From the NCBI RefSeq assembly GCF_019052805.1, contig NZ_JAHQRJ010000002.1, positions 1-64,000 of the forward strand: a DNA stretch of 64,000 nucleotides, given 5' to 3'. Below are positions 1-64,000 of the stretch, piece by piece; positions within the stretch are counted from its first letter, which is position 1, and every line of letters starts with the position of its first letter. The DNA is from Noviherbaspirillum sp. L7-7A. Lineage in GTDB: Bacteria > Pseudomonadota > Gammaproteobacteria > Burkholderiales > Burkholderiaceae_D. Position numbers and translations under genes: made by a program. Under the pieces are notes generated by a model. That model had not been told where the DNA came from, did no database searches, and saw only the letters and a list, made by a program, of their open reading frames with translations.

Positions 1-504
1 GATGGAAGGCCGCGACATCAGCGCCCTGGCGATCGCCACCCGCTGCTGCATGCCGCCGGAGAGCTGGTTGGGATAGGCATGGGCGGCGCTGGACAGGCCG
101 ATCAGGCGCAGCAGCGCGTCGGCGCGGCCGCTGGCGGCCTCGACATCGGCCGAACTCATGTCGCCGCGCTTGGCGCGCAGCTTGCGGCTGAACTTGATGT
201 TCTCCATCACCGTCAGCCAGGGGTAGAGGCTGTAATGCTGGAACACCATGGCACGGTCGGCGCCGGGTCCGTTGACGGGCTGGCCATTGCTGTCGAGTTC
301 GCCGCTGCTACGGTATTCCAGGCCGCCGAGGATGCGTAGCAGCGTCGACTTGCCGCAGCCGGAAGCGCCCACCAGCGTAACGAATTCGTTGTCCCTGACA
401 TCGAGACTGATGTTCTCCAGCGCCGTCACTGGATTGCCGTCGCCGTCGAACACCTTGCCGAGATGGCGTATCTGTACCTTGTTCATCATGTGCACCTTGT
501 TCAT
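1..504 (-). CDS. ABC transporter ATP-binding protein, NitT/TauT type (partial)
   Basis: Cytoplasmic ATPase that powers the adjacent permease. The first 168 residues are visible and the 3' end runs off the left edge. Walker A (GASGCGKST) lies at residues 46-54, the Q-loop at about 89 (FQHYSLYPW) and the ABC signature LSGGMQQR at 148-155; Walker B is outside the window. The family is the nitrate/taurine/sulfonate/bicarbonate importer ATPase (SsuB/TauB-like). The start is ATG at 504, two bases beyond the permease stop; in-frame ATGs at 489 and 486 are alternatives. The operon is led by a guanidine-I riboswitch, so I infer guanidine or a guanidino compound rather than nitrate or taurine as substrate. 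Confidence 0.92.
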   Translation of the reverse strand, partial: MNKVHMMNKVQIRHLGKVFDGDGNPVTALENISLDVRDNEFVTLVGASGCGKSTLLRILGGLEYRSSGELDSNGQPVNGPGADRAMVFQHYSLYPWLTVMENIKFSRKLRAKRGDMSSADVEAASGRADALLRLIGLSSAAHAYPNQLSGGMQQRVAIARALMSRPSI

Positions 505-506
505 GT

Positions 507-1328
507 TCAGGCCCTGGCTTGCGCCCATGGAAAGAGCCGGCGATGCAGCCATCGGAAGCCCTGGTCCATCACCAGGCCGATCAGGCCGATCAGGATGATG
601 CCGGCGAAGATGGTGTCGGTTTTCAGGAAGCGCTGCGCCTTCAGGATGGAATAGCCGAGGCCGGAATTGGCAGCCACCAGCTCGGCCACCACGAGATAGG
701 TCCAGGCCCAGCCCATCGTTACCCGAAGCGTGTCGAGCAGCGCCGGCTTAGCCGAGGGTAGCAGCACGAGCTTGATGATTTCATAGCGGGTTGCGCCCAT
801 GGTATGGGCGGCCTCGATCTGAGCCTTCGGCGTGCGCCGCACATCCTCGGCCACCATCAGCAGCATCTGGAAGAAGGTGCCGATGAAGATCACCGATATC
901 TTGGCGCTTTCATCGATGCCCACCCACAGCATAATCAGCGGGATGAAGGCCACTGCCGGCATGTAGCGAATGAAATCGGTCAGCGGCTCCAGCATCGCCG
1001 CCACCGGCCGGAACGAGCCGATCAACAGGCCCAGTGGCAGGGCCAGCACCGCCGACAGCACGAAGCCGGCGCTGACGCGGTAGATCGAGATGCCGGTGTC
1101 GGCCAGCAGGTCGTCCTCGGTCAGCCAAGTCAGGATGCGCCGGGCGACCATGGCCGGGTTGGGCAGAAATACCGGGTCGATCAGGCCGGAGGCCGACAAC
1201 GCGCTCCACAGCAGTAGCGGCGAAAGCAGGCCCAGCGCGGCGAACAGCCAGTACTGACGGCGGCCCAGGCTGCCGGCGATGGTCCAGATGCCTGGTGGGC
1301 GTGGCGCGCGATGGGGGGATGCGGACAT
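507..1328 (-). CDS. ABC transporter permease, NitT/TauT type, riboswitch-controlled
   Basis: Inner-membrane permease of 273 residues with several hydrophobic helices and the cytoplasmic EAA loop (EAAHTMGATRYEIIKLVLLP) that docks the ATPase, typical of the SsuC/TauC family. Start chosen at ATG 1328 because AGGAG lies seven bases upstream. The open frame continues upstream to 1541, but that stretch encodes the riboswitch, so it is leader RNA and not protein. It is followed after two bases by the ATPase gene. Regulation is probably through the guanidine-I riboswitch. The cognate binding protein is not seen and may lie beyond the left edge. Confidence 0.92.
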   Translation of the reverse strand: MSASPHRAPRPPGIWTIAGSLGRRQYWLFAALGLLSPLLLWSALSASGLIDPVFLPNPAMVARRILTWLTEDDLLADTGISIYRVSAGFVLSAVLALPLGLLIGSFRPVAAMLEPLTDFIRYMPAVAFIPLIMLWVGIDESAKISVIFIGTFFQMLLMVAEDVRRTPKAQIEAAHTMGATRYEIIKLVLLPSAKPALLDTLRVTMGWAWTYLVVAELVAANSGLGYSILKAQRFLKTDTIFAGIILIGLIGLVMDQGFRWLHRRLFPWAQARA

Positions 1329-1377
1329 GGTGGCTCCTGGTCGGGTTTGCAAAAACGAGAGAGCGCGCAGCAACGCA

Positions 1378-1490
1378 GTTCTCCCGGGCTTTTGTCCCTC
1401 CGTGGAGCCCCAAGCGATAACGCAATGCAGTGGGGCCGATTGCTCTCGGACCAGTCGCCGCAAATGCGGCCGGAACCCTAGCGATCTTGA
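1378..1490 (-). ncRNA. Guanidine-I (ykkC) riboswitch
   Basis: Leader RNA upstream of the ABC permease. Read on the minus strand it carries the three hallmark segments of the ykkC class in the right order: CTAGGGTTCCG (1471-1481), CTGGTCCGAGAG (1443-1454) and the 3' segment GGGACAAAAGCCCGGGAGA (within 1380-1403), with helix-forming sequence between them. The class binds free guanidinium and switches on detoxification or transport genes. The aptamer ends about 50 bases before the permease ATG, leaving room for an expression platform. Assignment is from memory of the consensus; no covariance search was run. Confidence 0.9.
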
Positions 1491-1841
1491 GGCGTGCTTG
1501 CCTGATCCGGCCGACGCGACTCTCGGGATGAAGCTTTGCAATAACGGTGCCAGCTATGTCAACACCGCAGGCGGACAGGGTTTGCCTTGTCGTGGTGCGT
1601 TTGAAGCACAAAAAACTGATTGGCGCACTGTCGTGATGCCGGTGTTATCGATGACGCATCAGCCTGGTGCGTTATACGGCATGCAATTGCGCCTGATCAA
1701 TTGAACTAACCTGAATTGAACCGAATTCCGAAAGCGGGCTAATCAATGTGTCAATTCAATCATTTAAAAAATGTAACGCATTATGTTATTTTTTAATAGA
1801 AACTAATCAATCACTGAAGCTGATAATCGATCGGAGGTCGC
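1491..1841. other. Intergenic region between riboswitch and AT-rich patch
   Basis: About 350 bases. The left part must hold the minus-strand promoter for the riboswitch and ABC operon, but I could not place -35 and -10 boxes with confidence. The right part (1700-1840) becomes clearly AT-rich and contains repeated AATTGAA motifs (near 1700-1760) that might be regulator sites for the rightward small genes. No convincing gene. Confidence 0.4.
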
Positions 1842-1967
1842 ATGACTGCGTTTCAGAAAGCACGAAGAAAAGAAGCCTGTTCTTTTTCCATTGGCGATAT
1901 CGAAACGCTTTTGGAACAAATGTCCGATAAGAAAAAATTTATTCTTTACGTGCCCGGGCATCGATAA
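1842..1967 (+). CDS. Small hypothetical protein, 41 aa
   Basis: Basic 41-residue reading frame starting MTAFQKARRK and ending YVPGHR. It is supported by a good ribosome binding site (GGAGG, five bases before the ATG) and by the AT-rich upstream region. No family recognised. The next frame starts three bases after its stop, so the two may be a small operon, or the pair may be a single gene split by a frameshift. Base composition is lower in GC than the surrounding chromosome, which hints at acquired DNA. Confidence 0.3.
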   Translation: MTAFQKARRKEACSFSIGDIETLLEQMSDKKKFILYVPGHR

Positions 1968-1969
1968 GA

Positions 1970-2299
1970 ATGGTTGGTGGAAAACAGGAAATAGTCTATT
2001 TGCTTTTTCTCAGAAATGGTAACGAGTCGGTGTTCGAGAGATTGAGCAATTGGTGGAATGCCGAAGCCCAGCGCGCGCTTGCGCATCGGCTGATTTGCGC
2101 AGCGCTGGCCGGACCATCCGGTCAGGGAGCACCTGACCAGATGGCAATGCGAACAATTGTGCAGGAAAAGGCACTGTTGCGCGCCCGAAGAATGGACAGG
2201 ATGGTTCCGGAAGAAATTCGGACTAGCTTTGCGGAATGCGATATCGCCCAACGGGAAATGCAGGTTTTAAAAATAAACTGTTGTCACTGGGTTCTGTAG
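1970..2299 (+). CDS. Hypothetical protein, 109 aa
   Basis: A mostly helical 109-residue frame (for example AQRALAHRLICAALAG and MAMRTIVQEKALLRARRMDR). It begins right after the preceding small frame with no separate ribosome site, consistent with coupling or with being the second half of a broken gene. No domain recognised. It lies in an AT-richer patch unlike the rest of the window. Confidence 0.3.
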   Translation: MVGGKQEIVYLLFLRNGNESVFERLSNWWNAEAQRALAHRLICAALAGPSGQGAPDQMAMRTIVQEKALLRARRMDRMVPEEIRTSFAECDIAQREMQVLKINCCHWVL

Positions 2300-2360
2300 A
2301 TCGCCTCAAATTCAGGAATTGAGCAGAAATTTAGAAGATGTGTTTACACAGGAAAAGACA

Positions 2361-2884
2361 ATGCCAACTTTGTCGCTATTTATCGATAAAAATGCCGGAC
2401 GAAAAATCCGATCAACGGAATTCTTGCTGAGGCCGAATCATATTATTTACAAGCAATGCTACAAGCATTGATGCGATTTACTAAAGCTTTAGCCGAAAAT
2501 CGGCTAATGAGCGATAACGATCTGACATGGGTCATGGCACTGATCAACAAGCGAAAAACAATGCGAAGCGGTTCCGGCCAGACCGATACAACTGCGCTTG
2601 ACGACCCCGGTAGCGCGCGCGTGGTGGCATGCTGGGCGGCCATCGACGTGTTGCTCCCTCTATTCGACAAGCTGTGCTGCGTGTCGTCGGCGCAGACGCA
2701 GACGTTGTCCGGCGGCGACCGCACAGCTCTTGTGCTGGCGCCGTCTCAACCGTCCGCGAGCCAGTCTCTTCCCAGCCTCGCTCAACCTTATTGCCGGCGT
2801 TGCAGCACAGCCTATTCCAGTCCCTCTGGGCCTGCAGCGCCGGACGTTCTGCCAGCGCTGTCCATGCCGCATCGAAACTGCTGA
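2361..2884 (+). pseudogene. Possible decayed small gene, unrecognised
   Basis: A short frame starting at 2361 (MPTLSLFIDKNAGRK) stops at 2471, while an overlapping frame from about 2405 continues as a helical stretch (NPINGILAEAESYYLQAMLQ, then the 142-residue frame from the ATG at 2456). The helical part reads like real protein up to about 2580, after which it becomes Ser/Pro/Cys-rich and unconvincing. I read this as a gene damaged by a frameshift in the 2390-2410 region and degraded towards its end. No family recognised; a chance frame cannot be excluded. Confidence 0.22.
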
Positions 2885-3000
2885 TGCTTGCCGCAAAAAA
2901 TTTGTCAGTCGCGCCACGCTGGCTGCTCCCACGGTTGCTCCAGCCGCCCCAGCCAATCCGGCCGGCGTTATCGCCGCAGGACATTGTCTGTGACCGTTAG

Positions 3001-3853
3001 AGTGAGTTGTACCTGGCGGATATCGACAGCCAGGCAGTCATCCTCCTTGCCAATGAAGGGGGACTGTTTTCGATGTCGGCGGCATGCCACCAATGGCTGG
3101 TTAAACTGGGCCGCAATTAGCATATCGAGCAAGTGCACTTCGCCAGGGTGCGGGATCAAGCCCGAACCGTGCTGCTGGCGCACGCCCAGCGGGCGCCAGC
3201 AGCACGGGCACCTGAACGACGCGGCAATCCGCAAGCTTGGCGCGGTCTATGAGACGGCCGTTGCGGAAGCAGGCAGGCAGCACAGGCCGATTTGCCTGAC
3301 CGACGTGTTTGACGACGACCCGCACACGGTGGACCAGTGCGTGGAAGCCATGCTGGCACCGGTCCGCCGCTGCTACCAAGAAGGCCTGCAGCCGGCCATC
3401 CATATCCGGGTAAGCTCGCCCCGGCTCGGGGAGTGCATCGTGGCTGCGCTGGAAGTGCTGCCGGTGGTATCACCGCCGACAGAGCGGCCGGCGATGGAAG
3501 TCATCGACTGCCTGACCGAAGCCGACAGGCAACTGCCAGGCCTGATCATGCCCACCGGCAATTCCGCCGATCCGATGCACACGGCCCTGGCGCGGCGCCA
3601 TGCGCAGCAGGCTCGCTCAGGTGCGCCGGGCGCGGCTGTGGCAGACCGCGTTGGCCCGCGCAAAAGCCCGGGCAGCAACATCAGAACCCATCTGTACTTT
3701 TACGCCCAGCCCTGTCCTTTGAAAAACGGCTTGCCGGATGGCAGGCGCATCGCAGCCGAATACGCGGCATTGTTCCAGGCGGCCAGGCAACACCGGTGCA
3801 CGCTCGTCACCCTGGAAATATTGTCGGAAACCCTGGCCATGAAATCGGCGTGA
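3001..3853 (+). pseudogene. Decayed gene of unknown family
   Basis: Two frames together look like one protein. The 5' part (from about 3007: LYLADIDSQAVILLANEGG, then MSAACHQWLVKLGRN) hits a TAG at 3118-3120 and continues as HIEQVHFARVRDQARTVLLA. After a frame change around 3190-3215 the 3' part (HLNDAAIRKLGAVYETAVAE, DVFDDDPHTVDQCVEAMLAP) runs to the stop at 3853. One stop plus one frameshift suggests a pseudogene. No family recognised. A continuous frame from 2888 exists, but its first 110 residues are Cys/Ser/Arg-rich and look like shadow translation. Confidence 0.3.
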
Positions 3854-4022
3854 TCGCCGCGCTGCAGGCGGCGGCCATTACGAGCACTCCCGCTGCTACA
3901 CCAGCGCTGAAGGTACGTATCGTGACCCGAAACAGGAAGATCAGGGACGGCATGCAGGACTGTTTCTGACCGTAGCCTGGGATCATCCTGGTGCAGGCAG
4001 CCGTCGCACGTGCCGACACGGC

Positions 4023-4550
4023 TCAGAAACCAAAATCTTTCTTGGCTTCGCCCTTCTCGCCGGCAACGTCGCCCGGTGTCCGTCTGCTTTCCAGCACCAG
4101 CAGGTACTTGTGCACCCCCAGCACTTCCCGGATCAGGGTGACGCCAACCGGCGCATCCGGCGGCGTGAAATGGCGCACATTGCGGCTTGTGCCGGGCCCG
4201 GACGGCAAGGGCTGACCAAACACGGTAATGACTGCCTCCTCGAAGGCCTTCAGGTTGTCCTCGCCCGTTGCTGAGCGCAGTTCCACCCGGACCAGCCTGT
4301 CGTTTTCAAAGCAGTAAAACACGCCGAACAGCTGGGCACTGCCCAGGCGCAGTTCCTCCCTGCGGTTGCCATAGCAGCCAGGCGGATTGCTGAGCGCAAT
4401 CGCATTGGGCAGACGCGCCACCGGGTCACCCCACTTCATGCCGCGAAAGCCATCGGGCGCAATGGCATTGGCATGGGCAATGCAGACGAACGCCTGCAGC
4501 AGGCTGCAGGCAACGATTTTCTGCACAAGGCGGTAATCAAAGCGACGCAT
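4023..4550 (-). CDS. Exported hypothetical protein, 175 aa
   Basis: Begins with a basic N-terminus and hydrophobic stretch ending near the AHANA cleavage-like site (residues 1-29), so probably periplasmic. The mature part (GFRGMKWGDPVARLPNAIAL, then a Cys-containing YCFENDRLVRVEL region) resembles small secreted proteins that start with a GFRGxxWG motif, a fold seen in several uncharacterised proteobacterial proteins. Two cysteines (in PPGCYG and FYCFEN) could form a disulfide. Convergent with the upstream decayed gene and 83 bases after the start side of the porin gene's 3' end. Function unknown. Confidence 0.75.
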   Translation of the reverse strand: MRRFDYRLVQKIVACSLLQAFVCIAHANAIAPDGFRGMKWGDPVARLPNAIALSNPPGCYGNRREELRLGSAQLFGVFYCFENDRLVRVELRSATGEDNLKAFEEAVITVFGQPLPSGPGTSRNVRHFTPPDAPVGVTLIREVLGVHKYLLVLESRRTPGDVAGEKGEAKKDFGF

Positions 4551-4632
4551 CGGGCGTGGACTCTCCAGGCAAGCAGTCGGCGGCTGATTCTAGCACCAGC
4601 CGCATGCCGCCCGGCAGCCCGGGCCAGTGGCG

Positions 4633-5532
4633 TCAGAAGCCGTAGCTGATGCTGGCCACCACCTTGTTGTCCTGCTTGATGCCGAAGCGGGTCTTGCCGG
4701 CGATAATGGCCTGCACGCCCCAGGTCAGCGGCGTGTCCAGGATGGGTTGGGTAAAGCCGAGTATCAGGTGGCGGAAGCCGCTGGAAATCGGCGTGTTCCC
4801 GGCATAGCAGCCACTGATATTGAAAGCGCTGCCGGCGCCGCAGCTGGTGTTGGTCAGGGTATCGGTGGTGCCGAGAAATTTGCCTTCCTTCTTATAGACG
4901 TAGCCGCCCAAGCTGCCCAGGAAGGTGATCTTGTACGGCAGCGCATGGGTGTAGTTCAGGGTGACATAGGTATCGCCCTTGTTGCCCCATACCACGTCGT
5001 TGAGCAGGGTCTGCGCGGACACCGCAAAGTCGCCATAAGCCAGGCCCAGCTTGGTCTCGAATGCGTTGGCATGCTTGCCATTGATGTAGTAATAGCCGGT
5101 GAGCCCGGCGGTATAGCCAAGATCGCCGGCCTTGCCGTTATAGCCGGCATAGAAATCATTCTCGACCGACTTGTCGTTCTGGAAGCCGCTGACTATGTTG
5201 CGGTCGTCATAGGATCGGCCCAGTTGCTTGTAGGAGTAGTTGATGGTGGACGCGAAGTAGCCGGCGTAGAACCCGCTTTCATGCACGAAGTCCAGGCCGC
5301 CCTGCACCGCGGGGCGGTCGGACTCGGGCGCATCGGCAACTTTGTTGCCCAGCGTTGGCAGCGCGTTGCCATAGGTCGTGGTGGCCCCGCGTAGGTAATA
5401 GCGCGAAACCAGGTCGATATGGCCTGTAAAGGTGTAGGGCGCGGCGGCTGCGTCGGCAGGCGCGTCGGCAGCAGTTGCGCTGCAGGCTGTGGTCATGGCG
5501 AGTAGGGCGGCGAAGGTGATCCTGGCGGTCAT
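4633..5532 (-). CDS. TorF-family putative porin (Gcw_chp, TIGR02001)
   Basis: Outer-membrane beta-barrel of 299 residues. Residues 1-21 form a signal peptide (MTARITFAALLAMTTACSATA, split after ATA). The mature protein opens with the family hallmark (TFTGHIDLVSRYYLRGATTT), continues with alternating aromatic strands, and ends in a terminal Phe (ASISYGF) as expected for BamA-dependent barrels. Substrate unknown; the family name comes from general similarity and does not imply a proven channel. Single gene; no terminator was identified. Confidence 0.88.
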   Translation of the reverse strand: MTARITFAALLAMTTACSATAADAPADAAAAPYTFTGHIDLVSRYYLRGATTTYGNALPTLGNKVADAPESDRPAVQGGLDFVHESGFYAGYFASTINYSYKQLGRSYDDRNIVSGFQNDKSVENDFYAGYNGKAGDLGYTAGLTGYYYINGKHANAFETKLGLAYGDFAVSAQTLLNDVVWGNKGDTYVTLNYTHALPYKITFLGSLGGYVYKKEGKFLGTTDTLTNTSCGAGSAFNISGCYAGNTPISSGFRHLILGFTQPILDTPLTWGVQAIIAGKTRFGIKQDNKVVASISYGF

Positions 5533-6084
5533 TGCGGTTGGCTCCTGTTCATGGAAGTTTTGCTTGCTGCATGGCTACCTTAGCGAGATGTATGCCATGC
5601 AAGCTGCTGACTTATCAGGATTTAACTTATTGAGAGGCGCATACGGGGTGCGGCGTGCGCCTTACTGGTGCATGCGAGCACTATTAAATGGCGGGTGCCT
5701 AGCAACCGTGCTAGTTCTTCTAGGACGTCAGGAAGGAAAGGCAGGCCGGCGCCTTAACCTTGCACTGTCCGGACAAGCTGGGCCGGAACATCAGCAGCAG
5801 GAAAGCGCCGCGCAGCAAGGCGCCGCCGATGCGAACGGTCTTCATTGGAATAGATTGACAGGCTGGCATACAGACTCCCGGCGTGTGGAAAAAGCGCCTT
5901 TTACATTGTGGACATGGAACAAGCCTGCTCGCACGAAACATGCCAGCCGAAGTCCGATTGCGGCCGCCGGCAGCGCAGGATTGCCCGACAATGCAACTAC
6001 GCTGCTTTTCGCACCGGGCATCGAACTAAGCGGCGGGACCGATGGTCCATCGGCAAGGCATACAACAGGAGCTTCAGCACCTTT
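5533..6084. other. Intergenic region, about 550 bases
   Basis: Lies between the divergent porin and methyltransferase genes, so it should hold both promoters. Several short frames cross it. The only mildly plausible one is a 41-residue minus-strand frame starting near 5843 (MKTVRIGGALLRGAFLLLMF), which has no ribosome site. I see no repeat or RNA here. Confidence 0.4.
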
Positions 6085-6714
6085 ATGAGTACGACCCCGA
6101 CGGCGGGCCAGTCCGGCCTGCAGAGTGAGTCGACCGGCAATGGCAGCCACCTGCATGGTTGCCCGGCAGCGCAGCAGTCGTGGAACGCGCAATACCGAGC
6201 CGGCCTTTGGGATGATCTGGACAGCGCGGAACAGTCCGCGCCTTATCTGGCGATCTGCGAACTTTATCAACGGCATGTCGGCGATGGCGCCCTACTGGAC
6301 ATCGGCTGTGGCAGCGGCATGTTGTACCGCTACCTGACCGAGCATACCGGCCTCGAAAGCTCCTGCTACACCGGCGTCGATGTGGCCGACGACGCCGTGC
6401 GCTGCGCCACCGCCAGCTTTCCCGGCGTCAGGATCAGCAGGCGCAATTACGACAGCGAGACCGTCGGCAGCCGCTTCGATTGCGTGATCTTTAATGAATC
6501 CCTACAGTGCTTCGACAATCCGGGGGCCATCCTGGACAAATGCACCCGCGACAATCTGCACCCCTGCTCGGTGCTAATCGTGGCGATGTCCGGCTGGGAG
6601 CATGGCGCGCTTTGGCAGTTGTTGGAGCGTCGTTACCAGTTGCAGGACGAGCAGGATGCGCGCGGCGACGATGGCCGTACCTGGACAGTACGCGTCTACA
6701 AGGTGCCTTGCTGA
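6085..6714 (+). CDS. Class I SAM-dependent methyltransferase
   Basis: Protein of 209 residues with the SAM-binding motif I LLDIGCGSGMLYRYL at about 72-86, the acidic motif II (TGVDVADDAV) and a later CVIFNESLQCFDNPG segment corresponding to motif IV. Substrate cannot be told from sequence; the Trp/Asp-rich N-terminus (SWNAQYRAGLWDDL) matches the FkbM/Methyltransf_25-like small-molecule group. Start chosen at ATG 6085, with AGGAG 13 bases upstream; the open frame extends back to 5908 but that part has no coding look. Followed after 63 bases by the CBS gene. Confidence 0.8.
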   Translation: MSTTPTAGQSGLQSESTGNGSHLHGCPAAQQSWNAQYRAGLWDDLDSAEQSAPYLAICELYQRHVGDGALLDIGCGSGMLYRYLTEHTGLESSCYTGVDVADDAVRCATASFPGVRISRRNYDSETVGSRFDCVIFNESLQCFDNPGAILDKCTRDNLHPCSVLIVAMSGWEHGALWQLLERRYQLQDEQDARGDDGRTWTVRVYKVPC

Positions 6715-6777
6715 ACTTCGTCCGGCGGCCGGCATCGAACCGGCAAATCAACATGCCGGATCAACAAGGAGCACAGC

Positions 6778-7212
6778 ATGCAGCTGATTTCAGAAATCAT
6801 GACACCCGATGTCGCCACACTCGGGCCGAACGAGACCATCGAGCGGGCAGCCCAACTGATGGATGAGCTTAACGTCGGTTCCATTCCAGTGTTCGAGGGA
6901 GGCCGGCTGGTCGGCATGGTGACCGACCGCGATATCGTGGTCAGGGCGGTGTCGGCAGGCAGGGCACCCGGACAGACCCCAGTGGCTGACGTGATGAGCG
7001 CCGGCATTAGTTATTGCTTCACCGATGAAGTGGTGGACGATGTGATGCAGCGCATGCGCGAGGTGCAGGTGCGTCGCATGCCCGTGATGGACCGCGCCAC
7101 CGGCAAGCTTGCAGGGATCGTGGCATTGGGTGACCTGGCCACCAAGCATTCCGCCGAAGTCGACCGTACCCTTTCTGAGATTTCCACGCCGTCCGAACCC
7201 GACCGTAGCTAG
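6778..7212 (+). CDS. CBS-domain pair protein
   Basis: Protein of 144 residues made of two tandem CBS domains (about residues 1-60 and 70-130). The first opens with ISEIMTPDVATLGPNETIER and includes VTDRDIVVRAV; the second has PVADVMSAG and GIVALGDLA. Such stand-alone pairs bind adenine nucleotides and act as energy or redox sensors, cytoplasmic. AAGGAG precedes the ATG by eight bases. No catalytic partner is encoded next to it. Confidence 0.9.
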   Translation: MQLISEIMTPDVATLGPNETIERAAQLMDELNVGSIPVFEGGRLVGMVTDRDIVVRAVSAGRAPGQTPVADVMSAGISYCFTDEVVDDVMQRMREVQVRRMPVMDRATGKLAGIVALGDLATKHSAEVDRTLSEISTPSEPDRS

Positions 7213-7317
7213 CGTTAGCATTGGCAGCTTCCAAACTGCTTGTTGCGGTCTGTCATTGCTGTGCACTGTCCCGGCATTGCAAACGGGCGGCGCCGTTGCT
7301 TGGCAAGGAAAATGGGC

Positions 7318-7345
7318 AAAAAAAACCCGCTCACCGGGAGCGGGT
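7318..7345 (-). terminator. Intrinsic terminator facing left
   Basis: Eight-base perfect stem ACCCGCTC / GAGCGGGT (7325-7332 and 7338-7345) with a five-base loop. The run of eight A on the plus strand (7318-7325) is a U-tract only for minus-strand transcripts. On the plus strand the stem is followed by AAATCC, so it would be a poor terminator for the CBS gene. See findings for a possible small RNA. Confidence 0.7.
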
Positions 7346-7600
7346 AAATCCATCCTTTGGGAGGGTGGAGGAGACAGGTGCAACTATATCTTCAGCTCCT
7401 AAAGAAATAAAATTCCCGTTTTCAATATCCGTTATATGAAATGTTTATGACTGGGCGCCGGTCTTGAATCCGTCGGCAGTGTGCAGATGCCTGATCAGGC
7501 CCGGATTGCAACTTAATCACCATAAAGTTTGCTCTGCACCAAGTTGTTTATTTCTTATTGGTATATTATTAACCTATTGCAACTAATTTTGGACAAGGTC

Positions 7601-7894
7601 ATGGACGAACAGCATCCGCTCACTTCTCAGCTGGAATACAACCCGGACAAGCTTCTGGACGCTTTACTGGATCGGCTGGTCCTGAAAAATGATGCGGCGC
7701 TGGCCCGTGCGCTGGAGGTTGCTCCGCCCGTGATCAGCAAGATTAGGCATCGTCGGCTGCCGGTCGGCGCTTCCATCCTGATCCGCATGCATGAAGTGTC
7801 CAACCTGCCGATCCGTGAACTGCGCGATCTGATGGGCGATCGCCGCCAGAAATACCGCCTCAGCGACGTCCAGGGCAAGCCAAAGGACGCTTGA
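7601..7894 (+). CDS. Small helix-turn-helix protein, 97 aa
   Basis: The middle of the protein (LKNDAALARALEVAPPVISK, then IRHRRLPVGASILIRMHEVS) fits an XRE/Cro-like helix-turn-helix: helix 2 is DAALARALEV and the recognition helix PPVISKIRHR. Start chosen at ATG 7601; the frame is open back to 7529 but begins in AT-rich promoter-like DNA. Its targets are unknown. It lies alone, preceded by an AT-rich leader (7540-7600). Confidence 0.75.
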   Translation: MDEQHPLTSQLEYNPDKLLDALLDRLVLKNDAALARALEVAPPVISKIRHRRLPVGASILIRMHEVSNLPIRELRDLMGDRRQKYRLSDVQGKPKDA

Positions 7895-7941
7895 GCCGCA
7901 AGGCGGTGTTCAGATCGGCCGGGGTGCCCGGCATGCAGCGC

Positions 7942-8385
7942 TCAGTGCAGTTGCTGGATGACCCGCGCCTGCGGCCCTTCGATTGCCGCGACGGCCTTGC
8001 GGAAGAAACTGCTTTCCTGGACGCTGGACGTGTCGATGCGCTCGGTGCCGGTCAGGCTTAACTCCTCGCAAAGCTGTTCGATGACGCCGGTCAGAAACCA
8101 TTCTCCAAACATCTGGATGTCGCGCGAGGCAAGGTCGCCGAGGTCGATCAGGTTCAGCGCCTGCGACCAGCCCAAGGTTTCTATCCGTTCCCCGTTATCG
8201 TCGGTAGTGACTTTTGGCCACCGCGGATCACGGGCCAATTCGGTGTCGCGATGATCGTGGGCGCGGGCAATGCGCCGGATATCCTCGACGGCAAAACGTA
8301 CTTCCCGGTCGACAACGACGCGCAGCGCCTGATCCTGGTACCAAAGGGTTAATACCTGTCGCGCTGCAGTCTGCGTAGCATCCAT
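7942..8385 (-). CDS. Hypothetical protein, 147 aa
   Basis: Soluble acidic protein without signal peptide or membrane segment. Recognisable stretches are LTLWYQDQALRVVVDREVRF and FGEWFLTGVIEQLCEELSL. I do not recognise a family. AGAACCTCC precedes the ATG on the minus strand (the + strand reads GGAGGTTCT after the CAT), i.e. no strong Shine-Dalgarno. Convergent with the small HTH gene, 47 bases apart. Confidence 0.65.
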   Translation of the reverse strand: MDATQTAARQVLTLWYQDQALRVVVDREVRFAVEDIRRIARAHDHRDTELARDPRWPKVTTDDNGERIETLGWSQALNLIDLGDLASRDIQMFGEWFLTGVIEQLCEELSLTGTERIDTSSVQESSFFRKAVAAIEGPQARVIQQLH

Positions 8386-9146
8386 GGAGGTTCTTTCTGA
8401 AAAGGTGGGCCGGCTCCAGCCGCGTCCTGTGAATTTCGGCGTTGTTCGCCTATCCTGTTATCGGTTTCCGTATGGAAACATTTAGGGTTAGCAGCAAATA
8501 ATTTGCTCTGGAGTCCGATGCGAAGCAGTAACATTGCTCCCTTGACAAACAGCCCCTTTTTGTGCAACCGGCGAACTATAACAGCACTTTTGCGTAATGT
8601 CAGAACGTGACAAAAGCTTCTATTGCCTTTACAGCAAGGTGCCCGCGCCAAATGAGGCGGCTTTTAAAAAGGGGCAACCCGACGGTATCTGTGGAATGCT
8701 TACGCAGGCCTCGTCATTAAACTAAAGCGAGCTACCCCGAGTCGGGCTTGATGGAAGCCATCTTCCGACAAATCGTTGCAGCAGACTGCCGCCACTTCCG
8801 GTACACTCCCGCATCCGCTACGACTTTGCTATAACGGCATGCTCCTCGAGCCGGGTCTTTGCATTCCCTGTCATTCACCGGGCGAGCGCCCTGACTGGAC
8901 TGGCCCGGCCAAGCAAGCGATTGTGAAGCGGATCGTCAGCGGTGGCTGATGAAGGCTAGAGCGCATGCCGGCCTGCCTGTCCGGCTGCATCAATGAAGCC
9001 GATCGACAAGCGCTTGTACCTTCTGGCCCGATTGCGTCATATTGCATCGCCAGCCACTCATTGAATGCGGCAATGCGCGCTGAACCCACCATAAGAGTAC
9101 GGTGTTGCAGAGTCACCCGTGTTTAAACAAACCGTTAAATTAAGCC
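8386..9146. other. Long intergenic region, about 760 bases
   Basis: Separates divergent hypothetical genes. Minus-strand frames at 8349-8651 and 8871-9116 have no family look and no ribosome site. The last 30 bases before 9147 are AT-rich (GTTTAAACAAACCG) and probably belong to the rightward promoter. No repeat, tRNA or riboswitch recognised. Confidence 0.4.
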
Positions 9147-10664
9147 ATGCCTGATAAAACTGAAAAATCCGCCGCTCCCAAGGTCATTAAATGGACGGAA
9201 GAGGAATGGGCCAGCGTTGCCAATCATCTTTTCGAGCAAAAGGGTGCCGTGCTGCTGTCATCGCCACGCCTTGAAGAGATCCGCGCCAAGGACGTATTCA
9301 TGGCGCAGGAAGCACTGCCGGAAGACCGTCATCGCAAGCTGATTTCGATCGCCCAGGGATTCCAGGGTATTCGAGACAGACTCAGCACGATTTTTCAGAA
9401 CATGAACAAGGTGCGCCAGGACGATCTGTTCAAGCGTGAACAGGCTGGCGCCACGCCGGATGAGGGTACCGCTGACGTCACCGCAGCCTCAGCGGCGTCG
9501 GCACCGGAAGCTGCGCCTTCGCAGCCAACCCGCAAGTCAGGCCGGGACAAGGCGCCTCAGGCCGCCCCAATGGCTGGCGCAAGGGAAGAAAGTCCCGCCC
9601 AGCCGCAGGAGCCGGCTGCGGCCCCGTCGTCAATCCGGGCCGAAGCAACCGAAGCGACTCCCGTACAGCAGGCAGCAGTGAGCGGCGCTGCAGCGGTAGC
9701 CGTGCCGGTCGAGCTAGCGCCCGAACCGCAAGCCCAGCCAAAGCCGCAAACGCAGCCACAGCAACGTGACGCGAACCGGACCTTCCCGCAGCAGGACCTG
9801 GCGCCACGCCGGCCGGAGCAGAATGCGGCGGCCGCTGGCCGCGAGCGGCAAAGGGAACGCGCCCCGGAGGCGCGGCCGCAGGGCGCCTGGGCCGCCACGC
9901 AGGCATCACCCGGTTTCATCGAGGCGGCCCGGCCGTTTGTCGCGATGGTATGCGAGGAAATGGCACTGGCACTGGTCAAGGTCATGGGTGGCAAGGCGGG
10001 CGAGCAGCAGCTTGCCGGCATCATGCAGAAAGCCCTGTCGCAATTCGCATCAGGCAATGGAAATGGCAATAGCAATGCCACTTACGGCAGCCGACCTGAG
10101 CGCCAGCCGCGCCCGGAGCGCCAGCCTCAGCCAGAGCGCGAGCCCCAGCAATTCAGCGCGCCGATCGATACGCCGGAGCGTGCGCCCGACCTGCTGGATG
10201 ACGAGAGCAGCCACCCGGCCGAGGTGCAGCCCCTGTTCGACCCCAAGCTGCCACCTTCAGCCAACAGCGACTTCAAGCCGACCATCGGCCTGGTAGGCGC
10301 CAATACCCGTGAACTGGATGACCTGCAATTGCTGTATCCGCAGTTGCGTCTGACTGTGGTAGCGCCCGACGCGGTACGCAGCGCCGATGTGTTCCGCCAA
10401 TGCCAGCGCATCATCGGTCTGCGCGAGGATGTGTCGCAGCCGGTGGATGAACTGCTGCGCCGGCTGCTGAGAAACCGCTATATCCGGATCGCCGGCGGCA
10501 TCCCGCGGGTGCGCGAGCAGCTCAATTCCTGGCTGCATAACCCCGGCTCGATCAATGCCGAGCCGCGTCCCCACGTCCCACGCGGTCCGAAGGGGCAGGG
10601 ACAGGGCAGCCAGGGCGAAGGCGGCAAGAAGCGTCACAACCGCCACCTGCGCGCCCCGCGCTGA
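9147..10664 (+). CDS. Large hypothetical protein with disordered middle, 505 aa
   Basis: Three parts. An N-terminal folded segment (about 1-110) starts KVIKWTEEEWASVANHLFEQ, reminiscent of a Myb/SANT-like helix. A central low-complexity Ala/Pro/Gln/Glu-rich region (about 110-360) includes tandem PERQPRPERQPQPE. A C-terminal folded segment (about 375-480) has ADFKPTIGLVGAN-like and RRLLRNRYIRIAGGIPRVRE stretches; the end is basic. The C-terminal part contains a short-range alpha/beta pattern (TIGLVGA, LRLTVVAPDAV) that could be a nucleotide or response-regulator-like fold. I do not recognise the family; I infer a cytoplasmic nucleic-acid-associated scaffold. Confidence 0.75.
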   Translation: MPDKTEKSAAPKVIKWTEEEWASVANHLFEQKGAVLLSSPRLEEIRAKDVFMAQEALPEDRHRKLISIAQGFQGIRDRLSTIFQNMNKVRQDDLFKREQAGATPDEGTADVTAASAASAPEAAPSQPTRKSGRDKAPQAAPMAGAREESPAQPQEPAAAPSSIRAEATEATPVQQAAVSGAAAVAVPVELAPEPQAQPKPQTQPQQRDANRTFPQQDLAPRRPEQNAAAAGRERQRERAPEARPQGAWAATQASPGFIEAARPFVAMVCEEMALALVKVMGGKAGEQQLAGIMQKALSQFASGNGNGNSNATYGSRPERQPRPERQPQPEREPQQFSAPIDTPERAPDLLDDESSHPAEVQPLFDPKLPPSANSDFKPTIGLVGANTRELDDLQLLYPQLRLTVVAPDAVRSADVFRQCQRIIGLREDVSQPVDELLRRLLRNRYIRIAGGIPRVREQLNSWLHNPGSINAEPRPHVPRGPKGQGQGSQGEGGKKRHNRHLRAPR

Positions 10665-10682
10665 GTTCTTCCTGGATCCGCG

Positions 10683-10709
10683 CTGCGCGGTCCTCTTCGG
10701 GCCGCGCAG
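10683..10709. terminator. Hairpin between convergent genes
   Basis: CTGCGCGG and CCGCGCAG form an eight-base stem with an 11-base loop, located between the ends of the convergent 505-aa and Hsp20 genes. There is no T-tract on either side, so it could block read-through in both directions only weakly. Confidence 0.35.
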
Positions 10710-10716
10710 CAGTTGG

Positions 10717-11178
10717 TCATGCCACCTTGACTTCGATGCGACGCGGCTGGGCGTGCTGTGCCTTGGGTATGCGCAGGGTCAGCACGCCGTTCTTCAGTTC
10801 AGCTGACGCCTGCTCGGCATCGAGTTCTTTCGATAGCGTGAAAACCCGCCGGTAGCGCGGCAGCGTCACATCGGCGTGGCTAGACTGCATGTCCTGCGGC
10901 ACATCTAGCGCCACGGTGCCCTCGATGGTCAGGCTGTCGGTCTCCAGATGCAGGCTCAGGTTTTCCCTGGAAACGCCTGGCAGGTCGGCATACAGCGTGA
11001 TACCGTTGGCATCCTCCACCACGTCGACTGGTGGCAGCAGCGCGCGTTCCTGGCCTTCCTTCTGCTTGCCACTTGCCTGCATGGCCTGCTGGCCACCCTG
11101 GTTTTGCTGCGCCGGTTGCTGGTTCGTGCCGCCGCCATGCTGCTGGCCAGCGTTACGGGTGCTCTTGTCTTCAGCCAT
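10717..11178 (-). CDS. Hsp20 family small heat shock protein
   Basis: ATP-independent holdase chaperone, 153 residues. The N-terminal arm is Gln/Gly-rich (about 1-45). The alpha-crystallin domain runs from PPVDVVEDANGITLYADLPG to the GVLTLRIPK motif near the end, including the conserved LPGV, and the C-terminal tail is basic. AGGAGG lies just before the ATG. It sits 21 bases downstream of a second hsp20 gene in the same direction, so both are probably co-transcribed and heat-induced. Confidence 0.92.
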   Translation of the reverse strand: MAEDKSTRNAGQQHGGGTNQQPAQQNQGGQQAMQASGKQKEGQERALLPPVDVVEDANGITLYADLPGVSRENLSLHLETDSLTIEGTVALDVPQDMQSSHADVTLPRYRRVFTLSKELDAEQASAELKNGVLTLRIPKAQHAQPRRIEVKVA

Positions 11179-11199
11179 GATGTCCTCCTTTGCTTTTTC

Positions 11200-11679
11200 T
11201 CATTGAACGCTGATGCGGCGCGGCTGCACCTGCTGCTTGCGCCTGACGCTGATGTGCAGCACGCCATCCCGGTATTGGGCCGAGACGCCGTCCGGATCCG
11301 CATCTTCCGGCAGGCTGACCACCTTACGGAAACGGCCTGCGAAGCGCTCGTTGATATGGACGGTTGATTTGCCGCCGTTGCCTGCGCTGCCACCTGCGTT
11401 GTTGCCGGTATTGGCGCCTGCGGCCACCAGGTCAGGCCGTTCGCCTGCCACAGTGAGCACGCCGCGTTCAAGATTGACTTCGATCGCATTCGGATCCAGC
11501 CCTGGCAGGAAGGCATACAGCTCCACCGATTGTGGTGTGCTGCCCACATTCAATGCCGGAAAGCCGCCGCGGCCGACGCCACGGATGCTTGGCTCCATGC
11601 CGAATGCCTGCTGCATTTCGCGCTGAATACGGTCCATTTCGGCGAGCAGGTCGCCGGGAAACACTGATCTGTAAAGCAT
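11200..11679 (-). CDS. Hsp20 family small heat shock protein, upstream paralogue
   Basis: First gene of a two-gene hsp20 operon, 159 residues. The alpha-crystallin domain is visible as QSVELYAFLPGLDPNAIEVN, then a Gly/Asn-rich insertion (about GANTGNNAGGSAGNGG) inside the domain loop, then RFRKVVSLPEDADPDGVSAQ and GVLHISVRR. Start chosen at ATG 11679 because AGGAGG lies upstream; the open frame extends to 11733 through promoter DNA. Bacterial class B (IbpA-like pairs) often work as two co-expressed paralogues. Confidence 0.92.
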   Translation of the reverse strand: MLYRSVFPGDLLAEMDRIQREMQQAFGMEPSIRGVGRGGFPALNVGSTPQSVELYAFLPGLDPNAIEVNLERGVLTVAGERPDLVAAGANTGNNAGGSAGNGGKSTVHINERFAGRFRKVVSLPEDADPDGVSAQYRDGVLHISVRRKQQVQPRRISVQ

Positions 11680-11712
11680 GGCGAAATCCTCCTGTGTGGT
11701 TGGGGGAATGCT

Positions 11713-11741
11713 TAGATAGATCCGGCGTGCCAAAACATCAA
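11713..11741 (-). promoter_or_regulatory. Predicted promoter of the hsp20 pair
   Basis: Minus strand: TTGATG (11736-11741) and TATCTA (11713-11718) separated by exactly 17 bases, about 30 bases before the start codon. The -35 box overlaps CTTGATG, which also resembles the sigma-32 -35 element (CTTGAA), so heat control is possible. Confidence 0.5.
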
Positions 11742-12226
11742 GAGGAATGCAGGCGGTTTGAGATGCGTCTAGCTAAAGGTGACTGTGCCCAGAAAAGGCA
11801 CCGGGTTTTGACTAAACGAGGTCTGACGCTTGGCGAAGCAGGCATGCTTTGCCTGGCGTTGGCTTGTACCGGGATGGAGAAACGCTGTTAACGAACTGTT
11901 CACTTCGTCCTGCAGTGCAAAAAGGAAACAATAAATGGTCTATGCGAGGCTTGAACAGCGTAATGTGCCTTGCGCATTAGTAAAGAGATGCCAAACTCAG
12001 GTTCTTCACGGGACCGTTTATCCATTAAACTGCGCGCCGATAAGTGAAACTATGTTTCGCCATGCAGTAATAATTTTCATCTGAATATTATTCGGGGGAA
12101 ATTCTTTTTAAAAAACAAAGTATTACAATCCGGGTCCAGAAGCTTTAAGTGCCTGGACGGGGTCTGCCGCCACGACCGCACCCCTACCGGCCACGAGACA
12201 GAATGATTCAATAAGAGGAGAAAGAG
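11742..12226. other. Intergenic region between hsp20 operon and lldP
   Basis: About 485 bases; the right half (11990-12125) is AT-rich and should hold the lldP promoter. No tidy operator for an LldR-like regulator was seen. No gene or repeat recognised. Confidence 0.4.
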
Positions 12227-13909
12227 ATGTGGCAGCAAGTGTATGACCCCCTGGGCAGTTTTGCCCTATCCACCGTCGCGGCCGGCATTCCAGTCGCGGT
12301 ACTACTGGCGGCGTTGGCGTTTTTCCATATGAAAGCCCACCTTGCCGCCGGTCTGGCGCTGCTGGTGGGCATCGGCATTGCCGGATTCGTGTTCGGCATG
12401 CCGGTTGCAATGGCAGGCAAGGCTGCCGGCTATGGCGTCGCCGCCGGGCTGTTTCCGATTGGCTGGATCGTACTTAACATCATTTTTCTCCATCGCCTGA
12501 CCACGCTGAACGGTTACTTCAAGGCGCTGCAGAACAGCATCAGCGGCGTGACCGAGGACCGTCGCCTGCAACTGCTGCTGGTCGCCTTCTGTTTCGGCGC
12601 CTTCTTTGAAGGCGCCGCCGGCTTCGGCACCCCGGTGGCAGTGACCGGCGCTATCCTGATCGGCCTGGGCTTTTCGCCGCTGGCGGCATCCGGCCTGGCA
12701 CTGATCGCAAACACCGCGCCGGTGGCGTATGGCGCGCTCGGCGCACCGGTGCTGGCGCTGTCGGCCGTGACCGGCCTGGACCTGCTGCAACTCTCCGCGA
12801 TGATCGGCCGCCAGTTGCCGTTTTTCTCGGTACTGGTGCCGTTCTGGCTGATCTGGGCCTTCGCAGGCTTCCGCGGCATGCGCGAGATCTGGCCAGCCAT
12901 TCTGGTTGCCGGCGTGTCCTTCGCGATTCCGCAATTCATCGTGTCGAACTACCACGGCCCCTGGCTGGTCGACGTGATCGCTTCTATCGTGTCGATGGGC
13001 AGCCTGACGCTGTTCCTGAAAGTCTGGAAGCCAAAGAAGATCTGGACCTCCACCGCCATCGTCAATCGTCATGACACCTCGATGGACGACATCGCCGCGA
13101 ATGGCACCTCTGCCGCCGCCGTGGAAGCCAACGCCGGCGCGGCAAGCATCAGCATGGTGCGCGCCTGGGCGCCATGGGTGATCCTGTCGGTATTCGTGTT
13201 CATCTGGGGCACGCCGGCATTCAAGAAGATCATGGACGGTCTATGGGCATGGAAATTCGCCATTCCCGGCCTGGACCAAATGGTCGTCAAGATGCCGCCG
13301 GTGGTTAGCAAGCCATCGCCGGAAGCCGCCGTGTTCAACTTTAACGTGCTATCGATGGCCGGTACCGGCATTCTGGTGTCGGCGCTGACTGCGGGCCTGC
13401 TGATGGGCTATTCGTTCACCCGCCTGCTAAAGGAATACTGGGAAACCATCAAGCTAGTCCGCTATTCGCTGCTGACCATCTGCGCGATGTTCGGTGTTGG
13501 CTATCTGACCAAGTATTCCGGCCTGGATGCAACCCTGGGCCTGGCGTTTGCGCATACCGGCATGTTCTATCCGATGTTCGGCACGCTGCTGGGTTGGCTG
13601 GGCGTGGCGCTGACCGGTTCCGATACCGCTGCCAACGTGCTGTTCGGCAGCTTGCAGCGTACGACCGCCGAACAACTGGGCCTGCCCCCGGTACTGATGG
13701 CCGCGGCCAATAGCTCGGGTGGCGTGATGGGCAAGATGATTGACGCACAATCCATCGTGGTGGCCTCCACCGCCACCAAGTGGTACGGCCATGAGGGTGA
13801 CATCCTGCGTTACGTGTTCTTCCACTCGATCGCGCTGGCGATACTGGTGGGCTTCCTGGTGACGCTGCAGGCATATGTCGCGCCGTTCACCCATATGGTG
13901 GTGCGTTAA
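12227..13909 (+). CDS. lldP: L-lactate permease
   Basis: Inner-membrane lactate/proton symporter of 560 residues, the usual length for the LctP family. It shows many hydrophobic helices, the conserved FCFGAFFEGAAGFGTPVAVT block near residues 122-141, and the C-terminal TGSDTAANVLFGSLQ motif. Start ATG 12227 is preceded by AAGAGGAG. The gene is alone: no lldD/lldEFG dehydrogenase or lldR regulator is adjacent, so lactate oxidation must be encoded elsewhere. It ends in a strong terminator (13945-13983). Confidence 0.95.
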   Translation: MWQQVYDPLGSFALSTVAAGIPVAVLLAALAFFHMKAHLAAGLALLVGIGIAGFVFGMPVAMAGKAAGYGVAAGLFPIGWIVLNIIFLHRLTTLNGYFKALQNSISGVTEDRRLQLLLVAFCFGAFFEGAAGFGTPVAVTGAILIGLGFSPLAASGLALIANTAPVAYGALGAPVLALSAVTGLDLLQLSAMIGRQLPFFSVLVPFWLIWAFAGFRGMREIWPAILVAGVSFAIPQFIVSNYHGPWLVDVIASIVSMGSLTLFLKVWKPKKIWTSTAIVNRHDTSMDDIAANGTSAAAVEANAGAASISMVRAWAPWVILSVFVFIWGTPAFKKIMDGLWAWKFAIPGLDQMVVKMPPVVSKPSPEAAVFNFNVLSMAGTGILVSALTAGLLMGYSFTRLLKEYWETIKLVRYSLLTICAMFGVGYLTKYSGLDATLGLAFAHTGMFYPMFGTLLGWLGVALTGSDTAANVLFGSLQRTTAEQLGLPPVLMAAANSSGGVMGKMIDAQSIVVASTATKWYGHEGDILRYVFFHSIALAILVGFLVTLQAYVAPFTHMVVR

Positions 13910-13944
13910 ACGCGATTGTTGAGGTACCGATGTAAGGATGTACC

Positions 13945-13983
13945 AATGCCAGTGGAATGCGAAATTTCCCCTGGCATTTTTTG
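13945..13983 (+). terminator. Intrinsic terminator of lldP
   Basis: Long near-perfect stem: AATGCCAG then GGAA pairs with TTCC then CTGGCATT, with one internal mismatch and a short loop, followed directly by a T-run (TTTTTTG). Confidence 0.8.
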
Positions 13984-14195
13984 TCTTTGCCTCCCTTTTG
14001 CGCCTTCGGTTTCCGTTGCCCGACTCAAGGCAGTACTCGCGCAACTTCACGGTTGAGTTTGCTCGTTTACCCGCAGCAGTGGATTGCAATTCCATTCCTG
14101 CACACCGCCCATTATTTTGTCTTCCTTGCGATTCTTGTCGTACTGTGTGGATACATTGCCCATGTTCACAGCCGCCGCAGGCTGACCGGCAGCGC

Positions 14196-14225
14196 GTAGA
14201 TTGGATGAGCAAAGCGAAATCCGGG
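14196..14225 (+). repeat. TAGCCTGGGTTGAG-type repeat, forward copy
   Basis: GTAGATTGGATGAGCAAAGC followed by GAAATCCGGG, a diverged relative of the copies at 44708 and 62163. Forms an inverted pair with 14347-14377, separated by 121 bases. Confidence 0.6.
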
Positions 14226-14346
14226 CTCGCTTACACACTTGATAACTCAAGATTCGGGCGTGATGGCCGGTTCATCGTGCAATCCATCCTACAACTATTG
14301 GAAACTATAAATTCACAATAGGGCTTTGGATTCCCGACGGGTTGAT

Positions 14347-14377
14347 CCCGGGTTTCGCTTGCGCTCAATCCAAGCTA
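14347..14377 (-). repeat. TAGCCTGGGTTGAG-type repeat, reverse copy
   Basis: Plus strand reads CCCGGGTTTCGCTTGCGCTC then AATCCAAGCTA, the reverse complement of the same family as 14196-14225 and 62163-62192. Confidence 0.7.
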
Positions 14378-14670
14378 GGCTTCCTGCGCTTCTTGACAGG
14401 AGTAAAACAAGGTTCAAGCTGAAGTTGCAATCTATCAAGGGTTGAAACCTGAAGCCCGCTTCAATTTTTTCAGCACCGTTAACGCAGGCATACCCATGTT
14501 TCGCTCTTACAAGCATTGTCCACCAGCTTCGATGTCAATTTGCAACAATTACCTCAAGTAAAATTTTAAATCTCCTTCAGGTATTGTGAAATATTGCGTC
14601 ATGGAATTATCAAGAAGGCTTTCATGCCATAATTTTGGTACTACCGCACGGATGACCGATCAGCAGAGGA

Positions 14671-16659
14671 ATGATGCACAGAGAGCCGCCAAAGGCAATG
14701 GAACAACAGCAGCGGCTCGATACGCTGTGTGCCTTGCAGATACTCGACACCAGTACCGACGAACGTTTTGACCGCATCACCCATATCGCTGCCAAGCTGT
14801 TCCAGGTCCCAATTGCGCTGGTTTCCATGCTCGACAACGAGCGTCAATGGTTCAGGTCGCGCTATGACCTGGACACATCCGAGTCGCCAGATGCAATGGC
14901 CTTCTGCATCCATGCGCTGCGCAATAACGGACCGCTGGTGGTGTCCGATACCCTGCAGGATCCACGCTTTGCCAAGCACCCTGTGGTACAGGGCGTGCCC
15001 CATGTGCGTTTCTACGCCGGCCACCCGGTGTGCAGTCCGGAAGGCCATGCGCTGGGCACGCTGTGTATCGTCGATGTCAGGCCACGCGACCCTGCCGAGA
15101 TAGATCTCGATAGCCTGCGCCACCTGGCCGAGATGGTGGAAGAGGAAATCCGCAAGTCAGTCATCGCCGCGCGCGCCATGACGCGCGACGAGGAGCTCAA
15201 CGCGGCACTGCGCCATCTGTCCTCGCATATCTATAATTCGCCGCTGGCGGTAGTGCAGTGGGACCATGCGATGCGCACCGTGTCGTGGTCGGACCGGGCC
15301 GAGGAGCTGTTCGGCTGGAGCGCCGAGCGCATGCTGGGCGTGCCGCTGGAACAGGCCGGGCTGGTGCATCCGGACGATGCGCCAGCCATGCTGGACGGCA
15401 TGCGCCAACTGTTGGCGCGGCGCGGTCTGCGCAATGTCAGCCACGGCCGCAGCATCCACCGCGATGGCCGCATCGTGCATTGCGCCTGGCATAACTCCAT
15501 CCTGTTCGCCGAGGATGGCGCGCCGATCTCTATCCTGTCGCTGATCCAGGACGTGACCGCCCAGCGCGAGGCCGAATTTGCGCTGCGCGCCAGTGAGGCG
15601 ACCCTGCGTACCACCTTCGAGATGGCCCCGGTCGGCATTGCCCATGTATCGCTGGACGGCGCCTGGCTGCGGGTCAATCCGCGCCTCTGCAGCATCCTTG
15701 GCTATGATGCCGACGAGCTGCAGCGCATGACCTTCCAGCAGGTGACCCATCCGGACGACCTGCCGGGAAATCTGTCGCTGCTGAATGAAGCAATTAAAGG
15801 GCGGCGCCATGCCTACAGCATGGAGAAGCGGTATCTGCGCAAGAACGGCGAAATGGTCTGGGGCGCGATCACGGTGTCAGTGAACCGGCCGCCCGACGGC
15901 AGCCCGGCGTATCTGATCACGGTGATCGAGGACATCCATGCCCGCAAGCAGGCCGAGCTGGCGCTGCAGCTGCATCAGGAAGAGCTGGAAAGCCGGGTGC
16001 AGCAGCGCACCCGCGAACTGCAGCACAGCAATGCGGAGCTGGCGCTGGAAGTGCAGCAGCGGCTGCATGCGGAAAACGTGCTGCGGGCCAGCGAGCAGAA
16101 GCTGCAGGCACTGGCCCGCATGGATGCATTGACCGGCCTGCCCAACCGCCGTCACTTCAATGAAAAGCTGGAAGAGGCGATCCGGCGCGCCCGTCGCACC
16201 GGACAACTGGTGGGACTGATGTTCCTCGATGTCGACCATTTCAAGCGCATCAACGACACTCTGGGCCACGCGGGCGGCGATGCGGTGCTGCAGGAATTCG
16301 CGCGCAGGCTTGCAGGCGCGGTGCGAGGCACCGACAGCGTGTGCCGGCTGGCCGGCGATGAATTCACCATTATCCTGGAAAACCTGGCCGCCGCAACCGA
16401 GGCGCGGCTGGTTGCTGGCAAGATCCTGGAAGCGATGCGGCGGCCGTTCGATGTCGAAGGGGTGCTGCTGGCGGTCTCCACCAGCATTGGCATTGCCTGC
16501 ATGGGCCCTGACGGCGGGCAGGCCCAGGAGCTGACAAAGCGGGCCGACGAGGCGTTGTACAAGGCCAAGGAATTGGGCCGCAACCAGGCCTGGCTGGGCA
16601 ACGACGGCCAGAAGACCGAAGCTTATCCGGCCGCATCGATGCGCCGCGCAAGCGCATAG
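14671..16659 (+). CDS. GAF-PAS-PAS-GGDEF diguanylate cyclase
   Basis: Soluble signalling protein of 662 residues that should make cyclic di-GMP. Order: GAF domain (about 15-165), PAS (about 205-320), PAS with PAC (about 322-440), a coiled-coil linker (about 440-490) and a GGDEF domain (about 495-655) starting DALTGLPNRRHF. The active-site motif reads AGDEF (RLAGDEFTIIL) instead of GGDEF, a substitution found in some active enzymes. The FLDVDHFKRINDTLGH metal/substrate segment is intact. No EAL domain. No transmembrane helix, so the GAF and PAS domains sense cytoplasmic cues. ATGs at 14671, 14674 and 14698 are possible starts; none has an ideal ribosome site. Confidence 0.92.
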   Translation: MMHREPPKAMEQQQRLDTLCALQILDTSTDERFDRITHIAAKLFQVPIALVSMLDNERQWFRSRYDLDTSESPDAMAFCIHALRNNGPLVVSDTLQDPRFAKHPVVQGVPHVRFYAGHPVCSPEGHALGTLCIVDVRPRDPAEIDLDSLRHLAEMVEEEIRKSVIAARAMTRDEELNAALRHLSSHIYNSPLAVVQWDHAMRTVSWSDRAEELFGWSAERMLGVPLEQAGLVHPDDAPAMLDGMRQLLARRGLRNVSHGRSIHRDGRIVHCAWHNSILFAEDGAPISILSLIQDVTAQREAEFALRASEATLRTTFEMAPVGIAHVSLDGAWLRVNPRLCSILGYDADELQRMTFQQVTHPDDLPGNLSLLNEAIKGRRHAYSMEKRYLRKNGEMVWGAITVSVNRPPDGSPAYLITVIEDIHARKQAELALQLHQEELESRVQQRTRELQHSNAELALEVQQRLHAENVLRASEQKLQALARMDALTGLPNRRHFNEKLEEAIRRARRTGQLVGLMFLDVDHFKRINDTLGHAGGDAVLQEFARRLAGAVRGTDSVCRLAGDEFTIILENLAAATEARLVAGKILEAMRRPFDVEGVLLAVSTSIGIACMGPDGGQAQELTKRADEALYKAKELGRNQAWLGNDGQKTEAYPAASMRRASA

Positions 16660-16729
16660 AGGCTCCCCGAGCGCGTCCGGATTGACCGGCAATTAATAAC
16701 CGCGGTGCGTACCCGCTACAGGGCTTGCC

Positions 16730-17134
16730 TCATTCCACCTGAACGCCGGCATCCTTGAGCACCGCGCCTGCCGTGCGAAAGGCTTCCAGCGCCGCCGGCG
16801 CGCCGGCATAGACAGCTGACTGCAGCAGGATTTCCTGCAGTTCGCGTGCGGACACGCCATTGTTGAGGGCGCCGCGCACATGCACTGCCAGCTCGTGCTG
16901 CATGCCCAGCGCAGTCAGCATCGCCACGGTGATCATGCTGCGCGACTTCGCATCGAGGCCTTCGCGGCCCCAGATCGCGCCCCAGGCGGCCTCGGTCACA
17001 TATTGCTGCAGCGGCCGGCTGAAGGCGTCGGCATTGTCGAGCGAACGCTGCACATGGGCTTCGCCCAATACCTCCACCCGCTTGGCCAGGCCCTTCGCAA
17101 ACTCGGGCGTGTTAAATTCTTCCGGAATATTCAT
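16730..17134 (-). CDS. Carboxymuconolactone decarboxylase family protein (PcaC-like)
   Basis: Protein of 134 residues matching the length of PcaC-type gamma-carboxymuconolactone decarboxylases. The stretch EAAWGAIWGREGLDAKSRSM followed by ITVAMLTALGMQHELAVHVR and the later LLQSAVYAGAPAALEAFR are typical. True PcaC acts in the protocatechuate branch of beta-ketoadipate metabolism, but no other pca gene is nearby, so the substrate is open. It lacks the CxxC of AhpD-type members. Convergent with the GGDEF gene. Confidence 0.85.
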   Translation of the reverse strand: MNIPEEFNTPEFAKGLAKRVEVLGEAHVQRSLDNADAFSRPLQQYVTEAAWGAIWGREGLDAKSRSMITVAMLTALGMQHELAVHVRGALNNGVSARELQEILLQSAVYAGAPAALEAFRTAGAVLKDAGVQVE

Positions 17135-17334
17135 GGCTTGCCATTGCTCCGTCGTTATCGTTTCGGGATCGGGCGCATGTTACCGCATGGTCATCGACGC
17201 CATGGTGCATGAAGGCAGCGGTTCTCCTTAATCAGATGACCTTTGCGTTTGCGCTAAGGGTCTGCACACTAGAAGGAACCATCTCGGCCATACGCATTCT
17301 GATTAATTCGTTAATTCATTGTCAGGAGAACATC

Positions 17335-17961
17335 ATGGCATTCGGTTCCGATTTCGGACGCATTCTGGACCAGTACAGCGATGCCTCCGTCCAGCAGTCC
17401 CCGCCGCAGCAGGTGGAACAGGACTTTGATGAAGTCAGCCGGCAGGCCGATCCCGACATGCTGGAACACGGCTTCAACCAGGCCTTCCGCTCTGACCAGA
17501 CGCCGCCATTCGGCAACATGATGGGACAGATGTTCGGGCAGGCCGATTCCGGTCAGCGTGCCGGCATGCTCAATCAGCTAATTGGCGCGCTTGGTCCGGC
17601 GGTGCTGGGGTCGCTGCTAGGCGGCCGCGGCGGCATGGGCAACATGGGCAATATGGGCAATGCCGGCGGCATGGGTGCCGGCGGCCTGGGGGGCATGGGC
17701 GGCCTTGGTAGTCTACTCGGCGGCCTTCTGGGCGGCGGCGGCATGAGCCAGGGCACAACGCCGCCGCAGATCACGCCGCAGGACGCGGAGAACCTGAGCC
17801 CGGAGGAAGTGCAGGAACTGGCAAGCCGCGCCGAGCAGGAGCATCCCGGCATCATCGACCAGATGAGCCGCTACTACGCGCAGAATCCCCAGCTGTTCAA
17901 GGCCCTGGGCGGCGCTGCGCTGGCGGTTGCACTCGGGCAGATCGCCCAGCGCCGACGCTAG
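17335..17961 (+). CDS. Gly/Met-rich hypothetical protein, 208 aa
   Basis: The N-terminal third is acidic and Gln-rich; the centre (about 88-150) is a Gly/Met repeat (GGMGNMGNMGNAGGMGAG); the C-terminal part (about 155-208) is a compact helical domain (LSPEEVQELASRAEQEHPGI) ending in a short hydrophobic helix and RRR. AGGAG precedes the ATG. The pattern resembles uncharacterised beta-proteobacterial proteins found near stress genes. The neighbour downstream (171 bases) encodes a DUF2382-type stress protein, suggesting an envelope or stress context. Confidence 0.7.
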   Translation: MAFGSDFGRILDQYSDASVQQSPPQQVEQDFDEVSRQADPDMLEHGFNQAFRSDQTPPFGNMMGQMFGQADSGQRAGMLNQLIGALGPAVLGSLLGGRGGMGNMGNMGNAGGMGAGGLGGMGGLGSLLGGLLGGGGMSQGTTPPQITPQDAENLSPEEVQELASRAEQEHPGIIDQMSRYYAQNPQLFKALGGAALAVALGQIAQRRR

Positions 17962-18132
17962 GGCGCGTTTGGCCTGACTGGCATTGCCCCGGTCCCGGCA
18001 AGTTGGTCAGGTCGAAAGCGTTCTAATGGCAGCGGCCGGCGGCGCCGGCCTTCTGCCTCCACTAACCACCTATCCCTCACGCCAAGACCATGCCGCATGC
18101 GGCGGTCGCGGCCAACGACAAAGGAGCAAGAC

Positions 18133-19353
18133 ATGGTTACCAACACCAATAACACCAGCAGCAAGCAGACCCCGCTCGTCACCGGTCTCTTCCCGGACCG
18201 CGACAGCGCCGAGCGCGCCTACCAGGAACTGTCCACACGTGGCTATGGCCGTGACGACGTCAACGTGGTGATGACCGATGAAACCCGCAAGCGTTATTTC
18301 TCCGGCGACGAGTCGGTCAAGACCGACCTGCATACGAAGGCCGCGGAAGGCGCCGGCATTGGCGCCGGCATCGGCGGCACGCTGGGCGCAATTGCCGCTG
18401 CCATCGCTGCCGTGGGCACCTCGATCGCGCTGCCTGGCCTGGGCCTGGTGATTGCCGGCCCGCTGGCGGCCGCGCTGGTCGGCGCCGGCGCCGGCGGCGC
18501 TGCGGGCGGACTGCTGGGCGCCCTGATCGGTTGGGGCATTCCGGAGGAAACCGTCAAGCATTACGAACAGGGCATCAAGAACGGTGGCATCCTGATGGGC
18601 GTCAAGCCCAAGACCGACGCCGACCGGGAGCATTTCACCAGCCGCTGGAACAGCGCACAGCCGACAGGCGTGAAGACTGCCACCACCGGCACCGCCACCG
18701 CGCGTACCGCGACCAGCGCCGAGTCGGGCACCATTCCGGTGGTCGAAGAGCACTTGGAAGTGGGCAAGCGCTCGGTGGAGACTGGCCATGTGCATGTCAC
18801 CTCGCATGTGGTGGAAACCCCGGTCAATGAAAGCGTCACGCTGCGGGAGGAGCATGCTGCTATCGAGCGCCGGCCGGTCGACCGTCCAGCGTCCGAAGCC
18901 GATCTCGCCAACTTCAAGGAAGAAACCATCGAGGTGCGCGAGACGGCCGAACAGGCAGTGGTGAGCAAGACCGCGCGGGTAGTCGAGGAAGTCGTGGTGG
19001 GCAAGACCGCCACCAGCACGACGCAGGAAATCAATGACACGGTGAGGAAGACCGTGGTCGACGTCGAGCGTGACGGCGTGACCGGTACCACAGGGAGCAC
19101 TGGTACGATGGACTTCCGCGACGACTTCAAAACCCGCTATGGCAGCACCACCGGCGCCAAATACGAGGACTATGCGCCGGCCTACCAGTATGGCTCGACG
19201 CTGGCCGGCGACCAGCGGTATGCCAACCGCTCCTGGGACGAGGTCGAGACCAGCGCCCGCAGCGACTGGCAGACCCGTTATCCGGGCAGCGACTGGGAGC
19301 GCTTCAAGGCCGCGGTGCGCCACGGCTGGGAACGTGTGAGCGGTCGCCGCTAG
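18133..19353 (+). CDS. Stress-associated YsnF/AvaK-type (DUF2382) protein with YflT-like N-terminus
   Basis: Protein of 406 residues. Residues 12-60 (VTGLFPDRDSAERAYQELST, then RGYGRDDVNVVMTDE) form the YflT/general-stress-17M-like fold. Residues 75-150 are a Gly/Ala-rich hydrophobic segment (GAGIGAGIGGTLGAIAAAIA and following) that could span the membrane twice. Residues 205-320 form the DUF2382 repeat region (PVVEEHLEVGKRSVETGHVH, VNESVTLREEHAAIERRPVD). The tail (335-406) resembles a Tyr-rich, WERFKAAVRHGWERV-containing domain seen after DUF2382 in several bacteria. Function unknown; relatives respond to dehydration or heat. AAGGAG precedes ATG 18133. Ends in a strong terminator. Confidence 0.85.
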   Translation: MVTNTNNTSSKQTPLVTGLFPDRDSAERAYQELSTRGYGRDDVNVVMTDETRKRYFSGDESVKTDLHTKAAEGAGIGAGIGGTLGAIAAAIAAVGTSIALPGLGLVIAGPLAAALVGAGAGGAAGGLLGALIGWGIPEETVKHYEQGIKNGGILMGVKPKTDADREHFTSRWNSAQPTGVKTATTGTATARTATSAESGTIPVVEEHLEVGKRSVETGHVHVTSHVVETPVNESVTLREEHAAIERRPVDRPASEADLANFKEETIEVRETAEQAVVSKTARVVEEVVVGKTATSTTQEINDTVRKTVVDVERDGVTGTTGSTGTMDFRDDFKTRYGSTTGAKYEDYAPAYQYGSTLAGDQRYANRSWDEVETSARSDWQTRYPGSDWERFKAAVRHGWERVSGRR

Positions 19354-19375
19354 GCGCTGCAAGGCAGCAAGCCAG

Positions 19376-19406
19376 AGCCTGTGCGGATCGCCGCACAGGC
19401 TTTTTT
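19376..19406 (+). terminator. Intrinsic terminator of the DUF2382 gene
   Basis: Perfect 11-base stem AGCCTGTGCGG / CCGCACAGGCT (19376-19386, 19391-19401), four-base loop, then TTTTTT. Confidence 0.9.
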
Positions 19407-19791
19407 ATGATTTATCGCGCAGCATGGTGAACCGCCGCGCGTCGATACAACGAGCGGTAGGTAGGGCGCACTACCCCGAAGGGGCATTGCACCGATGGCC
19501 GATCAGGGACGGTGGCCGAGATCGGCATCCCGTTTAACTACCCATGGCGCAACGCCCTCCGAGGATGGAACCTGCGAAACCCACGGTAGCTTGTTGAATT
19601 TGCCGTGGATCTTGCTTTGAAGGCGGGGTACGGCATGGCATTGGCGACGTATTGCCTGGATCGACCGGTTGATGGAATGCCCTTTGGAGTTTCCACCTTA
19701 CGACGGGCGAGGGCAGCGACGACTACAGCCAGGACAACGGCGGCAGCGACGACGATGGCTGCGCCGTGCCGAGTATTGTCATCACGCCCCG
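19407..19791. other. Intergenic region with repeat, downstream of rlpA
   Basis: About 385 bases between convergent genes. Holds a copy of the GGAATACCCC-type repeat (19461-19508) and a degenerate inverted partner around 19541-19570. A minus-strand hydrophobic stretch (about 19660-19770, GAAIVVAAAVVLAVVVAALA) has no start codon and was not called. Confidence 0.45.
19461..19508 (+). repeat. GGAATACCCC-type palindromic repeat, diverged copy
   Basis: GTAGGGCGCACTACCCCGAA continuing GGGGCATTGCACC and GATGGCCGATCAGG. The same ending (GGCCGATCAGG) follows the copy at 62022-62075, so the two share about 45 bases. Confidence 0.7.
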
Positions 19792-20355
19792 TCAACGTCT
19801 GCTGGCGCCTTCTCCCTGCTTGACGCTGCCATCCGGCTGCGGCACTTCGATTGGCTTGACCTCCACCGGCGCGACGCCGTCTTCCTTCATGTCCAACTTG
19901 TCCGCTACCTTCGGCGTGACATCGACGATGCGGTCCTTCACATACGGGCCGCGGTCGCGGATTTCTACTACTGCCTTCTTGCCGCTTTCCAGGTTCACGA
20001 TTTCGGCCTTGGTGCCCAACGGCAGTGTCTTGCTGGCTGCCACATTGGCATTCGGATTCATCCGCGTGCCGTCCGCCATCTTCCGGCCGTGGAACTTGCG
20101 GCCGTAATACGACGCCTTGCCGCGGCGCGCCTTGCCTGACAGGTCCAGCGCCGGCTTGCCGGTTTTTGCCGTCTTGTTTGCCTTGGTTGCCTTGGGGGAC
20201 TTGGCTGTCTTTGTCGACTTGGAGCGCGCGGCATGCCCGCCCTCGGCCTTGCCGTTGCCATGCGGCGTTGCGGCCGTTGCGGCCGTTGCGGCCGCGCCGA
20301 TGCAGAAGGCGACGAGGCATGCCGCCAGCTGGCGGCTCTTGCGTGAACTGATCAT
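19792..20355 (-). CDS. rlpA: RlpA-like septal ring lytic transglycosylase/DPBB protein
   Basis: Exported protein of 187 residues. The signal peptide spans residues 1-30 (ACLVAFCIGAAATAATAA), followed by a Lys/Thr/Ala-rich linker and a double-psi beta-barrel domain (about 78-165) with the RlpA hallmark KASYYGRKFHGRKMADGTRM and the active-site-like RDRGPYVKDRIVDVTPKVA. In RlpA the Asp in RDRGPY is catalytic and present here. There is no lipobox and no SPOR domain, so it is a short form of the family. Start chosen at ATG 20355; a TTG at 20388 would add 11 residues. The lysine-rich linker probably binds cell-wall polymers. Confidence 0.87.
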   Translation of the reverse strand: MISSRKSRQLAACLVAFCIGAAATAATAATPHGNGKAEGGHAARSKSTKTAKSPKATKANKTAKTGKPALDLSGKARRGKASYYGRKFHGRKMADGTRMNPNANVAASKTLPLGTKAEIVNLESGKKAVVEIRDRGPYVKDRIVDVTPKVADKLDMKEDGVAPVEVKPIEVPQPDGSVKQGEGASRR

Positions 20356-20548
20356 GTCCGGTCCGTTGGAGAGAGTAAAGGAGTCCAACGCGCCGCATCG
20401 GCGCGGTCAGGCTTTGTTGTTTCGATGGCAGCATGCCGGCAAAGTTCGGCTGTCATTACCGTCGTGCTTGCCGCGTATCGCATGCCGGCAGGATGGCGCG
20501 CGTAGCTGCGTTATGATGGCGCCCCCTGCATCCCCGCGAAAGCACGCC

Positions 20549-21115
20549 ATGCCCATCAAAATGAAGGAAAACTCCCTGTTCGCCATCCTGCTGCGCTCGC
20601 GCTGGTGGATCAGCTTCCTGGTGGCGGCGGCCGTCGGCCTGCTGGCGGTCGCGCTGATGCCGTCGCCCTACAAGCCGCTGGCGCTGTTTTCCGGCGCACC
20701 CTTCTTCGTGATCGGCTGCATGGCGGCCTGGCGGCAGTTCAAGGCGCCGGCGCCGGCTGCGGTGACGCGCACCCTGGAACGCGCCACCGCAATGTCGTCG
20801 CGCGACTTCCTGCAGGCGGTGGAGCAGGGCCTGTGCCGCCGTGGCTACACCGTTACGCCCTATGCCGGCCCGGGCGCCGACCTGCGCGCCGAAAAGGATG
20901 ACAAGGTGCTGCTGCTGGCCTGCCGGCGCTGGAAGGCGGCTAGGCACGGCGCCGATGCCGTGCGCGAGCTGGAGGCGGCCATGCGGGTCGCCAGCGCGGC
21001 GAGCGGCGCTTATCTCGCGCTGAACGAACTGACCGAGCAGGCGCGCCGCCTGGCGGCCGACAGCGGCATCGATGTCATCCGGGACGCGCGCCTGGCCGAG
21101 CTGCTGGGGCTTTGA
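20549..21115 (+). CDS. Membrane-anchored Mrr-like restriction-endonuclease-fold protein
   Basis: Protein of 188 residues with two N-terminal transmembrane helices (about 20-40 and 46-62) followed by a cytoplasmic domain. Its centre (DFLQAVEQGLCRRGYTVTPY, GADLRAEKDDKVLLLACRRW) matches the core of the Mrr_cat/RecB-type nuclease fold; the D and the KVLLLACRRWK position correspond to the D-x(n)-QCK active site but the glutamine is not conserved (ACRRW), so catalysis is doubtful. Such membrane Mrr-like proteins are widespread in Burkholderiales without known role. No partner methylase is adjacent. Confidence 0.72.
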   Translation: MPIKMKENSLFAILLRSRWWISFLVAAAVGLLAVALMPSPYKPLALFSGAPFFVIGCMAAWRQFKAPAPAAVTRTLERATAMSSRDFLQAVEQGLCRRGYTVTPYAGPGADLRAEKDDKVLLLACRRWKAARHGADAVRELEAAMRVASAASGAYLALNELTEQARRLAADSGIDVIRDARLAELLGL

Positions 21116-21130
21116 CCGAGCCGGCATTGC

Positions 21131-21159
21131 CGGTCATGCAATTGTCATCCCGTGGTCAT
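21131..21159 (+). promoter_or_regulatory. Pho box upstream of the first PhoX gene
   Basis: Three heptamers, CGGTCAT (21131-21137), TTGTCAT (21142-21148) and TGGTCAT (21153-21159), each separated by exactly four bases, giving the 11-base period of PhoB binding sites (consensus CTGTCAT). The PhoX start codon lies 106 bases downstream. Confidence 0.7.
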
Positions 21160-21265
21160 GCTGATGAAGCATGCAGTGATTAATCTTGCGCAAGTTCATC
21201 GCGGCCGGCACCCGCCGGACCGCGTGCGAAGCATCAATCCCATGCTCATTAACAGGAGGAACACC

Positions 21266-22786
21266 ATGACCGACAAGAACATTTCCGACAAGCGCCGCAA
21301 CCTGATCAAGGGCCTGGCTGGCGCCTCCGCGCTGCCCTTCATCGGCGCCTTCGGTGCGCTGCAGGGAAGGCAAGCTCAGGCCGCCGACGGCGTCACCGCC
21401 CTAGTGGAAAGCCCCTATGGCCCGATCGCGCCCGCCAATGACATGGCCACCGGCCTGCCGCTGCTGCAGCTGCCGCCCGGCTTCACCTATAAGAGCTATG
21501 GCTGGCGCGGCGACCTGATGAGCAATGGCCAGCCCTGCCCGGGGGGCCATGACGGCATGGGCGTGATCGCCTCCAGCAGCAGCGGCAACCGAGTGGAGGT
21601 CGTGCTGGTGCGCAATCATGAAATCGGCTTTGTCGCGCCGGAAAACGTGATCAATGCGCCTGCCGTCTATGACCGCGGCACCAACAGCGGCCTTGTCAAC
21701 AAGCCTGGCGGCGGCACCACCAATCTCGCTTTCCGCGATGGCAAATGGGTTGGCATGACGCCCAGCCTGGGCGGCACACAGGGCAACTGCGCCGGCGGCG
21801 TAACGCCCTGGGGCACCTGGCTGACCTGTGAGGAAGTCAGCTCGGACGCCACCAGCAGCGCCGGCAACATGCACGGCTACGTGTTCGAAGTGCGTGCCGA
21901 CCCATCGTCCACCTCGGCCCGGCCCATCGTCGGCATGGGCCGCTTCGGCCACGAGGCGGCGGCGGTTGATCCGGCCACCAGCATCGTCTACATGACCGAA
22001 GACAGCTCCGGCAAATCCGGTTTCTACCGCTACGTGCCGCAGGTGACGCCCGGCGCGCCCGGCACGCTGGCGCAGGGCGGCACGCTGCAGATGGCCAGGG
22101 TCAAGGGCATGCCCAACGCCAACCTGGCCACGGTGTCGGTAGACCAGCAGTACGAACTGGAATGGGTGACCATCGCCAACCCGGACCAGGCGCGCGGCAA
22201 TGTAACCGGCCTGAACGGCCAGGTGATCACCAATGCGGCCGGCCCGTTCGTGCAGGGCTGGGCGCAGGGCGCGGCGCGCATGAATCGCGGCGAAGGCATG
22301 TGGTACTTCCAGGGCAGGATCTATGTGATGGACACCAGCGGCGGTTCGGCCTCGCGCGGCACGGTATGGGAGCTCGACCTGACGCGCCAGCGCATCACCT
22401 GCATCTACAACAGCCCCGGCGCGCTGGTGGGCAACATGGGCGACAACCTGACCGTTAGCCCTGGCGGCGGCCTGCTGCTGTGCGAGGACGGTGGCGCGGA
22501 AACCGGCGACCGCTTCGGTATCGGCCAGCGCCTGATGGGCCTAACCGAAGCGGGCGATGCGTATATTTTCGCCAAGAACAACGTCAACCTGACGGCAGAG
22601 CAGGTGGCGGCGGCTGGCAAGGCCGCCAGCGCGGCCGGCGACAACCGCACCCGTGAATTCTGTGGCGCCTGTTTCGATCCGACCGGCCGATTCCTGTTCG
22701 TCAATATCCAGACGCCCGGCATCACCTTCGCCATTACCGGCCCGTGGGCCAAGGGGCCGCTGCATTCCCGCGGCAACGGCGCGTAA
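21266..22786 (+). CDS. PhoX-family phosphatase (DUF839), Tat-exported
   Basis: Secreted phosphomonoesterase-type beta-propeller, 506 residues. The N-terminus has a twin-arginine signal (DKRRNLIKGLAGASALPFIG) with cleavage near QAQAA. The PhoX metal-site segments are visible: GHDGMGV, NHE, NCAGGVTPWGTWLTCEE (the Cys that holds iron in PhoX), and GRFGHEAAAVDP. AGGAGG precedes ATG 21266. A well-formed Pho box upstream indicates induction by phosphate starvation. A terminator follows at 22936. A second, larger PhoX-family gene lies 2 kb downstream on the other strand, also with a Pho box. Confidence 0.9.
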   Translation: MTDKNISDKRRNLIKGLAGASALPFIGAFGALQGRQAQAADGVTALVESPYGPIAPANDMATGLPLLQLPPGFTYKSYGWRGDLMSNGQPCPGGHDGMGVIASSSSGNRVEVVLVRNHEIGFVAPENVINAPAVYDRGTNSGLVNKPGGGTTNLAFRDGKWVGMTPSLGGTQGNCAGGVTPWGTWLTCEEVSSDATSSAGNMHGYVFEVRADPSSTSARPIVGMGRFGHEAAAVDPATSIVYMTEDSSGKSGFYRYVPQVTPGAPGTLAQGGTLQMARVKGMPNANLATVSVDQQYELEWVTIANPDQARGNVTGLNGQVITNAAGPFVQGWAQGAARMNRGEGMWYFQGRIYVMDTSGGSASRGTVWELDLTRQRITCIYNSPGALVGNMGDNLTVSPGGGLLLCEDGGAETGDRFGIGQRLMGLTEAGDAYIFAKNNVNLTAEQVAAAGKAASAAGDNRTREFCGACFDPTGRFLFVNIQTPGITFAITGPWAKGPLHSRGNGA

Positions 22787-22935
22787 GGAAGGGCGAATGT
22801 CCCGGTGAACAAACGGGGGTGGCGAAGCCGCTGTATTGCTGTCGCCAACCCAGGCTGTTTTGCGTACGGCACTCAAGACAATCATGCCGTCATGGCATGT
22901 GGTAAAGATTGTTGTCTAGCAGAGAAAGAACCCCG

Positions 22936-22975
22936 ACGGGCACAACGCAAATACCGCGTTGCGCCCGTTGTTGTT
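22936..22975 (+). terminator. Terminator-like hairpin after PhoX gene
   Basis: ACGGGC, mismatch, CAACGC pairs with GCGTTG, mismatch, GCCCGT (22936-22948 with 22956-22968), seven-base loop, followed by TGTTGTTTATC, a moderate T-tract. Confidence 0.65.
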
Positions 22976-23199
22976 TATCAATAGCTATTTTTTCGTGATT
23001 TCTAATTTCCTGATGGTAATATTCTGAGAATTACTTACAATTCCGGAGCGGCGGTTTAGGAATGCCGTATCGACCTGATATGCGGCACTGTGGCTGCTCC
23101 ATCCGATCCGCCGTTTTCAGCCGCCATGGTTCACACGTTTGTCATTTTCTTCCGCCGTAGCTACCCGTTTCGCCAGAATGCCACCGGAGGGGTTATCCC

Positions 23200-24690
23200 A
23201 TGCTGAAACGCGTCCTGAATATCCAGCCAGCCGCGGTGACGCTTGCTCCCGTGTCTCAGGCTGACCCGGCGCCAGTCATCGGTCCGGAAACCGTACTGCG
23301 GCTGCTCTTCGAGCAATTGCGCCCATTGCTTGGAGAACTGTCCGTATTTGCGCCCCGCCTGGGTCGGGCGCTGGACCAGGCAGACTGGCCACTTGCCAGC
23401 AAGACGCTGCGGGACCTGGTGGAGATTGCAGCCGAGCTGTCCAGTCGCGCTCCAGTGCGGCGCGACGCCATTGAACTTCCGCCGCCATCCTCCGCCGGCG
23501 AATGGCAGGCGGCCGCCGCTATGCTGCTCGAGCGCGGCATGCCGTCACTGCTGGCCGCCGACGGCGCGCTAGTGCAGCGCGCCCGGACTGCCGCAGGGCA
23601 GGTTAAAAGCGCAAGTGGGCCGCAACAGACCGAAGGCGCGCTGCAGCAGATGGCCAGCTTGGTGGACGACTGCGCTGGACATGGCCAGTTGGCACAGCAA
23701 AAGCAGGGCCTGTTGCTGGACCTTTTACGCCACCTGAGCGCCAACATGGCAGGGCTGGCTGAGCAGCAATCCTGGGCGCACGGCCAGGCGGCCGCGGTGC
23801 AGGCGCTGCTGGACAACCCGCTGAGCGTGGACATGCTGCAGGCGGCGATCGCCAATCTGCAGGATGTCGCCGCCCGCCAGTCGAGGATCAAGGAAAGCCG
23901 CGATCAGGCCCGCGATTCGGTCGAGCGCATGCTGCAGAGCTTCATTGCCAGCCTCGATACCGTGGCCGACAGCACTAGTCAGTACCATGCCCGCATCAGC
24001 GCCTATTCCAGCGAACTGGCGGAAGTGCGCGACGCCGACCAGCTTCGTCCCATCCTGGCCGCGGTGCAACGTGAAACCGCGACGCTGGAAAACCATGCCC
24101 GCACCGTCAGCGCACAGGCCGGCGCGGCGCGCTCGGAACTGCTCGACGCGCAGAAGCGCATCCAGGCGCTGGAAGCCAAGCTGGAGGAAATGAGCGAACT
24201 GGCGCGCGAGGATGCGCTGACCCAGAGCCTGAACCGGCGCGGCATGATGGAAGCGCTGGGCCGCGAAATGCAGCGGGCCCGCCGCTACCAGACGCCGCTG
24301 TGCGTGTCCCTGCTCGACATCGACAACTTCAAGAAGTTGAACGATAAGCTCGGTCACCAGGCTGGCGACAATGCCCTGGTGCACCTGGTCCGGGTGATTC
24401 GTACCACGCTGCGGCAGATGGATGTGATCGCGCGTTTCGGCGGCGAGGAATTCATGCTGCTTCTGCCCAACACCACGCTGCCCGATGCAGTGCAGGCAGT
24501 AACCCGCATCCAGCGTGAACTGACCAAGTCCATCTTCATGTACGAGCATCAGAAGGTGCTGGTGACCTTCAGCGCCGGCGCAGCGCTGGTGGGCATCGAT
24601 GAAGGCCAGGACCAGCTCATCCAGCGGGTCGACGCCGCGCTGTACCAGGCCAAGCGCGAAGGCAAGAACCGGGTAGTGGCGGCCGGCTGA
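23200..24690 (+). CDS. GGDEF diguanylate cyclase with helical N-terminal region
   Basis: Cytoplasmic protein of 496 residues that should make cyclic di-GMP. The C-terminal GGDEF domain (about 340-495) starts DALTQSLNRRGMMEALGREM, has the FGGEEF active site, the LDIDNFKKLNDKLGHQAGD metal segment, and no I-site RxxD directly before the motif (DVIARFGGEE). The N-terminal 335 residues are all-helical with several coiled-coil stretches (for example SELAEVRDADQL and AQKRIQALEAKLEEMSELAR); no known sensory domain is recognisable. GGAGG lies before the ATG. Confidence 0.9.
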   Translation: MLKRVLNIQPAAVTLAPVSQADPAPVIGPETVLRLLFEQLRPLLGELSVFAPRLGRALDQADWPLASKTLRDLVEIAAELSSRAPVRRDAIELPPPSSAGEWQAAAAMLLERGMPSLLAADGALVQRARTAAGQVKSASGPQQTEGALQQMASLVDDCAGHGQLAQQKQGLLLDLLRHLSANMAGLAEQQSWAHGQAAAVQALLDNPLSVDMLQAAIANLQDVAARQSRIKESRDQARDSVERMLQSFIASLDTVADSTSQYHARISAYSSELAEVRDADQLRPILAAVQRETATLENHARTVSAQAGAARSELLDAQKRIQALEAKLEEMSELAREDALTQSLNRRGMMEALGREMQRARRYQTPLCVSLLDIDNFKKLNDKLGHQAGDNALVHLVRVIRTTLRQMDVIARFGGEEFMLLLPNTTLPDAVQAVTRIQRELTKSIFMYEHQKVLVTFSAGAALVGIDEGQDQLIQRVDAALYQAKREGKNRVVAAG

Positions 24691-24839
24691 CTGGCCGCGA
24701 CGCAAGCCGTCAGCGGCTTGTGGCCTGCCGCCTGCCGCTTTGCCGCATCTGCCCGGCTTCGTGAAAAAAGCGGCGGCATGACAGCAAGCGGGGATTGCCC
24801 CATTTCCGTCATGCCGCCGCAGGTACTGCAGTTGTCGGC

Positions 24840-26825
24840 TTATGCCTTCGTCATGCGGATCGCGCTGACGTCGGCAGTGAGGTAGCCGACCGCGGCGCCG
24901 AAGGCGTTCCTGTAGTTCGCCTTGATCAGCGGATCGAGCGTGGACTTCACGGCGCCGTGGATCGGCAGCCAGTCGCCGGCATGCTGGAAATTGCTCATGA
25001 TGTAGGTCCAGCCATTGATCTCATCCACCGCATGCAGGCCTGTGGACTCGCCGCCGGACGGGATCGACATAATGCGCGCAAGCTGTCTGGTGTCGACGTT
25101 GTAGGCCCACAGGAAGTTGTTGACGTGCTGGCTGCTGTCCTCGCCGATGAAGAGGGTGCGCAGCTTTTCCGAGAACTTCAGGTTGTCGGGATTGGCCACC
25201 TTGTCCGGATTGGCGGTGTTGCCCAATGCATCGGCGGGAATGTCCTGGCCCGCCAGCAGCGCTTTCAGGTCGACCGGCATCCATTCGCTGTTGATGGCCG
25301 CGCCCGAGGTGTCCTTCACGCCGCCCTTCAGGTTCAGCGCCATCACGGCGCCGGCTACCAGCTGGCTCGGGATCGACACGCCGTTGCCCGGCACGTTGAG
25401 CGCATTGCCAGCCACCATCGAACTCTGGCAGTTCTGCAGCGCCGAATAAGCGACCTTGTCGCGGGTGTTGACCGTGGTGCCTTCCATCTTGGTGAAGCCC
25501 ATTGACGCGCCCACCAGCGAAGCATAGCGATGGGTTTCCAAGAAGGCGGCAGCCTTCTCCATGCCTGGCATGAGCTTGATCCACTCGGTGCGGCCGTTGG
25601 CGGCCACTTTGGTATAAGTGGCGTCGGCAGGATCGGCGGTCTTGACATCCATGATGTCGGTTGGCCGCAGCGTGGTGGCTAGGCGCTGGATCTCGGCGCT
25701 GCTGGCCGAGCCGAGCCTGATCCAGGTCAGCAGCGCGCCGCTGCCGTTGGGGTCGAGCGAGAAGCCGGCGCCGACCTTGGCCACGTACAGCGTGCCGGAA
25801 GATAGGTCTTTTTCCCGGTCGGCCACGAAGACGAAGTAGCCGCTGTTAGTGGCATCGTCGCCCATCATAACGGTGCGGTTGTCCGGCATTACCTGCACCA
25901 GTTCATGCGAGATGCGGCCCAGGCAATAATGTTTTTTGATCGACGCCGTGCCATCGGGGTTGACCGTGACTTCGGGCAGGTGGCCGTAGTTGTAGGAATT
26001 GGCCACGGTTTCGCTGCCATACAGGTTCTTGCTGAAGGCACGGAACTGGGCGTCGGTCGCAGCGCTGAAGGCATTCGGCTCGTATTCCTCGCTGGACAGA
26101 TGGGTGCCCCATGGCGACAGACTGGCGCCGCAGGTGATCCACAGTCCGTTGACGGACGAGGTATCGACATTGTGATACTTCACCAGCGCCAGCTTGCCAG
26201 TGGCCGGGTCCTGATCCAGCGTCAGTACCGCGATCGGCGACGGCAGCTTGCCGTACATATTGGTCACGCCGTCCTGCGCCAGGCTGGTGTATTCGAACTG
26301 CACCACGGCGAACACTGTATTGCCCTTGACGCCATTGACTTTGGCATTCGGCACAGTCAGCAGCGAGGTGCCGTCGGGCGAATCGGAAAAGAACTGGCGC
26401 GGGCTGGCCGGCAGGCTGCTGTCGATGATGGGCTGGTTGTAGATGTCGACATAGCCGCCGGCGAGGATGGTGCCGCCATTGCCGTCGGGGACGCGGTCGC
26501 CGGTGATAAAGAAGGGCTGGTAGGCCAGCTTGTAGTCGACCTTGCTGGCGTCGCTGTAATTGACGGTCATGGTCGAGCCCACGGTGGTCGTGGCCATCGC
26601 CGCCGGCGTGCTCAGGTTGGGCGCCGGCATCGAGCTGAAGCTGGCCGAGGCGAACGTAGCCGTGGTTTTCGGCGCTTCCACTGCTGCGGCGGCGACATTG
26701 TCGGAGCCACCGCCGCCGCATCCGGTCAGCAGCGAGGAGGCAAGCGCGGGACCGAGCGGAAACAGCGGCGAGCTGGCGAGGAATTTGAGTGCCTGGCGGC
26801 GGGAAAGCGGGGACTTGGTCGTCAT
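24840..26825 (-). CDS. PhoX-family phosphatase (DUF839), Tat lipoprotein-like
   Basis: Protein of 661 residues, the longer PhoX type. The N-terminus combines a twin-arginine motif (SRRQALKFLASSPLFPLG) with a lipobox-like LLTGCGGGG, so it is probably Tat-exported and lipidated. Family segments include WITCGASLSPWGTHLSSEEY, GRISHELVQVMPDNRTVMMG and SAEIQRLATTLRPTD. The iron-binding Cys of PhoX appears in ITCGAS. Start chosen at ATG 26825; a TTG at 26834 would add three residues. A Pho box with matching -10 lies upstream (26920-26953). Convergent with the GGDEF gene 149 bases away. Confidence 0.88.
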   Translation of the reverse strand: MTTKSPLSRRQALKFLASSPLFPLGPALASSLLTGCGGGGSDNVAAAAVEAPKTTATFASASFSSMPAPNLSTPAAMATTTVGSTMTVNYSDASKVDYKLAYQPFFITGDRVPDGNGGTILAGGYVDIYNQPIIDSSLPASPRQFFSDSPDGTSLLTVPNAKVNGVKGNTVFAVVQFEYTSLAQDGVTNMYGKLPSPIAVLTLDQDPATGKLALVKYHNVDTSSVNGLWITCGASLSPWGTHLSSEEYEPNAFSAATDAQFRAFSKNLYGSETVANSYNYGHLPEVTVNPDGTASIKKHYCLGRISHELVQVMPDNRTVMMGDDATNSGYFVFVADREKDLSSGTLYVAKVGAGFSLDPNGSGALLTWIRLGSASSAEIQRLATTLRPTDIMDVKTADPADATYTKVAANGRTEWIKLMPGMEKAAAFLETHRYASLVGASMGFTKMEGTTVNTRDKVAYSALQNCQSSMVAGNALNVPGNGVSIPSQLVAGAVMALNLKGGVKDTSGAAINSEWMPVDLKALLAGQDIPADALGNTANPDKVANPDNLKFSEKLRTLFIGEDSSQHVNNFLWAYNVDTRQLARIMSIPSGGESTGLHAVDEINGWTYIMSNFQHAGDWLPIHGAVKSTLDPLIKANYRNAFGAAVGYLTADVSAIRMTKA

Positions 26826-26919
26826 CTTTTTCAATGTGCAGTGGGAACGGGTTGCCCTGCTTCGGCTAGCATCGCGACCTTTGCATCCATCATGGCCGCG
26901 CAGCGTTCAGGGTGAGTGG

Positions 26920-26953
26920 AGTATAGGAAGGACGTGTGACGGCCTTATGACAA
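26920..26953 (-). promoter_or_regulatory. Pho box and -10 of the second PhoX gene
   Basis: Minus strand: TTGTCAT (26947-26953) and CCGTCAC (26936-26942) spaced by four bases, then exactly ten bases and TATACT (26920-26925) as the -10. This is the standard layout of a PhoB-activated promoter without its own -35. Confidence 0.75.
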
Positions 26954-26976
26954 GGACATCATCGTCGACGGAGGGC

Positions 26977-27756
26977 TCAGGCGTGACCGGTGCCGGCGTC
27001 GTCGTGCCTTGGCTGCAGGGCGTCGCGCAGCGAGCTGATCACAGCCTCGCGCAAGGCACGCCAGGACGGGCCTAATGCCGCATGGCGCTGGTTGATCTCC
27101 AACTCAATGCCGAGATAGTCAGTCCCCGTGAAACGGCGCCGCAGATAGGTGGTGAAGCCGTCGGCGGTGCCGGCATAGGGATAGTTCATGCGCACCTTCA
27201 GTCCCGGCGCATGCCGGCCGAGCGCAAGCCGCCATTCGCGGCACAGCGCGCGCTCGCCGCCGCGGCGCGGGTCGTAGAGCAGGCCAATGTCGGCATCGCG
27301 TACGGCGCCATCAAGCTCCGGCGTAAAGCTGTGGGACGACAGGTGCACCACGCGCAGGCCGCTGGCGATCGTTGCGCCGATGCGGGTTTCCACCGCGTCG
27401 CGGTAGGGCAGGTAATACCGCTCGAGCAGCTCGCGGCGCAGTTCGGCGCCGGCATCTCTGGTGAACTCTGAATACAGGCGAGCATGCCGCGGCGACCGGT
27501 TCAGCTCGATCAGCAGACGGCTGACGGTGCAGGCATGCAGCGGCGCAGCCAGCGCGGCCGCCAAGTCGCGCGCCATGCGCAGTGCGCCGGGATCATAGCC
27601 ACGATGGCTGCGCAGGACCTGGCCGTGGCCGGCAAACAGGCGACGGTAGGCGGCGGGAATGCGGTTGCCACCATGCTCGCAACTAATCAGGAAGCCGTCG
27701 TCCTTGGTCACATTGACGGCCCCGTCGCGGCGGCCGGCCGTGTGCAATGCCGGCAT
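26977..27756 (-). CDS. N-formylglutamate amidohydrolase family protein
   Basis: Zinc hydrolase of 259 residues, fourth gene of the amidoligase operon. The family signature near the N-terminus is LISCEHGGNRIPAAYRRLF, followed by HRGYDPGALRMARDLA and, further on, VHLSSHSFTPELDGAVRDAD, LLYDPRRGGERALCREW, and MNYPYAGTADGFTTYLRR. Textbook members (HutG) release formate from N-formylglutamate in histidine breakdown, but there is no hut gene here. Placement with two glutamate-type ligases suggests it cleaves an acyl- or peptidyl-glutamate made by them. GAGG precedes ATG; six bases separate it from the upstream gene. Confidence 0.88.
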   Translation of the reverse strand: MPALHTAGRRDGAVNVTKDDGFLISCEHGGNRIPAAYRRLFAGHGQVLRSHRGYDPGALRMARDLAAALAAPLHACTVSRLLIELNRSPRHARLYSEFTRDAGAELRRELLERYYLPYRDAVETRIGATIASGLRVVHLSSHSFTPELDGAVRDADIGLLYDPRRGGERALCREWRLALGRHAPGLKVRMNYPYAGTADGFTTYLRRRFTGTDYLGIELEINQRHAALGPSWRALREAVISSLRDALQPRHDDAGTGHA

Positions 27757-27762
27757 TGCGCC

Positions 27763-28977
27763 TCATGGCAGGAAGGCATGGCCCTGCTCCAGGCAATCGC
27801 ACAGCCGGCGGCAGGCATGCGCAAGGCCCTTGCGTGCGTATGCATCCCGCAGTCGCCGTGCCAGCGTGCCATGCCGCAGGATGGTCTCCAGCGGCGGCGT
27901 CCACCAGGCATCTTGCTGGCTGGCCATCATAGGCTGCAGCAGGGCGCGCCAGACGTCGGCTGCAGGCAGGCGCGCCTCGGTAAAGCCAAGCAGCTTCAGG
28001 TAGCGGGCGTTGTCGATGATGGCTGCATCGCCATCGCGGATGCAGTCGGTCAGCACGCCGGCCAGCGCTTCGGTGGCGATCTCCTGCTGCGCATCCAGGT
28101 CGCCACCGTCATACAGGCGGCGCGTTACATCAACCACGGCGGCGGCCACGGCAAGGTCTGCGCCAGGATGTTCTTGTGTATCGATCACGCGAATCTCTAT
28201 GGCGTCGCGGTCGAAACGGGCGATGGCGCCGCGTGAATTGAGCCATTCATAACGCAGCACATGGTCCGGGTCCAGCACAGCGATATCGTCATACATGGGC
28301 TGCAGGATGCGGGCCTCGTAATCGGCCTGGCTGCGCGCGGTTTCCGGTACTACCAGGCCGGCAATGGATGGCATGCGGTCGGCATTGTGGGTGTAGACAT
28401 GCATGCGGTAATCTGCGTAGCCGGTATCGCGTCCGTCGGCGAAGGGCGAACTAGCAGCTAGTGCGGGGATCAGCGGCAGCACCAGCCTGATCGCTGCATG
28501 CAGTCGGGCGAACTCGTCGTCGCCGGCGAACGGCAGGTTCACATGCATGCTCTGCAGGTTGGACCAGCCATGGCCGCGGCTATCGAAGATGCGGTCGTAG
28601 GCCGCGTAGATTTCCTGGTTCTGATGCGGCCACAGCCGGGTTTCGCGGTCCGGGTCCATCCATGGATGCATCGCGCCCGGCATCAGCCGCGCGCCCATGC
28701 CGGCAAGGAGGCTATTGATCTGGTCAAGCTCGCCACGGAAGGCGGCCGGCAGGCCGTCGAGCGACGCCGCGGGCGCCAGGTTCTTGACCTCCACTACATG
28801 CATCACGAGCTCATTGGACCAGCCCATCCCGCCATGCGTGACCTCATAGTCCTCGCTGCCGGGCGCCGCCGCCAGCAGCCTGTCGGCAATGGGTAGCACG
28901 TTCAGGGTCTCGCGATCGACAATCATGTATTCCAGCTCGATGCCGACCCCGCCAAAGGCATGCAGCGGCGCGCTCAT
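27763..28977 (-). CDS. GCS2-type glutamate-amine/cysteine ligase (COG2170-like)
   Basis: Ligase of 404 residues from the glutamine-synthetase-fold family that joins glutamate to an amine using ATP. The N-terminus GVGIELEYMIVDRETLNVLP matches the ATP/metal motif (the E-x-E pair), and later AMHPWMDPDRETRLWPHQNQ, QSMHVNLPFAGDDEFARLHA and IEIRVIDTQEHPGADLAVAA are family blocks. ATG 28977 overlaps the stop of the RimK-like gene by four bases (ATGA), so the two are translationally coupled. The open frame upstream to 29301 is the shadow of the RimK-like gene. It is unlikely to make ordinary gamma-glutamylcysteine, given its operon partners. Confidence 0.9.
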   Translation of the reverse strand: MSAPLHAFGGVGIELEYMIVDRETLNVLPIADRLLAAAPGSEDYEVTHGGMGWSNELVMHVVEVKNLAPAASLDGLPAAFRGELDQINSLLAGMGARLMPGAMHPWMDPDRETRLWPHQNQEIYAAYDRIFDSRGHGWSNLQSMHVNLPFAGDDEFARLHAAIRLVLPLIPALAASSPFADGRDTGYADYRMHVYTHNADRMPSIAGLVVPETARSQADYEARILQPMYDDIAVLDPDHVLRYEWLNSRGAIARFDRDAIEIRVIDTQEHPGADLAVAAAVVDVTRRLYDGGDLDAQQEIATEALAGVLTDCIRDGDAAIIDNARYLKLLGFTEARLPAADVWRALLQPMMASQQDAWWTPPLETILRHGTLARRLRDAYARKGLAHACRRLCDCLEQGHAFLP

Positions 28978-30443
28978 GATTTGAGTCCCCGCAACGCCTC
29001 GATGCGCTTGTTGAACACGCCCATCACCTCCCGGTACAGCGCATCGCCAAGCACGCCGTCCTCGTTGCCGGCATCCACATTCGGATTGTCGTTGATCTCG
29101 ATGATGTAACACTGGCCATCCACTTCCTTCAGGTCGACGCCGTAGAAGCCGTCGCCGATCAGGCCGGCCGCGCGCACCGCGATGTCGATCACCTCGTTGG
29201 GCACCTCGCCGATCGACAGTGCCTCGGTCTTGCCTTCGCTGGTCTGCGCGCTGTCGTGACGGATGATCTGCCAGTGCCCCGGCGCCATGTAGTACTTGCA
29301 CACGAACAGCGGCCGGTTGTCCAGCACAGCGATGCGCCAGTCGAATTCCGTTGGCAGATACTGCTGGGCCAGTACCAGTTCCGAATGGCGCAGCAGCTCG
29401 CGCACCTTGGCCATCAGTTCCTCCTCGGTGTGGACCTTGGCCACGCCCAGCGAGAAAGCGCCGTCCGGCTGCTTGAGGATGCAGGGCAAGCCCAGCGTCG
29501 GGATGATGCGGTCGATATTGTCGGGATGGACCACCAGCGTTCTGGGTATCGGAATGTGGTGACGGGTCAGCAACTCGGCGAGGTATATCTTGTTGGTACA
29601 GCGCAGGATGGCATCCGGATCGTCGATCACCACCAGCCCGGCGGCCGCCGCCAGCCGCGAGAGGTGGTAGGTGTAATGGTTGACATTGGTGGTGTCGCGG
29701 ATGAACAGCGCATCGAACTCGGCTAGGCGGCCGGCGTCGCGCCGCGTGATCAGGCTGGGCTTCATGCCCAGCATGGTGGCGGCCTCGCAGAACTTGTGCA
29801 GCGCCTGCGGATTGGAAGGCGCTTCCTCGCGCTGCGGGTCATGCAGGATGGCGATCAGCGGCGCTTCGCTGGCCGGCCGCGTGCTGCGTATTCTCTGCTG
29901 CTGCATGTAGGCCAGCACCGACTGGCAGAACACTGCCCGCTCGGCCTCGGGAATCTCGCCCGGCTCGCCGGCGCGTATGGTCATCAGCCGCCAGAAGCCG
30001 GCGGTGCGCTTGAAGCGGGCATGCAGGATGGGTGCGGAAAGGGTGCGGAATAATTCCATGCACAGATGCTCGTTGCGGCGGTCGCCGCTGGCATCATGAC
30101 CGAAGTAAATCCGCAGCTCGACCTGGTCCTGTTCCAGCGGCGCGAAGGTGCAGCTGGCAAGGTCGCCAAGCCTGTCCCTAACGGTCTGCAGCAGCTCGCT
30201 CGACTGCAGGTCCTTCAGCGCTTCCACGCCCGGCAGCGGCTGGTGGCCGCGCGCCTCCGCCAGCAGCGACACATAATAGCCATGGCTCTGATAGCGGTAG
30301 TTGCTGCACAGGTTGAACACCCGGGTCGAGGCCGACTCGCCAAAGGCCGGGTCGATCAGGTAGTTGCGGGCGGCGATGGCGGTGATGCCGGGAATATCGA
30401 ATGGCCAGTCTTCCGGCCGGCTTACAACGAACAATATCTTCAT
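28974..30443 (-). CDS. RimK-like ATP-grasp ligase with N-terminal domain
   Basis: Protein of 489 residues. The N-terminal part (1-200; starts KILFVVSRPEDWPFDIPGIT) is a family-specific extension; the C-terminal part (about 205-480) is an ATP-grasp fold: pre-ATP-grasp segment ALHKFCEAATMLGMKPSLIT, substrate segment LFIRDTTNVNHYTYHLSRLA, ATP lysines around PCILKQPDGAFSLGVAKV, and the metal-binding GVDLKEVDGQCYIIEINDNP. RimK itself adds glutamate to ribosomal protein S6; this longer form belongs to a group found with GCS2 and C39-like genes. It overlaps both neighbours by four bases (ATGA). Confidence 0.92.
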   Translation of the reverse strand: MKILFVVSRPEDWPFDIPGITAIAARNYLIDPAFGESASTRVFNLCSNYRYQSHGYYVSLLAEARGHQPLPGVEALKDLQSSELLQTVRDRLGDLASCTFAPLEQDQVELRIYFGHDASGDRRNEHLCMELFRTLSAPILHARFKRTAGFWRLMTIRAGEPGEIPEAERAVFCQSVLAYMQQQRIRSTRPASEAPLIAILHDPQREEAPSNPQALHKFCEAATMLGMKPSLITRRDAGRLAEFDALFIRDTTNVNHYTYHLSRLAAAAGLVVIDDPDAILRCTNKIYLAELLTRHHIPIPRTLVVHPDNIDRIIPTLGLPCILKQPDGAFSLGVAKVHTEEELMAKVRELLRHSELVLAQQYLPTEFDWRIAVLDNRPLFVCKYYMAPGHWQIIRHDSAQTSEGKTEALSIGEVPNEVIDIAVRAAGLIGDGFYGVDLKEVDGQCYIIEINDNPNVDAGNEDGVLGDALYREVMGVFNKRIEALRGLKS

Positions 30444-31285
30444 CGGGTATCCCGCTGCCTGGCATCCCGTGGTCTGATCACCAGCAGATTGGCGTCATGT
30501 GTGACGATGCCCAGCAGCACCGCGCCCAGCACCCGGTCCATGCCCAGCCAGTATTGGTGCGCGCCGGCGAACGGGTTGGGCTGATAGGGGTCTTCCACCA
30601 AAACTTTGCGCCGTTCGCGCTCGTAACCGGCCAGCACCACGAAATGGCCGGAGGGCAAGCCACGGATATCGTCCGGCGTGTCGTCGGTGCCGTATTCCCG
30701 CATGGCGCGGTAGAGGTAGGTGGAACTCAAGCCAGTGAGCAGCGGAAAGCCGCGCCGCAGCAGGCCCTGCACCAGACCGCGCGTCAAGTCCTTCATGCGC
30801 AACTGGCCGCCCAGCCGGAGAAATTCCAGATAGCCTTCGGTCGCATGGCGCAGCCGGTAGTCTGCCTTCACTTCCCGCTGCATGCGCAGCCGCTCGGCGA
30901 TATTGATGCCGGCCTGGCTGAACCAGCTGGGGTCGAACACGTTCAGGTTATAGGTATAGATCGTGGCGTCATAGCCGCGGCGCAGGGCATCGCAGGCCAG
31001 CAGCACGGCAAAGGTGCCGCCCTGCGCCAGCTTACCGGTACGCTCAATCAGGTTGCCCAATGGCTCGTCGTCTCCCCAGTAGCGGTAGATCGCATGCAGG
31101 CAGGTAGGGCCACAGGTCGTTTCGTCCGGCTGGGGAAGGATGCTGACAGGAAGCTCGATGCGATTGGTAAGCACGGTGGCGGGCAGTCGATAGCGGCATT
31201 GCCAGTCAGATTTGCCATGGCGACAAAAGTTTCGGCCCAACGGTATTTGGCGAGCCAGCAATTCGAATTCGGTCAATCGCTGCAC
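30440..31285 (-). CDS. C39-like cysteine peptidase, first gene of the amidoligase operon
   Basis: Protein of up to 281 residues with the papain-like C39 triad: the nucleophile in QPDETTCGPTCLHAIYRYWG (Cys near 58), the His in LPSGHFVVLAGYERE and the Asp in VLVEDPY. C39 enzymes cleave double-glycine leaders, but no ABC exporter is fused here. The start is uncertain: GTG 31285 lies only 38 bases from the upstream terminator and has no ribosome site; GTG 31174, giving 244 residues and beginning just before the catalytic domain, would leave room for a promoter. Stop overlaps the RimK-like ATG by four bases. Confidence 0.82.
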   Translation of the reverse strand: MQRLTEFELLARQIPLGRNFCRHGKSDWQCRYRLPATVLTNRIELPVSILPQPDETTCGPTCLHAIYRYWGDDEPLGNLIERTGKLAQGGTFAVLLACDALRRGYDATIYTYNLNVFDPSWFSQAGINIAERLRMQREVKADYRLRHATEGYLEFLRLGGQLRMKDLTRGLVQGLLRRGFPLLTGLSSTYLYRAMREYGTDDTPDDIRGLPSGHFVVLAGYERERRKVLVEDPYQPNPFAGAHQYWLGMDRVLGAVLLGIVTHDANLLVIRPRDARQRDTR

Positions 31286-31318
31286 TGATGACAGCGCGGA
31301 ATGATGCCGGCTGGGAAT

Positions 31319-31342
31319 AAAAAAGCCGGGCGAACCCGGCTT
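31319..31342 (-). terminator. Intrinsic terminator of the Ala/Lys-rich protein gene
   Basis: Perfect eight-base stem AAGCCGGG / CCCGGCTT (31323-31330, 31335-31342) with loop CGAA; on the minus strand it is followed by a run of T (A-run at 31319-31324). Isolates the upstream gene from the amidoligase operon. Confidence 0.85.
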
Positions 31343-31359
31343 GCTTTTAGTGATGACGA

Positions 31360-31713
31360 TTACTTCGTGGTCGTGGCATTGACCTTGGTTTCCTTGCTGT
31401 CTTTCTTCGCTTCGGCTACCTTCTTGTCCGCCTTGGCATGCGCATCTGCCTTGGACTTCTCGGCCTTGGCATCTGCCTTGTTCACGGCTTCCTTCTCATC
31501 GGCCTTCGCCTTGGCGATTTTCTCACCGGCCTTGGCATCAGCTTTCTCGGACTTCGCCTCGGCATTGACAGCTGCCTTGGTGGCGGGGGCTGTGGTGGTG
31601 GTTGTAGTGGTTGCAGGTGCGACTGGCGTTGTCGTGGTTGTCGTTGCAGGTGCCTGTGCGAAGGCGGCGCTGGCGAACAAGGTAGCAACGGACATGGCGA
31701 TCAGATTTTTCAT
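31360..31713 (-). CDS. Ala/Lys-rich exported hypothetical protein
   Basis: Protein of 117 residues. The signal peptide (MKNLIAMSVATLFASAAFAQ) is clear. The mature part has a Thr-rich stretch (TTTTTTPVAPATTTTTTTAP) and then an Ala/Lys/Asp/Glu repeat of about 65 residues (for example ADAKAGEKIAKAKADEKEAV) predicted to be a long charged helix. Similar proteins are common in Burkholderiales and are uncharacterised. Start at ATG 31713 preceded by GAGGGC. Own terminator. Confidence 0.8.
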   Translation of the reverse strand: MKNLIAMSVATLFASAAFAQAPATTTTTTPVAPATTTTTTTAPATKAAVNAEAKSEKADAKAGEKIAKAKADEKEAVNKADAKAEKSKADAHAKADKKVAEAKKDSKETKVNATTTK

Positions 31714-31865
31714 AAAGCCCTCATCAAGTGGTTGAGCAGTTTGCCTGCCCCTCACTAACGGGACCTGATGACAGCTAGTTGACCATTAAGATGTAAGCGT
31801 TGGTTACGGTTGTAAGCGCGCATGACAAGGTGCATAGTTAGCCATGCCAATCAAGGGAGATATCG

Positions 31866-32357
31866 ATGAACATGATGGATGCGGGCACCTTGCCCGATAT
31901 CGAGCTGCGCGTTGCCGTTGAGGACGACGCCGCATTGCTGGCCGCGCTGCAGGCTGAGATGGACGACGGCGACCCGGCCGCCACGACCGATGCCGACCAT
32001 GCCGCGATGCGCGCCGTACTGGCGGACATGGCTGCCTATCCGCACTTTCGGGCCTATATCGTCTACAAGGACAACCAGCCAGTGGCCAGTTTTTCGTTGA
32101 TGATCTTTGCCTCGCCTTCGCAGGGCGGGCAGCTTCAGGCTTTGCTGGATGCGGTGGTGGTAAGCCGCGCGCAGCGCGGGCGTGGCATCGGTGAGGTGAT
32201 GGTGCGGGAAGCGCTTTTTATGGCCAGGCAGGCCGGCTGCTACAAGCTGATCCTGTCATCCAATCTGAAACGGCGCGATGCACATCGCTTCTATGAGCAG
32301 CTTGGGTTTCGGCAGCATGGGATCAGTTATGGCATGCCGTTGAAGGGGCATGATTAG
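31866..32357 (+). CDS. GNAT family N-acetyltransferase
   Basis: Protein of 163 residues with the acetyl-CoA binding motif A (VVVSRAQRGRGIGEVMVREA; the RGRGIG pyrophosphate loop) and the C-terminal motif B (RRDAHRFYEQLGFRQHGISY). Substrate unknown; the closest general type is the PhnO/aminoglycoside-like small-molecule acetylases. GGGAGA precedes the ATG. Stands alone, followed by a repeat-bearing intergenic region. Confidence 0.9.
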   Translation: MNMMDAGTLPDIELRVAVEDDAALLAALQAEMDDGDPAATTDADHAAMRAVLADMAAYPHFRAYIVYKDNQPVASFSLMIFASPSQGGQLQALLDAVVVSRAQRGRGIGEVMVREALFMARQAGCYKLILSSNLKRRDAHRFYEQLGFRQHGISYGMPLKGHD

Positions 32358-32870
32358 CTGGTTTGTGGGCCTTGCTGAGAGGGATTTGTAAGGGGTGGTG
32401 TTTAAAGGGGATCGGGGTGGTAGGGATTTTGCAATGGCTGTTGCCGTTGCAGCTGCAGTTGCTTTTGACGAGGCAATTAAGTCCCGTTGAGCGCGCCGTG
32501 TCAGCGGCACCCGGAGCGGGGCGCAGCTAAACTCGCTACGCTACGCTACGCTGCGCTTCGCTCAGACAGACGCCGCACCTTATCTGCTCCGGGCACCGCT
32601 GACACGGCGCGCTCAATCAGATTTCACACCTAACGGCATCGGCATCGGCATCGGCCATTCCAGGTGCTTCTGTAGATGCAGTACCCAACGTGCATCGGAT
32701 CACAATCTCAAACTAGACTGCGGTCTCAGCCAACTTACTAGATGAATAAAGGGTGCGACGCCCCTGCACTGCACCCTGCCAGCGCCTGCAGACGTCGCAC
32801 CTGATCAACTCCATGCGCCACTTTCACGGCACGCCCAACTTGTCTCGAAAGTCGCCTGCCGCTCAAGCCC
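32358..32870. other. Intergenic region with long palindromic element
   Basis: About 510 bases between convergent genes. Contains the best copy of the long palindromic repeat (32487-32616). Downstream are short tandem repeats: CTACG four times around 32534-32550 inside the element, and GGCATC three times near 32636-32655. No gene called. Confidence 0.6.
32487..32616. repeat. Long palindromic repeat element, complete copy
   Basis: About 130 bases. The left arm (32487-32517) starts TTGAGCGCGCCGTGTCAGCG and the right arm (32586-32616) is its reverse complement with two mismatches in 31. The inner part (GGGGCGCAGCTAAACTCGCT, then CTCAGACAGACGCCGCACCT) matches the copy at 53055-53163 closely. Confidence 0.85.
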
Positions 32871-35750
32871 TCAAGCCGCCTGGCCAGCCAGCGCCATCAG
32901 GTCCACCACTTCCAAACCCGCCAGGTCCTGTGCCGCATTCCCGGCGAACGCGGCACGGCTGGGCTGCGCATTCTGCAGGTACTGCATGGCCACGGCCTTG
33001 AGTTGAAGATCGGTGCATTCGAGCACGCCGTGTCGGAACTGCTCCCGCATCGCCTGGGTAACACCGGCTTCGCGCAGCTGCCATGCCTGCAGCGCTTCAT
33101 GATGCGGGCTGCGCGGCTTGTCGAGTTCGCCGATCACGCCAATGATGGCTTCCTCGATATGCTCGCGCTGCAGCGGCGCTTCCACCACCCAGGCCACCGC
33201 ACGAGCAAAGTCTTCGTAGGTGCCGGCAAGCCGTGGGTCGCGGTAGGACAGCATGGTGAAAACGCCGCTGTGCGCCGCATAGCGCGCGGTGCCGCCATAA
33301 GCGCCACCCTCCTCGCGCAAGGCCTGGTGCAGCACCTGGTTGGTCATCAGGTTAGCCAGCACGGACAGCACTGGCGCATCCTCATGACCCAGGCGCGGCA
33401 CCGCCCAGCTCGCGAAGCAGTGGTTGACCTGCGCCGGCGCCATCAGCGCCACGCTGGCCGGCGCGCCACGCTCGCGTTGCGGCGCGGTGGCTGTGCTGTC
33501 CGGGTCGGCGCCAGGCACATCGATCAGTCGCGCCAGATGCGCGCCGTCTTCCTCCACGCCTGCGCCGATGATGCGCACCGGCGCAGCCAGGACCCGTTGG
33601 TGCAGAGCGGAGAGCCGCTCGCAGATGGCTTGCAAACCATCGTCCGATTCGATCTGGCGCGCCAGGGCGCTGTAGAAGCGCAGCGCGCCGGCGCCGTCGA
33701 CTGCATCCTGGAAGTGGCGCCGCAGGGAATAGGGCAGCTCCGCTGCAATGGCGGCGTACTGGTCACCCTGGTCGGCCAGGTCCTGCAACTGGTTTTCCGC
33801 GATCTGGTCGATCAGGAAGGCGATCCGCTCGCTTTCGTCGAAGCGGGCCTCCCGGATGGAATTCGACAGGAGCTGTGCAATGGCGTCCTGCTCCTCGCGC
33901 ACATTGCGCGAGGAAAAGGACAGATTGACGCGCAGGGCTGGCCCCTCCGCCTTCAGGGATTCCTGTGCATCGAGGTCCACCGAGAACGATGGCGCCAGCT
34001 GCTTGCGCCAGGATGCGGCTTCGGCAAAGTTCATCGCGCCCACGCCGAGATCGGGCAGCAGTTCGGCATACAGGTCCAGCCACGGCCAGTCGGCTTCTTC
34101 AAAGGCCGACACGTCGTATACCACCCGGCCATAACTGATGCCGTTGCTGGCAATGCGCAGGCCCAACAGGCGTCCGGCGTCTTCGGGCAAATCGTGCAGG
34201 GGCCGCGGCAACGGGCTCACGTCTTGTGGACGGATACGCGGCAACAGGTCGTTGTTGACGGGCTGGCGCTGGCGGGCCAGCAGCGCTTCGGCTTCGGCCG
34301 CAATGCGCTGCGCCTCGGTCTCGTCCATTGCGCCAGAGAGCTGCGCAAGGCGTTCCTCCTCGATCGCGTTGCGTGCGTCGAAATAGCGGGCATCCGGCTC
34401 CACCGTCACAGTCAGCCGGGTTGGCGCGGCCAGCAGGTCACGCACCATAGATTTGAAGAACTCCGGATGACGGATTTCCTGCTCCAGCTTCGCTAGAGTG
34501 GCTTCGCTATCGAAGGCTGTCATGATGTCGCCGCCTGCCATTTCGAATGGCAGCGCCTGCAGCAGCTTGCGCATGCCGTAGGGCAGCTGGCCGCCCTGGA
34601 TCTCGCGCTGCGAGAAGCGCAGGTCTCGCAGTGCCGCCTGCAACACCGCATGCGGCACGCCGGTCTGCGTGGTCTTTTCCAGGGTGCGCCATATCAGCGC
34701 GCGCGCTTCTTCAGTCTGTTCACGGGTCAGGCCTTCCATGCCGAGATGGAATACCAGCTGGCGATGGCTCGGGTCCATCCCATTGAAGGCAGACGGCCTG
34801 CCATAGCCAGCCGTTTCCATCGCATGCAACAGCGGCGCCGAAGCGTCGCCCACTAGGCCGGCTTCCAGCAGCTGCGCCCGGTAATACGCCACGGGGTCAG
34901 CCGATTCGCCGGCCAGCCAGGCCAGCTGCATGCCGTACTCGTCGTCGCGCGCGGTGGGCGATGGGATGCGGATGGTGGTACTGCGCGGCGCCTCCCATTG
35001 CGGCGCCAATTCCGGCATCATGCGCGGCGCCTGGCCTGAGAGCTTGTCCAGCACATGCTCGGCAATGACCCGCTGCACCGCGGCCGGATCGACTGCGCCA
35101 GCTGTCATGAACACCGCCTGCGATGGATGGTAGTGGCTGGCGTGGAACTGCTTCAGGTCGTCGTGGGTGAGCGACGGAATCGCCAGCGGGTCGCCGCCCG
35201 ACTCGACGGCATAGGTGGTGCCGGCAAACAGGATCGCGTCCATGCCCTGGGCCAATGCCCGCATCGGGTCGGCAAATGCGCCCTTCATCTCATTAAACAC
35301 CACGCCGCCATAACCCAGCTTGCCGTTCTCCAGCGTGTGGCGCCAGCCTTCCTGCAGGAAGTCCAGGTATTCCAGCTGCGGGAAGAACGCCGCGTCCAGG
35401 TAGACGCCCAGCAGGTTAAAAAAGTCGGCTTCGCTGGTGCTGGCGAACGGGTACACGGTGCGGTCGGGATAGGTCATCGCATTCATGTAGGTCGCGGTCG
35501 AACGGCGCAGCATCGAGAAGAACGGGTCGCGCACCGGGTAGCGGCGCGAGCCGCACAGCGCCAAGTGCTCCAGGATATGCGCGCGGCCGTCGTCCTTGTC
35601 GGGCACGGTGGGAAAGGCCACCAGGAAAACCATTTCGGGATCGTCGGTTGCCAGATGAATGTGGCGGGCGCCACTGGCGGGATGTTCGTATTCTTTCAAT
35701 ACTGCCTGCATGACCTTGACGGGCCGGACACGCTTTTCAATGAAGGTCAT
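32871..35750 (-). CDS. M16C metallopeptidase (PreP/Cym1-like)
   Basis: Zinc protease of 959 residues, the usual size of the presequence-protease group. The inverted zinc motif HILEH (residues 58-62) is present in DDGRAHILEHLALCG, followed by PFFSMLRRSTATYMNAMTYP, the substrate-binding region. The C-terminal halves show FASWAVPRLGHEDAPVLSVL and LREEGGAYGGTARYAAHSGV, the R/Y pair of M16 C-domains. Expected to degrade peptides in the cytoplasm. No signal peptide. Single gene; AT-rich promoter region on its 5' side. Confidence 0.93.
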   Translation of the reverse strand: MTFIEKRVRPVKVMQAVLKEYEHPASGARHIHLATDDPEMVFLVAFPTVPDKDDGRAHILEHLALCGSRRYPVRDPFFSMLRRSTATYMNAMTYPDRTVYPFASTSEADFFNLLGVYLDAAFFPQLEYLDFLQEGWRHTLENGKLGYGGVVFNEMKGAFADPMRALAQGMDAILFAGTTYAVESGGDPLAIPSLTHDDLKQFHASHYHPSQAVFMTAGAVDPAAVQRVIAEHVLDKLSGQAPRMMPELAPQWEAPRSTTIRIPSPTARDDEYGMQLAWLAGESADPVAYYRAQLLEAGLVGDASAPLLHAMETAGYGRPSAFNGMDPSHRQLVFHLGMEGLTREQTEEARALIWRTLEKTTQTGVPHAVLQAALRDLRFSQREIQGGQLPYGMRKLLQALPFEMAGGDIMTAFDSEATLAKLEQEIRHPEFFKSMVRDLLAAPTRLTVTVEPDARYFDARNAIEEERLAQLSGAMDETEAQRIAAEAEALLARQRQPVNNDLLPRIRPQDVSPLPRPLHDLPEDAGRLLGLRIASNGISYGRVVYDVSAFEEADWPWLDLYAELLPDLGVGAMNFAEAASWRKQLAPSFSVDLDAQESLKAEGPALRVNLSFSSRNVREEQDAIAQLLSNSIREARFDESERIAFLIDQIAENQLQDLADQGDQYAAIAAELPYSLRRHFQDAVDGAGALRFYSALARQIESDDGLQAICERLSALHQRVLAAPVRIIGAGVEEDGAHLARLIDVPGADPDSTATAPQRERGAPASVALMAPAQVNHCFASWAVPRLGHEDAPVLSVLANLMTNQVLHQALREEGGAYGGTARYAAHSGVFTMLSYRDPRLAGTYEDFARAVAWVVEAPLQREHIEEAIIGVIGELDKPRSPHHEALQAWQLREAGVTQAMREQFRHGVLECTDLQLKAVAMQYLQNAQPSRAAFAGNAAQDLAGLEVVDLMALAGQAA

Positions 35751-36050
35751 TGACTAATCCTATTAATGATTTAATTTGTATAGCATTTTATCGCAGATTG
35801 CCAGACGCTGCGTCGCAGGCCAGCGCCAGCGATTGCAGCACCTTGCAGCTTTCATCTACTCATCTGGTGGCGCCGTTAGCAAAGATCAATGGCGTGGCGG
35901 CGCGAGGGAGTATGACAAAGATCAGCCGCCAGCGTTAGCGCCAGCGCATGACGCAGGTTTTCTGCGCATGACGATTGGGCAGGCTGTTATCGCGTGTGTC
36001 TCTGAAGATGCGTTGCTTCCAACCGTTTCCAGGCTACTTGAAGAAGCATT
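35751..36050. other. Intergenic region before decayed methyltransferase
   Basis: About 300 bases. The left 60 bases are AT-rich and probably hold the M16C promoter. The rest shows short frames only; the methyltransferase start is no longer clear. Confidence 0.35.
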
Positions 36051-36891
36051 CCGTGTGCTTACCCACTCCCACTCCCACACCGGTCGCCGACCTGACGGCC
36101 GTCAAGGCGCGCCAGCAGGCGGCTTGGTCCACCGGCAACTATGCCCTCATCGGCAGCACCCTGCAGATCGTCGGCGGGAATTTGTGCGAGGCGCGCGACC
36201 TGCGTTCCGGCATGCGCGTGCTCGATGTCGCTCCCGGCAACGGCAATGCCACGCTCGCGGCGGCCCGCCGCTAGTGCGAGGTCACATCGACCGATTATGT
36301 GCCGGCGCTGCTCGACAGCGCCCGCCGGCGCGCCGAAGCTAATGGCTTTTCCATCGAATTCCAGCAAGCCGATGCAGAAAACCTGCCTTTCGCCGATGCG
36401 GCCTTCGATGTAGTGCTGTCGACTTTGGGGGTGATGTTCACGCCGGACCAGGAAAAGGCGGCCAGCAAAATGGCACGGGTGTGCCGGCCGGGCGGCCGGA
36501 AAGGCCTGGCGAACTGGACGCCGGAAAGCTTCATCGGGCAGGTGTTCAGGACGATAGGGAAATACATCCCGCCTGCGGCAGGCGTGAAGTTGCCGGCATT
36601 GTGGGGCACCAGGGCCAGGCTGGAGGAGATGTTTGGCCAGTTCGCCGCGGACATCCTCATCGCAGAACGGGCATTCGTATTACGCTATCGCTCGCCGCAA
36701 CACTGGCTGGACGTGTTTCACACCTATTACGGCGCGATATGAACAAAGCATTTGGCGCGCTCGATGAGCATGCCCAGCAGGCTTTCGCGCAAGACCTGCT
36801 GGACCTGATGGCAAGGCTGAACCGTTCAGGCGATGCCACGCTGGTGCTGCCCAGTCCCTACCTGGAAGTGGTGGTGGAGCGCACGGCCTGA
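36051..36891 (+). pseudogene. Broken SAM-dependent methyltransferase
   Basis: Three pieces form one class I methyltransferase. The first (DLTAVKARQQAAWSTGNYAL, with motif I MRVLDVAPGNGNATLAAARR) stops at TAG 36272-36274. The frame goes on CEVTSTDYVPALLDSARRRA and LSTLGVMFTPDQEKAASKMA up to YYGAI (stop 36740-36742). The C-terminus (MNKAFGALDEHAQQAFAQDL to VVVERTA) is in another frame, ending 36891. Relatives have Trp where the TAG lies, so TGG to TAG; the second lesion looks like a one-base loss. The 5' end is not clear. Confidence 0.85.
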
Positions 36892-36916
36892 ACGCGGCTG
36901 CGTCGCAGCCCGGCGA

Positions 36917-37345
36917 TCAGAACTCTTCCCAACCGTCGCCAGCAGTGGCAGCAGGGCGCGCCAGTGCCTTGGGCTTGTGCATGGCGGCAGGCTCCTTTGC
37001 GGTGGCCGGCGCCATCGCGGGCAGGGAAGGGGAAGCTGCCGCATGTCTGGCCGTGGCCGGCAGAGCAGGCTGGGCAGGCGCGCCGGTGTCAAGCCTGAAG
37101 ATGCTGACCTCGCGGGCCAGGCTGCCAGCCTGCTCCTGCAGCGATTGCGCGGCGGCTGCGGCTTCCTCGACCAGCGCGGCATTCTGCTGGGTGACCTGGT
37201 CCATCTGTCCAACCGCCTGATTGATCTGGTCGATGCCGCTGCTCTGTTCCTGCGACGCCGCCATGATCTCGGCCATCATGTCGGTCACGCGACGCATGCT
37301 GCCTACGATGCCTTCCATGGTTTCTCCGGCATGGCCAACCAGCCA
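36917..37345 (-). pseudogene. Truncated methyl-accepting chemotaxis protein (3' fragment)
   Basis: Only the last part of a chemoreceptor signalling domain remains: [40 protein letters not shown] and [20 protein letters not shown], then a Pro/Ala linker and the C-terminal pentapeptide GWEEF that tethers CheR/CheB. The sensor, membrane segments, HAMP and the hairpin tip are missing; homology ends near 37345. The open frame upstream reads as unrelated sequence, so it is a decapitated remnant. Confidence 0.85.
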
Positions 37346-37432
37346 GTATGAATCCGGGGCCGCAGTGACATGATGCCGGGCTTGCATTACCTTGTGACCA
37401 GCAACTGATCCCACTATTTTGACGGGCAGCAG

Positions 37433-37744
37433 ATGGGCGCAACCTATTCCACGCTGGAGGATCTCCACCAGTGCTTGACCCACGAATTCGGCCTGGTTGC
37501 CGAGGCGCCGCATCGCGGCAGCTGGCGCACCTATTTCTGGAGAAGGGTCGAATGGCATCCGTCGCGGTCGACCCGCACGGTCAAGGTATTGATGGATGCA
37601 GCCGGGAGACCATGGAAGATCCAGCTCTGTGTCTCTTCCGACAACAACAACAGCGTCTTTCTGACCGCGCCCTTCATGCATGACGCGCTGAAACAGGCGA
37701 TTGACGGAGAGATTCGTCAGCTTGCAGGTGCCTTGCAGCGCTGA
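37433..37744 (+). CDS. Hypothetical protein, 103 aa
   Basis: Small soluble protein starting [20 protein letters not shown], with [20 protein letters not shown] in the middle and [20 protein letters not shown] at the end. Codon use matches the surrounding chromosome and the frame is intact. No family recognised. It lies opposite an overlapping minus-strand frame that I regard as shadow. Confidence 0.55.
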
Positions 37745-37837
37745 TGGCAGTAGCGGCGCGCCATCAGCTGGCAGCCGCCGGTGTTGGCAGTATCAAACCA
37801 GCCTGTCGCGCCTGCGCAAATGAACCAATACCAGCGT

Positions 37838-38428
37838 TCAAAGGCCCAGGCCAAGCAAGGGCAGGGCCGCTGGTTCCGGCACCTGCGCCGTTTCGCCTTC
37901 CAGCGTGAAGCGGAAATTGTCAGCGGCGAACGCGACCGATGTGCCCGGCTGCACCCAGACTTCCAACCTGTCGATCAGCTGGCTCGGGCCGGTCGCGCGG
38001 GTCACGAAGCTTTGCGGCGCGGTGTCAAGAAAGGAGAATTGCAGCGTATTGTCCAGCAAGCCGCGAAACAGCCAGGCATCGCCTCGTGCGACCGGTCCCA
38101 ATGCCGCGATGTCATAGCCGTCAACGGTGAAGTCGCGACCCGTGAACGTGGAAAACACCGTCGGCGCATTGGGCGCACCGGACACTGTGCCTTGCGTCAC
38201 TGGATTGGCGACCAGCGCGCTGGGCGGGTTGCCGACGCTTGCCGAGAGAACGAAGTTCCGGGCGATTGCTTAATTCATCCGGCTCTCGAACCGGTCGACG
38301 CCGGGCCGGAAACCCTCGTCCAGGTTCTCGAAGGTGACCACCGCCGCCACGGATGGCGACATTGCCATGGCTTGCATCAGAAACAGGGCGCAGGCCAGCA
38401 GGGCCGCTTTCCAGGAGTTCGGTTTCAT
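37838..38428 (-). pseudogene. Broken PEP-CTERM exported protein
   Basis: The signal peptide (MKPNSWKAALLACALFLMQA) and the start of the mature protein (TFENLDEGFRPGVDRFESRM) are followed by TAA at 38270-38272; the same frame continues AIARNFVLSASVGNPPSALV to a PEP-CTERM-like end, VPEPAALPLLGLGL, where another stop cuts off the expected hydrophobic helix and Arg cluster. AAGGA precedes ATG 38428. PEP-CTERM proteins need an exosortase, not found here. Two lesions make this a pseudogene. Confidence 0.8.
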
Positions 38429-38604
38429 GGTGTGTCCTTGGCGTGATGTTGTACCGACGCGGCAACCTTGCCTTGCAGCGGTAATCAGCACGGAAGCCTC
38501 CATCCGACTGATGGTGGTGAAATCCAGCGCGATGTTTCTTGTGTCAGGCCAAACAGGTTGTAGATCTCGTGCAGATGCCATCGATCGGCTTGGGACACTA
38601 TGCC

Positions 38605-39645
38605 TCAGCTCAAGCGCCGCCGGCCAGTGTCTTCCTTACTGCGCCGCTCCTCGCCATGGGAACGCGCCCGCCAGAGCAGGCCAAGCGCGAGGCTGCCGGC
38701 AAGCAGCCACTTGCGATGCATGCTGGCCCAAAGCTGTATGCTGTGGTCATGCGCGCCAGCGCTGTAGGCACCCCTTGCCTCATACGGCCCGGGCACCGGA
38801 TCCCACAGGTTGGCGGCCCGGTCCGCAGCGACTGGCTCGTCGGTATGCTGCCCCCTGAAACCGGTGCGCGCCAGATAGCGGTCCATCAGGCCCGGCACGA
38901 GCTTTTCCGCCAGGATGGTCATGGCCGACGGCCCGCCGACCACTAGTTCGCGTCGTCGCGCATGCGCTGCCCAGTAGATTGCCCGGGCCGCGACTTCCGG
39001 CTGGTAATAAAGCCCCATCGGCCTGGGATGCTTGCGCAGGGTGGTCTTGCACCATTCGAACTGCGGCGTGTTCACGCCCGGCATCTCCAGCATCGTCAGA
39101 TGGATGCCGCTTCCTTCATGCATCAGCTCGGTGCGCAGCGATTCGGTAAAACCCTTGATTGCATGCTTGGCGCCGCAATAGGCCGACTGCAGCGGAATCG
39201 AGCGATAGGCAAGCGCCGAGCCGACCTGAACGATCGTCCCGCGCTTGCGCTGCCGCATCCGCTTCAGGGCAGCCATGGTGCCCCATACATAGCCGTGGTA
39301 GGTCACGTCGGTCACGCGGCGGTAATCCTCGGGCGAGATCTTTGACAGCGGCGCGAAGATGGTCGCCATCGCGTTATTGATCCAGATATCGATCGGCCCA
39401 AGCGCTTCCTCAACGCGGGCGGCGGCCGCTTCGACCTGGTCCGGGTCCGCCACGTCGGTCGGTATGGTAATGGCCTTGGCGCCCAGTCCACGGGCTTCCG
39501 CGCATGCCGCCTCCAGGCGGTCGGCATCACGCGCCAGCAAGGCGATGGAAGCGCCATGCCTGGCGAATTCGCGCACGGTGGCGCGACCAATGCCTGCGCT
39601 CGCGCCCGTGATGACAACCACTTCAGGATGCTGACTATTGTTCAT
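38605..39645 (-). CDS. Short-chain dehydrogenase/reductase
   Basis: NAD(P)-dependent oxidoreductase of 346 residues. The Rossmann motif VVITGASAGIGRATVREFAR (TGxxxGIG) and the catalytic YCGAK (Y-x3-K) with upstream Ser (VGSALAYRS) are present; NNA is represented by WINNAMATIF. The C-terminal 90 residues go beyond the classical SDR length and end in a hydrophobic helix (KWLLAGSLALGLLWRARSHG), as in several uncharacterised membrane-associated SDRs. GGAGG lies before ATG 39645; a GTG at 39648 is less likely. Intact despite lying inside the decay block. Confidence 0.9.
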   Translation of the reverse strand: MNNSQHPEVVVITGASAGIGRATVREFARHGASIALLARDADRLEAACAEARGLGAKAITIPTDVADPDQVEAAAARVEEALGPIDIWINNAMATIFAPLSKISPEDYRRVTDVTYHGYVWGTMAALKRMRQRKRGTIVQVGSALAYRSIPLQSAYCGAKHAIKGFTESLRTELMHEGSGIHLTMLEMPGVNTPQFEWCKTTLRKHPRPMGLYYQPEVAARAIYWAAHARRRELVVGGPSAMTILAEKLVPGLMDRYLARTGFRGQHTDEPVAADRAANLWDPVPGPYEARGAYSAGAHDHSIQLWASMHRKWLLAGSLALGLLWRARSHGEERRSKEDTGRRRLS

Positions 39646-39770
39646 CACATGCCTCCGGTGAAGAAGCGGCGGCTGTTTTTGTTTGCCAGCCAGGAAGGCA
39701 TTTGACTGGCATCGGCGGGGCCAGGTTCAATGCATCCGGCGCATGCGGCCCTTGCGCAACGTGCACCCGC

Positions 39771-40703
39771 CTATATGCCCGGCGCCTTGTCGAACGAGGC
39801 CGCAAGGTAGTCGACGAAGGCTTTCACGCGGGTGGTAGCGCGGTGCTGCTGCGGGTAGACCGCGTAGATATCGGCATCGGGCGTGTCGTAGCCGGGAAGC
39901 AGGCGAACCAGCCTGCCTTTCTCGATGTAATCCTTCACATCCCATTCTGCGCGCAGTAGGATGCCATTACCGGCAAGGGCCCAGCTGACCGCCACGCCGC
40001 CATCGTTGGTGGTCAGATTGCCGCGGATGCGCACGTTCTGCTCGCCGGATTCCGCCGCCGCCTTGCCCTTCTGCCGCCCGTGGGTGAAGCGCCAGACGCC
40101 GTATTCATCGCCTTGCCGGATGCCAATGCAATTGTGCTTGCTCAGTTCCTGCGGCGTTTTCGGCTCGCCATGGCGCTTCAGGTAGCCGGGCGAGGCGCAC
40201 ACGATGCGGCGGTTCCTGGCAAGAAGGCAGGCAACGGCGCGGGTGTCCGGCGGCGGGCCGAAGCGCACGCAGACATCGTAGGCATCGTCGGACAGCGGCG
40301 GCGGCGCAACCGTCAGGTGCAGCTGCACGTCGACGTCGCCGTACTGCTGCACGAAGCTGCGCGCCAGCGGCGCGACGTAGCTGCGGCCAAAGCCTAGCGT
40401 GGCATTGACCCGCAGCAGCCCCTTGGGCGTCTGCCTGGTGCCCCACAACACGTCTTCCAGATCATCGATCTCGCCAAGGATGCGGCGCGCGCCTTCGAGA
40501 TAGGCCTCGCCTTCTGGCGTGAGGCTCATGCGACGGGTAGTGCGGTTGACCAGGTTCAGGCTCAGCCGCGACTCCATCAGCGCCAGCCGCTTGCTCACGG
40601 CTGCCGTGGTGATGCCCAGCTCGCGGGCGGCGGACGCCAGGCTGCCGCAGGACACCAGCGTGGAGAAGAAGCTGAAATCGGCGGGATTGATCGCCTTGGG
40701 CAT
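39771..40703 (-). CDS. LysR-type transcriptional regulator
   Basis: Protein of 310 residues. The winged helix-turn-helix (about 5-65: FFSTLVSCGSLASAARELGI, TTAAVSKRLALMESRLSLNL) is followed by the periplasmic-binding-like effector domain (RRMSLTPEGEAYLEGARRIL onward). It faces a decayed Bug receptor gene and class I fumarase/tartrate dehydratase genes across a 106-base gap, and probably controlled them. Its reading frame is intact although its likely targets are broken. Confidence 0.92.
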   Translation of the reverse strand: MPKAINPADFSFFSTLVSCGSLASAARELGITTAAVSKRLALMESRLSLNLVNRTTRRMSLTPEGEAYLEGARRILGEIDDLEDVLWGTRQTPKGLLRVNATLGFGRSYVAPLARSFVQQYGDVDVQLHLTVAPPPLSDDAYDVCVRFGPPPDTRAVACLLARNRRIVCASPGYLKRHGEPKTPQELSKHNCIGIRQGDEYGVWRFTHGRQKGKAAAESGEQNVRIRGNLTTNDGGVAVSWALAGNGILLRAEWDVKDYIEKGRLVRLLPGYDTPDADIYAVYPQQHRATTRVKAFVDYLAASFDKAPGI

Positions 40704-40809
40704 AATTAACTTTAGGTAAATGACAGTCTTACTTTTTAGCCGAGATTTAATATGCAGTCAACTTAGAATCGCCTCCCTGACAGCGTCATCACATGCACAG
40801 GAGACGACC

Positions 40810-41788
40810 GTGAAGCATCTACTAACGTTGAACCATTTGATCAGGGCGCTGTTGCCTGCCTGCTCGGCGCGGCCAGCCTGTGTGCCGCGCAGGGATGGCC
40901 CGCCAAGCCGGTGACCATCGTGGTGCCTTTTCCCGCAGGTGGCACCACCGACGTGCTGGCGCGCGCCATTGCCACCAGGCTCGGCCCCGTGATCAACCAG
41001 AGCGTGATCGTTGACAACCGGCCCGGCGCCGGCGCCACGCTGGGCGCGGCGTCGGTGGCCATGGCAGCGCCGGACGGCCATACCCTGCTGATGGGCGCTG
41101 TGGATCACACCATTGCCACCAGCGTGTACAGGAAGCTTTCCTACAGTTTCCAGAAAGACTTCGCGCCCATTACCACGGTGGCGCTCGTGCCGAACGTGCT
41201 GGTGGTCAGCAGCACCATGCCCTACAAAACTGTGGCCGACTTGGTTGCCGATGCGAAGTCCGCCCTTGGCAAGCTGAGCTACGGCTCCAACGGCAATGGC
41301 ACGGCCCAGCACCTGATTGGCACCCAATTCCAGATGATTAGCGGCGCCAGCATCCTGCACGTGCCCTACAAGGACAGCGCACCGCTGACGACCGACATGC
41401 TGGGCGGCCAGGTCGATATGTCCTTCGACACCGTCACGCCGGTGCTGTCCTTCATAGGCAGGGCAAGCTCAAGCCCCTGGCAGTGACTACCGCTCGCCGC
41501 TCCTCCGCACTGCCGGACGTGCCCACGATGCAGGAAGCGGGCATCGCCGGGCTGGATATCGGCACCTGGTTCGGCCTACTGGCGCCGGCGGCCACGCCCA
41601 GGGACATTACTGAAAAGCTCAACCGGGAAATCGTCAGGATCATCCACACCCCGGAATTCCAGAAACAGATGGCTGACATTGGCATCGAGCCGATGGGCAA
41701 CAGCCAGCAGGAGATGGCGAGGCAGATCGCGGAAGAAACCGAAAAGTTTGCAGTGCTGCTTAAAAACGGCAACGTCAGAATCGATTGA
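40810..41788 (+). pseudogene. Broken Bug-family (TctC) tricarboxylate-type receptor
   Basis: Periplasmic binding protein of the tripartite tricarboxylate family. A signal peptide begins at GTG 40810 (KHLLTLNHLIRALLPA) but shifts frame before CLLGAASLCAAQGWPAKPVT. The mature part runs TIVVPFPAGGTTDVLARAIA to DTVTPVLSFIG, then a second frameshift near 41452-41460 leads to GKLKPLAVTTARRSSALPDV and the end at 41788. Two frameshifts make it non-functional. Family ligands are carboxylic acids; the linked dehydratase genes suggest tartrate- or malate-like acids. Confidence 0.88.
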
Positions 41789-41799
41789 ACGAGGAAACC

Positions 41800-42723
41800 A
41801 TGATAGTCATTGAAGACAAGAAAGCGGCAAGGGAAGCAGCAGTCAGGTCGCGGACCGATGTGATGGCGAAGTTCACCGCCTATGTCGGCAAGCGGCTGCC
41901 CACCGATGTGGAGTACAAGCTGGCCGACCTGCGCAGCAAGGAAACCCATCCGCTGGCCAAGGCGGTGTACCAGTCGATGAAGGAAAACCAGGAAGCGGCA
42001 GACCGGCTGGACCGGTCAAGCTGCCAGGATACCGGGGTGATCCAGTACTTCATCAATGACGGCGCGAAGTTCCCGCTGCTGGGCGAACTGGAAGACATCC
42101 TGCGCGAAGCCACGCTGGAAGCCACCCGCAAGGGCCCGCTGCGCCACAACGCGGTGGAAACCTTCACCGAGAAGAACACCAGCACCAATACCGGCTCGAA
42201 GATTCCTTGGCTTGACTGGGAGATCACACCCAATGAGGACAGCGTGACCATCGATGGGTATATGGCCGGCGGCGGCTGCACGCTGCCGGGTGCGACCAAG
42301 GTGCTGATGCCGGGCTAAGGCTACGAAGGCGTGGCGGAGTTCGTGTTCGATGTGATCACGTGGCGCGGTGTCAATGCCTGTCCGCCGCTGCTGGTGGGCG
42401 TGGGCGTGTCGACCTCGGCCGAGACTGCGGCCCGGCTATCGAAGAAAGCCATATTGCGGCCGGTCGATTCGCGCCATCCGAACGAGAACGCGGCAAGGAT
42501 GGAAGCGCTGCTGGAGAAAGGCCTAAATGAAGTCGGCCTCGGGCGGCGGGGCCTAACGGGCAATGCCAGCGTGATGGGCGTCAATATCGAATCGTCGGCA
42601 CGCCATCCATCGAAGATAGGCGTGGCGGTATCCACCGGCTGCTGGGCGCATCGCCGCGGCTGCATCAGGATCAATGCCGATCTGAGCCATCACATCGTTT
42701 CGCACCAGGGAGTAACGCTGTGA
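41800..42723 (+). pseudogene. Class I fumarate hydratase/tartrate dehydratase alpha subunit, interrupted
   Basis: Iron-sulfur hydro-lyase alpha subunit of about 307 codons. The Fe-S ligand site CQDTGV lies near residue 76 (SSCQDTGVIQYFI), with THPLAKAVYQSMKENQEAAD before it and GGGCTLPGATKVLMPG after. A TAA at 42316-42318 (codon 173) cuts the frame after KVLMPG; the same frame continues [20 protein letters not shown] to the natural end. AGGAAACC precedes ATG 41800. Its stop overlaps the beta-subunit GTG (GTGA). Confidence 0.85.
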
Positions 42724-43337
42724 ACGCCGTGAAAAAAATACTGACCACGCCAATCAAAGATGAAGACCTGGCAGACCTCAACGTGGGCGACGTGGTCTAC
42801 CTGACCGGACAACTGGTGACTTGCCGCGACGTGGCGCACCGCCGGCTGATCGAGCTGGGGCGCGAGTTGCCAGTCAATCTTGAAGGCGGCGCGGTCTTCC
42901 ATGCCGGCCCCATTGTGCGTCAGAAAGAGGATGGCGACTAGGAGATGGTATCGATCGGACCGACCACCAGCATGCGCATGGAAAAGTTCGAGAAAGAATT
43001 CATCAGGCAGACCGGGGTGAAGCTGGTGGTGGGCAAGGGCGGCCTAGGCGCCGAGACTGCCGCCGGCTGCGTCGAGAACAAGGCGGTGCATGCGATCTTC
43101 CCCGGCGGCTGTGCGGTGCTGGCTGCCACCAAGGTGGAAAAGATCGAAGACGCCGAATGGAAGGACCTCGGTATGCCGGAAACCCTGTGGATCAACAAGG
43201 TCAATGAATTCGGACCGCTGATCATTTCCATCGACACAAAAGGCAATAACCTGATCGAGCAGAACAAGGCGCGCTTCAATGAGAAGAAGAAGCCGATCCT
43301 GGAGCGGATCAATGCGCAGGTGAAGTTTATTTCTTGA
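42720..43337 (+). pseudogene. Class I fumarate hydratase/tartrate dehydratase beta subunit, interrupted
   Basis: About 205 codons from GTG 42720. N-terminal part: [20 protein letters not shown] and [16 protein letters not shown]; then TAG at 42939-42941 where relatives have Trp (DGDW). The frame goes on [40 protein letters not shown] and ends at 43337. A single G-to-A change (TGG to TAG) explains it. Together with the alpha subunit this means the enzyme is lost unless the stop is read through. Confidence 0.85.
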
Positions 43338-43421
43338 ATGCACGTGTAGTGGCGCCGATTCATGGCCGGGCGATTGCCTGGCCATGGCGGCTTACGTGAT
43401 GAAGCCCGTCAGACCCGTTGC

Positions 43422-43952
43422 TCAGTGCTTGCCGTCATGCTTCACCTGCTGGCCTGGCGCGCCACTCTTGCCATGGGTGGACGATGAAGTCTTGTCATGC
43501 GCATAGCCGGACGCGCCGGGCGCAGGTTGGGCAGCGCTGCCTGAAGCGTCGGATGTGGTCATGCCGCTCGGGCCGCTTGCACTTGCGCTGCTGCCCGGGC
43601 GACTCGCGCTGCTAGCAGTGCCGCCAGCGTTGCTTCGCGTTCCAGCCGAAGAACCGCCGCTGCCCGATGTCGAGGCGCTAACGCCGCTGCCGCTCGTGCT
43701 CGCACTGCCTGTCGTGCCGTCGGTGCTGCCAGTGCTACCAGTGCTACCTGTGCCGCTCGTTGTCGTCGTGCTGCTGCTCTGCGCCTTGCGCACGCCCGTG
43801 CCGCCATCGGCATGCCGGCCTGCGGCGAAGCCGCTGCTGTCCGTGGTGCTGGTGCTGCCGGTGGTGGCACCTGTCTGCGCGTAGGCGGTGGCGGAAGCGG
43901 CGGTGATGAATGCTGCTACCAGATAAGCGTATCGTTCAGTTTTGCGTCGCAT
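43422..43952 (-). CDS. Ser/Thr/Gly-rich exported low-complexity protein
   Basis: Protein of 176 residues. The signal peptide (residues 1-25, LVAAFITAASATAYAQ) is followed by about 140 residues of Ser/Thr/Gly/Ala repeats (GSTGSTGSTDGTTGSASTSG) and a His/Lys tail. AGGAGA precedes the ATG. Probably a disordered periplasmic or extracellular protein. No function can be assigned. Confidence 0.75.
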   Translation of the reverse strand: MRRKTERYAYLVAAFITAASATAYAQTGATTGSTSTTDSSGFAAGRHADGGTGVRKAQSSSTTTTSGTGSTGSTGSTDGTTGSASTSGSGVSASTSGSGGSSAGTRSNAGGTASSASRPGSSASASGPSGMTTSDASGSAAQPAPGASGYAHDKTSSSTHGKSGAPGQQVKHDGKH

Positions 43953-44172
43953 GGTTTCTCCTTGAAGTTGGCTCCCGCTTCCAGGGATGCGTGCTTGCGT
44001 GAGTTACCCTTATGGAGTCCATGCGTCCCGCCAAGGTTCTGTCCAGGTTGTAACAAATTGTCAGACTGAACAATTTTCACTTCGGCAAACCGCGGGAACG
44101 CCTTGCCGAACCGGTTCCGCGCCATAGCGCCCGCCATAGCGTGCGCTATGCAGGATTGCGGGAAGAAGGGCC

Positions 44173-44535
44173 TCAGTCCTTTTGCGGATCGTGCCCCCAG
44201 TTCATCAGCGAGTAGCGCCAGTCGCTGGTGGCGGGATCGCTCCTGCTGGGGCCCTGCGCCAGATGACGATGCACATAGCCGACGACTTGGCGCATGTGCG
44301 CCAAGTCGTCCTCGCTCAGGTCGGCCGCCGGCTTATGCAACAGATCGATAATGCGCCGGCCGGACTGGTGTCCCACCGATTCGCTGCTGCCCTGCTTTTG
44401 CCCGACCCGCTTCGAATCGTCGCTGCCGAGCCATTTCTCCAGCTGCGCTGGTGTCATGTTGACTGCCTGCTTGAAATCGGCAATGGTCTTGCGCTTTTCG
44501 TCGTTCTGGTCTTTGCTGCCTGCGTTTGTATTCAT
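44173..44535 (-). CDS. DUF3140-like small protein
   Basis: Soluble protein of 120 residues. The segment IADFKQAVNMTPAQLEKWLG followed by SDDSKRVGQK, SGRRIIDLLHKPAADLSEDD, and HMRQVVGYVHRHLAQGP fits the DUF3140 family of small DNA-associated-looking proteins. Start chosen at ATG 44535; a TTG at 44547 would add four residues. The tail SDWRYSLMNWGHDPQK is the usual end of the family. Role unknown. Confidence 0.8.
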   Translation of the reverse strand: MNTNAGSKDQNDEKRKTIADFKQAVNMTPAQLEKWLGSDDSKRVGQKQGSSESVGHQSGRRIIDLLHKPAADLSEDDLAHMRQVVGYVHRHLAQGPSRSDPATSDWRYSLMNWGHDPQKD

Positions 44536-44707
44536 GGGCTTTTCCAATCAAGGGACATGGCGTATTTCGCACCGGCCTGGCTGAGCAAGTCCGAAGCGGT
44601 CGTCGATTCCTTTTTTGGACAAGCGTGTCAAGGAAGGTTTCGCTGTGATTGCTACGTGATGCCGGCGCGCGCAATAAAGGCCCTGTTTTTATCAACCTGG
44701 CCAAGCG

Positions 44708-44738
44708 TAGCCTGGGTTGAGGAAAAACGAAACCCGGG
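44708..44738 (+). repeat. TAGCCTGGGTTGAG-type repeat, forward copy
   Basis: TAGCCTGGGTTGAGGAAAAA then CGAAACCCGGGG; the ends pair (CCTGGGTT with AACCCGGG). Inverted partner of 44954-44985, 215 bases apart. Confidence 0.75.
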
Positions 44739-44953
44739 GCCTCACCGTTCACTAACTCCAAGCCGCATTTGCAAACCATCAGGGATGAAGCGCATTGCAA
44801 TAGAGCGATGTGAAGGATAGCCTGCGCCGAACGGCCATCCCACGGCAGGCAAGGCCAGCGCTTGCAAGCCTATTTGCTTCGCGTTATTGAAGGAGGAAAC
44901 GGGATGACGTCGCCATTGAAGTCGAAGGTTAGGTTTGAAGATATAAGGATCAG

Positions 44954-44985
44954 CTCGGGTTTCGCTTCGCTCAACCCAAGCTACG
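44954..44985 (-). repeat. TAGCCTGGGTTGAG-type repeat, reverse copy
   Basis: Plus strand reads CTCGGGTTTCGCTTCGCTCA then ACCCAAGCTACG, the reverse complement of the family. Confidence 0.75.
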
Positions 44986-45108
44986 GTTGCTACGCTTGCT
45001 CCGACAAGTAGGTCCTTTGCTTATCCGCACAGATGCCTGGCAGCCTGGACATTCAGCCCGAACACAAGCAGCATGTCTGCACCCCTCTATAGCCATGGAG
45101 CACACATC

Positions 45109-45492
45109 ATGACAACACAAGGTTTCGTCGTCTCCCATGCCAAGGACGCCAGCTTCACGCGCGGCCTGCGCTCCTTCTTCGAATATCGCGACCTGGGTAT
45201 CAAGGATGCGACGGCCGGCAGGGTAGCCGCGCATGTGATCCGGGCAGCGGCCGGGACCGATTTTTCCAGCCAGCCTCATGCCCATGCAACCAGCTTCCAG
45301 CTGGTGTACGTCCTCAAGGGCTGGATCGAGTTCGAGTATGAAGGCCAAGGGCGGGTCCGCCTGGAAGCCGGCTCCTGCGTGCATCAGCCGCCGGGCATAC
45401 GCCATCGCGAAGTCGGCCATAGCGACGACGTCGAAATGCTCGAGATCGTGATGCCCGGCGACTTCACCACCCATGAGGTGGAGGCGGTCTAG
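45109..45492 (+). CDS. Cupin-domain protein
   Basis: Protein of 127 residues with one cupin barrel. Motif 1 is seen as SSQPHAHATSFQLVYVLKGW (H-x-H and later E-like positions, here followed by IEFEYEG), and motif 2 as LEAGSCVHQPPGIRHREVGH. The His residues suggest a metal site. Start chosen at ATG 45109 with GGAG upstream. Substrate unknown; such stand-alone cupins include dioxygenases, isomerases and sensors. Convergent with the H-NS gene, 44 bases apart. Confidence 0.85.
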   Translation: MTTQGFVVSHAKDASFTRGLRSFFEYRDLGIKDATAGRVAAHVIRAAAGTDFSSQPHAHATSFQLVYVLKGWIEFEYEGQGRVRLEAGSCVHQPPGIRHREVGHSDDVEMLEIVMPGDFTTHEVEAV

Positions 45493-45536
45493 GGTCACCG
45501 CCGGCGCGTGTCGCCAGCGCCGGGTGCATGAGACGG

Positions 45537-46112
45537 CTACGCGCTTGTTGCAGGCGCTGCCTCGCGCCTGTTTGACGCACTCGCAGGAGGCTTTGCTGCA
45601 CCGCCTGCTGCTTCGCCATTGGCGTGGATCAGGTACTGGCCCGGGTCGCCCTTCAGCCAGAGCGGATGGCGGCCCCGGCCAGTCCATGTCCTGCCCGATG
45701 TCGGATCCTGGTATTTCGGCGACGCACTACCATTACCCGCGGCTGTACGCTTGACCCTGCCGGCTGGCCCGGACGTCCTTGCGCTGCCGGTATCTGCGGC
45801 CTTGCGTCCTCTCCTGGCCGGTGCATGGACGCTGCCTGCCTTGGATGCAGCCGATGTACTGGCTGTCTGGCCGGGTTTTCTGCCGCGCCTGGGCGGCTTG
45901 CCGATCGCGGCCGGCGCGCCGAGCAACGGGCCTGCTTCCTTCGTCGCCTGATATTGTGCCTGCAGGCCGTCCCGTGAAACGCTGACAGCGTCGATCTGCT
46001 GCAGTGCCTTTTCCAGTTCCGCCACCTGATGCGCCCACAGATTCAGTACGCTGCGCGCATGCTCGAGGTCTGCTTGGAGTAACGCCCTTGCCGATGCGAG
46101 GTTGCTGATCAT
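45537..46112 (-). CDS. H-NS-family nucleoid protein with AT-hook-like linker
   Basis: DNA-binding protein of 191 residues. An N-terminal coiled coil (about 1-65, SARALLQADLEHARSVLNLW, HQVAELEKALQQIDAV) should dimerise; the linker carries two AT-hook-like basic motifs (PPRRGRKPGQ and PARRGRKAAD); the C-terminal domain has the H-NS core KYQDPTSGRTWTGRGRHPLW. The C-terminal tail is Ala-rich. It is longer than ordinary H-NS of about 100-135 residues. AGGAGG precedes ATG 46112. Probably silences AT-rich acquired DNA. Confidence 0.9.
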   Translation of the reverse strand: MISNLASARALLQADLEHARSVLNLWAHQVAELEKALQQIDAVSVSRDGLQAQYQATKEAGPLLGAPAAIGKPPRRGRKPGQTASTSAASKAGSVHAPARRGRKAADTGSARTSGPAGRVKRTAAGNGSASPKYQDPTSGRTWTGRGRHPLWLKGDPGQYLIHANGEAAGGAAKPPASASNRREAAPATSA

Positions 46113-46504
46113 GACTCCTCCTTATTAGGCGCCGGCTTTTGCCACGATTAACTGCGGCTTCTCATGAATCGCCTGTGCGCAGTGCAAAGTCTGCACGAAT
46201 GCAAGAAAAATGGCCACGCATTTAGCGCAAGCAATATGCAAGACTTGCTTTCGGGCGCATTTCCAGGGCATGGCTCGTGCCCGCCGCTGCGGTACTGCTT
46301 GTAGCATGCATGAGCCTCGTTGCGAGGTCAGCCGGCAAGCAGTTCATTGCAGAGGTCAGTCCCGGCGTAACGGCGCAGCTTTTCTGATCCACGCCAAATC
46401 CGGTCAAACTCGTCTATTGACACTGGCATGTTGGGCGAGCAGCCTTGGCTCGCTCCACATTCTTCTATCAGATGACATTCCGCTTCTTTTCATGCGAGGA
46501 CATC
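46113..46504. other. Intergenic region between H-NS and mtoX
   Basis: About 390 bases separating divergent genes. Open frames on both strands (46125-46307, 46210-46569) look like shadows: Cys-rich and without ribosome sites. No repeat recognised. Confidence 0.4.
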
Positions 46505-47911
46505 ATGCTGGAAACACTACATCCCGACCCGAGCTTTCATCCATCGCCGCGGCTGGCGATGGAGGCTGAACCTGAACATCTTGCCTATACCGTGCTGCTG
46601 TCGCCGGACAGGTCACAGCCGGACGCCCTGGCCGTGATCGATGTCGACACGCAGTCAGGCAGCTATGGCACCGTCATCAGCCGCCTGGCCATGCCCAACA
46701 CCGGCGATGAATTCCACCATTTCGGCTGGAATGCCTGCAGCTCGGCGCTTTCCCCGCTGTCCGGCCATGCCTTCCTACAGCGCAGGTATCTGATCATTCC
46801 CGGCATCCATTCGTCGCGCGTTTACATCGTCGACACCCAGCCCGATCCGAGGAACCCCAGGCTGGTTAAAACCATCGAGCCCGAGGAGCTGATGCGCAAG
46901 ACCGGCTATTCGCGTCCCCATACCGTGCATTGCGGACCGGAGGGTATCTACATCAGCACGCTGGGCGGCGCAGGCGTCGATGGCACCGAAGGGCCGCCGG
47001 GCGTGTTCATCATGGACTGCGAAACCTTCGAAATACTGGGCCGCTGGGAGATCGACCGCGGGCCGCAGAAGCTGCATTACGACTTCTGGTGGAACCTGCC
47101 ACGCGACTACATGGTATCGAGCGAATGGGGCCTGCCGCCGCAGTTCGAAAACGGCATCGTGCCGGAAGACCTTCTGGCCAACAAGTATGGCCACGCAGTG
47201 CATTTCTGGAACCTGCGCGAGCGCCGGCATGTGCAGACCATCGACCTCGGCGCCAACCACCAGATGGCGCTGGAGATCCGGCCAGCGCATGACCCCACCC
47301 GCGAGTACGGCTTTCTGGGCGTGGTGGTCGACACCACCAACCTGGAAGGATCGATCTGGACCTGGTATCGCGAGAACGGCAAGTTCCAGATCAGGAAGAC
47401 GGCCACGGTGCCGCCCGAGGCGGCCGACCCGGCGCAGCTGCCGCCACTGCTGAAGGGCTTCGGCGCGGTGCCACCGCTCATCAGCGATATCGACCTCTCC
47501 CTCGACGACCGCTTCCTGTACGTTGCCTGCTGGGGCACCGGCGAGCTGCGGCAATACGACGTCACCGATCCGATGAAGCCGGTGCTGGCAGGCAGCGTGC
47601 GCATCGGTGGCATCGTGCAGCGGGGAAGCCATCCGAATGGCAAGCCCTTTGGCGGCGGACCGCAGATGACCGAGATCAGCCGTGACGGCAAGCGGGTGTA
47701 TTTCACCAACTCGCTCTATAGCAGCTGGGACAAGCAGTTCTATCCGGACGGCATCGGCGGCGCTCAGGTGATGTGCCATGTGGGCGCGAACGGCGGTATC
47801 GAACTCGATCCGCACTTCCATGTGGACTTCGGCCCGCACTACGCCGCGCATCAGATCCGGCTGCAGGGCGGCGACTGCTCGACCGATTCCTTCTGCTATC
47901 CATCGGCTTGA
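46505..47911 (+). CDS. mtoX: SBP56-family methanethiol oxidase
   Basis: Protein of 468 residues, the length of selenium-binding protein 56 / bacterial methanethiol oxidase. It oxidises methanethiol to formaldehyde, hydrogen sulfide and hydrogen peroxide, with copper. Family blocks: HHFGWNACSSALSPLSGHAF, GYSRPHTVHCGPEGIYISTL, VSSEWGLPPQFENGIVP, GHAVHFWNLRERRHVQTIDL, HPNGKPFGGGPQMTEISRDG and HIDFGP-like (HVDFGPHYAAHQIRLQGGD). No Tat signal is visible in this frame, unlike some periplasmic MtoX. Start at ATG 46505 with GAGGA upstream. The stop overlaps the next gene's start. The SCO1/MauG genes often seen beside mtoX are absent. Confidence 0.85.
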   Translation: MLETLHPDPSFHPSPRLAMEAEPEHLAYTVLLSPDRSQPDALAVIDVDTQSGSYGTVISRLAMPNTGDEFHHFGWNACSSALSPLSGHAFLQRRYLIIPGIHSSRVYIVDTQPDPRNPRLVKTIEPEELMRKTGYSRPHTVHCGPEGIYISTLGGAGVDGTEGPPGVFIMDCETFEILGRWEIDRGPQKLHYDFWWNLPRDYMVSSEWGLPPQFENGIVPEDLLANKYGHAVHFWNLRERRHVQTIDLGANHQMALEIRPAHDPTREYGFLGVVVDTTNLEGSIWTWYRENGKFQIRKTATVPPEAADPAQLPPLLKGFGAVPPLISDIDLSLDDRFLYVACWGTGELRQYDVTDPMKPVLAGSVRIGGIVQRGSHPNGKPFGGGPQMTEISRDGKRVYFTNSLYSSWDKQFYPDGIGGAQVMCHVGANGGIELDPHFHVDFGPHYAAHQIRLQGGDCSTDSFCYPSA

Positions 47912-48576
47912 ACAGCACCACGGCGCTCTGGCTGACCATCATCGCGCTCGGTTTGTACCATGGCCTCAATCCCGCGATGGGCTGGCCGCTTGCGGTGGCC
48001 AATGCAATGGCGGACCGCCGCGCCCGGTCCCTGTTCGCCACGCTGCTGCCGCTGAGCGGCGGACACCTGATGGCCATGGCGGTGGTGCTGGCGCCGCTGG
48101 CCTGGCTGGGCTGGTATGTGCAATACGGCCGCGCCATCCGGATCGGTGCCGGCCTAGCGCTGCTGCTGCTGGGCCTGTTCAAGCTGTTCTGGCGGCGACA
48201 TCCGCGGGCGCTGGCGCGCATCCCGCCGACCCGGCTTGCATGGTGGTCCTTCCTGATGGCCACTGCCCATGGCGCCGGCCTGATGCTGGCGCCCTTCATG
48301 CTGGGCCTTTGCGTGGCAACAGGGCCGGCGCCGGGCGCGGCCGGAATGGGCCATGCCGCGGTGATGAACTACACGGCGCGCTCGACGCTGGGCATCGCGG
48401 CGCTGGTCACCGCCGTCCATACCCTGGCCGGCTTCGTCGCTGCCATTGGCATGGCCTGGCTGGTATATCGCTACCTCGGCCTGCGCTTTCTGCGGCAGGC
48501 CTGGCTGAACCTGGATCTGGTGTGGGGGGCCAGCCTAGCAGTGGCCGGCGCTGCCGGCATCGCGCTGGCAATATGA
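47908..48576 (+). CDS. Polytopic membrane protein coupled to mtoX
   Basis: Protein of 222 residues with about six transmembrane helices. Starts with TTG 47908, which overlaps the mtoX stop (TTGA), so translation is coupled. Signature-like stretches: IALGLYHGLNPAMGWPLAVA in helix 1, LSGGHLMAMAVVLAPLAWLG in helix 2 and the later STLGIAALVTAVHTLAGFVA. The HGLNPAMGW motif recalls the HGxxPGH motif of some metal or sulfite exporter families, but is not identical, so I leave the function open. The link to MtoX hints at copper supply, sulfide or formaldehyde handling. Confidence 0.78.
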   Translation: MNSTTALWLTIIALGLYHGLNPAMGWPLAVANAMADRRARSLFATLLPLSGGHLMAMAVVLAPLAWLGWYVQYGRAIRIGAGLALLLLGLFKLFWRRHPRALARIPPTRLAWWSFLMATAHGAGLMLAPFMLGLCVATGPAPGAAGMGHAAVMNYTARSTLGIAALVTAVHTLAGFVAAIGMAWLVYRYLGLRFLRQAWLNLDLVWGASLAVAGAAGIALAI

Positions 48577-48647
48577 CGCCGTCGTGCATCGATGCGCCGC
48601 GGTGCTTGTATCATGCGCCGATAAGACCTACATGGAGATAGCCGGAA

Positions 48648-49103
48648 ATGAACGAGCAGATGACATCGGAACAGCAGGGCGATGCCGCGGCGGATGCTGA
48701 CGCCATCCTTTCCTGCATGCAGGAAGCGGTGGTGTATTCGGATCTGAAAGGCATCATCAGGCTATGGAACAAGGGCGCGGAGCATGTCTTCGGGTTCACG
48801 GCGGAAGAGGCGGTCGGGCAGAGCGTGGACATCATCATCCCGGAAAAGCTGAGGAAGGCGCACTGGGCCGGTTTCAACAAGGCGGTCGAGCATGGCGACA
48901 TCCTGTCTGCGCCCGGCTCGCGCATGACGCGGGCGCTGAAGAAGAATGGCGATGCGCTGTATGTCGACATGAGCTTTGCCATGGTCAGGAACCAAGCCGG
49001 CGAAATGATAGGCTCGCTGGCCGTAGCGCGCGATGCCACTGCCCGTTACATGGCCGAGCGCGCAGCCAGAGTGGCTGCCTCGGGTGCAACGCCCGCGGCC
49101 TAG
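48648..49103 (+). CDS. Single PAS-domain protein
   Basis: Protein of 151 residues. One PAS domain (about 18-130): AILSCMQEAVVYSDLKGIIR, LWNKGAEHVFGFTAEEAVGQ, and VARDATARYMAERAARVA at the end. No effector domain is attached, so it probably works through a partner such as a kinase. GGAGA precedes the ATG at 48648. Relatives of this layout exist in Proteobacteria and bind small molecules or flavin; the cofactor here cannot be read from sequence. Confidence 0.85.
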   Translation: MNEQMTSEQQGDAAADADAILSCMQEAVVYSDLKGIIRLWNKGAEHVFGFTAEEAVGQSVDIIIPEKLRKAHWAGFNKAVEHGDILSAPGSRMTRALKKNGDALYVDMSFAMVRNQAGEMIGSLAVARDATARYMAERAARVAASGATPAA

Positions 49104-49157
49104 GCAGGCAAGGCGGCCGGGATTGCGCCCGCGGCCGCGTCGCCGGCATGCGCCGGA

Positions 49158-49505
49158 TCAGGCCGGCGCTGCCACCATGCCTTCGCCGTGCATGCCGGCT
49201 TGCGTCGTCTCGTGCAGCGCCTGCTCGGTTTCCAGGGCCTGCGCCACTTCCTTTACCTTCACGTAGCGGTACTGGTTGTTAACCGGATAAAGCCGGACAG
49301 TGCCGGACTTGATCAGGCTGGTAACCCGCCCGGGAGATACGCGCAACTTGCGGGCCGCCGAGGTCGGATTGTTCAGACCCAGCGCAGCGGCCCGGTGCTC
49401 CTTCCATTGCGCCGAGTCTTCTGACTGGTCCAGCCGCACCAGCAAGCGATCCAGCAGGGAATCCGACTGCCTGTTTGCAAAAATCGATTTATAGACTGCG
49501 GTCAT
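49158..49505 (-). CDS. Small helix-turn-helix DNA-binding protein
   Basis: Protein of 115 residues. The segment NNPTSAARKLRVSPGRVTSL followed by IKSGTVRLYPVNNQYRYVKV is a MerR/excisionase-like or XRE-like helix-turn-helix with wing. Helices before it (SDSLLDRLLVRLDQSEDSAQ) may mediate dimerisation. Start chosen at ATG 49505. No mobile element is adjacent, so it is probably a chromosomal regulator of unknown target. Confidence 0.75.
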   Translation of the reverse strand: MTAVYKSIFANRQSDSLLDRLLVRLDQSEDSAQWKEHRAAALGLNNPTSAARKLRVSPGRVTSLIKSGTVRLYPVNNQYRYVKVKEVAQALETEQALHETTQAGMHGEGMVAAPA

Positions 49506-49762
49506 TACTGCCCTTCTTCTGTTTCCGATGCCAGGCAAGGCATGCTGGGGCCGGGCCTGGCGTGGCTTCGGGTCAAGATTCTACTGGGCTGGTCAGGGCC
49601 TGTCTGTCTTGCATATGCAACGTCGTCGGCTTGACAGAACGCCACCTGTCTTGACTGAAATCTTCCTGGCCGGAAGCCGGTAGACAGGGAAAGAAGCAAC
49701 CTGCTTCAGAATCCCTCTGGCGCTGCCGTTAATAAATTCTGACCAAGGAAAAGGACCATCGA

Positions 49763-49966
49763 ATGGACGTCACCGGCATTGCAAAATTGTCTACGGCACT
49801 GACAACGGCCAAGACCAGCGAGGAGGTCGGCACGACGGTGCTGAAGAAGGCGCTCGACCTGTCGGCTTCCACCGCCTCGGCGCTGATTGCCGCGGCAGCG
49901 CCCGCTCCCACACCAGTCGCGCGGCAGCCAGCCCATGTTGGGCAGAACATCGACACTACCGCCTGA
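49763..49966 (+). CDS. YjfB-like putative motility protein
   Basis: Protein of 67 residues matching the short YjfB_motility family: MDVTGIAKLSTALTTAKTSE, then EVGTTVLKKALDLSASTASA, ending VGQNIDTTA. Family members are small, found in motile bacteria and often under flagellar control, with unproven role. Nothing flagellar is adjacent except the chemoreceptor remnant at 37 kb. Upstream DNA gives AAGGAAAAGG near the start codon. Followed by a strong terminator. Confidence 0.82.
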   Translation: MDVTGIAKLSTALTTAKTSEEVGTTVLKKALDLSASTASALIAAAAPAPTPVARQPAHVGQNIDTTA

Positions 49967-49991
49967 CCTTCCGGCATACCGACAGTCCCAG

Positions 49992-50030
49992 AACGGCGCC
50001 TTGCCGCATCCATTGCGGCAAGGTGCCGTT
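49992..50030 (+). terminator. Intrinsic terminator after the YjfB-like gene
   Basis: AACGGC, one mismatch, CCTTGCCGCA pairs with TGCGGCAAGG, mismatch, GCCGTT (49992-50008 with 50014-50030), five-base loop; only a short T-tract (TTTTC). Confidence 0.75.
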
Positions 50031-50342
50031 TTCGCTGGGCCGGCCTGAAATGCCGCCAAATATGGCTGCCCGTCCGCCAGCGCCGAACGGGATGGCGCGC
50101 TAAACAGTGGTACATCGTGAAAACTTCGTGCATAATATGGAATGTGTCTTATGTCTTATAGAAGACTTAATTAAAGATAAAGATTTGATCGCGCCGCAAG
50201 GCCGGTCTGCCCACCACGTTCCACCGTGCTCCGCCAGTGGGTCAGGTGAGCAGACATGGTGCGCCGACCGCAAGCCTGCGCAGGCGATGATTTGCAGAAA
50301 ACGACTCCCCAGAACCTTCGCCACATTCCAAGGAAAAAGCGC

Positions 50343-52577
<2,235 letters not shown>

Positions 52578-52586
52578 TGAAGCAAA

Positions 52587-52608
52587 CGGCGCGCCGCCAG
52601 GCGCGCCG
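52587..52608 (+). terminator. Hairpin after icd
   Basis: Perfect nine-base stem CGGCGCGCC / GGCGCGCCG with a four-base loop, ten bases after the icd stop. No T-tract follows, so it may need Rho or act as an mRNA stabiliser. Confidence 0.5.
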
Positions 52609-52663
52609 GTGCCGGGGCGATCCTTCCTTGCTCTGACTGATCACAGCGAATTACGGGGTTCGG

Positions 52664-52688
52664 TGGAATGCTCCTTCGGGGTATTCCA
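52664..52688. repeat. GGAATACCCC-type palindrome
   Basis: TGGAATGCTCCTTC plus GGGGTATTCCA: arms TGGAATGC-CC and GG-GTATTCCA pair around CTTCG. Inverted relative to 52805-52829. Confidence 0.75.
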
Positions 52689-52746
52689 CTCTACGATCGC
52701 GACGGACGGCAGTTGCTTTAACAGCGGCCCTTGCCGTGAAATTCCC

Positions 52747-52793
52747 TTGAGCGCGCCGTGACGGCGTTGCCTGAAGCGAATAAGGTGCGGCGT
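52747..52793. repeat. Long palindromic repeat, half copy
   Basis: TTGAGCGCGCCGTG followed by ACGGCGTTGCC and later AATAAGGTGCGGCGTCT. It matches the reverse complement of the right half of the 32487-32616 element but has no opposite arm. Confidence 0.65.
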
Positions 52794-52804
52794 CTTTCGT
52801 AAGG

Positions 52805-52829
52805 TGGAATACCCCGAAGGAGCATTCCA
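52805..52829. repeat. GGAATACCCC-type palindrome
   Basis: TGGAATACCCCGAAGG plus AGCATTCCA, followed by CATTGGTCGATCA, the same trailing sequence type as at 62022-62075 and 19461-19508. Confidence 0.75.
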
Positions 52830-53054
52830 CATTGGTCGATCAAGCAAAGGCGTTGCATTTATCTGTCGTTCTAAAGCTAAAATCAACATCCAAATCGCCA
52901 GTACTGCCGTGCCTTGCCGGGTGACGCAAGGCGATTGCACCGCCGTGGAGACAAGCCGGGAGTCCATCCCGGCGGCCGGGTTATGTTTTTGCTCTGCCAA
53001 AAAAGTAGCTAAAAAGCGGCCCCAATGATCGCGCCCTGCTGACGCAGGGTTCTC

Positions 53055-53163
53055 TTGTCAGCGGTACCCGGAGCGGGGCGCGGCTAAACTTGCTCCACTT
53101 CGGTGCGCTCAGACAGACCCGCACCTTTTCCCGCTCCGGGCATCGCTGACACGGCGCGCTCAA
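53055..53163. repeat. Long palindromic repeat element, second copy
   Basis: The right arm (53133-53163, starting GCTCCGGGCATCGCTGACAC) is nearly identical to that at 32586-32616. The left arm is eroded at its outer end (TTGTCAGCGGTACCCGGAGC, 53055-53074). The core GGGGCGCGGCTAAACTTGCT and CTCAGACAGACCCGCACCTT is shared. Confidence 0.8.
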
Positions 53164-53449
53164 CGGGACTTCACTGCAACGGCAACTATCGCTGCGCGTA
53201 AGTCAAAACCAACAGCACTGGCAAAATGGATGAACTGCCCTTCGGTGCATTTCACTCGTTGGCTGACGCCGCATTATTGCTCGAGCCAGGCAGCGCCCAG
53301 CAAATCGCTGCAAACCCTCCGACAAAACGCAATGCGCCCGGCGCACTGTCTTCCGTGGCCGGCAAGGAGGGCGGCACGGTGGCCTGGGATGCTGGCGAGA
53401 ATGAACGCAACGCTTCCTGATCGGTGGCCCGGGCCTCACGCGCGCCGGC

Positions 53450-54706
53450 TCATACCTTTCGTGCGCGTGCGGCGCCGTCGTACCAGTCGTTTTCCAGCGG
53501 CCCCTGCACAGCGCGGTCGCGTACCTTCAGCAGCGTGAACATGCCACCCATGCCGATCGGCCCGTACGGTCCCTGGCCGCTCATCATCGGCAGGGTATTG
53601 TCGGGCATGGGCATGCGCATGGAGGCCATCTCGTGCATGCCATTAGTCCCCATCGGCATGTAGCCCGGCACCATGCTGCGCAGGGTGGCATGGGCTTCGC
53701 CGGCATCCGTGCCCAGCATGGTCGGCACGCCGTGGCCCATTGCATTCATCGCATGATGCGACTTGTGGCAATGCAGCGCCCAGTCGCCGGCTTCCTCAGC
53801 AATGAACTCGATTACCCGCATCTGTCCTGGCGCGACATCCACCGTTACCTCGGGCCAGCGCGCCGATTTCGGCACCCAGCCGCCGTCGGTACCGGTCACT
53901 TCAAAGCTGTGCCCATGCAGGTGGATGGGATGGCTGTCCATACTCAGGTTGCCGATGCGGATGCGCACCCGTTCACCGCGCAGCGCAAACAGCGTTTCGA
54001 TGCCGGGAAACACCCGGCTGTTCCAGGTCCAGGTATTGAAGTCGGTCATGGTGCCCACCCGCGGCACCAAGGTGCCGGGCTGGATGTCGTAGGCATTGAT
54101 GACGAAGGCATAGTCCCGGTCCACCCGCATCGTCCTTGCGTCCTTCGGATGCACCACGATGCAGCCCATCATGCCCATGGCCATCTGCATCATATCGTCG
54201 GCATGCGGGTGGTACATGAAGCTGCCCGAGCGGCGCGCCATGAACTCATACTGCCATGTGTCGCCGGGCGCAATCGCCGCCTGGGTGACGCCGGCCACGC
54301 CATCCATGCCGTTCGGCACCGGCATGCCATGCCAGTGCACTGTGGTCGGCTCCGGCAGCTGGTTGGTGACGAAGATGCGCACCCGCTCGCCCTCGATCAT
54401 TTCCAGCGTCGGTCCCGGGGACCGGCCGTTGTAGCCCCACAGCTTGGCCTTCATGCCGGGCGCGATCTCCTGCGCCACGGGCTGGGCCACGAGATGGAAT
54501 TCCCTTGCGCCGTCGCGCAGGCGAAACGGCAGCGACCAGCCATTGAGCGTCGTCACAGGCCTCACGCCGAGCATAGCAAGCGGCGGTCGCTGCATGCCGG
54601 CGGGTGCCATCGAAGGAGGCGGCAGGTCCGCCTGTGCAGCCGGTGATATGGCATGGGCGCCAATTAGTGTGGCGCTGCCCTGCAGGAATTGTCGTCTGGA
54701 TATCAT
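53450..54706 (-). CDS. Multicopper oxidase, Tat-exported
   Basis: Periplasmic copper oxidase of 418 residues. A twin-arginine signal (ISRRQFLQGSATLIGAHAIS) precedes the cupredoxin domains. Copper ligands are all visible: HWHG (domain 1), HPHADD (YHPHADDMM), HPIHLHGHSF, and the HCH-x3-H-x4-M block in LHCHKSHHAMNAMGHGVPTM that makes the type 1 site with an axial Met. The Met-rich region near the C-terminus (MPMGTNGMHEMASMRMPMPD) is typical of copper-detoxifying CopA/CueO-like members. Last gene of a four-gene operon, three bases after the TolC-like gene. Probably oxidises Cu(I). Confidence 0.92.
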   Translation of the reverse strand: MISRRQFLQGSATLIGAHAISPAAQADLPPPSMAPAGMQRPPLAMLGVRPVTTLNGWSLPFRLRDGAREFHLVAQPVAQEIAPGMKAKLWGYNGRSPGPTLEMIEGERVRIFVTNQLPEPTTVHWHGMPVPNGMDGVAGVTQAAIAPGDTWQYEFMARRSGSFMYHPHADDMMQMAMGMMGCIVVHPKDARTMRVDRDYAFVINAYDIQPGTLVPRVGTMTDFNTWTWNSRVFPGIETLFALRGERVRIRIGNLSMDSHPIHLHGHSFEVTGTDGGWVPKSARWPEVTVDVAPGQMRVIEFIAEEAGDWALHCHKSHHAMNAMGHGVPTMLGTDAGEAHATLRSMVPGYMPMGTNGMHEMASMRMPMPDNTLPMMSGQGPYGPIGMGGMFTLLKVRDRAVQGPLENDWYDGAARARKV

Positions 54707-54709
54707 GGC

Positions 54710-55984
54710 TCAGTGGTCTCCCGCATGGGGCAGGGCAATGCGTGCCGGGCTCATCGCGACCGCTGCCGGCGCAGCCAGCTTGCCCATGCCGGCCAGTGCC
54801 TGCTGCAGGTCCACTTCGGCAAGCCAGAATTCACGCTGCGCCGCCGCGCAGCGTGCGCCGGCGTCGATATGCGTCGCGGTGCCGGCAATAAGTTCGAACA
54901 CGCCTGTCAGCATGCCGTTGTAGCGCCGGCCCTGTTCCTCCGCAATGCGCTGTGCCAGGGGCAGCATCACGTCGCAGGCATGGCGTGCCAGCTCAAGCCG
55001 CGAGCGATAAGCTATCCAGGCGCCGCGCACTTCGGCGCGGGCGCGCAGCGCGGTGGAGTCCAGCATGGCCTGGTGCGCTTCATGCAGGGCGGGTTGGGCG
55101 GTCCCGGCCTCGTGGCGGGCAACGGCTGCGCGCACTGCCTGCATGTCTGCCCGCTGCGATACCGCGATCGCTTCCAAGCCTTCGGCGTTGACGCCCGATG
55201 GCGGAAGGTCGGGGAGCCGGTCGGGGAGCCGGATTTTTTCGATTGACATGCCCCAGATGCCGGTACGGTACTGCAACTGTTCCCGCAGCAGCCGGGCGTT
55301 GGCATCGCGCTGCGCCTTCAGCGCCATCGTCTGCGCATGCAGCTGCTGCGCCTTGAGCAGGTCCAGCGCGGCGGCGCTGCCGACCTGGCGCATGGTTCTG
55401 GCAAGCTCCTGGCCGGCGCCGGACAGCCTGACCGCCTCGTTCGCGTGGCGCAAGGCCTGCCTTGCTGCGATGGCCCGGACCCAGTCGCGCCGCGTGGCGA
55501 AGACCCAGTCGCCAATGACATCCGCCGCTGCGGTCTGGATATCGGTATCGGATGGCGCCTCGCCCGGCCTTGTCGCTGCAAGAACTTGCTGCGAGCGCAG
55601 CGCAGACGCCGCCAGCCAGCTGACGAGATGGATGGTCAGCGTGCGTTCGACCTTGCTTTCCGCCGCGCCATAGGATCGTGCCGCATCCGTTCCGGGCGCT
55701 GGCGTGTAGGCTAAGCGCAGCCGGCTTGCGGCATCGATATGCAGCGCGGCGAAGTGCGGCGTCAGGGCCGGATGCAGCAGGGCCAGCTCGGCAGCCGCTT
55801 CCTGGCTCAGCGGCTGCGCAAGGAGACGGTCCTGGCGCTCCCGCAGGGCTGCAGCGGACTGGCTGGCAATCTGGTTCGGCACGGAAGCGCCGCCGCTGGA
55901 TGGCGGCAACGAAGCGCAGCCGGCCAGGGCCGCAAGAGCAGTCGCCGGCAGCAGCCTGGCGACAGAAGTAAGGCGCCGCTTCAT
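54710..55984 (-). CDS. TolC-family outer-membrane lipoprotein
   Basis: Protein of 424 residues. Signal peptide with lipobox (ATALAALAGCASLP), so an outer-membrane lipoprotein of the TolC/CusC type. The long helical repeats (for example RQALRHANEAVRLSGAGQEL and RDANARLLREQLQYRTGIWG) form the periplasmic tunnel. Some normal TolC family blocks are poorly conserved, so it is a divergent member. Its stop is followed after three bases by the multicopper oxidase and its ATG overlaps the CusF-like stop by four bases. No RND pump or membrane fusion protein is present. Confidence 0.85.
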   Translation of the reverse strand: MKRRLTSVARLLPATALAALAGCASLPPSSGGASVPNQIASQSAAALRERQDRLLAQPLSQEAAAELALLHPALTPHFAALHIDAASRLRLAYTPAPGTDAARSYGAAESKVERTLTIHLVSWLAASALRSQQVLAATRPGEAPSDTDIQTAAADVIGDWVFATRRDWVRAIAARQALRHANEAVRLSGAGQELARTMRQVGSAAALDLLKAQQLHAQTMALKAQRDANARLLREQLQYRTGIWGMSIEKIRLPDRLPDLPPSGVNAEGLEAIAVSQRADMQAVRAAVARHEAGTAQPALHEAHQAMLDSTALRARAEVRGAWIAYRSRLELARHACDVMLPLAQRIAEEQGRRYNGMLTGVFELIAGTATHIDAGARCAAAQREFWLAEVDLQQALAGMGKLAAPAAVAMSPARIALPHAGDH

Positions 55985-56445
55985 GGCTTGAACACCGCCG
56001 TCACCAGCATGTCCGGGCCTGCTGGCGCGATGGCGACGCCAACCCGTTCGCCCTCGCGCAGCTGGCGGAGCACAGCCGCGCTGGCCGCCCTGAACTGCAT
56101 GGTCATCGCCGGCATGTGCAGGCGCGCTATCGGTCCATGCTCCAGCAGCACTTCACCAGTGCGCCGGTTGACCGACAACACCCGGGCAAGGGTATCGGCC
56201 TGCGCCGCCCCGGCGTTGTGTTGCGCGCTCTGGCGCACCGCCACCACGCCCCAGGGCAAGGCAGGCGGGTCGGCTGCCGGCATTCTGGCAAGGCCGCTGT
56301 CGTACTCCAGCAGCGCCGTGGCGGCCGCCGGATTGGCGGGGCCGCCTTCGCTGGCGCTGTCGGCCGCCGCCGGCGGGCACAGCAGCCACAGCGCCAGCAG
56401 GGCACGCGCGCTGGCGGAGTGGCGCATGGCCTGGTCCCGTTGCAT
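55981..56445 (-). CDS. CusF-like copper-binding protein
   Basis: Exported protein of 154 residues; signal peptide about 1-28 (ARALLALWLLCPPAAADS). The C-terminal 75 residues form a CusF-type OB-fold: TGEVLLEHGPIARLHMPAMT then MQFRAASAAVLRQLREGERV; the MPAMTM motif matches the Met ligands of CusF that hold Cu(I), and the Trp is absent. ATG 56445 overlaps the last base of the upstream stop codon (TGATG), so translation is coupled. An in-frame ATG at 56427 is an alternative start. Confidence 0.85.
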   Translation of the reverse strand: MQRDQAMRHSASARALLALWLLCPPAAADSASEGGPANPAAATALLEYDSGLARMPAADPPALPWGVVAVRQSAQHNAGAAQADTLARVLSVNRRTGEVLLEHGPIARLHMPAMTMQFRAASAAVLRQLREGERVGVAIAPAGPDMLVTAVFKP

Positions 56446-57899
56446 CAGGGCTGCACGATTGCCCGGGCCGGACCGGTCAGGTCAAGGATATGCATGCCGG
56501 AGTTGGCGCGGTCCACCGCGTAGATGTAGCCGCGGTCGTCGGTTTCGACGTTGTTCGTCTGGATGGCGACCTTGCAGCGATCGGCGCCGTCGACCTTGAT
56601 GCAGCGCTTGTCGGTATTGGGCGTGACAGCCGGGATGTAATAGCCAACTTCCCTGGGGGACCAGGGGTCGCGGATGTCGACGGCCCGGATGCCGGCATTG
56701 AAGTAGGCCAGGAAGATCAGCTTCTTGTGATACTTCGAGGTCATGTTCTCGTTTGACGAGTGGCTGCCGAAACGGCCCCCGCGCGAGCAGAAGTTGCCGT
56801 TGGCTTCCGGCACCTGGAAGTTCGATACGCCCCATGGCTTGGTCTCGGTGGTGATATCGACCATGTACATCATCTGCCGGTTTTCCTGGCATTCATTGCG
56901 CAGCGACTCATTGACCACCAGCAGCATGTCGCGGGTGCGGCCTTCCTTGTTCTTCGCAAATTCCGGAATGTCCATGCCCAGCAGGGGCAGCGTGGTATGC
57001 GCGCCCAGGCGTGGCGAGGTATAGAAGGTCGTGATGACCGGATAAGTGAGGTTCTCGTCGGTGGGCTCGAACGGGTCCTTGGCGGACGGGTTCCCGCGCA
57101 AGAGCTTTTCACGGTCGATGATCTGGATCACGCCATTGAGGAAGGTGTTGTAGCCGAAGTAGATACGGCTGCCGAGCCGGATCGGCCCATGCATGTCGTA
57201 ATCGGCGCCGCGCAGCGAGTCGGGCGAGCCGGGCTGCTGGCCGACCAGACCGAAATTGCGGATGAAGCGCGGCTTGGCCGGATCGCTCAGATCATAGACC
57301 TGGGTCATGCGCCGGGTCTTCCAGCCCGGAGCGCCGGAAATCAGGTAGGCAATGCCGGTGTCGCATTCCCAGAAGTTCTTGTGGGTGTCGCGCAGGTTGC
57401 CGGTGATGCGCGATACCAGGCTGGGCTTTTCTGGCGCCGATACATCCCAGATCTCATGCGCGCTGCCGCCGAAGGTGCGCAGCATGTAGACCTTGCCCTG
57501 CTCGGCATGGGGCAGGGTCTTGCCGCTGCAGACCCTCACCATCTGCGCGCCGCCGGCTTCGCCTTCGCCTTCCTCGCCGGGAAGATGGGTGAGGTAGCGT
57601 GGCGCCTTCGGATCGGTCACGTCGACGATGGAGGTGCCGTTGTATTCGTCCTTGCCAGTGAGCGGATTGGGCTGCTTGCCGCCATGGTGGCCGACATAGG
57701 CGATCCAGCGGTCTCCCTGCTGCTGTATGGTGGGCTGGTAGGCGGTGCGGGCCTGCAGGTCATTGTGGCCGAGCAGTTGCATGTTGCTGGCTTCTTCCTT
57801 CTCCTGCGCATGTACGCTGGCGCATGCCAAAAGCGATGCTGCGCAGGTGAGCGAGGCGGCGAAGAGTTTCGGGAATGTGGCGCTTGTTCCGGATTTCAC
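56445..57899 (-). CDS. Exported LVIVD-repeat beta-propeller protein
   Basis: Protein of 484 residues. Signal peptide KSGTSATFPKLFAASLTCAA up to about ASVHA. The mature protein shows LVIVD-type propeller repeats (YNGTSIVDVTDPKAPRYLTH, IWDVSAPEKPSLVSRI, VYDLSDPAKPRFIRNFG, AGIRAVDIRDPWSPREVGYY). Start chosen at GTG 57899 because AGGAG lies six bases before it and the signal peptide starts there; an ATG at 57923 has no ribosome site. First gene of the copper operon; such propellers may dock other proteins. Role not established. Confidence 0.85.
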   Translation of the reverse strand: MKSGTSATFPKLFAASLTCAASLLACASVHAQEKEEASNMQLLGHNDLQARTAYQPTIQQQGDRWIAYVGHHGGKQPNPLTGKDEYNGTSIVDVTDPKAPRYLTHLPGEEGEGEAGGAQMVRVCSGKTLPHAEQGKVYMLRTFGGSAHEIWDVSAPEKPSLVSRITGNLRDTHKNFWECDTGIAYLISGAPGWKTRRMTQVYDLSDPAKPRFIRNFGLVGQQPGSPDSLRGADYDMHGPIRLGSRIYFGYNTFLNGVIQIIDREKLLRGNPSAKDPFEPTDENLTYPVITTFYTSPRLGAHTTLPLLGMDIPEFAKNKEGRTRDMLLVVNESLRNECQENRQMMYMVDITTETKPWGVSNFQVPEANGNFCSRGGRFGSHSSNENMTSKYHKKLIFLAYFNAGIRAVDIRDPWSPREVGYYIPAVTPNTDKRCIKVDGADRCKVAIQTNNVETDDRGYIYAVDRANSGMHILDLTGPARAIVQP

Positions 57900-58106
57900 G
57901 TCTGTCTCCTGATGATTATTCATGGTTGAAAACCGGAAGACATGCGATCGATACGGATGAGGCGCAGGCTCCAGGCGCAGCCATCCATGTCCCGGCGCTA
58001 CCTGGCGCGCTCCCGGCTGCTCGACTGCACCGGGCGCTGCCATTGCGTCAGGCGTTCTTCGACGCCCGTACGCATTACTGCCTTCATGCTTCGAACCCGG
58101 CCCGGC

Positions 58107-59096
58107 CTATTCGACCTTGCCGATCTTCTGCACCACGTCCGCCATCTTGCGTGCATCCGCATTCAAGTAGGTCTGGAACTCGGGCGCATCCATATACATG
58201 ATGGAGCTGCCGGAGCCGTTGATGGCGGCATTAACCGCCGGATCGTCGGCAGCCTTGTGCGCCGCCGCCCGAAGCTTTTCCACTACCGCGTCCGGCGTGC
58301 CGGCCGGCACGAACAGGCCGGCCCATTGCGCATACTCCAGCGGGTAGCCGGCCTGCTTCAGGGTCGGCACGCCGGGCAGGGAAGCCAGCGGTCCTTCGCC
58401 CCAGTGGGCAAGCGCCTTGAGCTTGCCAGCCTTGATCTGCTGCAGCACGCTGGCCGGGCCGGTGGCCACCGCGTCGACTTGGCCGCTCAAGAGCGCCACC
58501 AGCGCCGGGCCGGCGCCGGTATAGGGCACATGCAGCATGCGGAAGTCGGCCCGGGACTTGAGCATTTCCATTGGCACATGCATGGTGCCGTAGTTGCCCG
58601 ACGACGCGAAGCTGAACTTGCCAGGCTTGCTCTTCATGTCGGCGACGAATTCCTGCAGGTTCTTCCATGGCGCATCGCTGCGCACCACCAGCACCACCGG
58701 GTCGGCGGTGAAGCGGGCGATGGGCTTCAGTTGCGACAGCTGAAACAGCGAGGTCTTGCCATTGACCTTGTCCGCTTCCGGGATGGTGGTCATCGATGCC
58801 AGCGACATCAGCACGGTGTAGCCGTCGGGCGGCGCCTTGGCCACGGCCGCCATGCCGATTGCGCCGCCAGCGCCGGCCTTGTTCTCGACGATCACCGACT
58901 GCTTCAGCTCGCGCGCCATGGCCTGCGCCACCGGCCTGCCCACCGTATCGGCCACGCCGCCAGGCGGAAACGGCACCACCATGGTGATGGGTTTGGCCGG
59001 CCAGTTATCCTGGGCCACCACAATGGTCGGAAGGGCTGCCATCAGCGCGGCGCCCGCCGCGGTCAGAAAACTCAGTCGTGCTGCAAACTTGTACAT
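58107..59096 (-). CDS. Bug-family tripartite tricarboxylate receptor
   Basis: Periplasmic binding protein of 329 residues. Signal peptide 1-28 (FLTAAGAALMAALPTIVVAQ), then the family opening NWPAKPITMVVPFPPGGVAD, and later VPYTGAGPALVALLSGQVDA and ASLPGVPTLKQAGYPLEY. Captures small carboxylates for a TctAB-type transporter, which is not encoded here; orphan Bug receptors are common in Burkholderiales. Lies 102 bases downstream of the FAH hydrolase gene and likely shares its transcript. Confidence 0.93.
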   Translation of the reverse strand: MYKFAARLSFLTAAGAALMAALPTIVVAQDNWPAKPITMVVPFPPGGVADTVGRPVAQAMARELKQSVIVENKAGAGGAIGMAAVAKAPPDGYTVLMSLASMTTIPEADKVNGKTSLFQLSQLKPIARFTADPVVLVVRSDAPWKNLQEFVADMKSKPGKFSFASSGNYGTMHVPMEMLKSRADFRMLHVPYTGAGPALVALLSGQVDAVATGPASVLQQIKAGKLKALAHWGEGPLASLPGVPTLKQAGYPLEYAQWAGLFVPAGTPDAVVEKLRAAAHKAADDPAVNAAINGSGSSIMYMDAPEFQTYLNADARKMADVVQKIGKVE

Positions 59097-59198
59097 TGTT
59101 TGTCTCCATTGATGTTCTTATGCGACGCAGCCCCGTCCGCCATCGGGCGCGGCGGGGCTGCCATTTCTATCGGACGGAAGACCTGTCGGCCGCCCGCC

Positions 59199-60068
59199 TT
59201 ATTCCATGCGGTTGACCAGCGTGCCAATGCCTTCAATCTCCAGGCGCATTTCGTCGCCCGGCTTCAGGAACTTTGGCGGCGTGAAGCCAATGCCCACGCC
59301 TGCGGCGGTACCGGTGGCGATCACATCGCCGGCTTCCAGCGTCATGCCGGCCGACAGCACTTCGATGATGGTCGGGATGTCGAAGATCAGGTCGCCGGTG
59401 TTGGCGTTCTGGCGCAGTTCGCCGTTGATCCAGGTCTTCAGCTGCAGGTTTTCCGGCTCGATCTCATCCGAAGTCACAATCACCGGGCCCATCGGGCAGA
59501 AGGTGTCGAGCGCCTTGCCGAGGAACCACTGGCGTGCCTTCTTCTGCAGGTCGCGCGCGGTGATGTCGTTGACGATGGTGTAGCCCCAGACATGCTTGTA
59601 GGCGTCGGCCTTCTTAATGCCGAGGCCGCCGCTGCCGATGATTACGGTCAGCTCATTCTCATAGTCGACTTCCTGGGTGGCCTGCTGATGGCACTTCACC
59701 GCGTCGTTCGGGCCGACAATGGTCGATGCCGGCTTGGTGAACACCGACGGCAGCGGCGAGATGTCTTCCTTGGAGCCGTCGAAGCCGGACTTGTTGAATT
59801 CCTTCGCATGCTCGTGATAGTTCTTGCCGACCATGAAGAGATTGCGGCGCGGCGTCGACAGCGGCGCCAGGATCCGGATGCCTTCCAGCGGCTTGCCTTC
59901 GCCGCTGGTCTTCAGTTGCGTGGCCGGCTCGGGCACGGCGCGGATCAGGTCGACCATGTCGCCGTTGAAGCCCGACAGCGCATCGGCCACCGGCCAGTAG
60001 CGCGACAGCTCGCGGTCGACGATGGCAACGGTGGGAACGCCGTTCAGTTCTATGGTCGCAAAACGCAT
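59199..60068 (-). CDS. Fumarylacetoacetate hydrolase family protein
   Basis: Cytoplasmic hydrolase of 289 residues with the FAH fold: LFMVGKNYHEHAKEFN, FTKPASTIVGPNDAVKCHQQ, then QEVDYENELTVIIG (the metal-binding E-x-E) and GYTIVNDITARDLQKK, ending with IFDIPTIIEVLSAGMTLEAG and GDVIATGTAAGVGIGF. It should cleave C-C bonds of a beta-diketo acid from aromatic or sugar acid breakdown. Start chosen at ATG 60068, seven bases after GGAG; a GTG at 60074 is too close to it. Probably regulated by the divergent GntR protein. Confidence 0.93.
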   Translation of the reverse strand: MRFATIELNGVPTVAIVDRELSRYWPVADALSGFNGDMVDLIRAVPEPATQLKTSGEGKPLEGIRILAPLSTPRRNLFMVGKNYHEHAKEFNKSGFDGSKEDISPLPSVFTKPASTIVGPNDAVKCHQQATQEVDYENELTVIIGSGGLGIKKADAYKHVWGYTIVNDITARDLQKKARQWFLGKALDTFCPMGPVIVTSDEIEPENLQLKTWINGELRQNANTGDLIFDIPTIIEVLSAGMTLEAGDVIATGTAAGVGIGFTPPKFLKPGDEMRLEIEGIGTLVNRME

Positions 60069-60089
60069 GCTCACTCTCCTTGATGCAAA

Positions 60090-60109
60090 TTGGTTTTAAG
60101 ATGAACCAA
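60090..60109. promoter_or_regulatory. Putative GntR operator, hydrolase side
   Basis: Perfect inverted repeat TTGGTT-N8-AACCAA, 22 bases upstream of the hydrolase start codon. Its half-site is repeated at the second operator near the regulator gene. TTGGT/ACCAA half-sites are common for FadR-subfamily regulators. Confidence 0.6.
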
Positions 60110-60228
60110 GTTAAACCAAGGACCGACCAATGTCAACCCGTGAAATCGCCTTTCAGTACAAGCCAATAAACGATTGCTTGCCCGCATTGGATCAACAGCA
60201 TTAGCAATTGAGCTGATTCAACAGGCAA

Positions 60229-60249
60229 TTGGTTTATAATTTCAACCAT
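60229..60249. promoter_or_regulatory. Putative GntR operator overlapping a -10
   Basis: Inverted repeat TTGGTT (60229-60234) and AACCAT (60244-60249) spaced nine bases; TATAAT (60235-60240) sits inside the spacer, so binding would block the regulator's own promoter. The start codon is 15 bases further on. Confidence 0.6.
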
Positions 60250-60263
60250 TTCCAGGAGGGCGC

Positions 60264-60944
60264 ATGTACTCGTCAGACACCTTGCATGAATTCCGTCATT
60301 TCCTGCTGGACGAGCTGCGTTCAGGCCGGCTGCATGGCGGCGACCGCCTGCCGACCGAGCGCGAGCTGTCCGAGACATGGCATATCGGGCGCAGCGTAGT
60401 GCGGCGGGTGCTGTCGGAGCTCAAGGAGCAGGGCCTGATCACCCAGGTGGTGGGCAGCGGCACCTATGTCAGCGCCGATGCCAGCGAGAAGCTGCAGGCC
60501 GGCGCTGCCCAGGTCACCGCGATGGAGACCAGCCCGGCCGAACTGATGGAAGTGCGGGTGCTGCTCGAGCCGGTCGTGATGCAGCTGGCCATCCGCCATG
60601 CCACGCCGGCCGACTTCATGAAGATGGAGGAATGCTGCGCCCGTGCCGAAGCGGCGCGGACCCTGAAGGAATTCGAGCACTGGGACGGCGCGTTGCATCA
60701 GACGATTGCGGACGCCACGCACAACAACTTCGCCCGCAGCATGTTCCAGCTGATGAACAGCGTGCGTGAGCAGGGCGATTGGGGCGTGCTGAAAAAGCGC
60801 AGCGTGACGCCGGAGCGGCGTGCCATCTATGAAAAGGAGCACCGCGACCTGGTGGCCGCGCTGAAGGCGCGCGATGCCGAAGCGGCGCGCGAACTGATGG
60901 AAGCGCACCTCGTGCAGGTCCGGCGAAACATGTTCGGCTATTGA
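60264..60944 (+). CDS. GntR/FadR-family transcriptional regulator
   Basis: Protein of 226 residues. The winged helix (about 1-70: FRHFLLDELRSGRLHGGDRL, PTERELSETWHIGRSVVRRV) is followed by an FCD-type helical domain (LMEVRVLLEPVVMQLAIRHA, FEHWDGALHQTIADATHNNF) with His/Asp residues that bind a metal and a carboxylate ligand in this subfamily. CAGGAGG precedes the ATG. Divergent from the FAH hydrolase and Bug receptor, which it most likely represses until the substrate is present. Confidence 0.93.
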   Translation: MYSSDTLHEFRHFLLDELRSGRLHGGDRLPTERELSETWHIGRSVVRRVLSELKEQGLITQVVGSGTYVSADASEKLQAGAAQVTAMETSPAELMEVRVLLEPVVMQLAIRHATPADFMKMEECCARAEAARTLKEFEHWDGALHQTIADATHNNFARSMFQLMNSVREQGDWGVLKKRSVTPERRAIYEKEHRDLVAALKARDAEAARELMEAHLVQVRRNMFGY

Positions 60945-61018
60945 GGCTGGCCGCATGCGGGCAAGGACGCCCCGTTTGGGGCATTGCTTGCCCTATACTT
61001 CCGGCCTCAGGAGAGATC

Positions 61019-61921
61019 ATGGCCAAAACCATTCCACCGCTGAATCCATTGCGGGTATTCGAAGCTGTTGCGCGACTCGGCAGCTTCACACGCGGCGCTG
61101 ACGAGCTGCATGTGAGCCAGTCCGCCGTGAGCCGGCAGATCTCGCTGCTGGAAGACTATCTGCAGGTGAAGCTGTTCAACCGGGAGCAGCGCGGCATCAG
61201 CCTGACCGACGCCGGCCGGCGCTATCAGCAAGAAGTCAGCCCGGCATTTGCCCGGATTGCCGCCGCGACCCAGGACCTGCTGGCCAACAACCGCAGCGGG
61301 CCGCTACGGGTACGCGCCTACACTACCTTTGCCGCCAAGTGGCTGATGCGCCGGCTGCCGCTGTTCCAGCAGGCGCATCCGGAGATCGACGTACGCTTGA
61401 GCACCGATGTCGCTCCGGCGGACTTTGCCAGCGATGAGATCGACCTCGCGATCCAGTTTGGCGACGGCAACTGGCCCGAGCTGCAATGCGAGCGCCTGCT
61501 GGGCGACCGCATCACGCCGGTCTGCAGCCCGGCCCTGCTCAATAGGCCCGGTGCGCCACTGCAGACCCTGGACGACCTGAAGCATCATCGACTGCTGCAT
61601 TCGCATTACCGCAGTAATGACTGGCCCTACTGGTTCAAAGCGGTGGGACGACCGGACTTGACCGAGCATCGGGACAGCATGGTGTTTTCCAGTTCGATCC
61701 TGACGTATCAGGCTGCGGTGGAAGGGCTGGGGGTGGCAATCGGGCAGATCAGCCTTCTGGACCAGGAGCTGGAAAGCGGCGCGCTGGTGTGCCCGTTCGA
61801 GACGGTGACGCGGCCTGGATTCGCCTATTACCTGCTGCTGCCGCGGCGGGATACGATGCCGGCCAAGGTGGGGGTGTTTCGGGAATGGCTGCTAGATGAG
61901 ACGCGGCGGGCGGGTACATGA
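61019..61921 (+). CDS. LysR-type regulator, GcvA-like
   Basis: Protein of 300 residues. The winged helix-turn-helix (PPLNPLRVFEAVARLGSFTR, GADELHVSQSAVSRQISLLE) has the opening typical of the GcvA subgroup, followed by the effector domain (RVRAYTTFAAKWLMRRLPLF, DEIDLAIQFGDGNW). AGGAGAGATC lies before ATG 61019. The nearest gene in the same direction is none; it could control the NDP-forming synthetase downstream on the opposite strand or something outside the window. Confidence 0.92.
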   Translation: MAKTIPPLNPLRVFEAVARLGSFTRGADELHVSQSAVSRQISLLEDYLQVKLFNREQRGISLTDAGRRYQQEVSPAFARIAAATQDLLANNRSGPLRVRAYTTFAAKWLMRRLPLFQQAHPEIDVRLSTDVAPADFASDEIDLAIQFGDGNWPELQCERLLGDRITPVCSPALLNRPGAPLQTLDDLKHHRLLHSHYRSNDWPYWFKAVGRPDLTEHRDSMVFSSSILTYQAAVEGLGVAIGQISLLDQELESGALVCPFETVTRPGFAYYLLLPRRDTMPAKVGVFREWLLDETRRAGT

Positions 61922-62021
61922 CCCAATGAGGTTGCCATGACCATTGCTGTCAGCGTGGCGTTTCAACCCCGGTTAAGCGGGCCGTGTTGGAGATACGCCG
62001 AGCGGTCAAAATGTCGCTTTT

Positions 62022-62075
62022 GTAGGCTGGAATACCCCAAAGGGGCATTGCACCATTGGCCGATCAGGAAAGTCG
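62022..62075 (+). repeat. GGAATACCCC-type repeat with tail
   Basis: GTAGGCTGGAATACCCCAAA then GGGGCATTGCACC and CATTGGCCGATCAGGAAAG. Palindromic core plus a tail shared with 19461-19508 and partly with 52805-52829. Confidence 0.7.
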
Positions 62076-62106
62076 GTCGACGATCCGATCCCGGTTTGCG
62101 AACGGC

Positions 62107-62133
62107 GGTGCAATGCGCTTCGGCTATTGCACC
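62107..62133. repeat. Palindrome related to the GGAATACCCC family
   Basis: GGTGCAAT, then an imperfect centre GCGCTTCGGCT, then ATTGCACC: ends pair exactly. Looks like the inverted counterpart of the GCATTGCACC end of 62022-62075. Confidence 0.6.
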
Positions 62134-62162
62134 CTTGTATTGTTCCATCAGCGCGTAGCCCG

Positions 62163-62192
62163 TAGCCTGGGTTGAGCGCAGTGAAACCCGGG
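62163..62192 (+). repeat. TAGCCTGGGTTGAG-type repeat, single copy
   Basis: TAGCCTGGGTTGAGCGCAGT then GAAACCCGGG; best-preserved member of the family in the window. Confidence 0.75.
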
Positions 62193-62215
62193 TGCAAGCA
62201 CAACTGCAACTGCTG

Positions 62216-62240
62216 TGGAATGCCCCTTCGGGGTATTCCA
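62216..62240. repeat. GGAATACCCC-type palindrome
   Basis: TGGAATGCCCCTTC plus GGGGTATTCCA; almost the same as 52664-52688 (one base different), followed by CCCTACCA. Confidence 0.75.
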
Positions 62241-62350
62241 CCCTACCACTACAGCCGGTGCCACGCCTGTCCCTGGCCCGGCCAACATCGCGACGTCGGA
62301 CTGATCCTGGCCTCGGGCCAGGATGATATGCCACGTAACCAGGCGGGCTC

Positions 62351-64000
62351 TTACGCCAGCTTCACCAGCGCATCCACCGCCACCACGCCCTCGCCGGCGA
62401 CGCGCACGATCAAGGGATTGATCTCCGCCTCCGCCACCTTCAGGTCCGGCAGCAGCGCCAGCCCGGAAAGCGCAACGATGGCCTGGGCCAACGCGTCGAG
62501 GTCGCCGGCCGGCTTGCCGCGGTAGCCGGCAAGGGCCTGCAATGCCTTGACCTCGCCGATCATTTCCCGCGCGGTGTCCATATCCACCGGCGCTAGCCGC
62601 ATGCTGCGGTCGCGATAGATCTCGGTCAGCACGCCGCCGGCGGCCAGCATCACCAGCGGACCGACCTGGGCATCGAGCCGGTAGCCTATCAACACTTCGC
62701 CCACGCCACGCACCATGCTCTGCGCCAGGATGCGCTCGACCGTGGTGCCAGGCCGGCGCGCTGCGACCTCGGTGGAAATGGTTTTCATGGCTTGCAGCAG
62801 GCCGACATGGTCCTGTATGCCCAGCACCACGCCGCCGACGTCGGTCTTGTGAGCGATGTCGGCATGCAGCACCTTGGCCGCCAGCGGATAGGCCAGGCCA
62901 TGTACGGCGTACGTGTCGGCGGCAGCAATCGCGGCGACCGGCGCATGGGCAACGCCAATGCGCTCCAGCAGACCATAAGCCTGCAGTTCATCCAGCATGC
63001 GCGGTGTGGCATCCGCCTGCGTGGGCGTGGCCTGCGCCCGCGGCGCGCGGCGTGCAAAGGCGGCGGCGATGGCATCGGCGCAGGCTTCGGGCGTACGGAA
63101 ATTGGGCACGCCGGCGGCCGACAGCAGCGCCAGCGCCTGCGGCGCTTCCGGCACCAGGAAGGCCACCAGCGGCTTGAGTCCGTCCCTGCTGTCGACGATG
63201 GGACGTACCGCTAGGTCGGGATGGTAGCGAGCAGAGGAGCCAGCCACCGCCACGATCAGGTCGAACTCCGGCGCGGCCGACATCACGTCGATCGCCGCCT
63301 TCATCACTTCATAGCGGGTGCCGGCCAGCGTCAGGTCGACGATGGCGCCATGGCCCACTTTCACGCCGGCCTCGGCGAGCCGGGCGAAGGTCTCGCCGGA
63401 CGGGGTCTCGACATGCACGCCGCGCATGCCAAGCTGGTCCACTACCATGGCCGCACCGCCGCCGGTGGTGGTGATCACGCCCACCCGTGGCGACTTGCGA
63501 TGGACCAGCGGCATACGCGCCATCAGCGGCAGGCATTCAATGAATGCTTCCAAGGTTTCGACCCGGGCTATGCCGCAGTCCTTGAGGAAGGTGTCGGCTA
63601 CATCGTCCTCGCCGGCCAGTGCGCCGGTATGGGACACCGCCAGTTCCGCCGCGGCCGCCGAGCGGCCCAGCTTGTAGGCCGCTACCGGCTTGCCGCGCGC
63701 GGCGGCGGCCAGCGCGAACTCGCGCAGCCGGTCGCCCTTGCGTATGGTCTCCAGGAACAGCAGGTAGCCGGTAATGTCCGGGTCGTCCAGCGTGGCAAGG
63801 CAGATCTCGCCGATGCCAAGGTCGGCCTCATTGCCCACCGAGACCAGGCCGGCAAAGCCGATGCCGCGCTCCTTGCCGCGCGATACCAGCGCGCCGATCA
63901 TGCTGCCGCTGTGCGAGGCCACGAAGATGCCGCCCGGCGGCAGTTCCGGCTCGGCGAAGGCGGCATTGGCGGTGATCATGCAGCGCCGGTGCACGTTCAC
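62351..64000 (-). CDS. NDP-forming acyl-CoA synthetase (acetate-CoA ligase family), partial
   Basis: The 5' end lies beyond the right edge; 549 residues are visible. Order: the succinyl-CoA-ligase-like domain with the active-site His segment (FVASHSGSMIGALVSRGKER, SVGNEADLGIGEICLATLDD), the linker domain, and a C-terminal ATP-grasp domain (PLAAKVLHADIAHKTDVGGV, EVLIGYRLDAQVGPLVMLAA, ending in DLKVAEAEINPLIV). The N-terminal CoA-binding Rossmann domain is largely outside the window. Activates a short-chain acid to its CoA ester; the acid cannot be told. Convergent with the LysR gene. Confidence 0.9.
   Translation of the reverse strand: MNVHRRCMITANAAFAEPELPPGGIFVASHSGSMIGALVSRGKERGIGFAGLVSVGNEADLGIGEICLATLDDPDITGYLLFLETIRKGDRLREFALAAAARGKPVAAYKLGRSAAAAELAVSHTGALAGEDDVADTFLKDCGIARVETLEAFIECLPLMARMPLVHRKSPRVGVITTTGGGAAMVVDQLGMRGVHVETPSGETFARLAEAGVKVGHGAIVDLTLAGTRYEVMKAAIDVMSAAPEFDLIVAVAGSSARYHPDLAVRPIVDSRDGLKPLVAFLVPEAPQALALLSAAGVPNFRTPEACADAIAAAFARRAPRAQATPTQADATPRMLDELQAYGLLERIGVAHAPVAAIAAADTYAVHGLAYPLAAKVLHADIAHKTDVGGVVLGIQDHVGLLQAMKTISTEVAARRPGTTVERILAQSMVRGVGEVLIGYRLDAQVGPLVMLAAGGVLTEIYRDRSMRLAPVDMDTAREMIGEVKALQALAGYRGKPAGDLDALAQAIVALSGLALLPDLKVAEAEINPLIVRVAGEGVVAVDALVKLA

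Follow-up and report, generated by a model that had tools for sequence, protein, structure and literature searches.

The 2009 amidoligase survey of Iyer et al., cited in PMC4431377, reportedly covered neighbourhoods of RLAN-RimK ligases with GNAT-papain fusions (PF14401 / PF11814). Of the enzyme families concerned here, relatives of RimK are protein modifiers and RimI-like GNATs acetylate the N-termini of proteins, while the known substrates of GCS2 and FGase enzymes are small and free. Among the matches listed in our literature searches, we found neither a substrate or product of an RLAN enzyme nor a title or abstract start about the four-gene operon described below. A precedent for a GNAT acting together with peptide-bond formation is Ngg, which makes N-acetylglutaminylglutamine (PMC8070244). 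The operon lies in a window of 64,000 nucleotides from Noviherbaspirillum sp. L7-7A, and its RLAN-RimK ligase is accompanied by GCS2, FGase and a stand-alone C39-like protein.

The four-gene operon and its proteins

A preliminary description of the window had placed C39-like, RLAN-RimK, GCS2 and FGase genes in one minus-strand operon, with 4-base overlaps at two junctions and six bases at the third. All four genes are present there, each with a Pfam match (Table 1), and the spacing is as claimed: C39 overlaps RLAN, and RLAN overlaps GCS2, by the four bases ATGA, and six bases separate GCS2 from FGase. The consensus search that detected the terminator-like element of Table 1 found six such stem-loops in the region, with 3.1 expected.

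Table 1. Positions of the operon genes and of the adjacent stem-loop in the window
Feature	Position	Strand	Remarks
C39-like papain-fold cysteine hydrolase (P0004)	30440..31285	-	281 aa from upstream GTG
RLAN-RimK ATP-grasp amide ligase (P0003)	28974..30443	-	489 aa
GCS2-family carboxylate-amine ligase (P0001)	27763..28977	-	404 aa
N-formylglutamate amidohydrolase-family (FGase) protein (P0002)	26977..27756	-	259 aa
Stem-loop and T run resembling a terminator, separating the operon from the gene upstream	31323..31342	-	consensus match only

The C39-like frame opens with a GTG at 31285; an internal GTG at 31174-31172, giving a protein of 244 aa, is probably nearer the true start, judging from where homologues begin. 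P0004 matched Peptidase_C39_2 at 38.9 bits (cut-off 24) and Peptidase_C39 at 22.9 (22), and it carries the Cys, His, Asp and Gln of the C39-like papain-fold cysteine hydrolases at the family positions. C58, H214 and D232 are invariant in all 44 aligned C39-like sequences and Q52 is kept in 43; we take the first three to be the catalytic residues and Q52 to be the oxyanion Gln, so the Cys-His-Asp set anticipated for this protein is in place. The C39 family and the DUF3335 domain are homologous (hhalign probability 97.3%, E 2.2e-11).

P0003 has an RLAN domain (PF14401; 135.7 bits, cut-off 25) in front of a RimK-like ATP-grasp region (38.7 bits, cut-off 21), which places it among the RLAN ATP-grasp ligases. 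Residues D437, E449 and N451, presumably the metal residues of the ATP-grasp core, are invariant in 50 aligned RLAN sequences and line up with identical residues in four chains of the RimK family. Rows with less than 60% query coverage were dropped from the C39 and RLAN alignments, the latter losing L060 and L062 among others. The ATP-grasp part was nearest to the RimK and LysX profiles and to RimK structures, but P0003 scored below the curated cut-offs for rimK_fam (77.5 vs 143.4), the RimK equivalog (32.2 vs 331) and LysX (76.8 vs 275.6), and it was thus not assigned to the RimK S6 glutamate ligases.

P0001, the only GCS2 match found in the genome, scored 107.8 bits with PF04107 (cut-off 21), and its E14, E16, E56, E63, R191, R249 and E261 are invariant in 30 aligned GCS2 sequences; the profile and these acidic and Arg residues identify it as a GCS2 carboxylate-amine ligase. 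With the curated glutamate-cysteine ligase, EgtA and YbdK models, however, its best score was 75.3 against a cut-off of 371 (gshA_cyan_rel, 71.6 vs 176.4; EgtA, 23 vs 370.8), far below every matched glutamate-cysteine ligase cut-off, and it was left outside these groups. Its best sequence matches in the PDB were plant glutamate-cysteine ligases (E 3.6e-5), and a profile built from the GCS2 alignment found no PDB sequence at E 0.001. Elsewhere in the genome, gshA (650.7 bits, cut-off 293.9) adjoins gshB (426.4, cut-off 299.05). Because of this separate pair and the low scores of P0001, it is unlikely that the GCS2 protein makes ordinary gamma-glutamylcysteine, the outcome that would have undone the pathway first envisaged, and ordinary glutathione synthesis by the operon was rejected on the same grounds. 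P0002 matched FGase (PF05013) at 85 bits (cut-off 28.9) and aligned with Atu2144 (2odf), with the family motifs conserved; its score with the HutG N-formylglutamate deformylase equivalog was 19.5 against 278.75, outside that group. None of the four operon proteins matched a PADLOC anti-phage defence model up to E 0.01, and a defence system was rejected on this result.

Conservation of the gene set and exchange of partners

The exact order C39-RLAN-GCS2-FGase was found in 33 of 44 related loci with enough flanking sequence; these 44, out of 53, are the ones whose flanks reach 1000 nt or more upstream and 2500 nt or more downstream of RLAN. One more, L038, has all four genes in a different order. 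The four-gene set is therefore not chance, and the local accident allowed for in the preliminary description gives way to one widely conserved functional unit. Full sets occur in about nine phyla. The set also recurs in dispersed arrangements: in the genome of L039 the C39 gene sits on another contig, and in the Paraliomyxa genome of L047 C39, RLAN and FGase form one run while GCS2 lies some 2 kb off. The further conserved gene that had been suggested did not emerge: no fifth gene was consistently linked among the best 26 clusters listed (ORFs of at least 70 codons, clusters in at least 4 loci). Among these clusters, a response-regulator-like ORF occurred in 11 loci and a glycosyltransferase-like ORF in six, neither consistently placed, and the remainder were the four genes, ORFs overlapping them and within-family neighbours. 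Likewise, no widely shared small ORF or precursor was seen among the best 18 patterns listed from 2 kb on each side of 53 loci (frames of at least 20 codons); these patterns were common to at most six loci, within related groups.

In the window's phylum 72 of 398 genomes had an RLAN protein; the figures were 37 of 288 for the phylum of L051 and 35 of 296 for that of L045, each count including the centre genome, already known as a carrier. We compiled 162 RLAN loci: all 53 retrieved by similarity to the RLAN of the window itself, which biases the set to GCS2, together with 39 of 75 places from the window's phylum, one from another search, 35 of 38 places from the phylum of L051 and 34 of 35 from that of L045. 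The four places omitted from the last two phyla were L051 and L045, already counted, and a pair of incomplete frames. Most stretches read spanned 7 to 17 kb; some were shorter at contig ends. With cut-offs of at least 45 bits for GNAT and at least 100 for GCS2, 80 loci had GCS2, 69 had GNAT, 13 had neither and none had both. A stand-alone C39 accompanied 73 of the 80 GCS2 loci and none of the 69 GNAT loci, and FGase 56 and none, respectively; DUF3335 was present in 34 of the GNAT loci and in no GCS2 locus. The RimI-like GNAT is often fused to the C39-like DUF3335 domain and sometimes to the RLAN ligase; the latter fusion, seen in 14 loci (L128 and L134 included), implies that the two enzymes work as a pair. 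When three GNAT proteins were tested, the GNAT profile that each matched best was RimI, at 52.6 to 76 bits against a cut-off of 86.4. This exchange of the GCS2/FGase half for a GNAT in related loci is a new observation that goes beyond the preliminary description.

FGase was missing from 24 and C39 from 7 of the 80 GCS2 loci, contig-end loci included, and thus neither hydrolase is clearly indispensable. Of the loci with neither GCS2 nor GNAT, 11 had no partner at all in the stretch read and two had C39 alone. Whole genomes were searched for 12 of these 13 loci; GCS2 was present in one, that of L047, and absent in 11, and so RLAN can occur where no recognised partner is present. Three weak GNATs were treated as unrelated and not counted as GNAT. 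The divergent one beside the window's operon (31866-32357), a candidate for the RLAN-type GNAT, scored 24.3 bits with the fused-protein HMM, whereas the RLAN-adjacent GNATs of L051 and L060 reached 84.0 and 46.9. Those in the GCS2 loci L012 and L019 scored 26.2 and 24.2 with the GNAT-half HMM; in L019 the gene lies some 6 kb past the operon.

Few evolutionary events underlie the exclusivity of GCS2 and GNAT: the tree has two changes. In a 71-row tree, which omits rows without a partner, three long-branch rows and near relatives, the GNAT loci formed one group in 0 of 200 bootstrap trees, yet one clade of all GNAT loci was not rejected by the AU test (p 0.148), nor, with 12 near-copies omitted, was the grouping of L051 with GNAT (p 0.138). 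Another swap tree omits 13 rows. L037, with a partial GCS2, was labelled GCS2 in these trees, and L032, whose contig ends after RLAN, counts as GCS2 in the trees and as neither in the tally above. A repeated origin of the swap is favoured, but we do not claim it because the AU tests leave the single clade unrejected. On the best tree the swap also goes back at least once, a point that the AU test leaves unsettled.

A possible synthesis-and-turnover pathway and its alternatives

We see roughly an even chance that the operon encodes a module which makes and turns over a small peptide or amino-acid amide, N-capped and of non-ribosomal origin. The GCS2 protein would link glutamate, through its side-chain carboxylate, to an amine, producing a gamma-glutamyl cap, and the RLAN-RimK enzyme would then form a second amide bond on the capped substrate, much as glutathione synthetase follows glutamate-cysteine ligase. 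The C39-like enzyme and FGase may process or recycle the product, FGase working on its glutamyl part. In the sister systems the RimI-like GNAT would supply a putative acetyl-type cap in place of the gamma-glutamyl one. The small peptide or capped amino acid pathway of the preliminary description thus remains the best fit; what we infer is the small size of the substrate, the choice of amines, the sequence of the reactions and what each hydrolase does, and protein modification is the main rival.

In that rival, which we consider rather unlikely, the C39-like enzyme trims a host protein and the RLAN-RimK enzyme attaches residues to the carboxylate so exposed, in the way that RimK acts on S6, with GCS2 and FGase adding and removing glutamyl caps and the GNAT systems doing likewise with acetyl caps. 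The homology of the RimK-like and RimI-like proteins to protein modifiers counts against a small molecule. In favour of the rival, the ATP-grasp part of P0003 is nearest to RimK and LysX, RimI is the best GNAT profile in the three proteins tested, and a housekeeping target would need no precursor gene. Against it stand the free small substrates of GCS2 and FGase, the RLAN score below the rimK_fam cut-off and the lack of a consistently linked target gene among the clusters and small-ORF patterns listed. It is quite improbable that the product is a glutathione- or phytochelatin-like thiol peptide, with GCS2 making gamma-Glu-Cys or a relative, RLAN adding a third residue, the papain-fold enzyme serving as a phytochelatin-synthase-like transpeptidase and FGase recycling. 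GCS2, ATP-grasp and papain-fold proteins are indeed the three enzyme types of the plant pathway, and P0001 is closest in the PDB to plant enzymes; C39, DUF3335 and phytochelatin synthase are discussed in one section of PMC10318531. But the genome has its own gshA and gshB, P0001 misses all matched glutamate-cysteine ligase cut-offs, P0004 gave no phytochelatin synthase (PF05023) match up to E 0.1, and no metal or thiol gene was recognised by eye among the best 26 clusters listed. The match of the C39 profile to exporter peptidase domains (bacteriocin-exporter ComA, E 7e-6) would suit a RiPP, in which a double-glycine leader is cut and the ligases decorate the core peptide. A Pfam search, however, found no exporter domain in the C39-like protein, no gene beyond the four was linked among the best 26 clusters listed, and no small ORF was common to distant loci within 2 kb among the patterns listed. 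The leader-cleaving role once proposed for the peptidase is therefore not supported, P0004 was not assigned to the leader peptidases of ABC exporters, and the RiPP reading, rejected on the fifth-gene and small-ORF searches, is very improbable.

Returning to the capped-peptide module, we suggest tentatively, as something possible rather than probable, that RLAN ligases mark a widespread and so far undescribed class of small capped peptides or amides, in which the caps (acetyl-type from GNAT, gamma-glutamyl from GCS2) are interchangeable and the hydrolases are swapped with the cap, FGase and the stand-alone C39 going with GCS2 and DUF3335 with GNAT. If so, and since the swap reverts at least once on the best tree, the rest of the capped molecule and its role would be common to several phyla. 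That two amine-acylating chemistries, GCS2 and GNAT, fill one slot offers a testable clue to the RLAN step. If correct, it points to a metabolite, or a modification of proteins, that is common in bacteria and has so far escaped notice.

Comparison with known systems

The NAGGN osmolyte pathway (asnO-ngg-peptidase; PMC8070244) resembles the pathway proposed here in that free amino acids are capped and joined by a peptide bond and a peptidase gene lies alongside, and is comparable to the fused GNAT-RLAN forms; it differs in that the cap enzyme here is GCS2 and no amidotransferase is linked. The NAGGN model was absent from the NCBIfam matches listed for two fused GNAT-RLAN proteins. Glutathione synthesis by GshA and GshB likewise uses a glutamate ligase and then an ATP-grasp ligase, but the genome encodes these enzymes elsewhere, P0001 and P0003 fall below the glutathione-enzyme cut-offs, and the operon has two extra hydrolases. 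With the RimK and LysX ligases P0003 shares the ATP-grasp core and its D, E and N, whereas it has an extra N-terminal region with the RLAN domain and scores only 77.5 and 76.8 against 143.4 and 275.6. The RLAN-RimK/GNAT-papain neighbourhoods have the same ligase family and a homologous C39-like papain-fold partner (C39/DUF3335). Here, in contrast, GCS2 and often FGase take the place of GNAT, C39 stands alone, and the two types were mixed in none of the 162 loci at the cut-offs used. RLAN neighbourhoods as such have reportedly been surveyed already; the new part is the observed swap of partners.

Operon layout and protein families

As the preliminary description had proposed, the C39-like, RLAN-RimK, GCS2 and N-formylglutamate amidohydrolase (FGase) genes form one minus-strand run; their coordinates were re-found, ATGA overlaps link the first three genes, and six bases separate GCS2 from FGase. 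They lie in a 5.2-Mb genome, and the ligase has its closest named relative in Noviherbaspirillum soli (95% identity). A terminator-like stem immediately upstream of the operon indicates that it may begin its own transcript; a search upstream found no sigma-70-type promoter. Homologues of the C39 protein start close to the GTG at 31174, which makes the initial 37 codons of its long reading doubtful. The two PhoX-family genes downstream stand near one another, and the likely coding part (31360-31710) of the small lysine/alanine-rich protein had no Pfam match.

Features of the window in and around the operon
Feature	Position	Strand	Remark
C39-like gene	30440-31285	-	
RLAN-RimK gene	28974-30443	-	
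GCS2 gene	27763-28977	-	
FGase gene	26977-27756	-	
PhoX-family protein	21152-22786	+	249.2 bits; downstream of operon
Second PhoX-family protein	24840-26834	-	68.6 bits; operon's strand, 142 bases past FGase
Small lysine/alanine-rich protein	31360-31755	-	Signal-like start; directly upstream of operon, same strand; stem then follows
GNAT acetyltransferase	31866-32357	+	Generic; divergent from operon region
M16C presequence-protease-like peptidase	32871-35750	-	959 residues; upstream of operon

All four proteins exceeded the Pfam cut-offs, and none was assigned by NCBIfam, whose models describe specific enzymes. GCS2 scored 75.3 bits with its best model (371 needed) and 23 bits with EgtA (370.8 needed), FGase 19.5 bits with HutG (278.75 needed), and the ligase 77.5 bits with rimK_fam (143.4 needed) and 76.8 bits with LysX (275.6 needed); the C39 protein had zero matches. 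Ligase residues D437, E449 and N451 were invariant among 50 aligned sequences and line up with the equivalent residues of four RimK-family chains, FGase could be aligned to 2odf over the EH, H and HSFTP segments, and the anticipated Cys-His-Asp triad of the C39 protein (C58, H214 and D232) was kept in all 44 sequences aligned. Given these conserved family motifs, all four proteins look like working enzymes.

Conservation of the gene set

With the window's ligase as query, 53 loci (numbered L) were recovered, 44 of which had room for all four genes. The order C39-RLAN-GCS2-FGase, which the preliminary description had left to be sought elsewhere, was present in 33 of these; FGase was missing from five and C39 from one, two held the RLAN-GCS2 pair, two held RLAN alone, and one (L038, Parachlamydiales) had the order RLAN-GCS2-FGase-C39. 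In the genome of locus L039, C39 is absent from the locus and present on a different contig. The full set occurs in Pseudomonadota, Bacteroidota, Spirochaetota, Planctomycetota, Nitrospirota, Bdellovibrionota and Chlamydiota, and four more full-set loci came from the phylum of L051 (Verrucomicrobia). Many are from metagenome bins, with isolates including Azoarcus, Aromatoleum, Geofilum and Alkaliflexus. The myxobacterium Paraliomyxa (L146) has C39, RLAN and FGase in one run and GCS2 about 2 kb off. Distribution is patchy: among 200 genomes from the window's order, 10 carry an RLAN protein, counting the window's own, and the five others of the same family lack one. Within the short stretch covered, seven of the nine other order members with RLAN also had C39 and GCS2 nearby; one of the remaining two had C39 only, at a contig end, and one had neither.

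The fifth conserved gene raised in the preliminary description did not emerge. Apart from the four genes, none of the 26 neighbour clusters listed was consistently linked: a response-regulator-like ORF (a common domain) occurred in 11 loci and a glycosyltransferase-like ORF in six, and the others were the four genes, ORFs overlapping them, or neighbours common within families. No listed small-ORF pattern within 2 kb of the operon occurred in more than six loci, and these were in related groups only.

Exchange of the RLAN partner

A profile search for RLAN found it in 72 of 398 genomes from the window's phylum, 37 of 288 in that of L051 and 35 of 296 in that of L045; surroundings were examined at 39 places (plus one from the survey of the window's order), 35 and 34, respectively. 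Pfam analysis of ten RLAN neighbours gave seven fusions of a GNAT acetyltransferase to DUF3335 ('Peptidase_C39 like' in Pfam) and three GNATs alone; an HMM from the seven fusions, and its two halves, were run on all loci, GNAT being counted at a 45-bit cut. Among 162 RLAN loci, 80 had GCS2, 69 had GNAT, 13 had neither and none had both. The GCS2 loci contained C39 in 73 cases and FGase in 56, compared with none of the GNAT loci for either, and DUF3335 was present at 34 of the 69 GNAT loci and at no GCS2 locus. C39 and DUF3335 are homologous, and their C, H and D columns coincide in the alignment. GNAT-like ORFs at two GCS2 loci, L012 and L019 (24 to 26 bits), and in the window (24.3 bits) fell below the cut. 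In 14 loci GNAT was fused to the ligase itself; ten such fusions of about 640 to 720 residues are in the phylum of L045 (L239, L244, L245, L247, L249 and L251-L255), and no GCS2, C39 or DUF3335 match was found in the 10 kb covered around them.

Because the loci are related, the argument for a swap is one of few evolutionary events and complete separation, not of 149 independent cases. The distribution on trees requires two changes. In the best tree a second GNAT group is nested within the GCS2 clade, and GNAT formed one group in 0 of 200 bootstrap trees; a single GNAT clade was not rejected by the AU test (p 0.148).

The 13 neither-partner loci include L032 and L062, both at a contig edge, and L047, an additional RLAN copy in a genome that has the full set. 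L201 and L032 had C39 only, and nothing was recognised at the rest. Of the 12 genomes searched whole, only that of L047 had GCS2 elsewhere; the C39 profile matched a copy elsewhere in the L047 genome, only the copy beside RLAN in that of L201, and nothing in the other ten. In all, ten genes neighbouring RLAN at seven of these loci were compared with Pfam: none matched GNAT, GCS2 or C39, and three of the ten genes had zero matches. LysA-type decarboxylase genes lie beside RLAN at L062 and likewise at the GNAT locus L051, where overlapping GNAT and RLAN genes sit between argG and lysA/dapA-like genes in an operon-like run (738-6747) with a CBS protein. The L051 neighbourhood, from one lineage, hints at amino-acid metabolism.

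Proposed pathway and comparison with known systems

The literature search gave no paper on this operon among the matches listed (titles and abstract openings). GNAT, papain-like and GCS2 neighbours of RLAN are reportedly mentioned in its Pfam entry and in a 2009 amidoligase survey; to our knowledge, what is new is that the cap enzyme and its hydrolases are exchanged as mutually exclusive sets.

GNAT and GCS2 enzymes both acylate amines, the former with an acetyl-type and the latter with a gamma-glutamyl group. Their mutual replacement beside one ligase, to which GNAT can be fused, suggests that these enzymes produce a capped substrate and that RLAN-RimK would then extend it by a further amide bond. 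The occurrence of FGase with GCS2 only fits an enzyme that would open a bond to glutamate, and the C39-like enzyme might act on the peptide part as a hydrolase or transferase; in every case we infer the substrate. Modification of a protein by the RLAN systems is a live alternative, in keeping with the RimK-like ATP-grasp part and the RimI-like GNAT. An ordinary glutathione pathway is unlikely for the operon in view of a dedicated gshA (650.7 bits) adjoining gshB (426.4 bits) on a different contig of the same genome, where the operon's GCS2 was the sole GCS2 match found.

For a small capped peptide or amide, both forms have precedents. Glutathione synthesis, in which a glutamate ligase is followed by an ATP-grasp ligase, is a precedent for the GCS2 form. 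The GNAT form resembles synthesis of the osmolyte NAGGN, in which Ngg carries out both acetylation and peptide-bond formation (PMC8070244).
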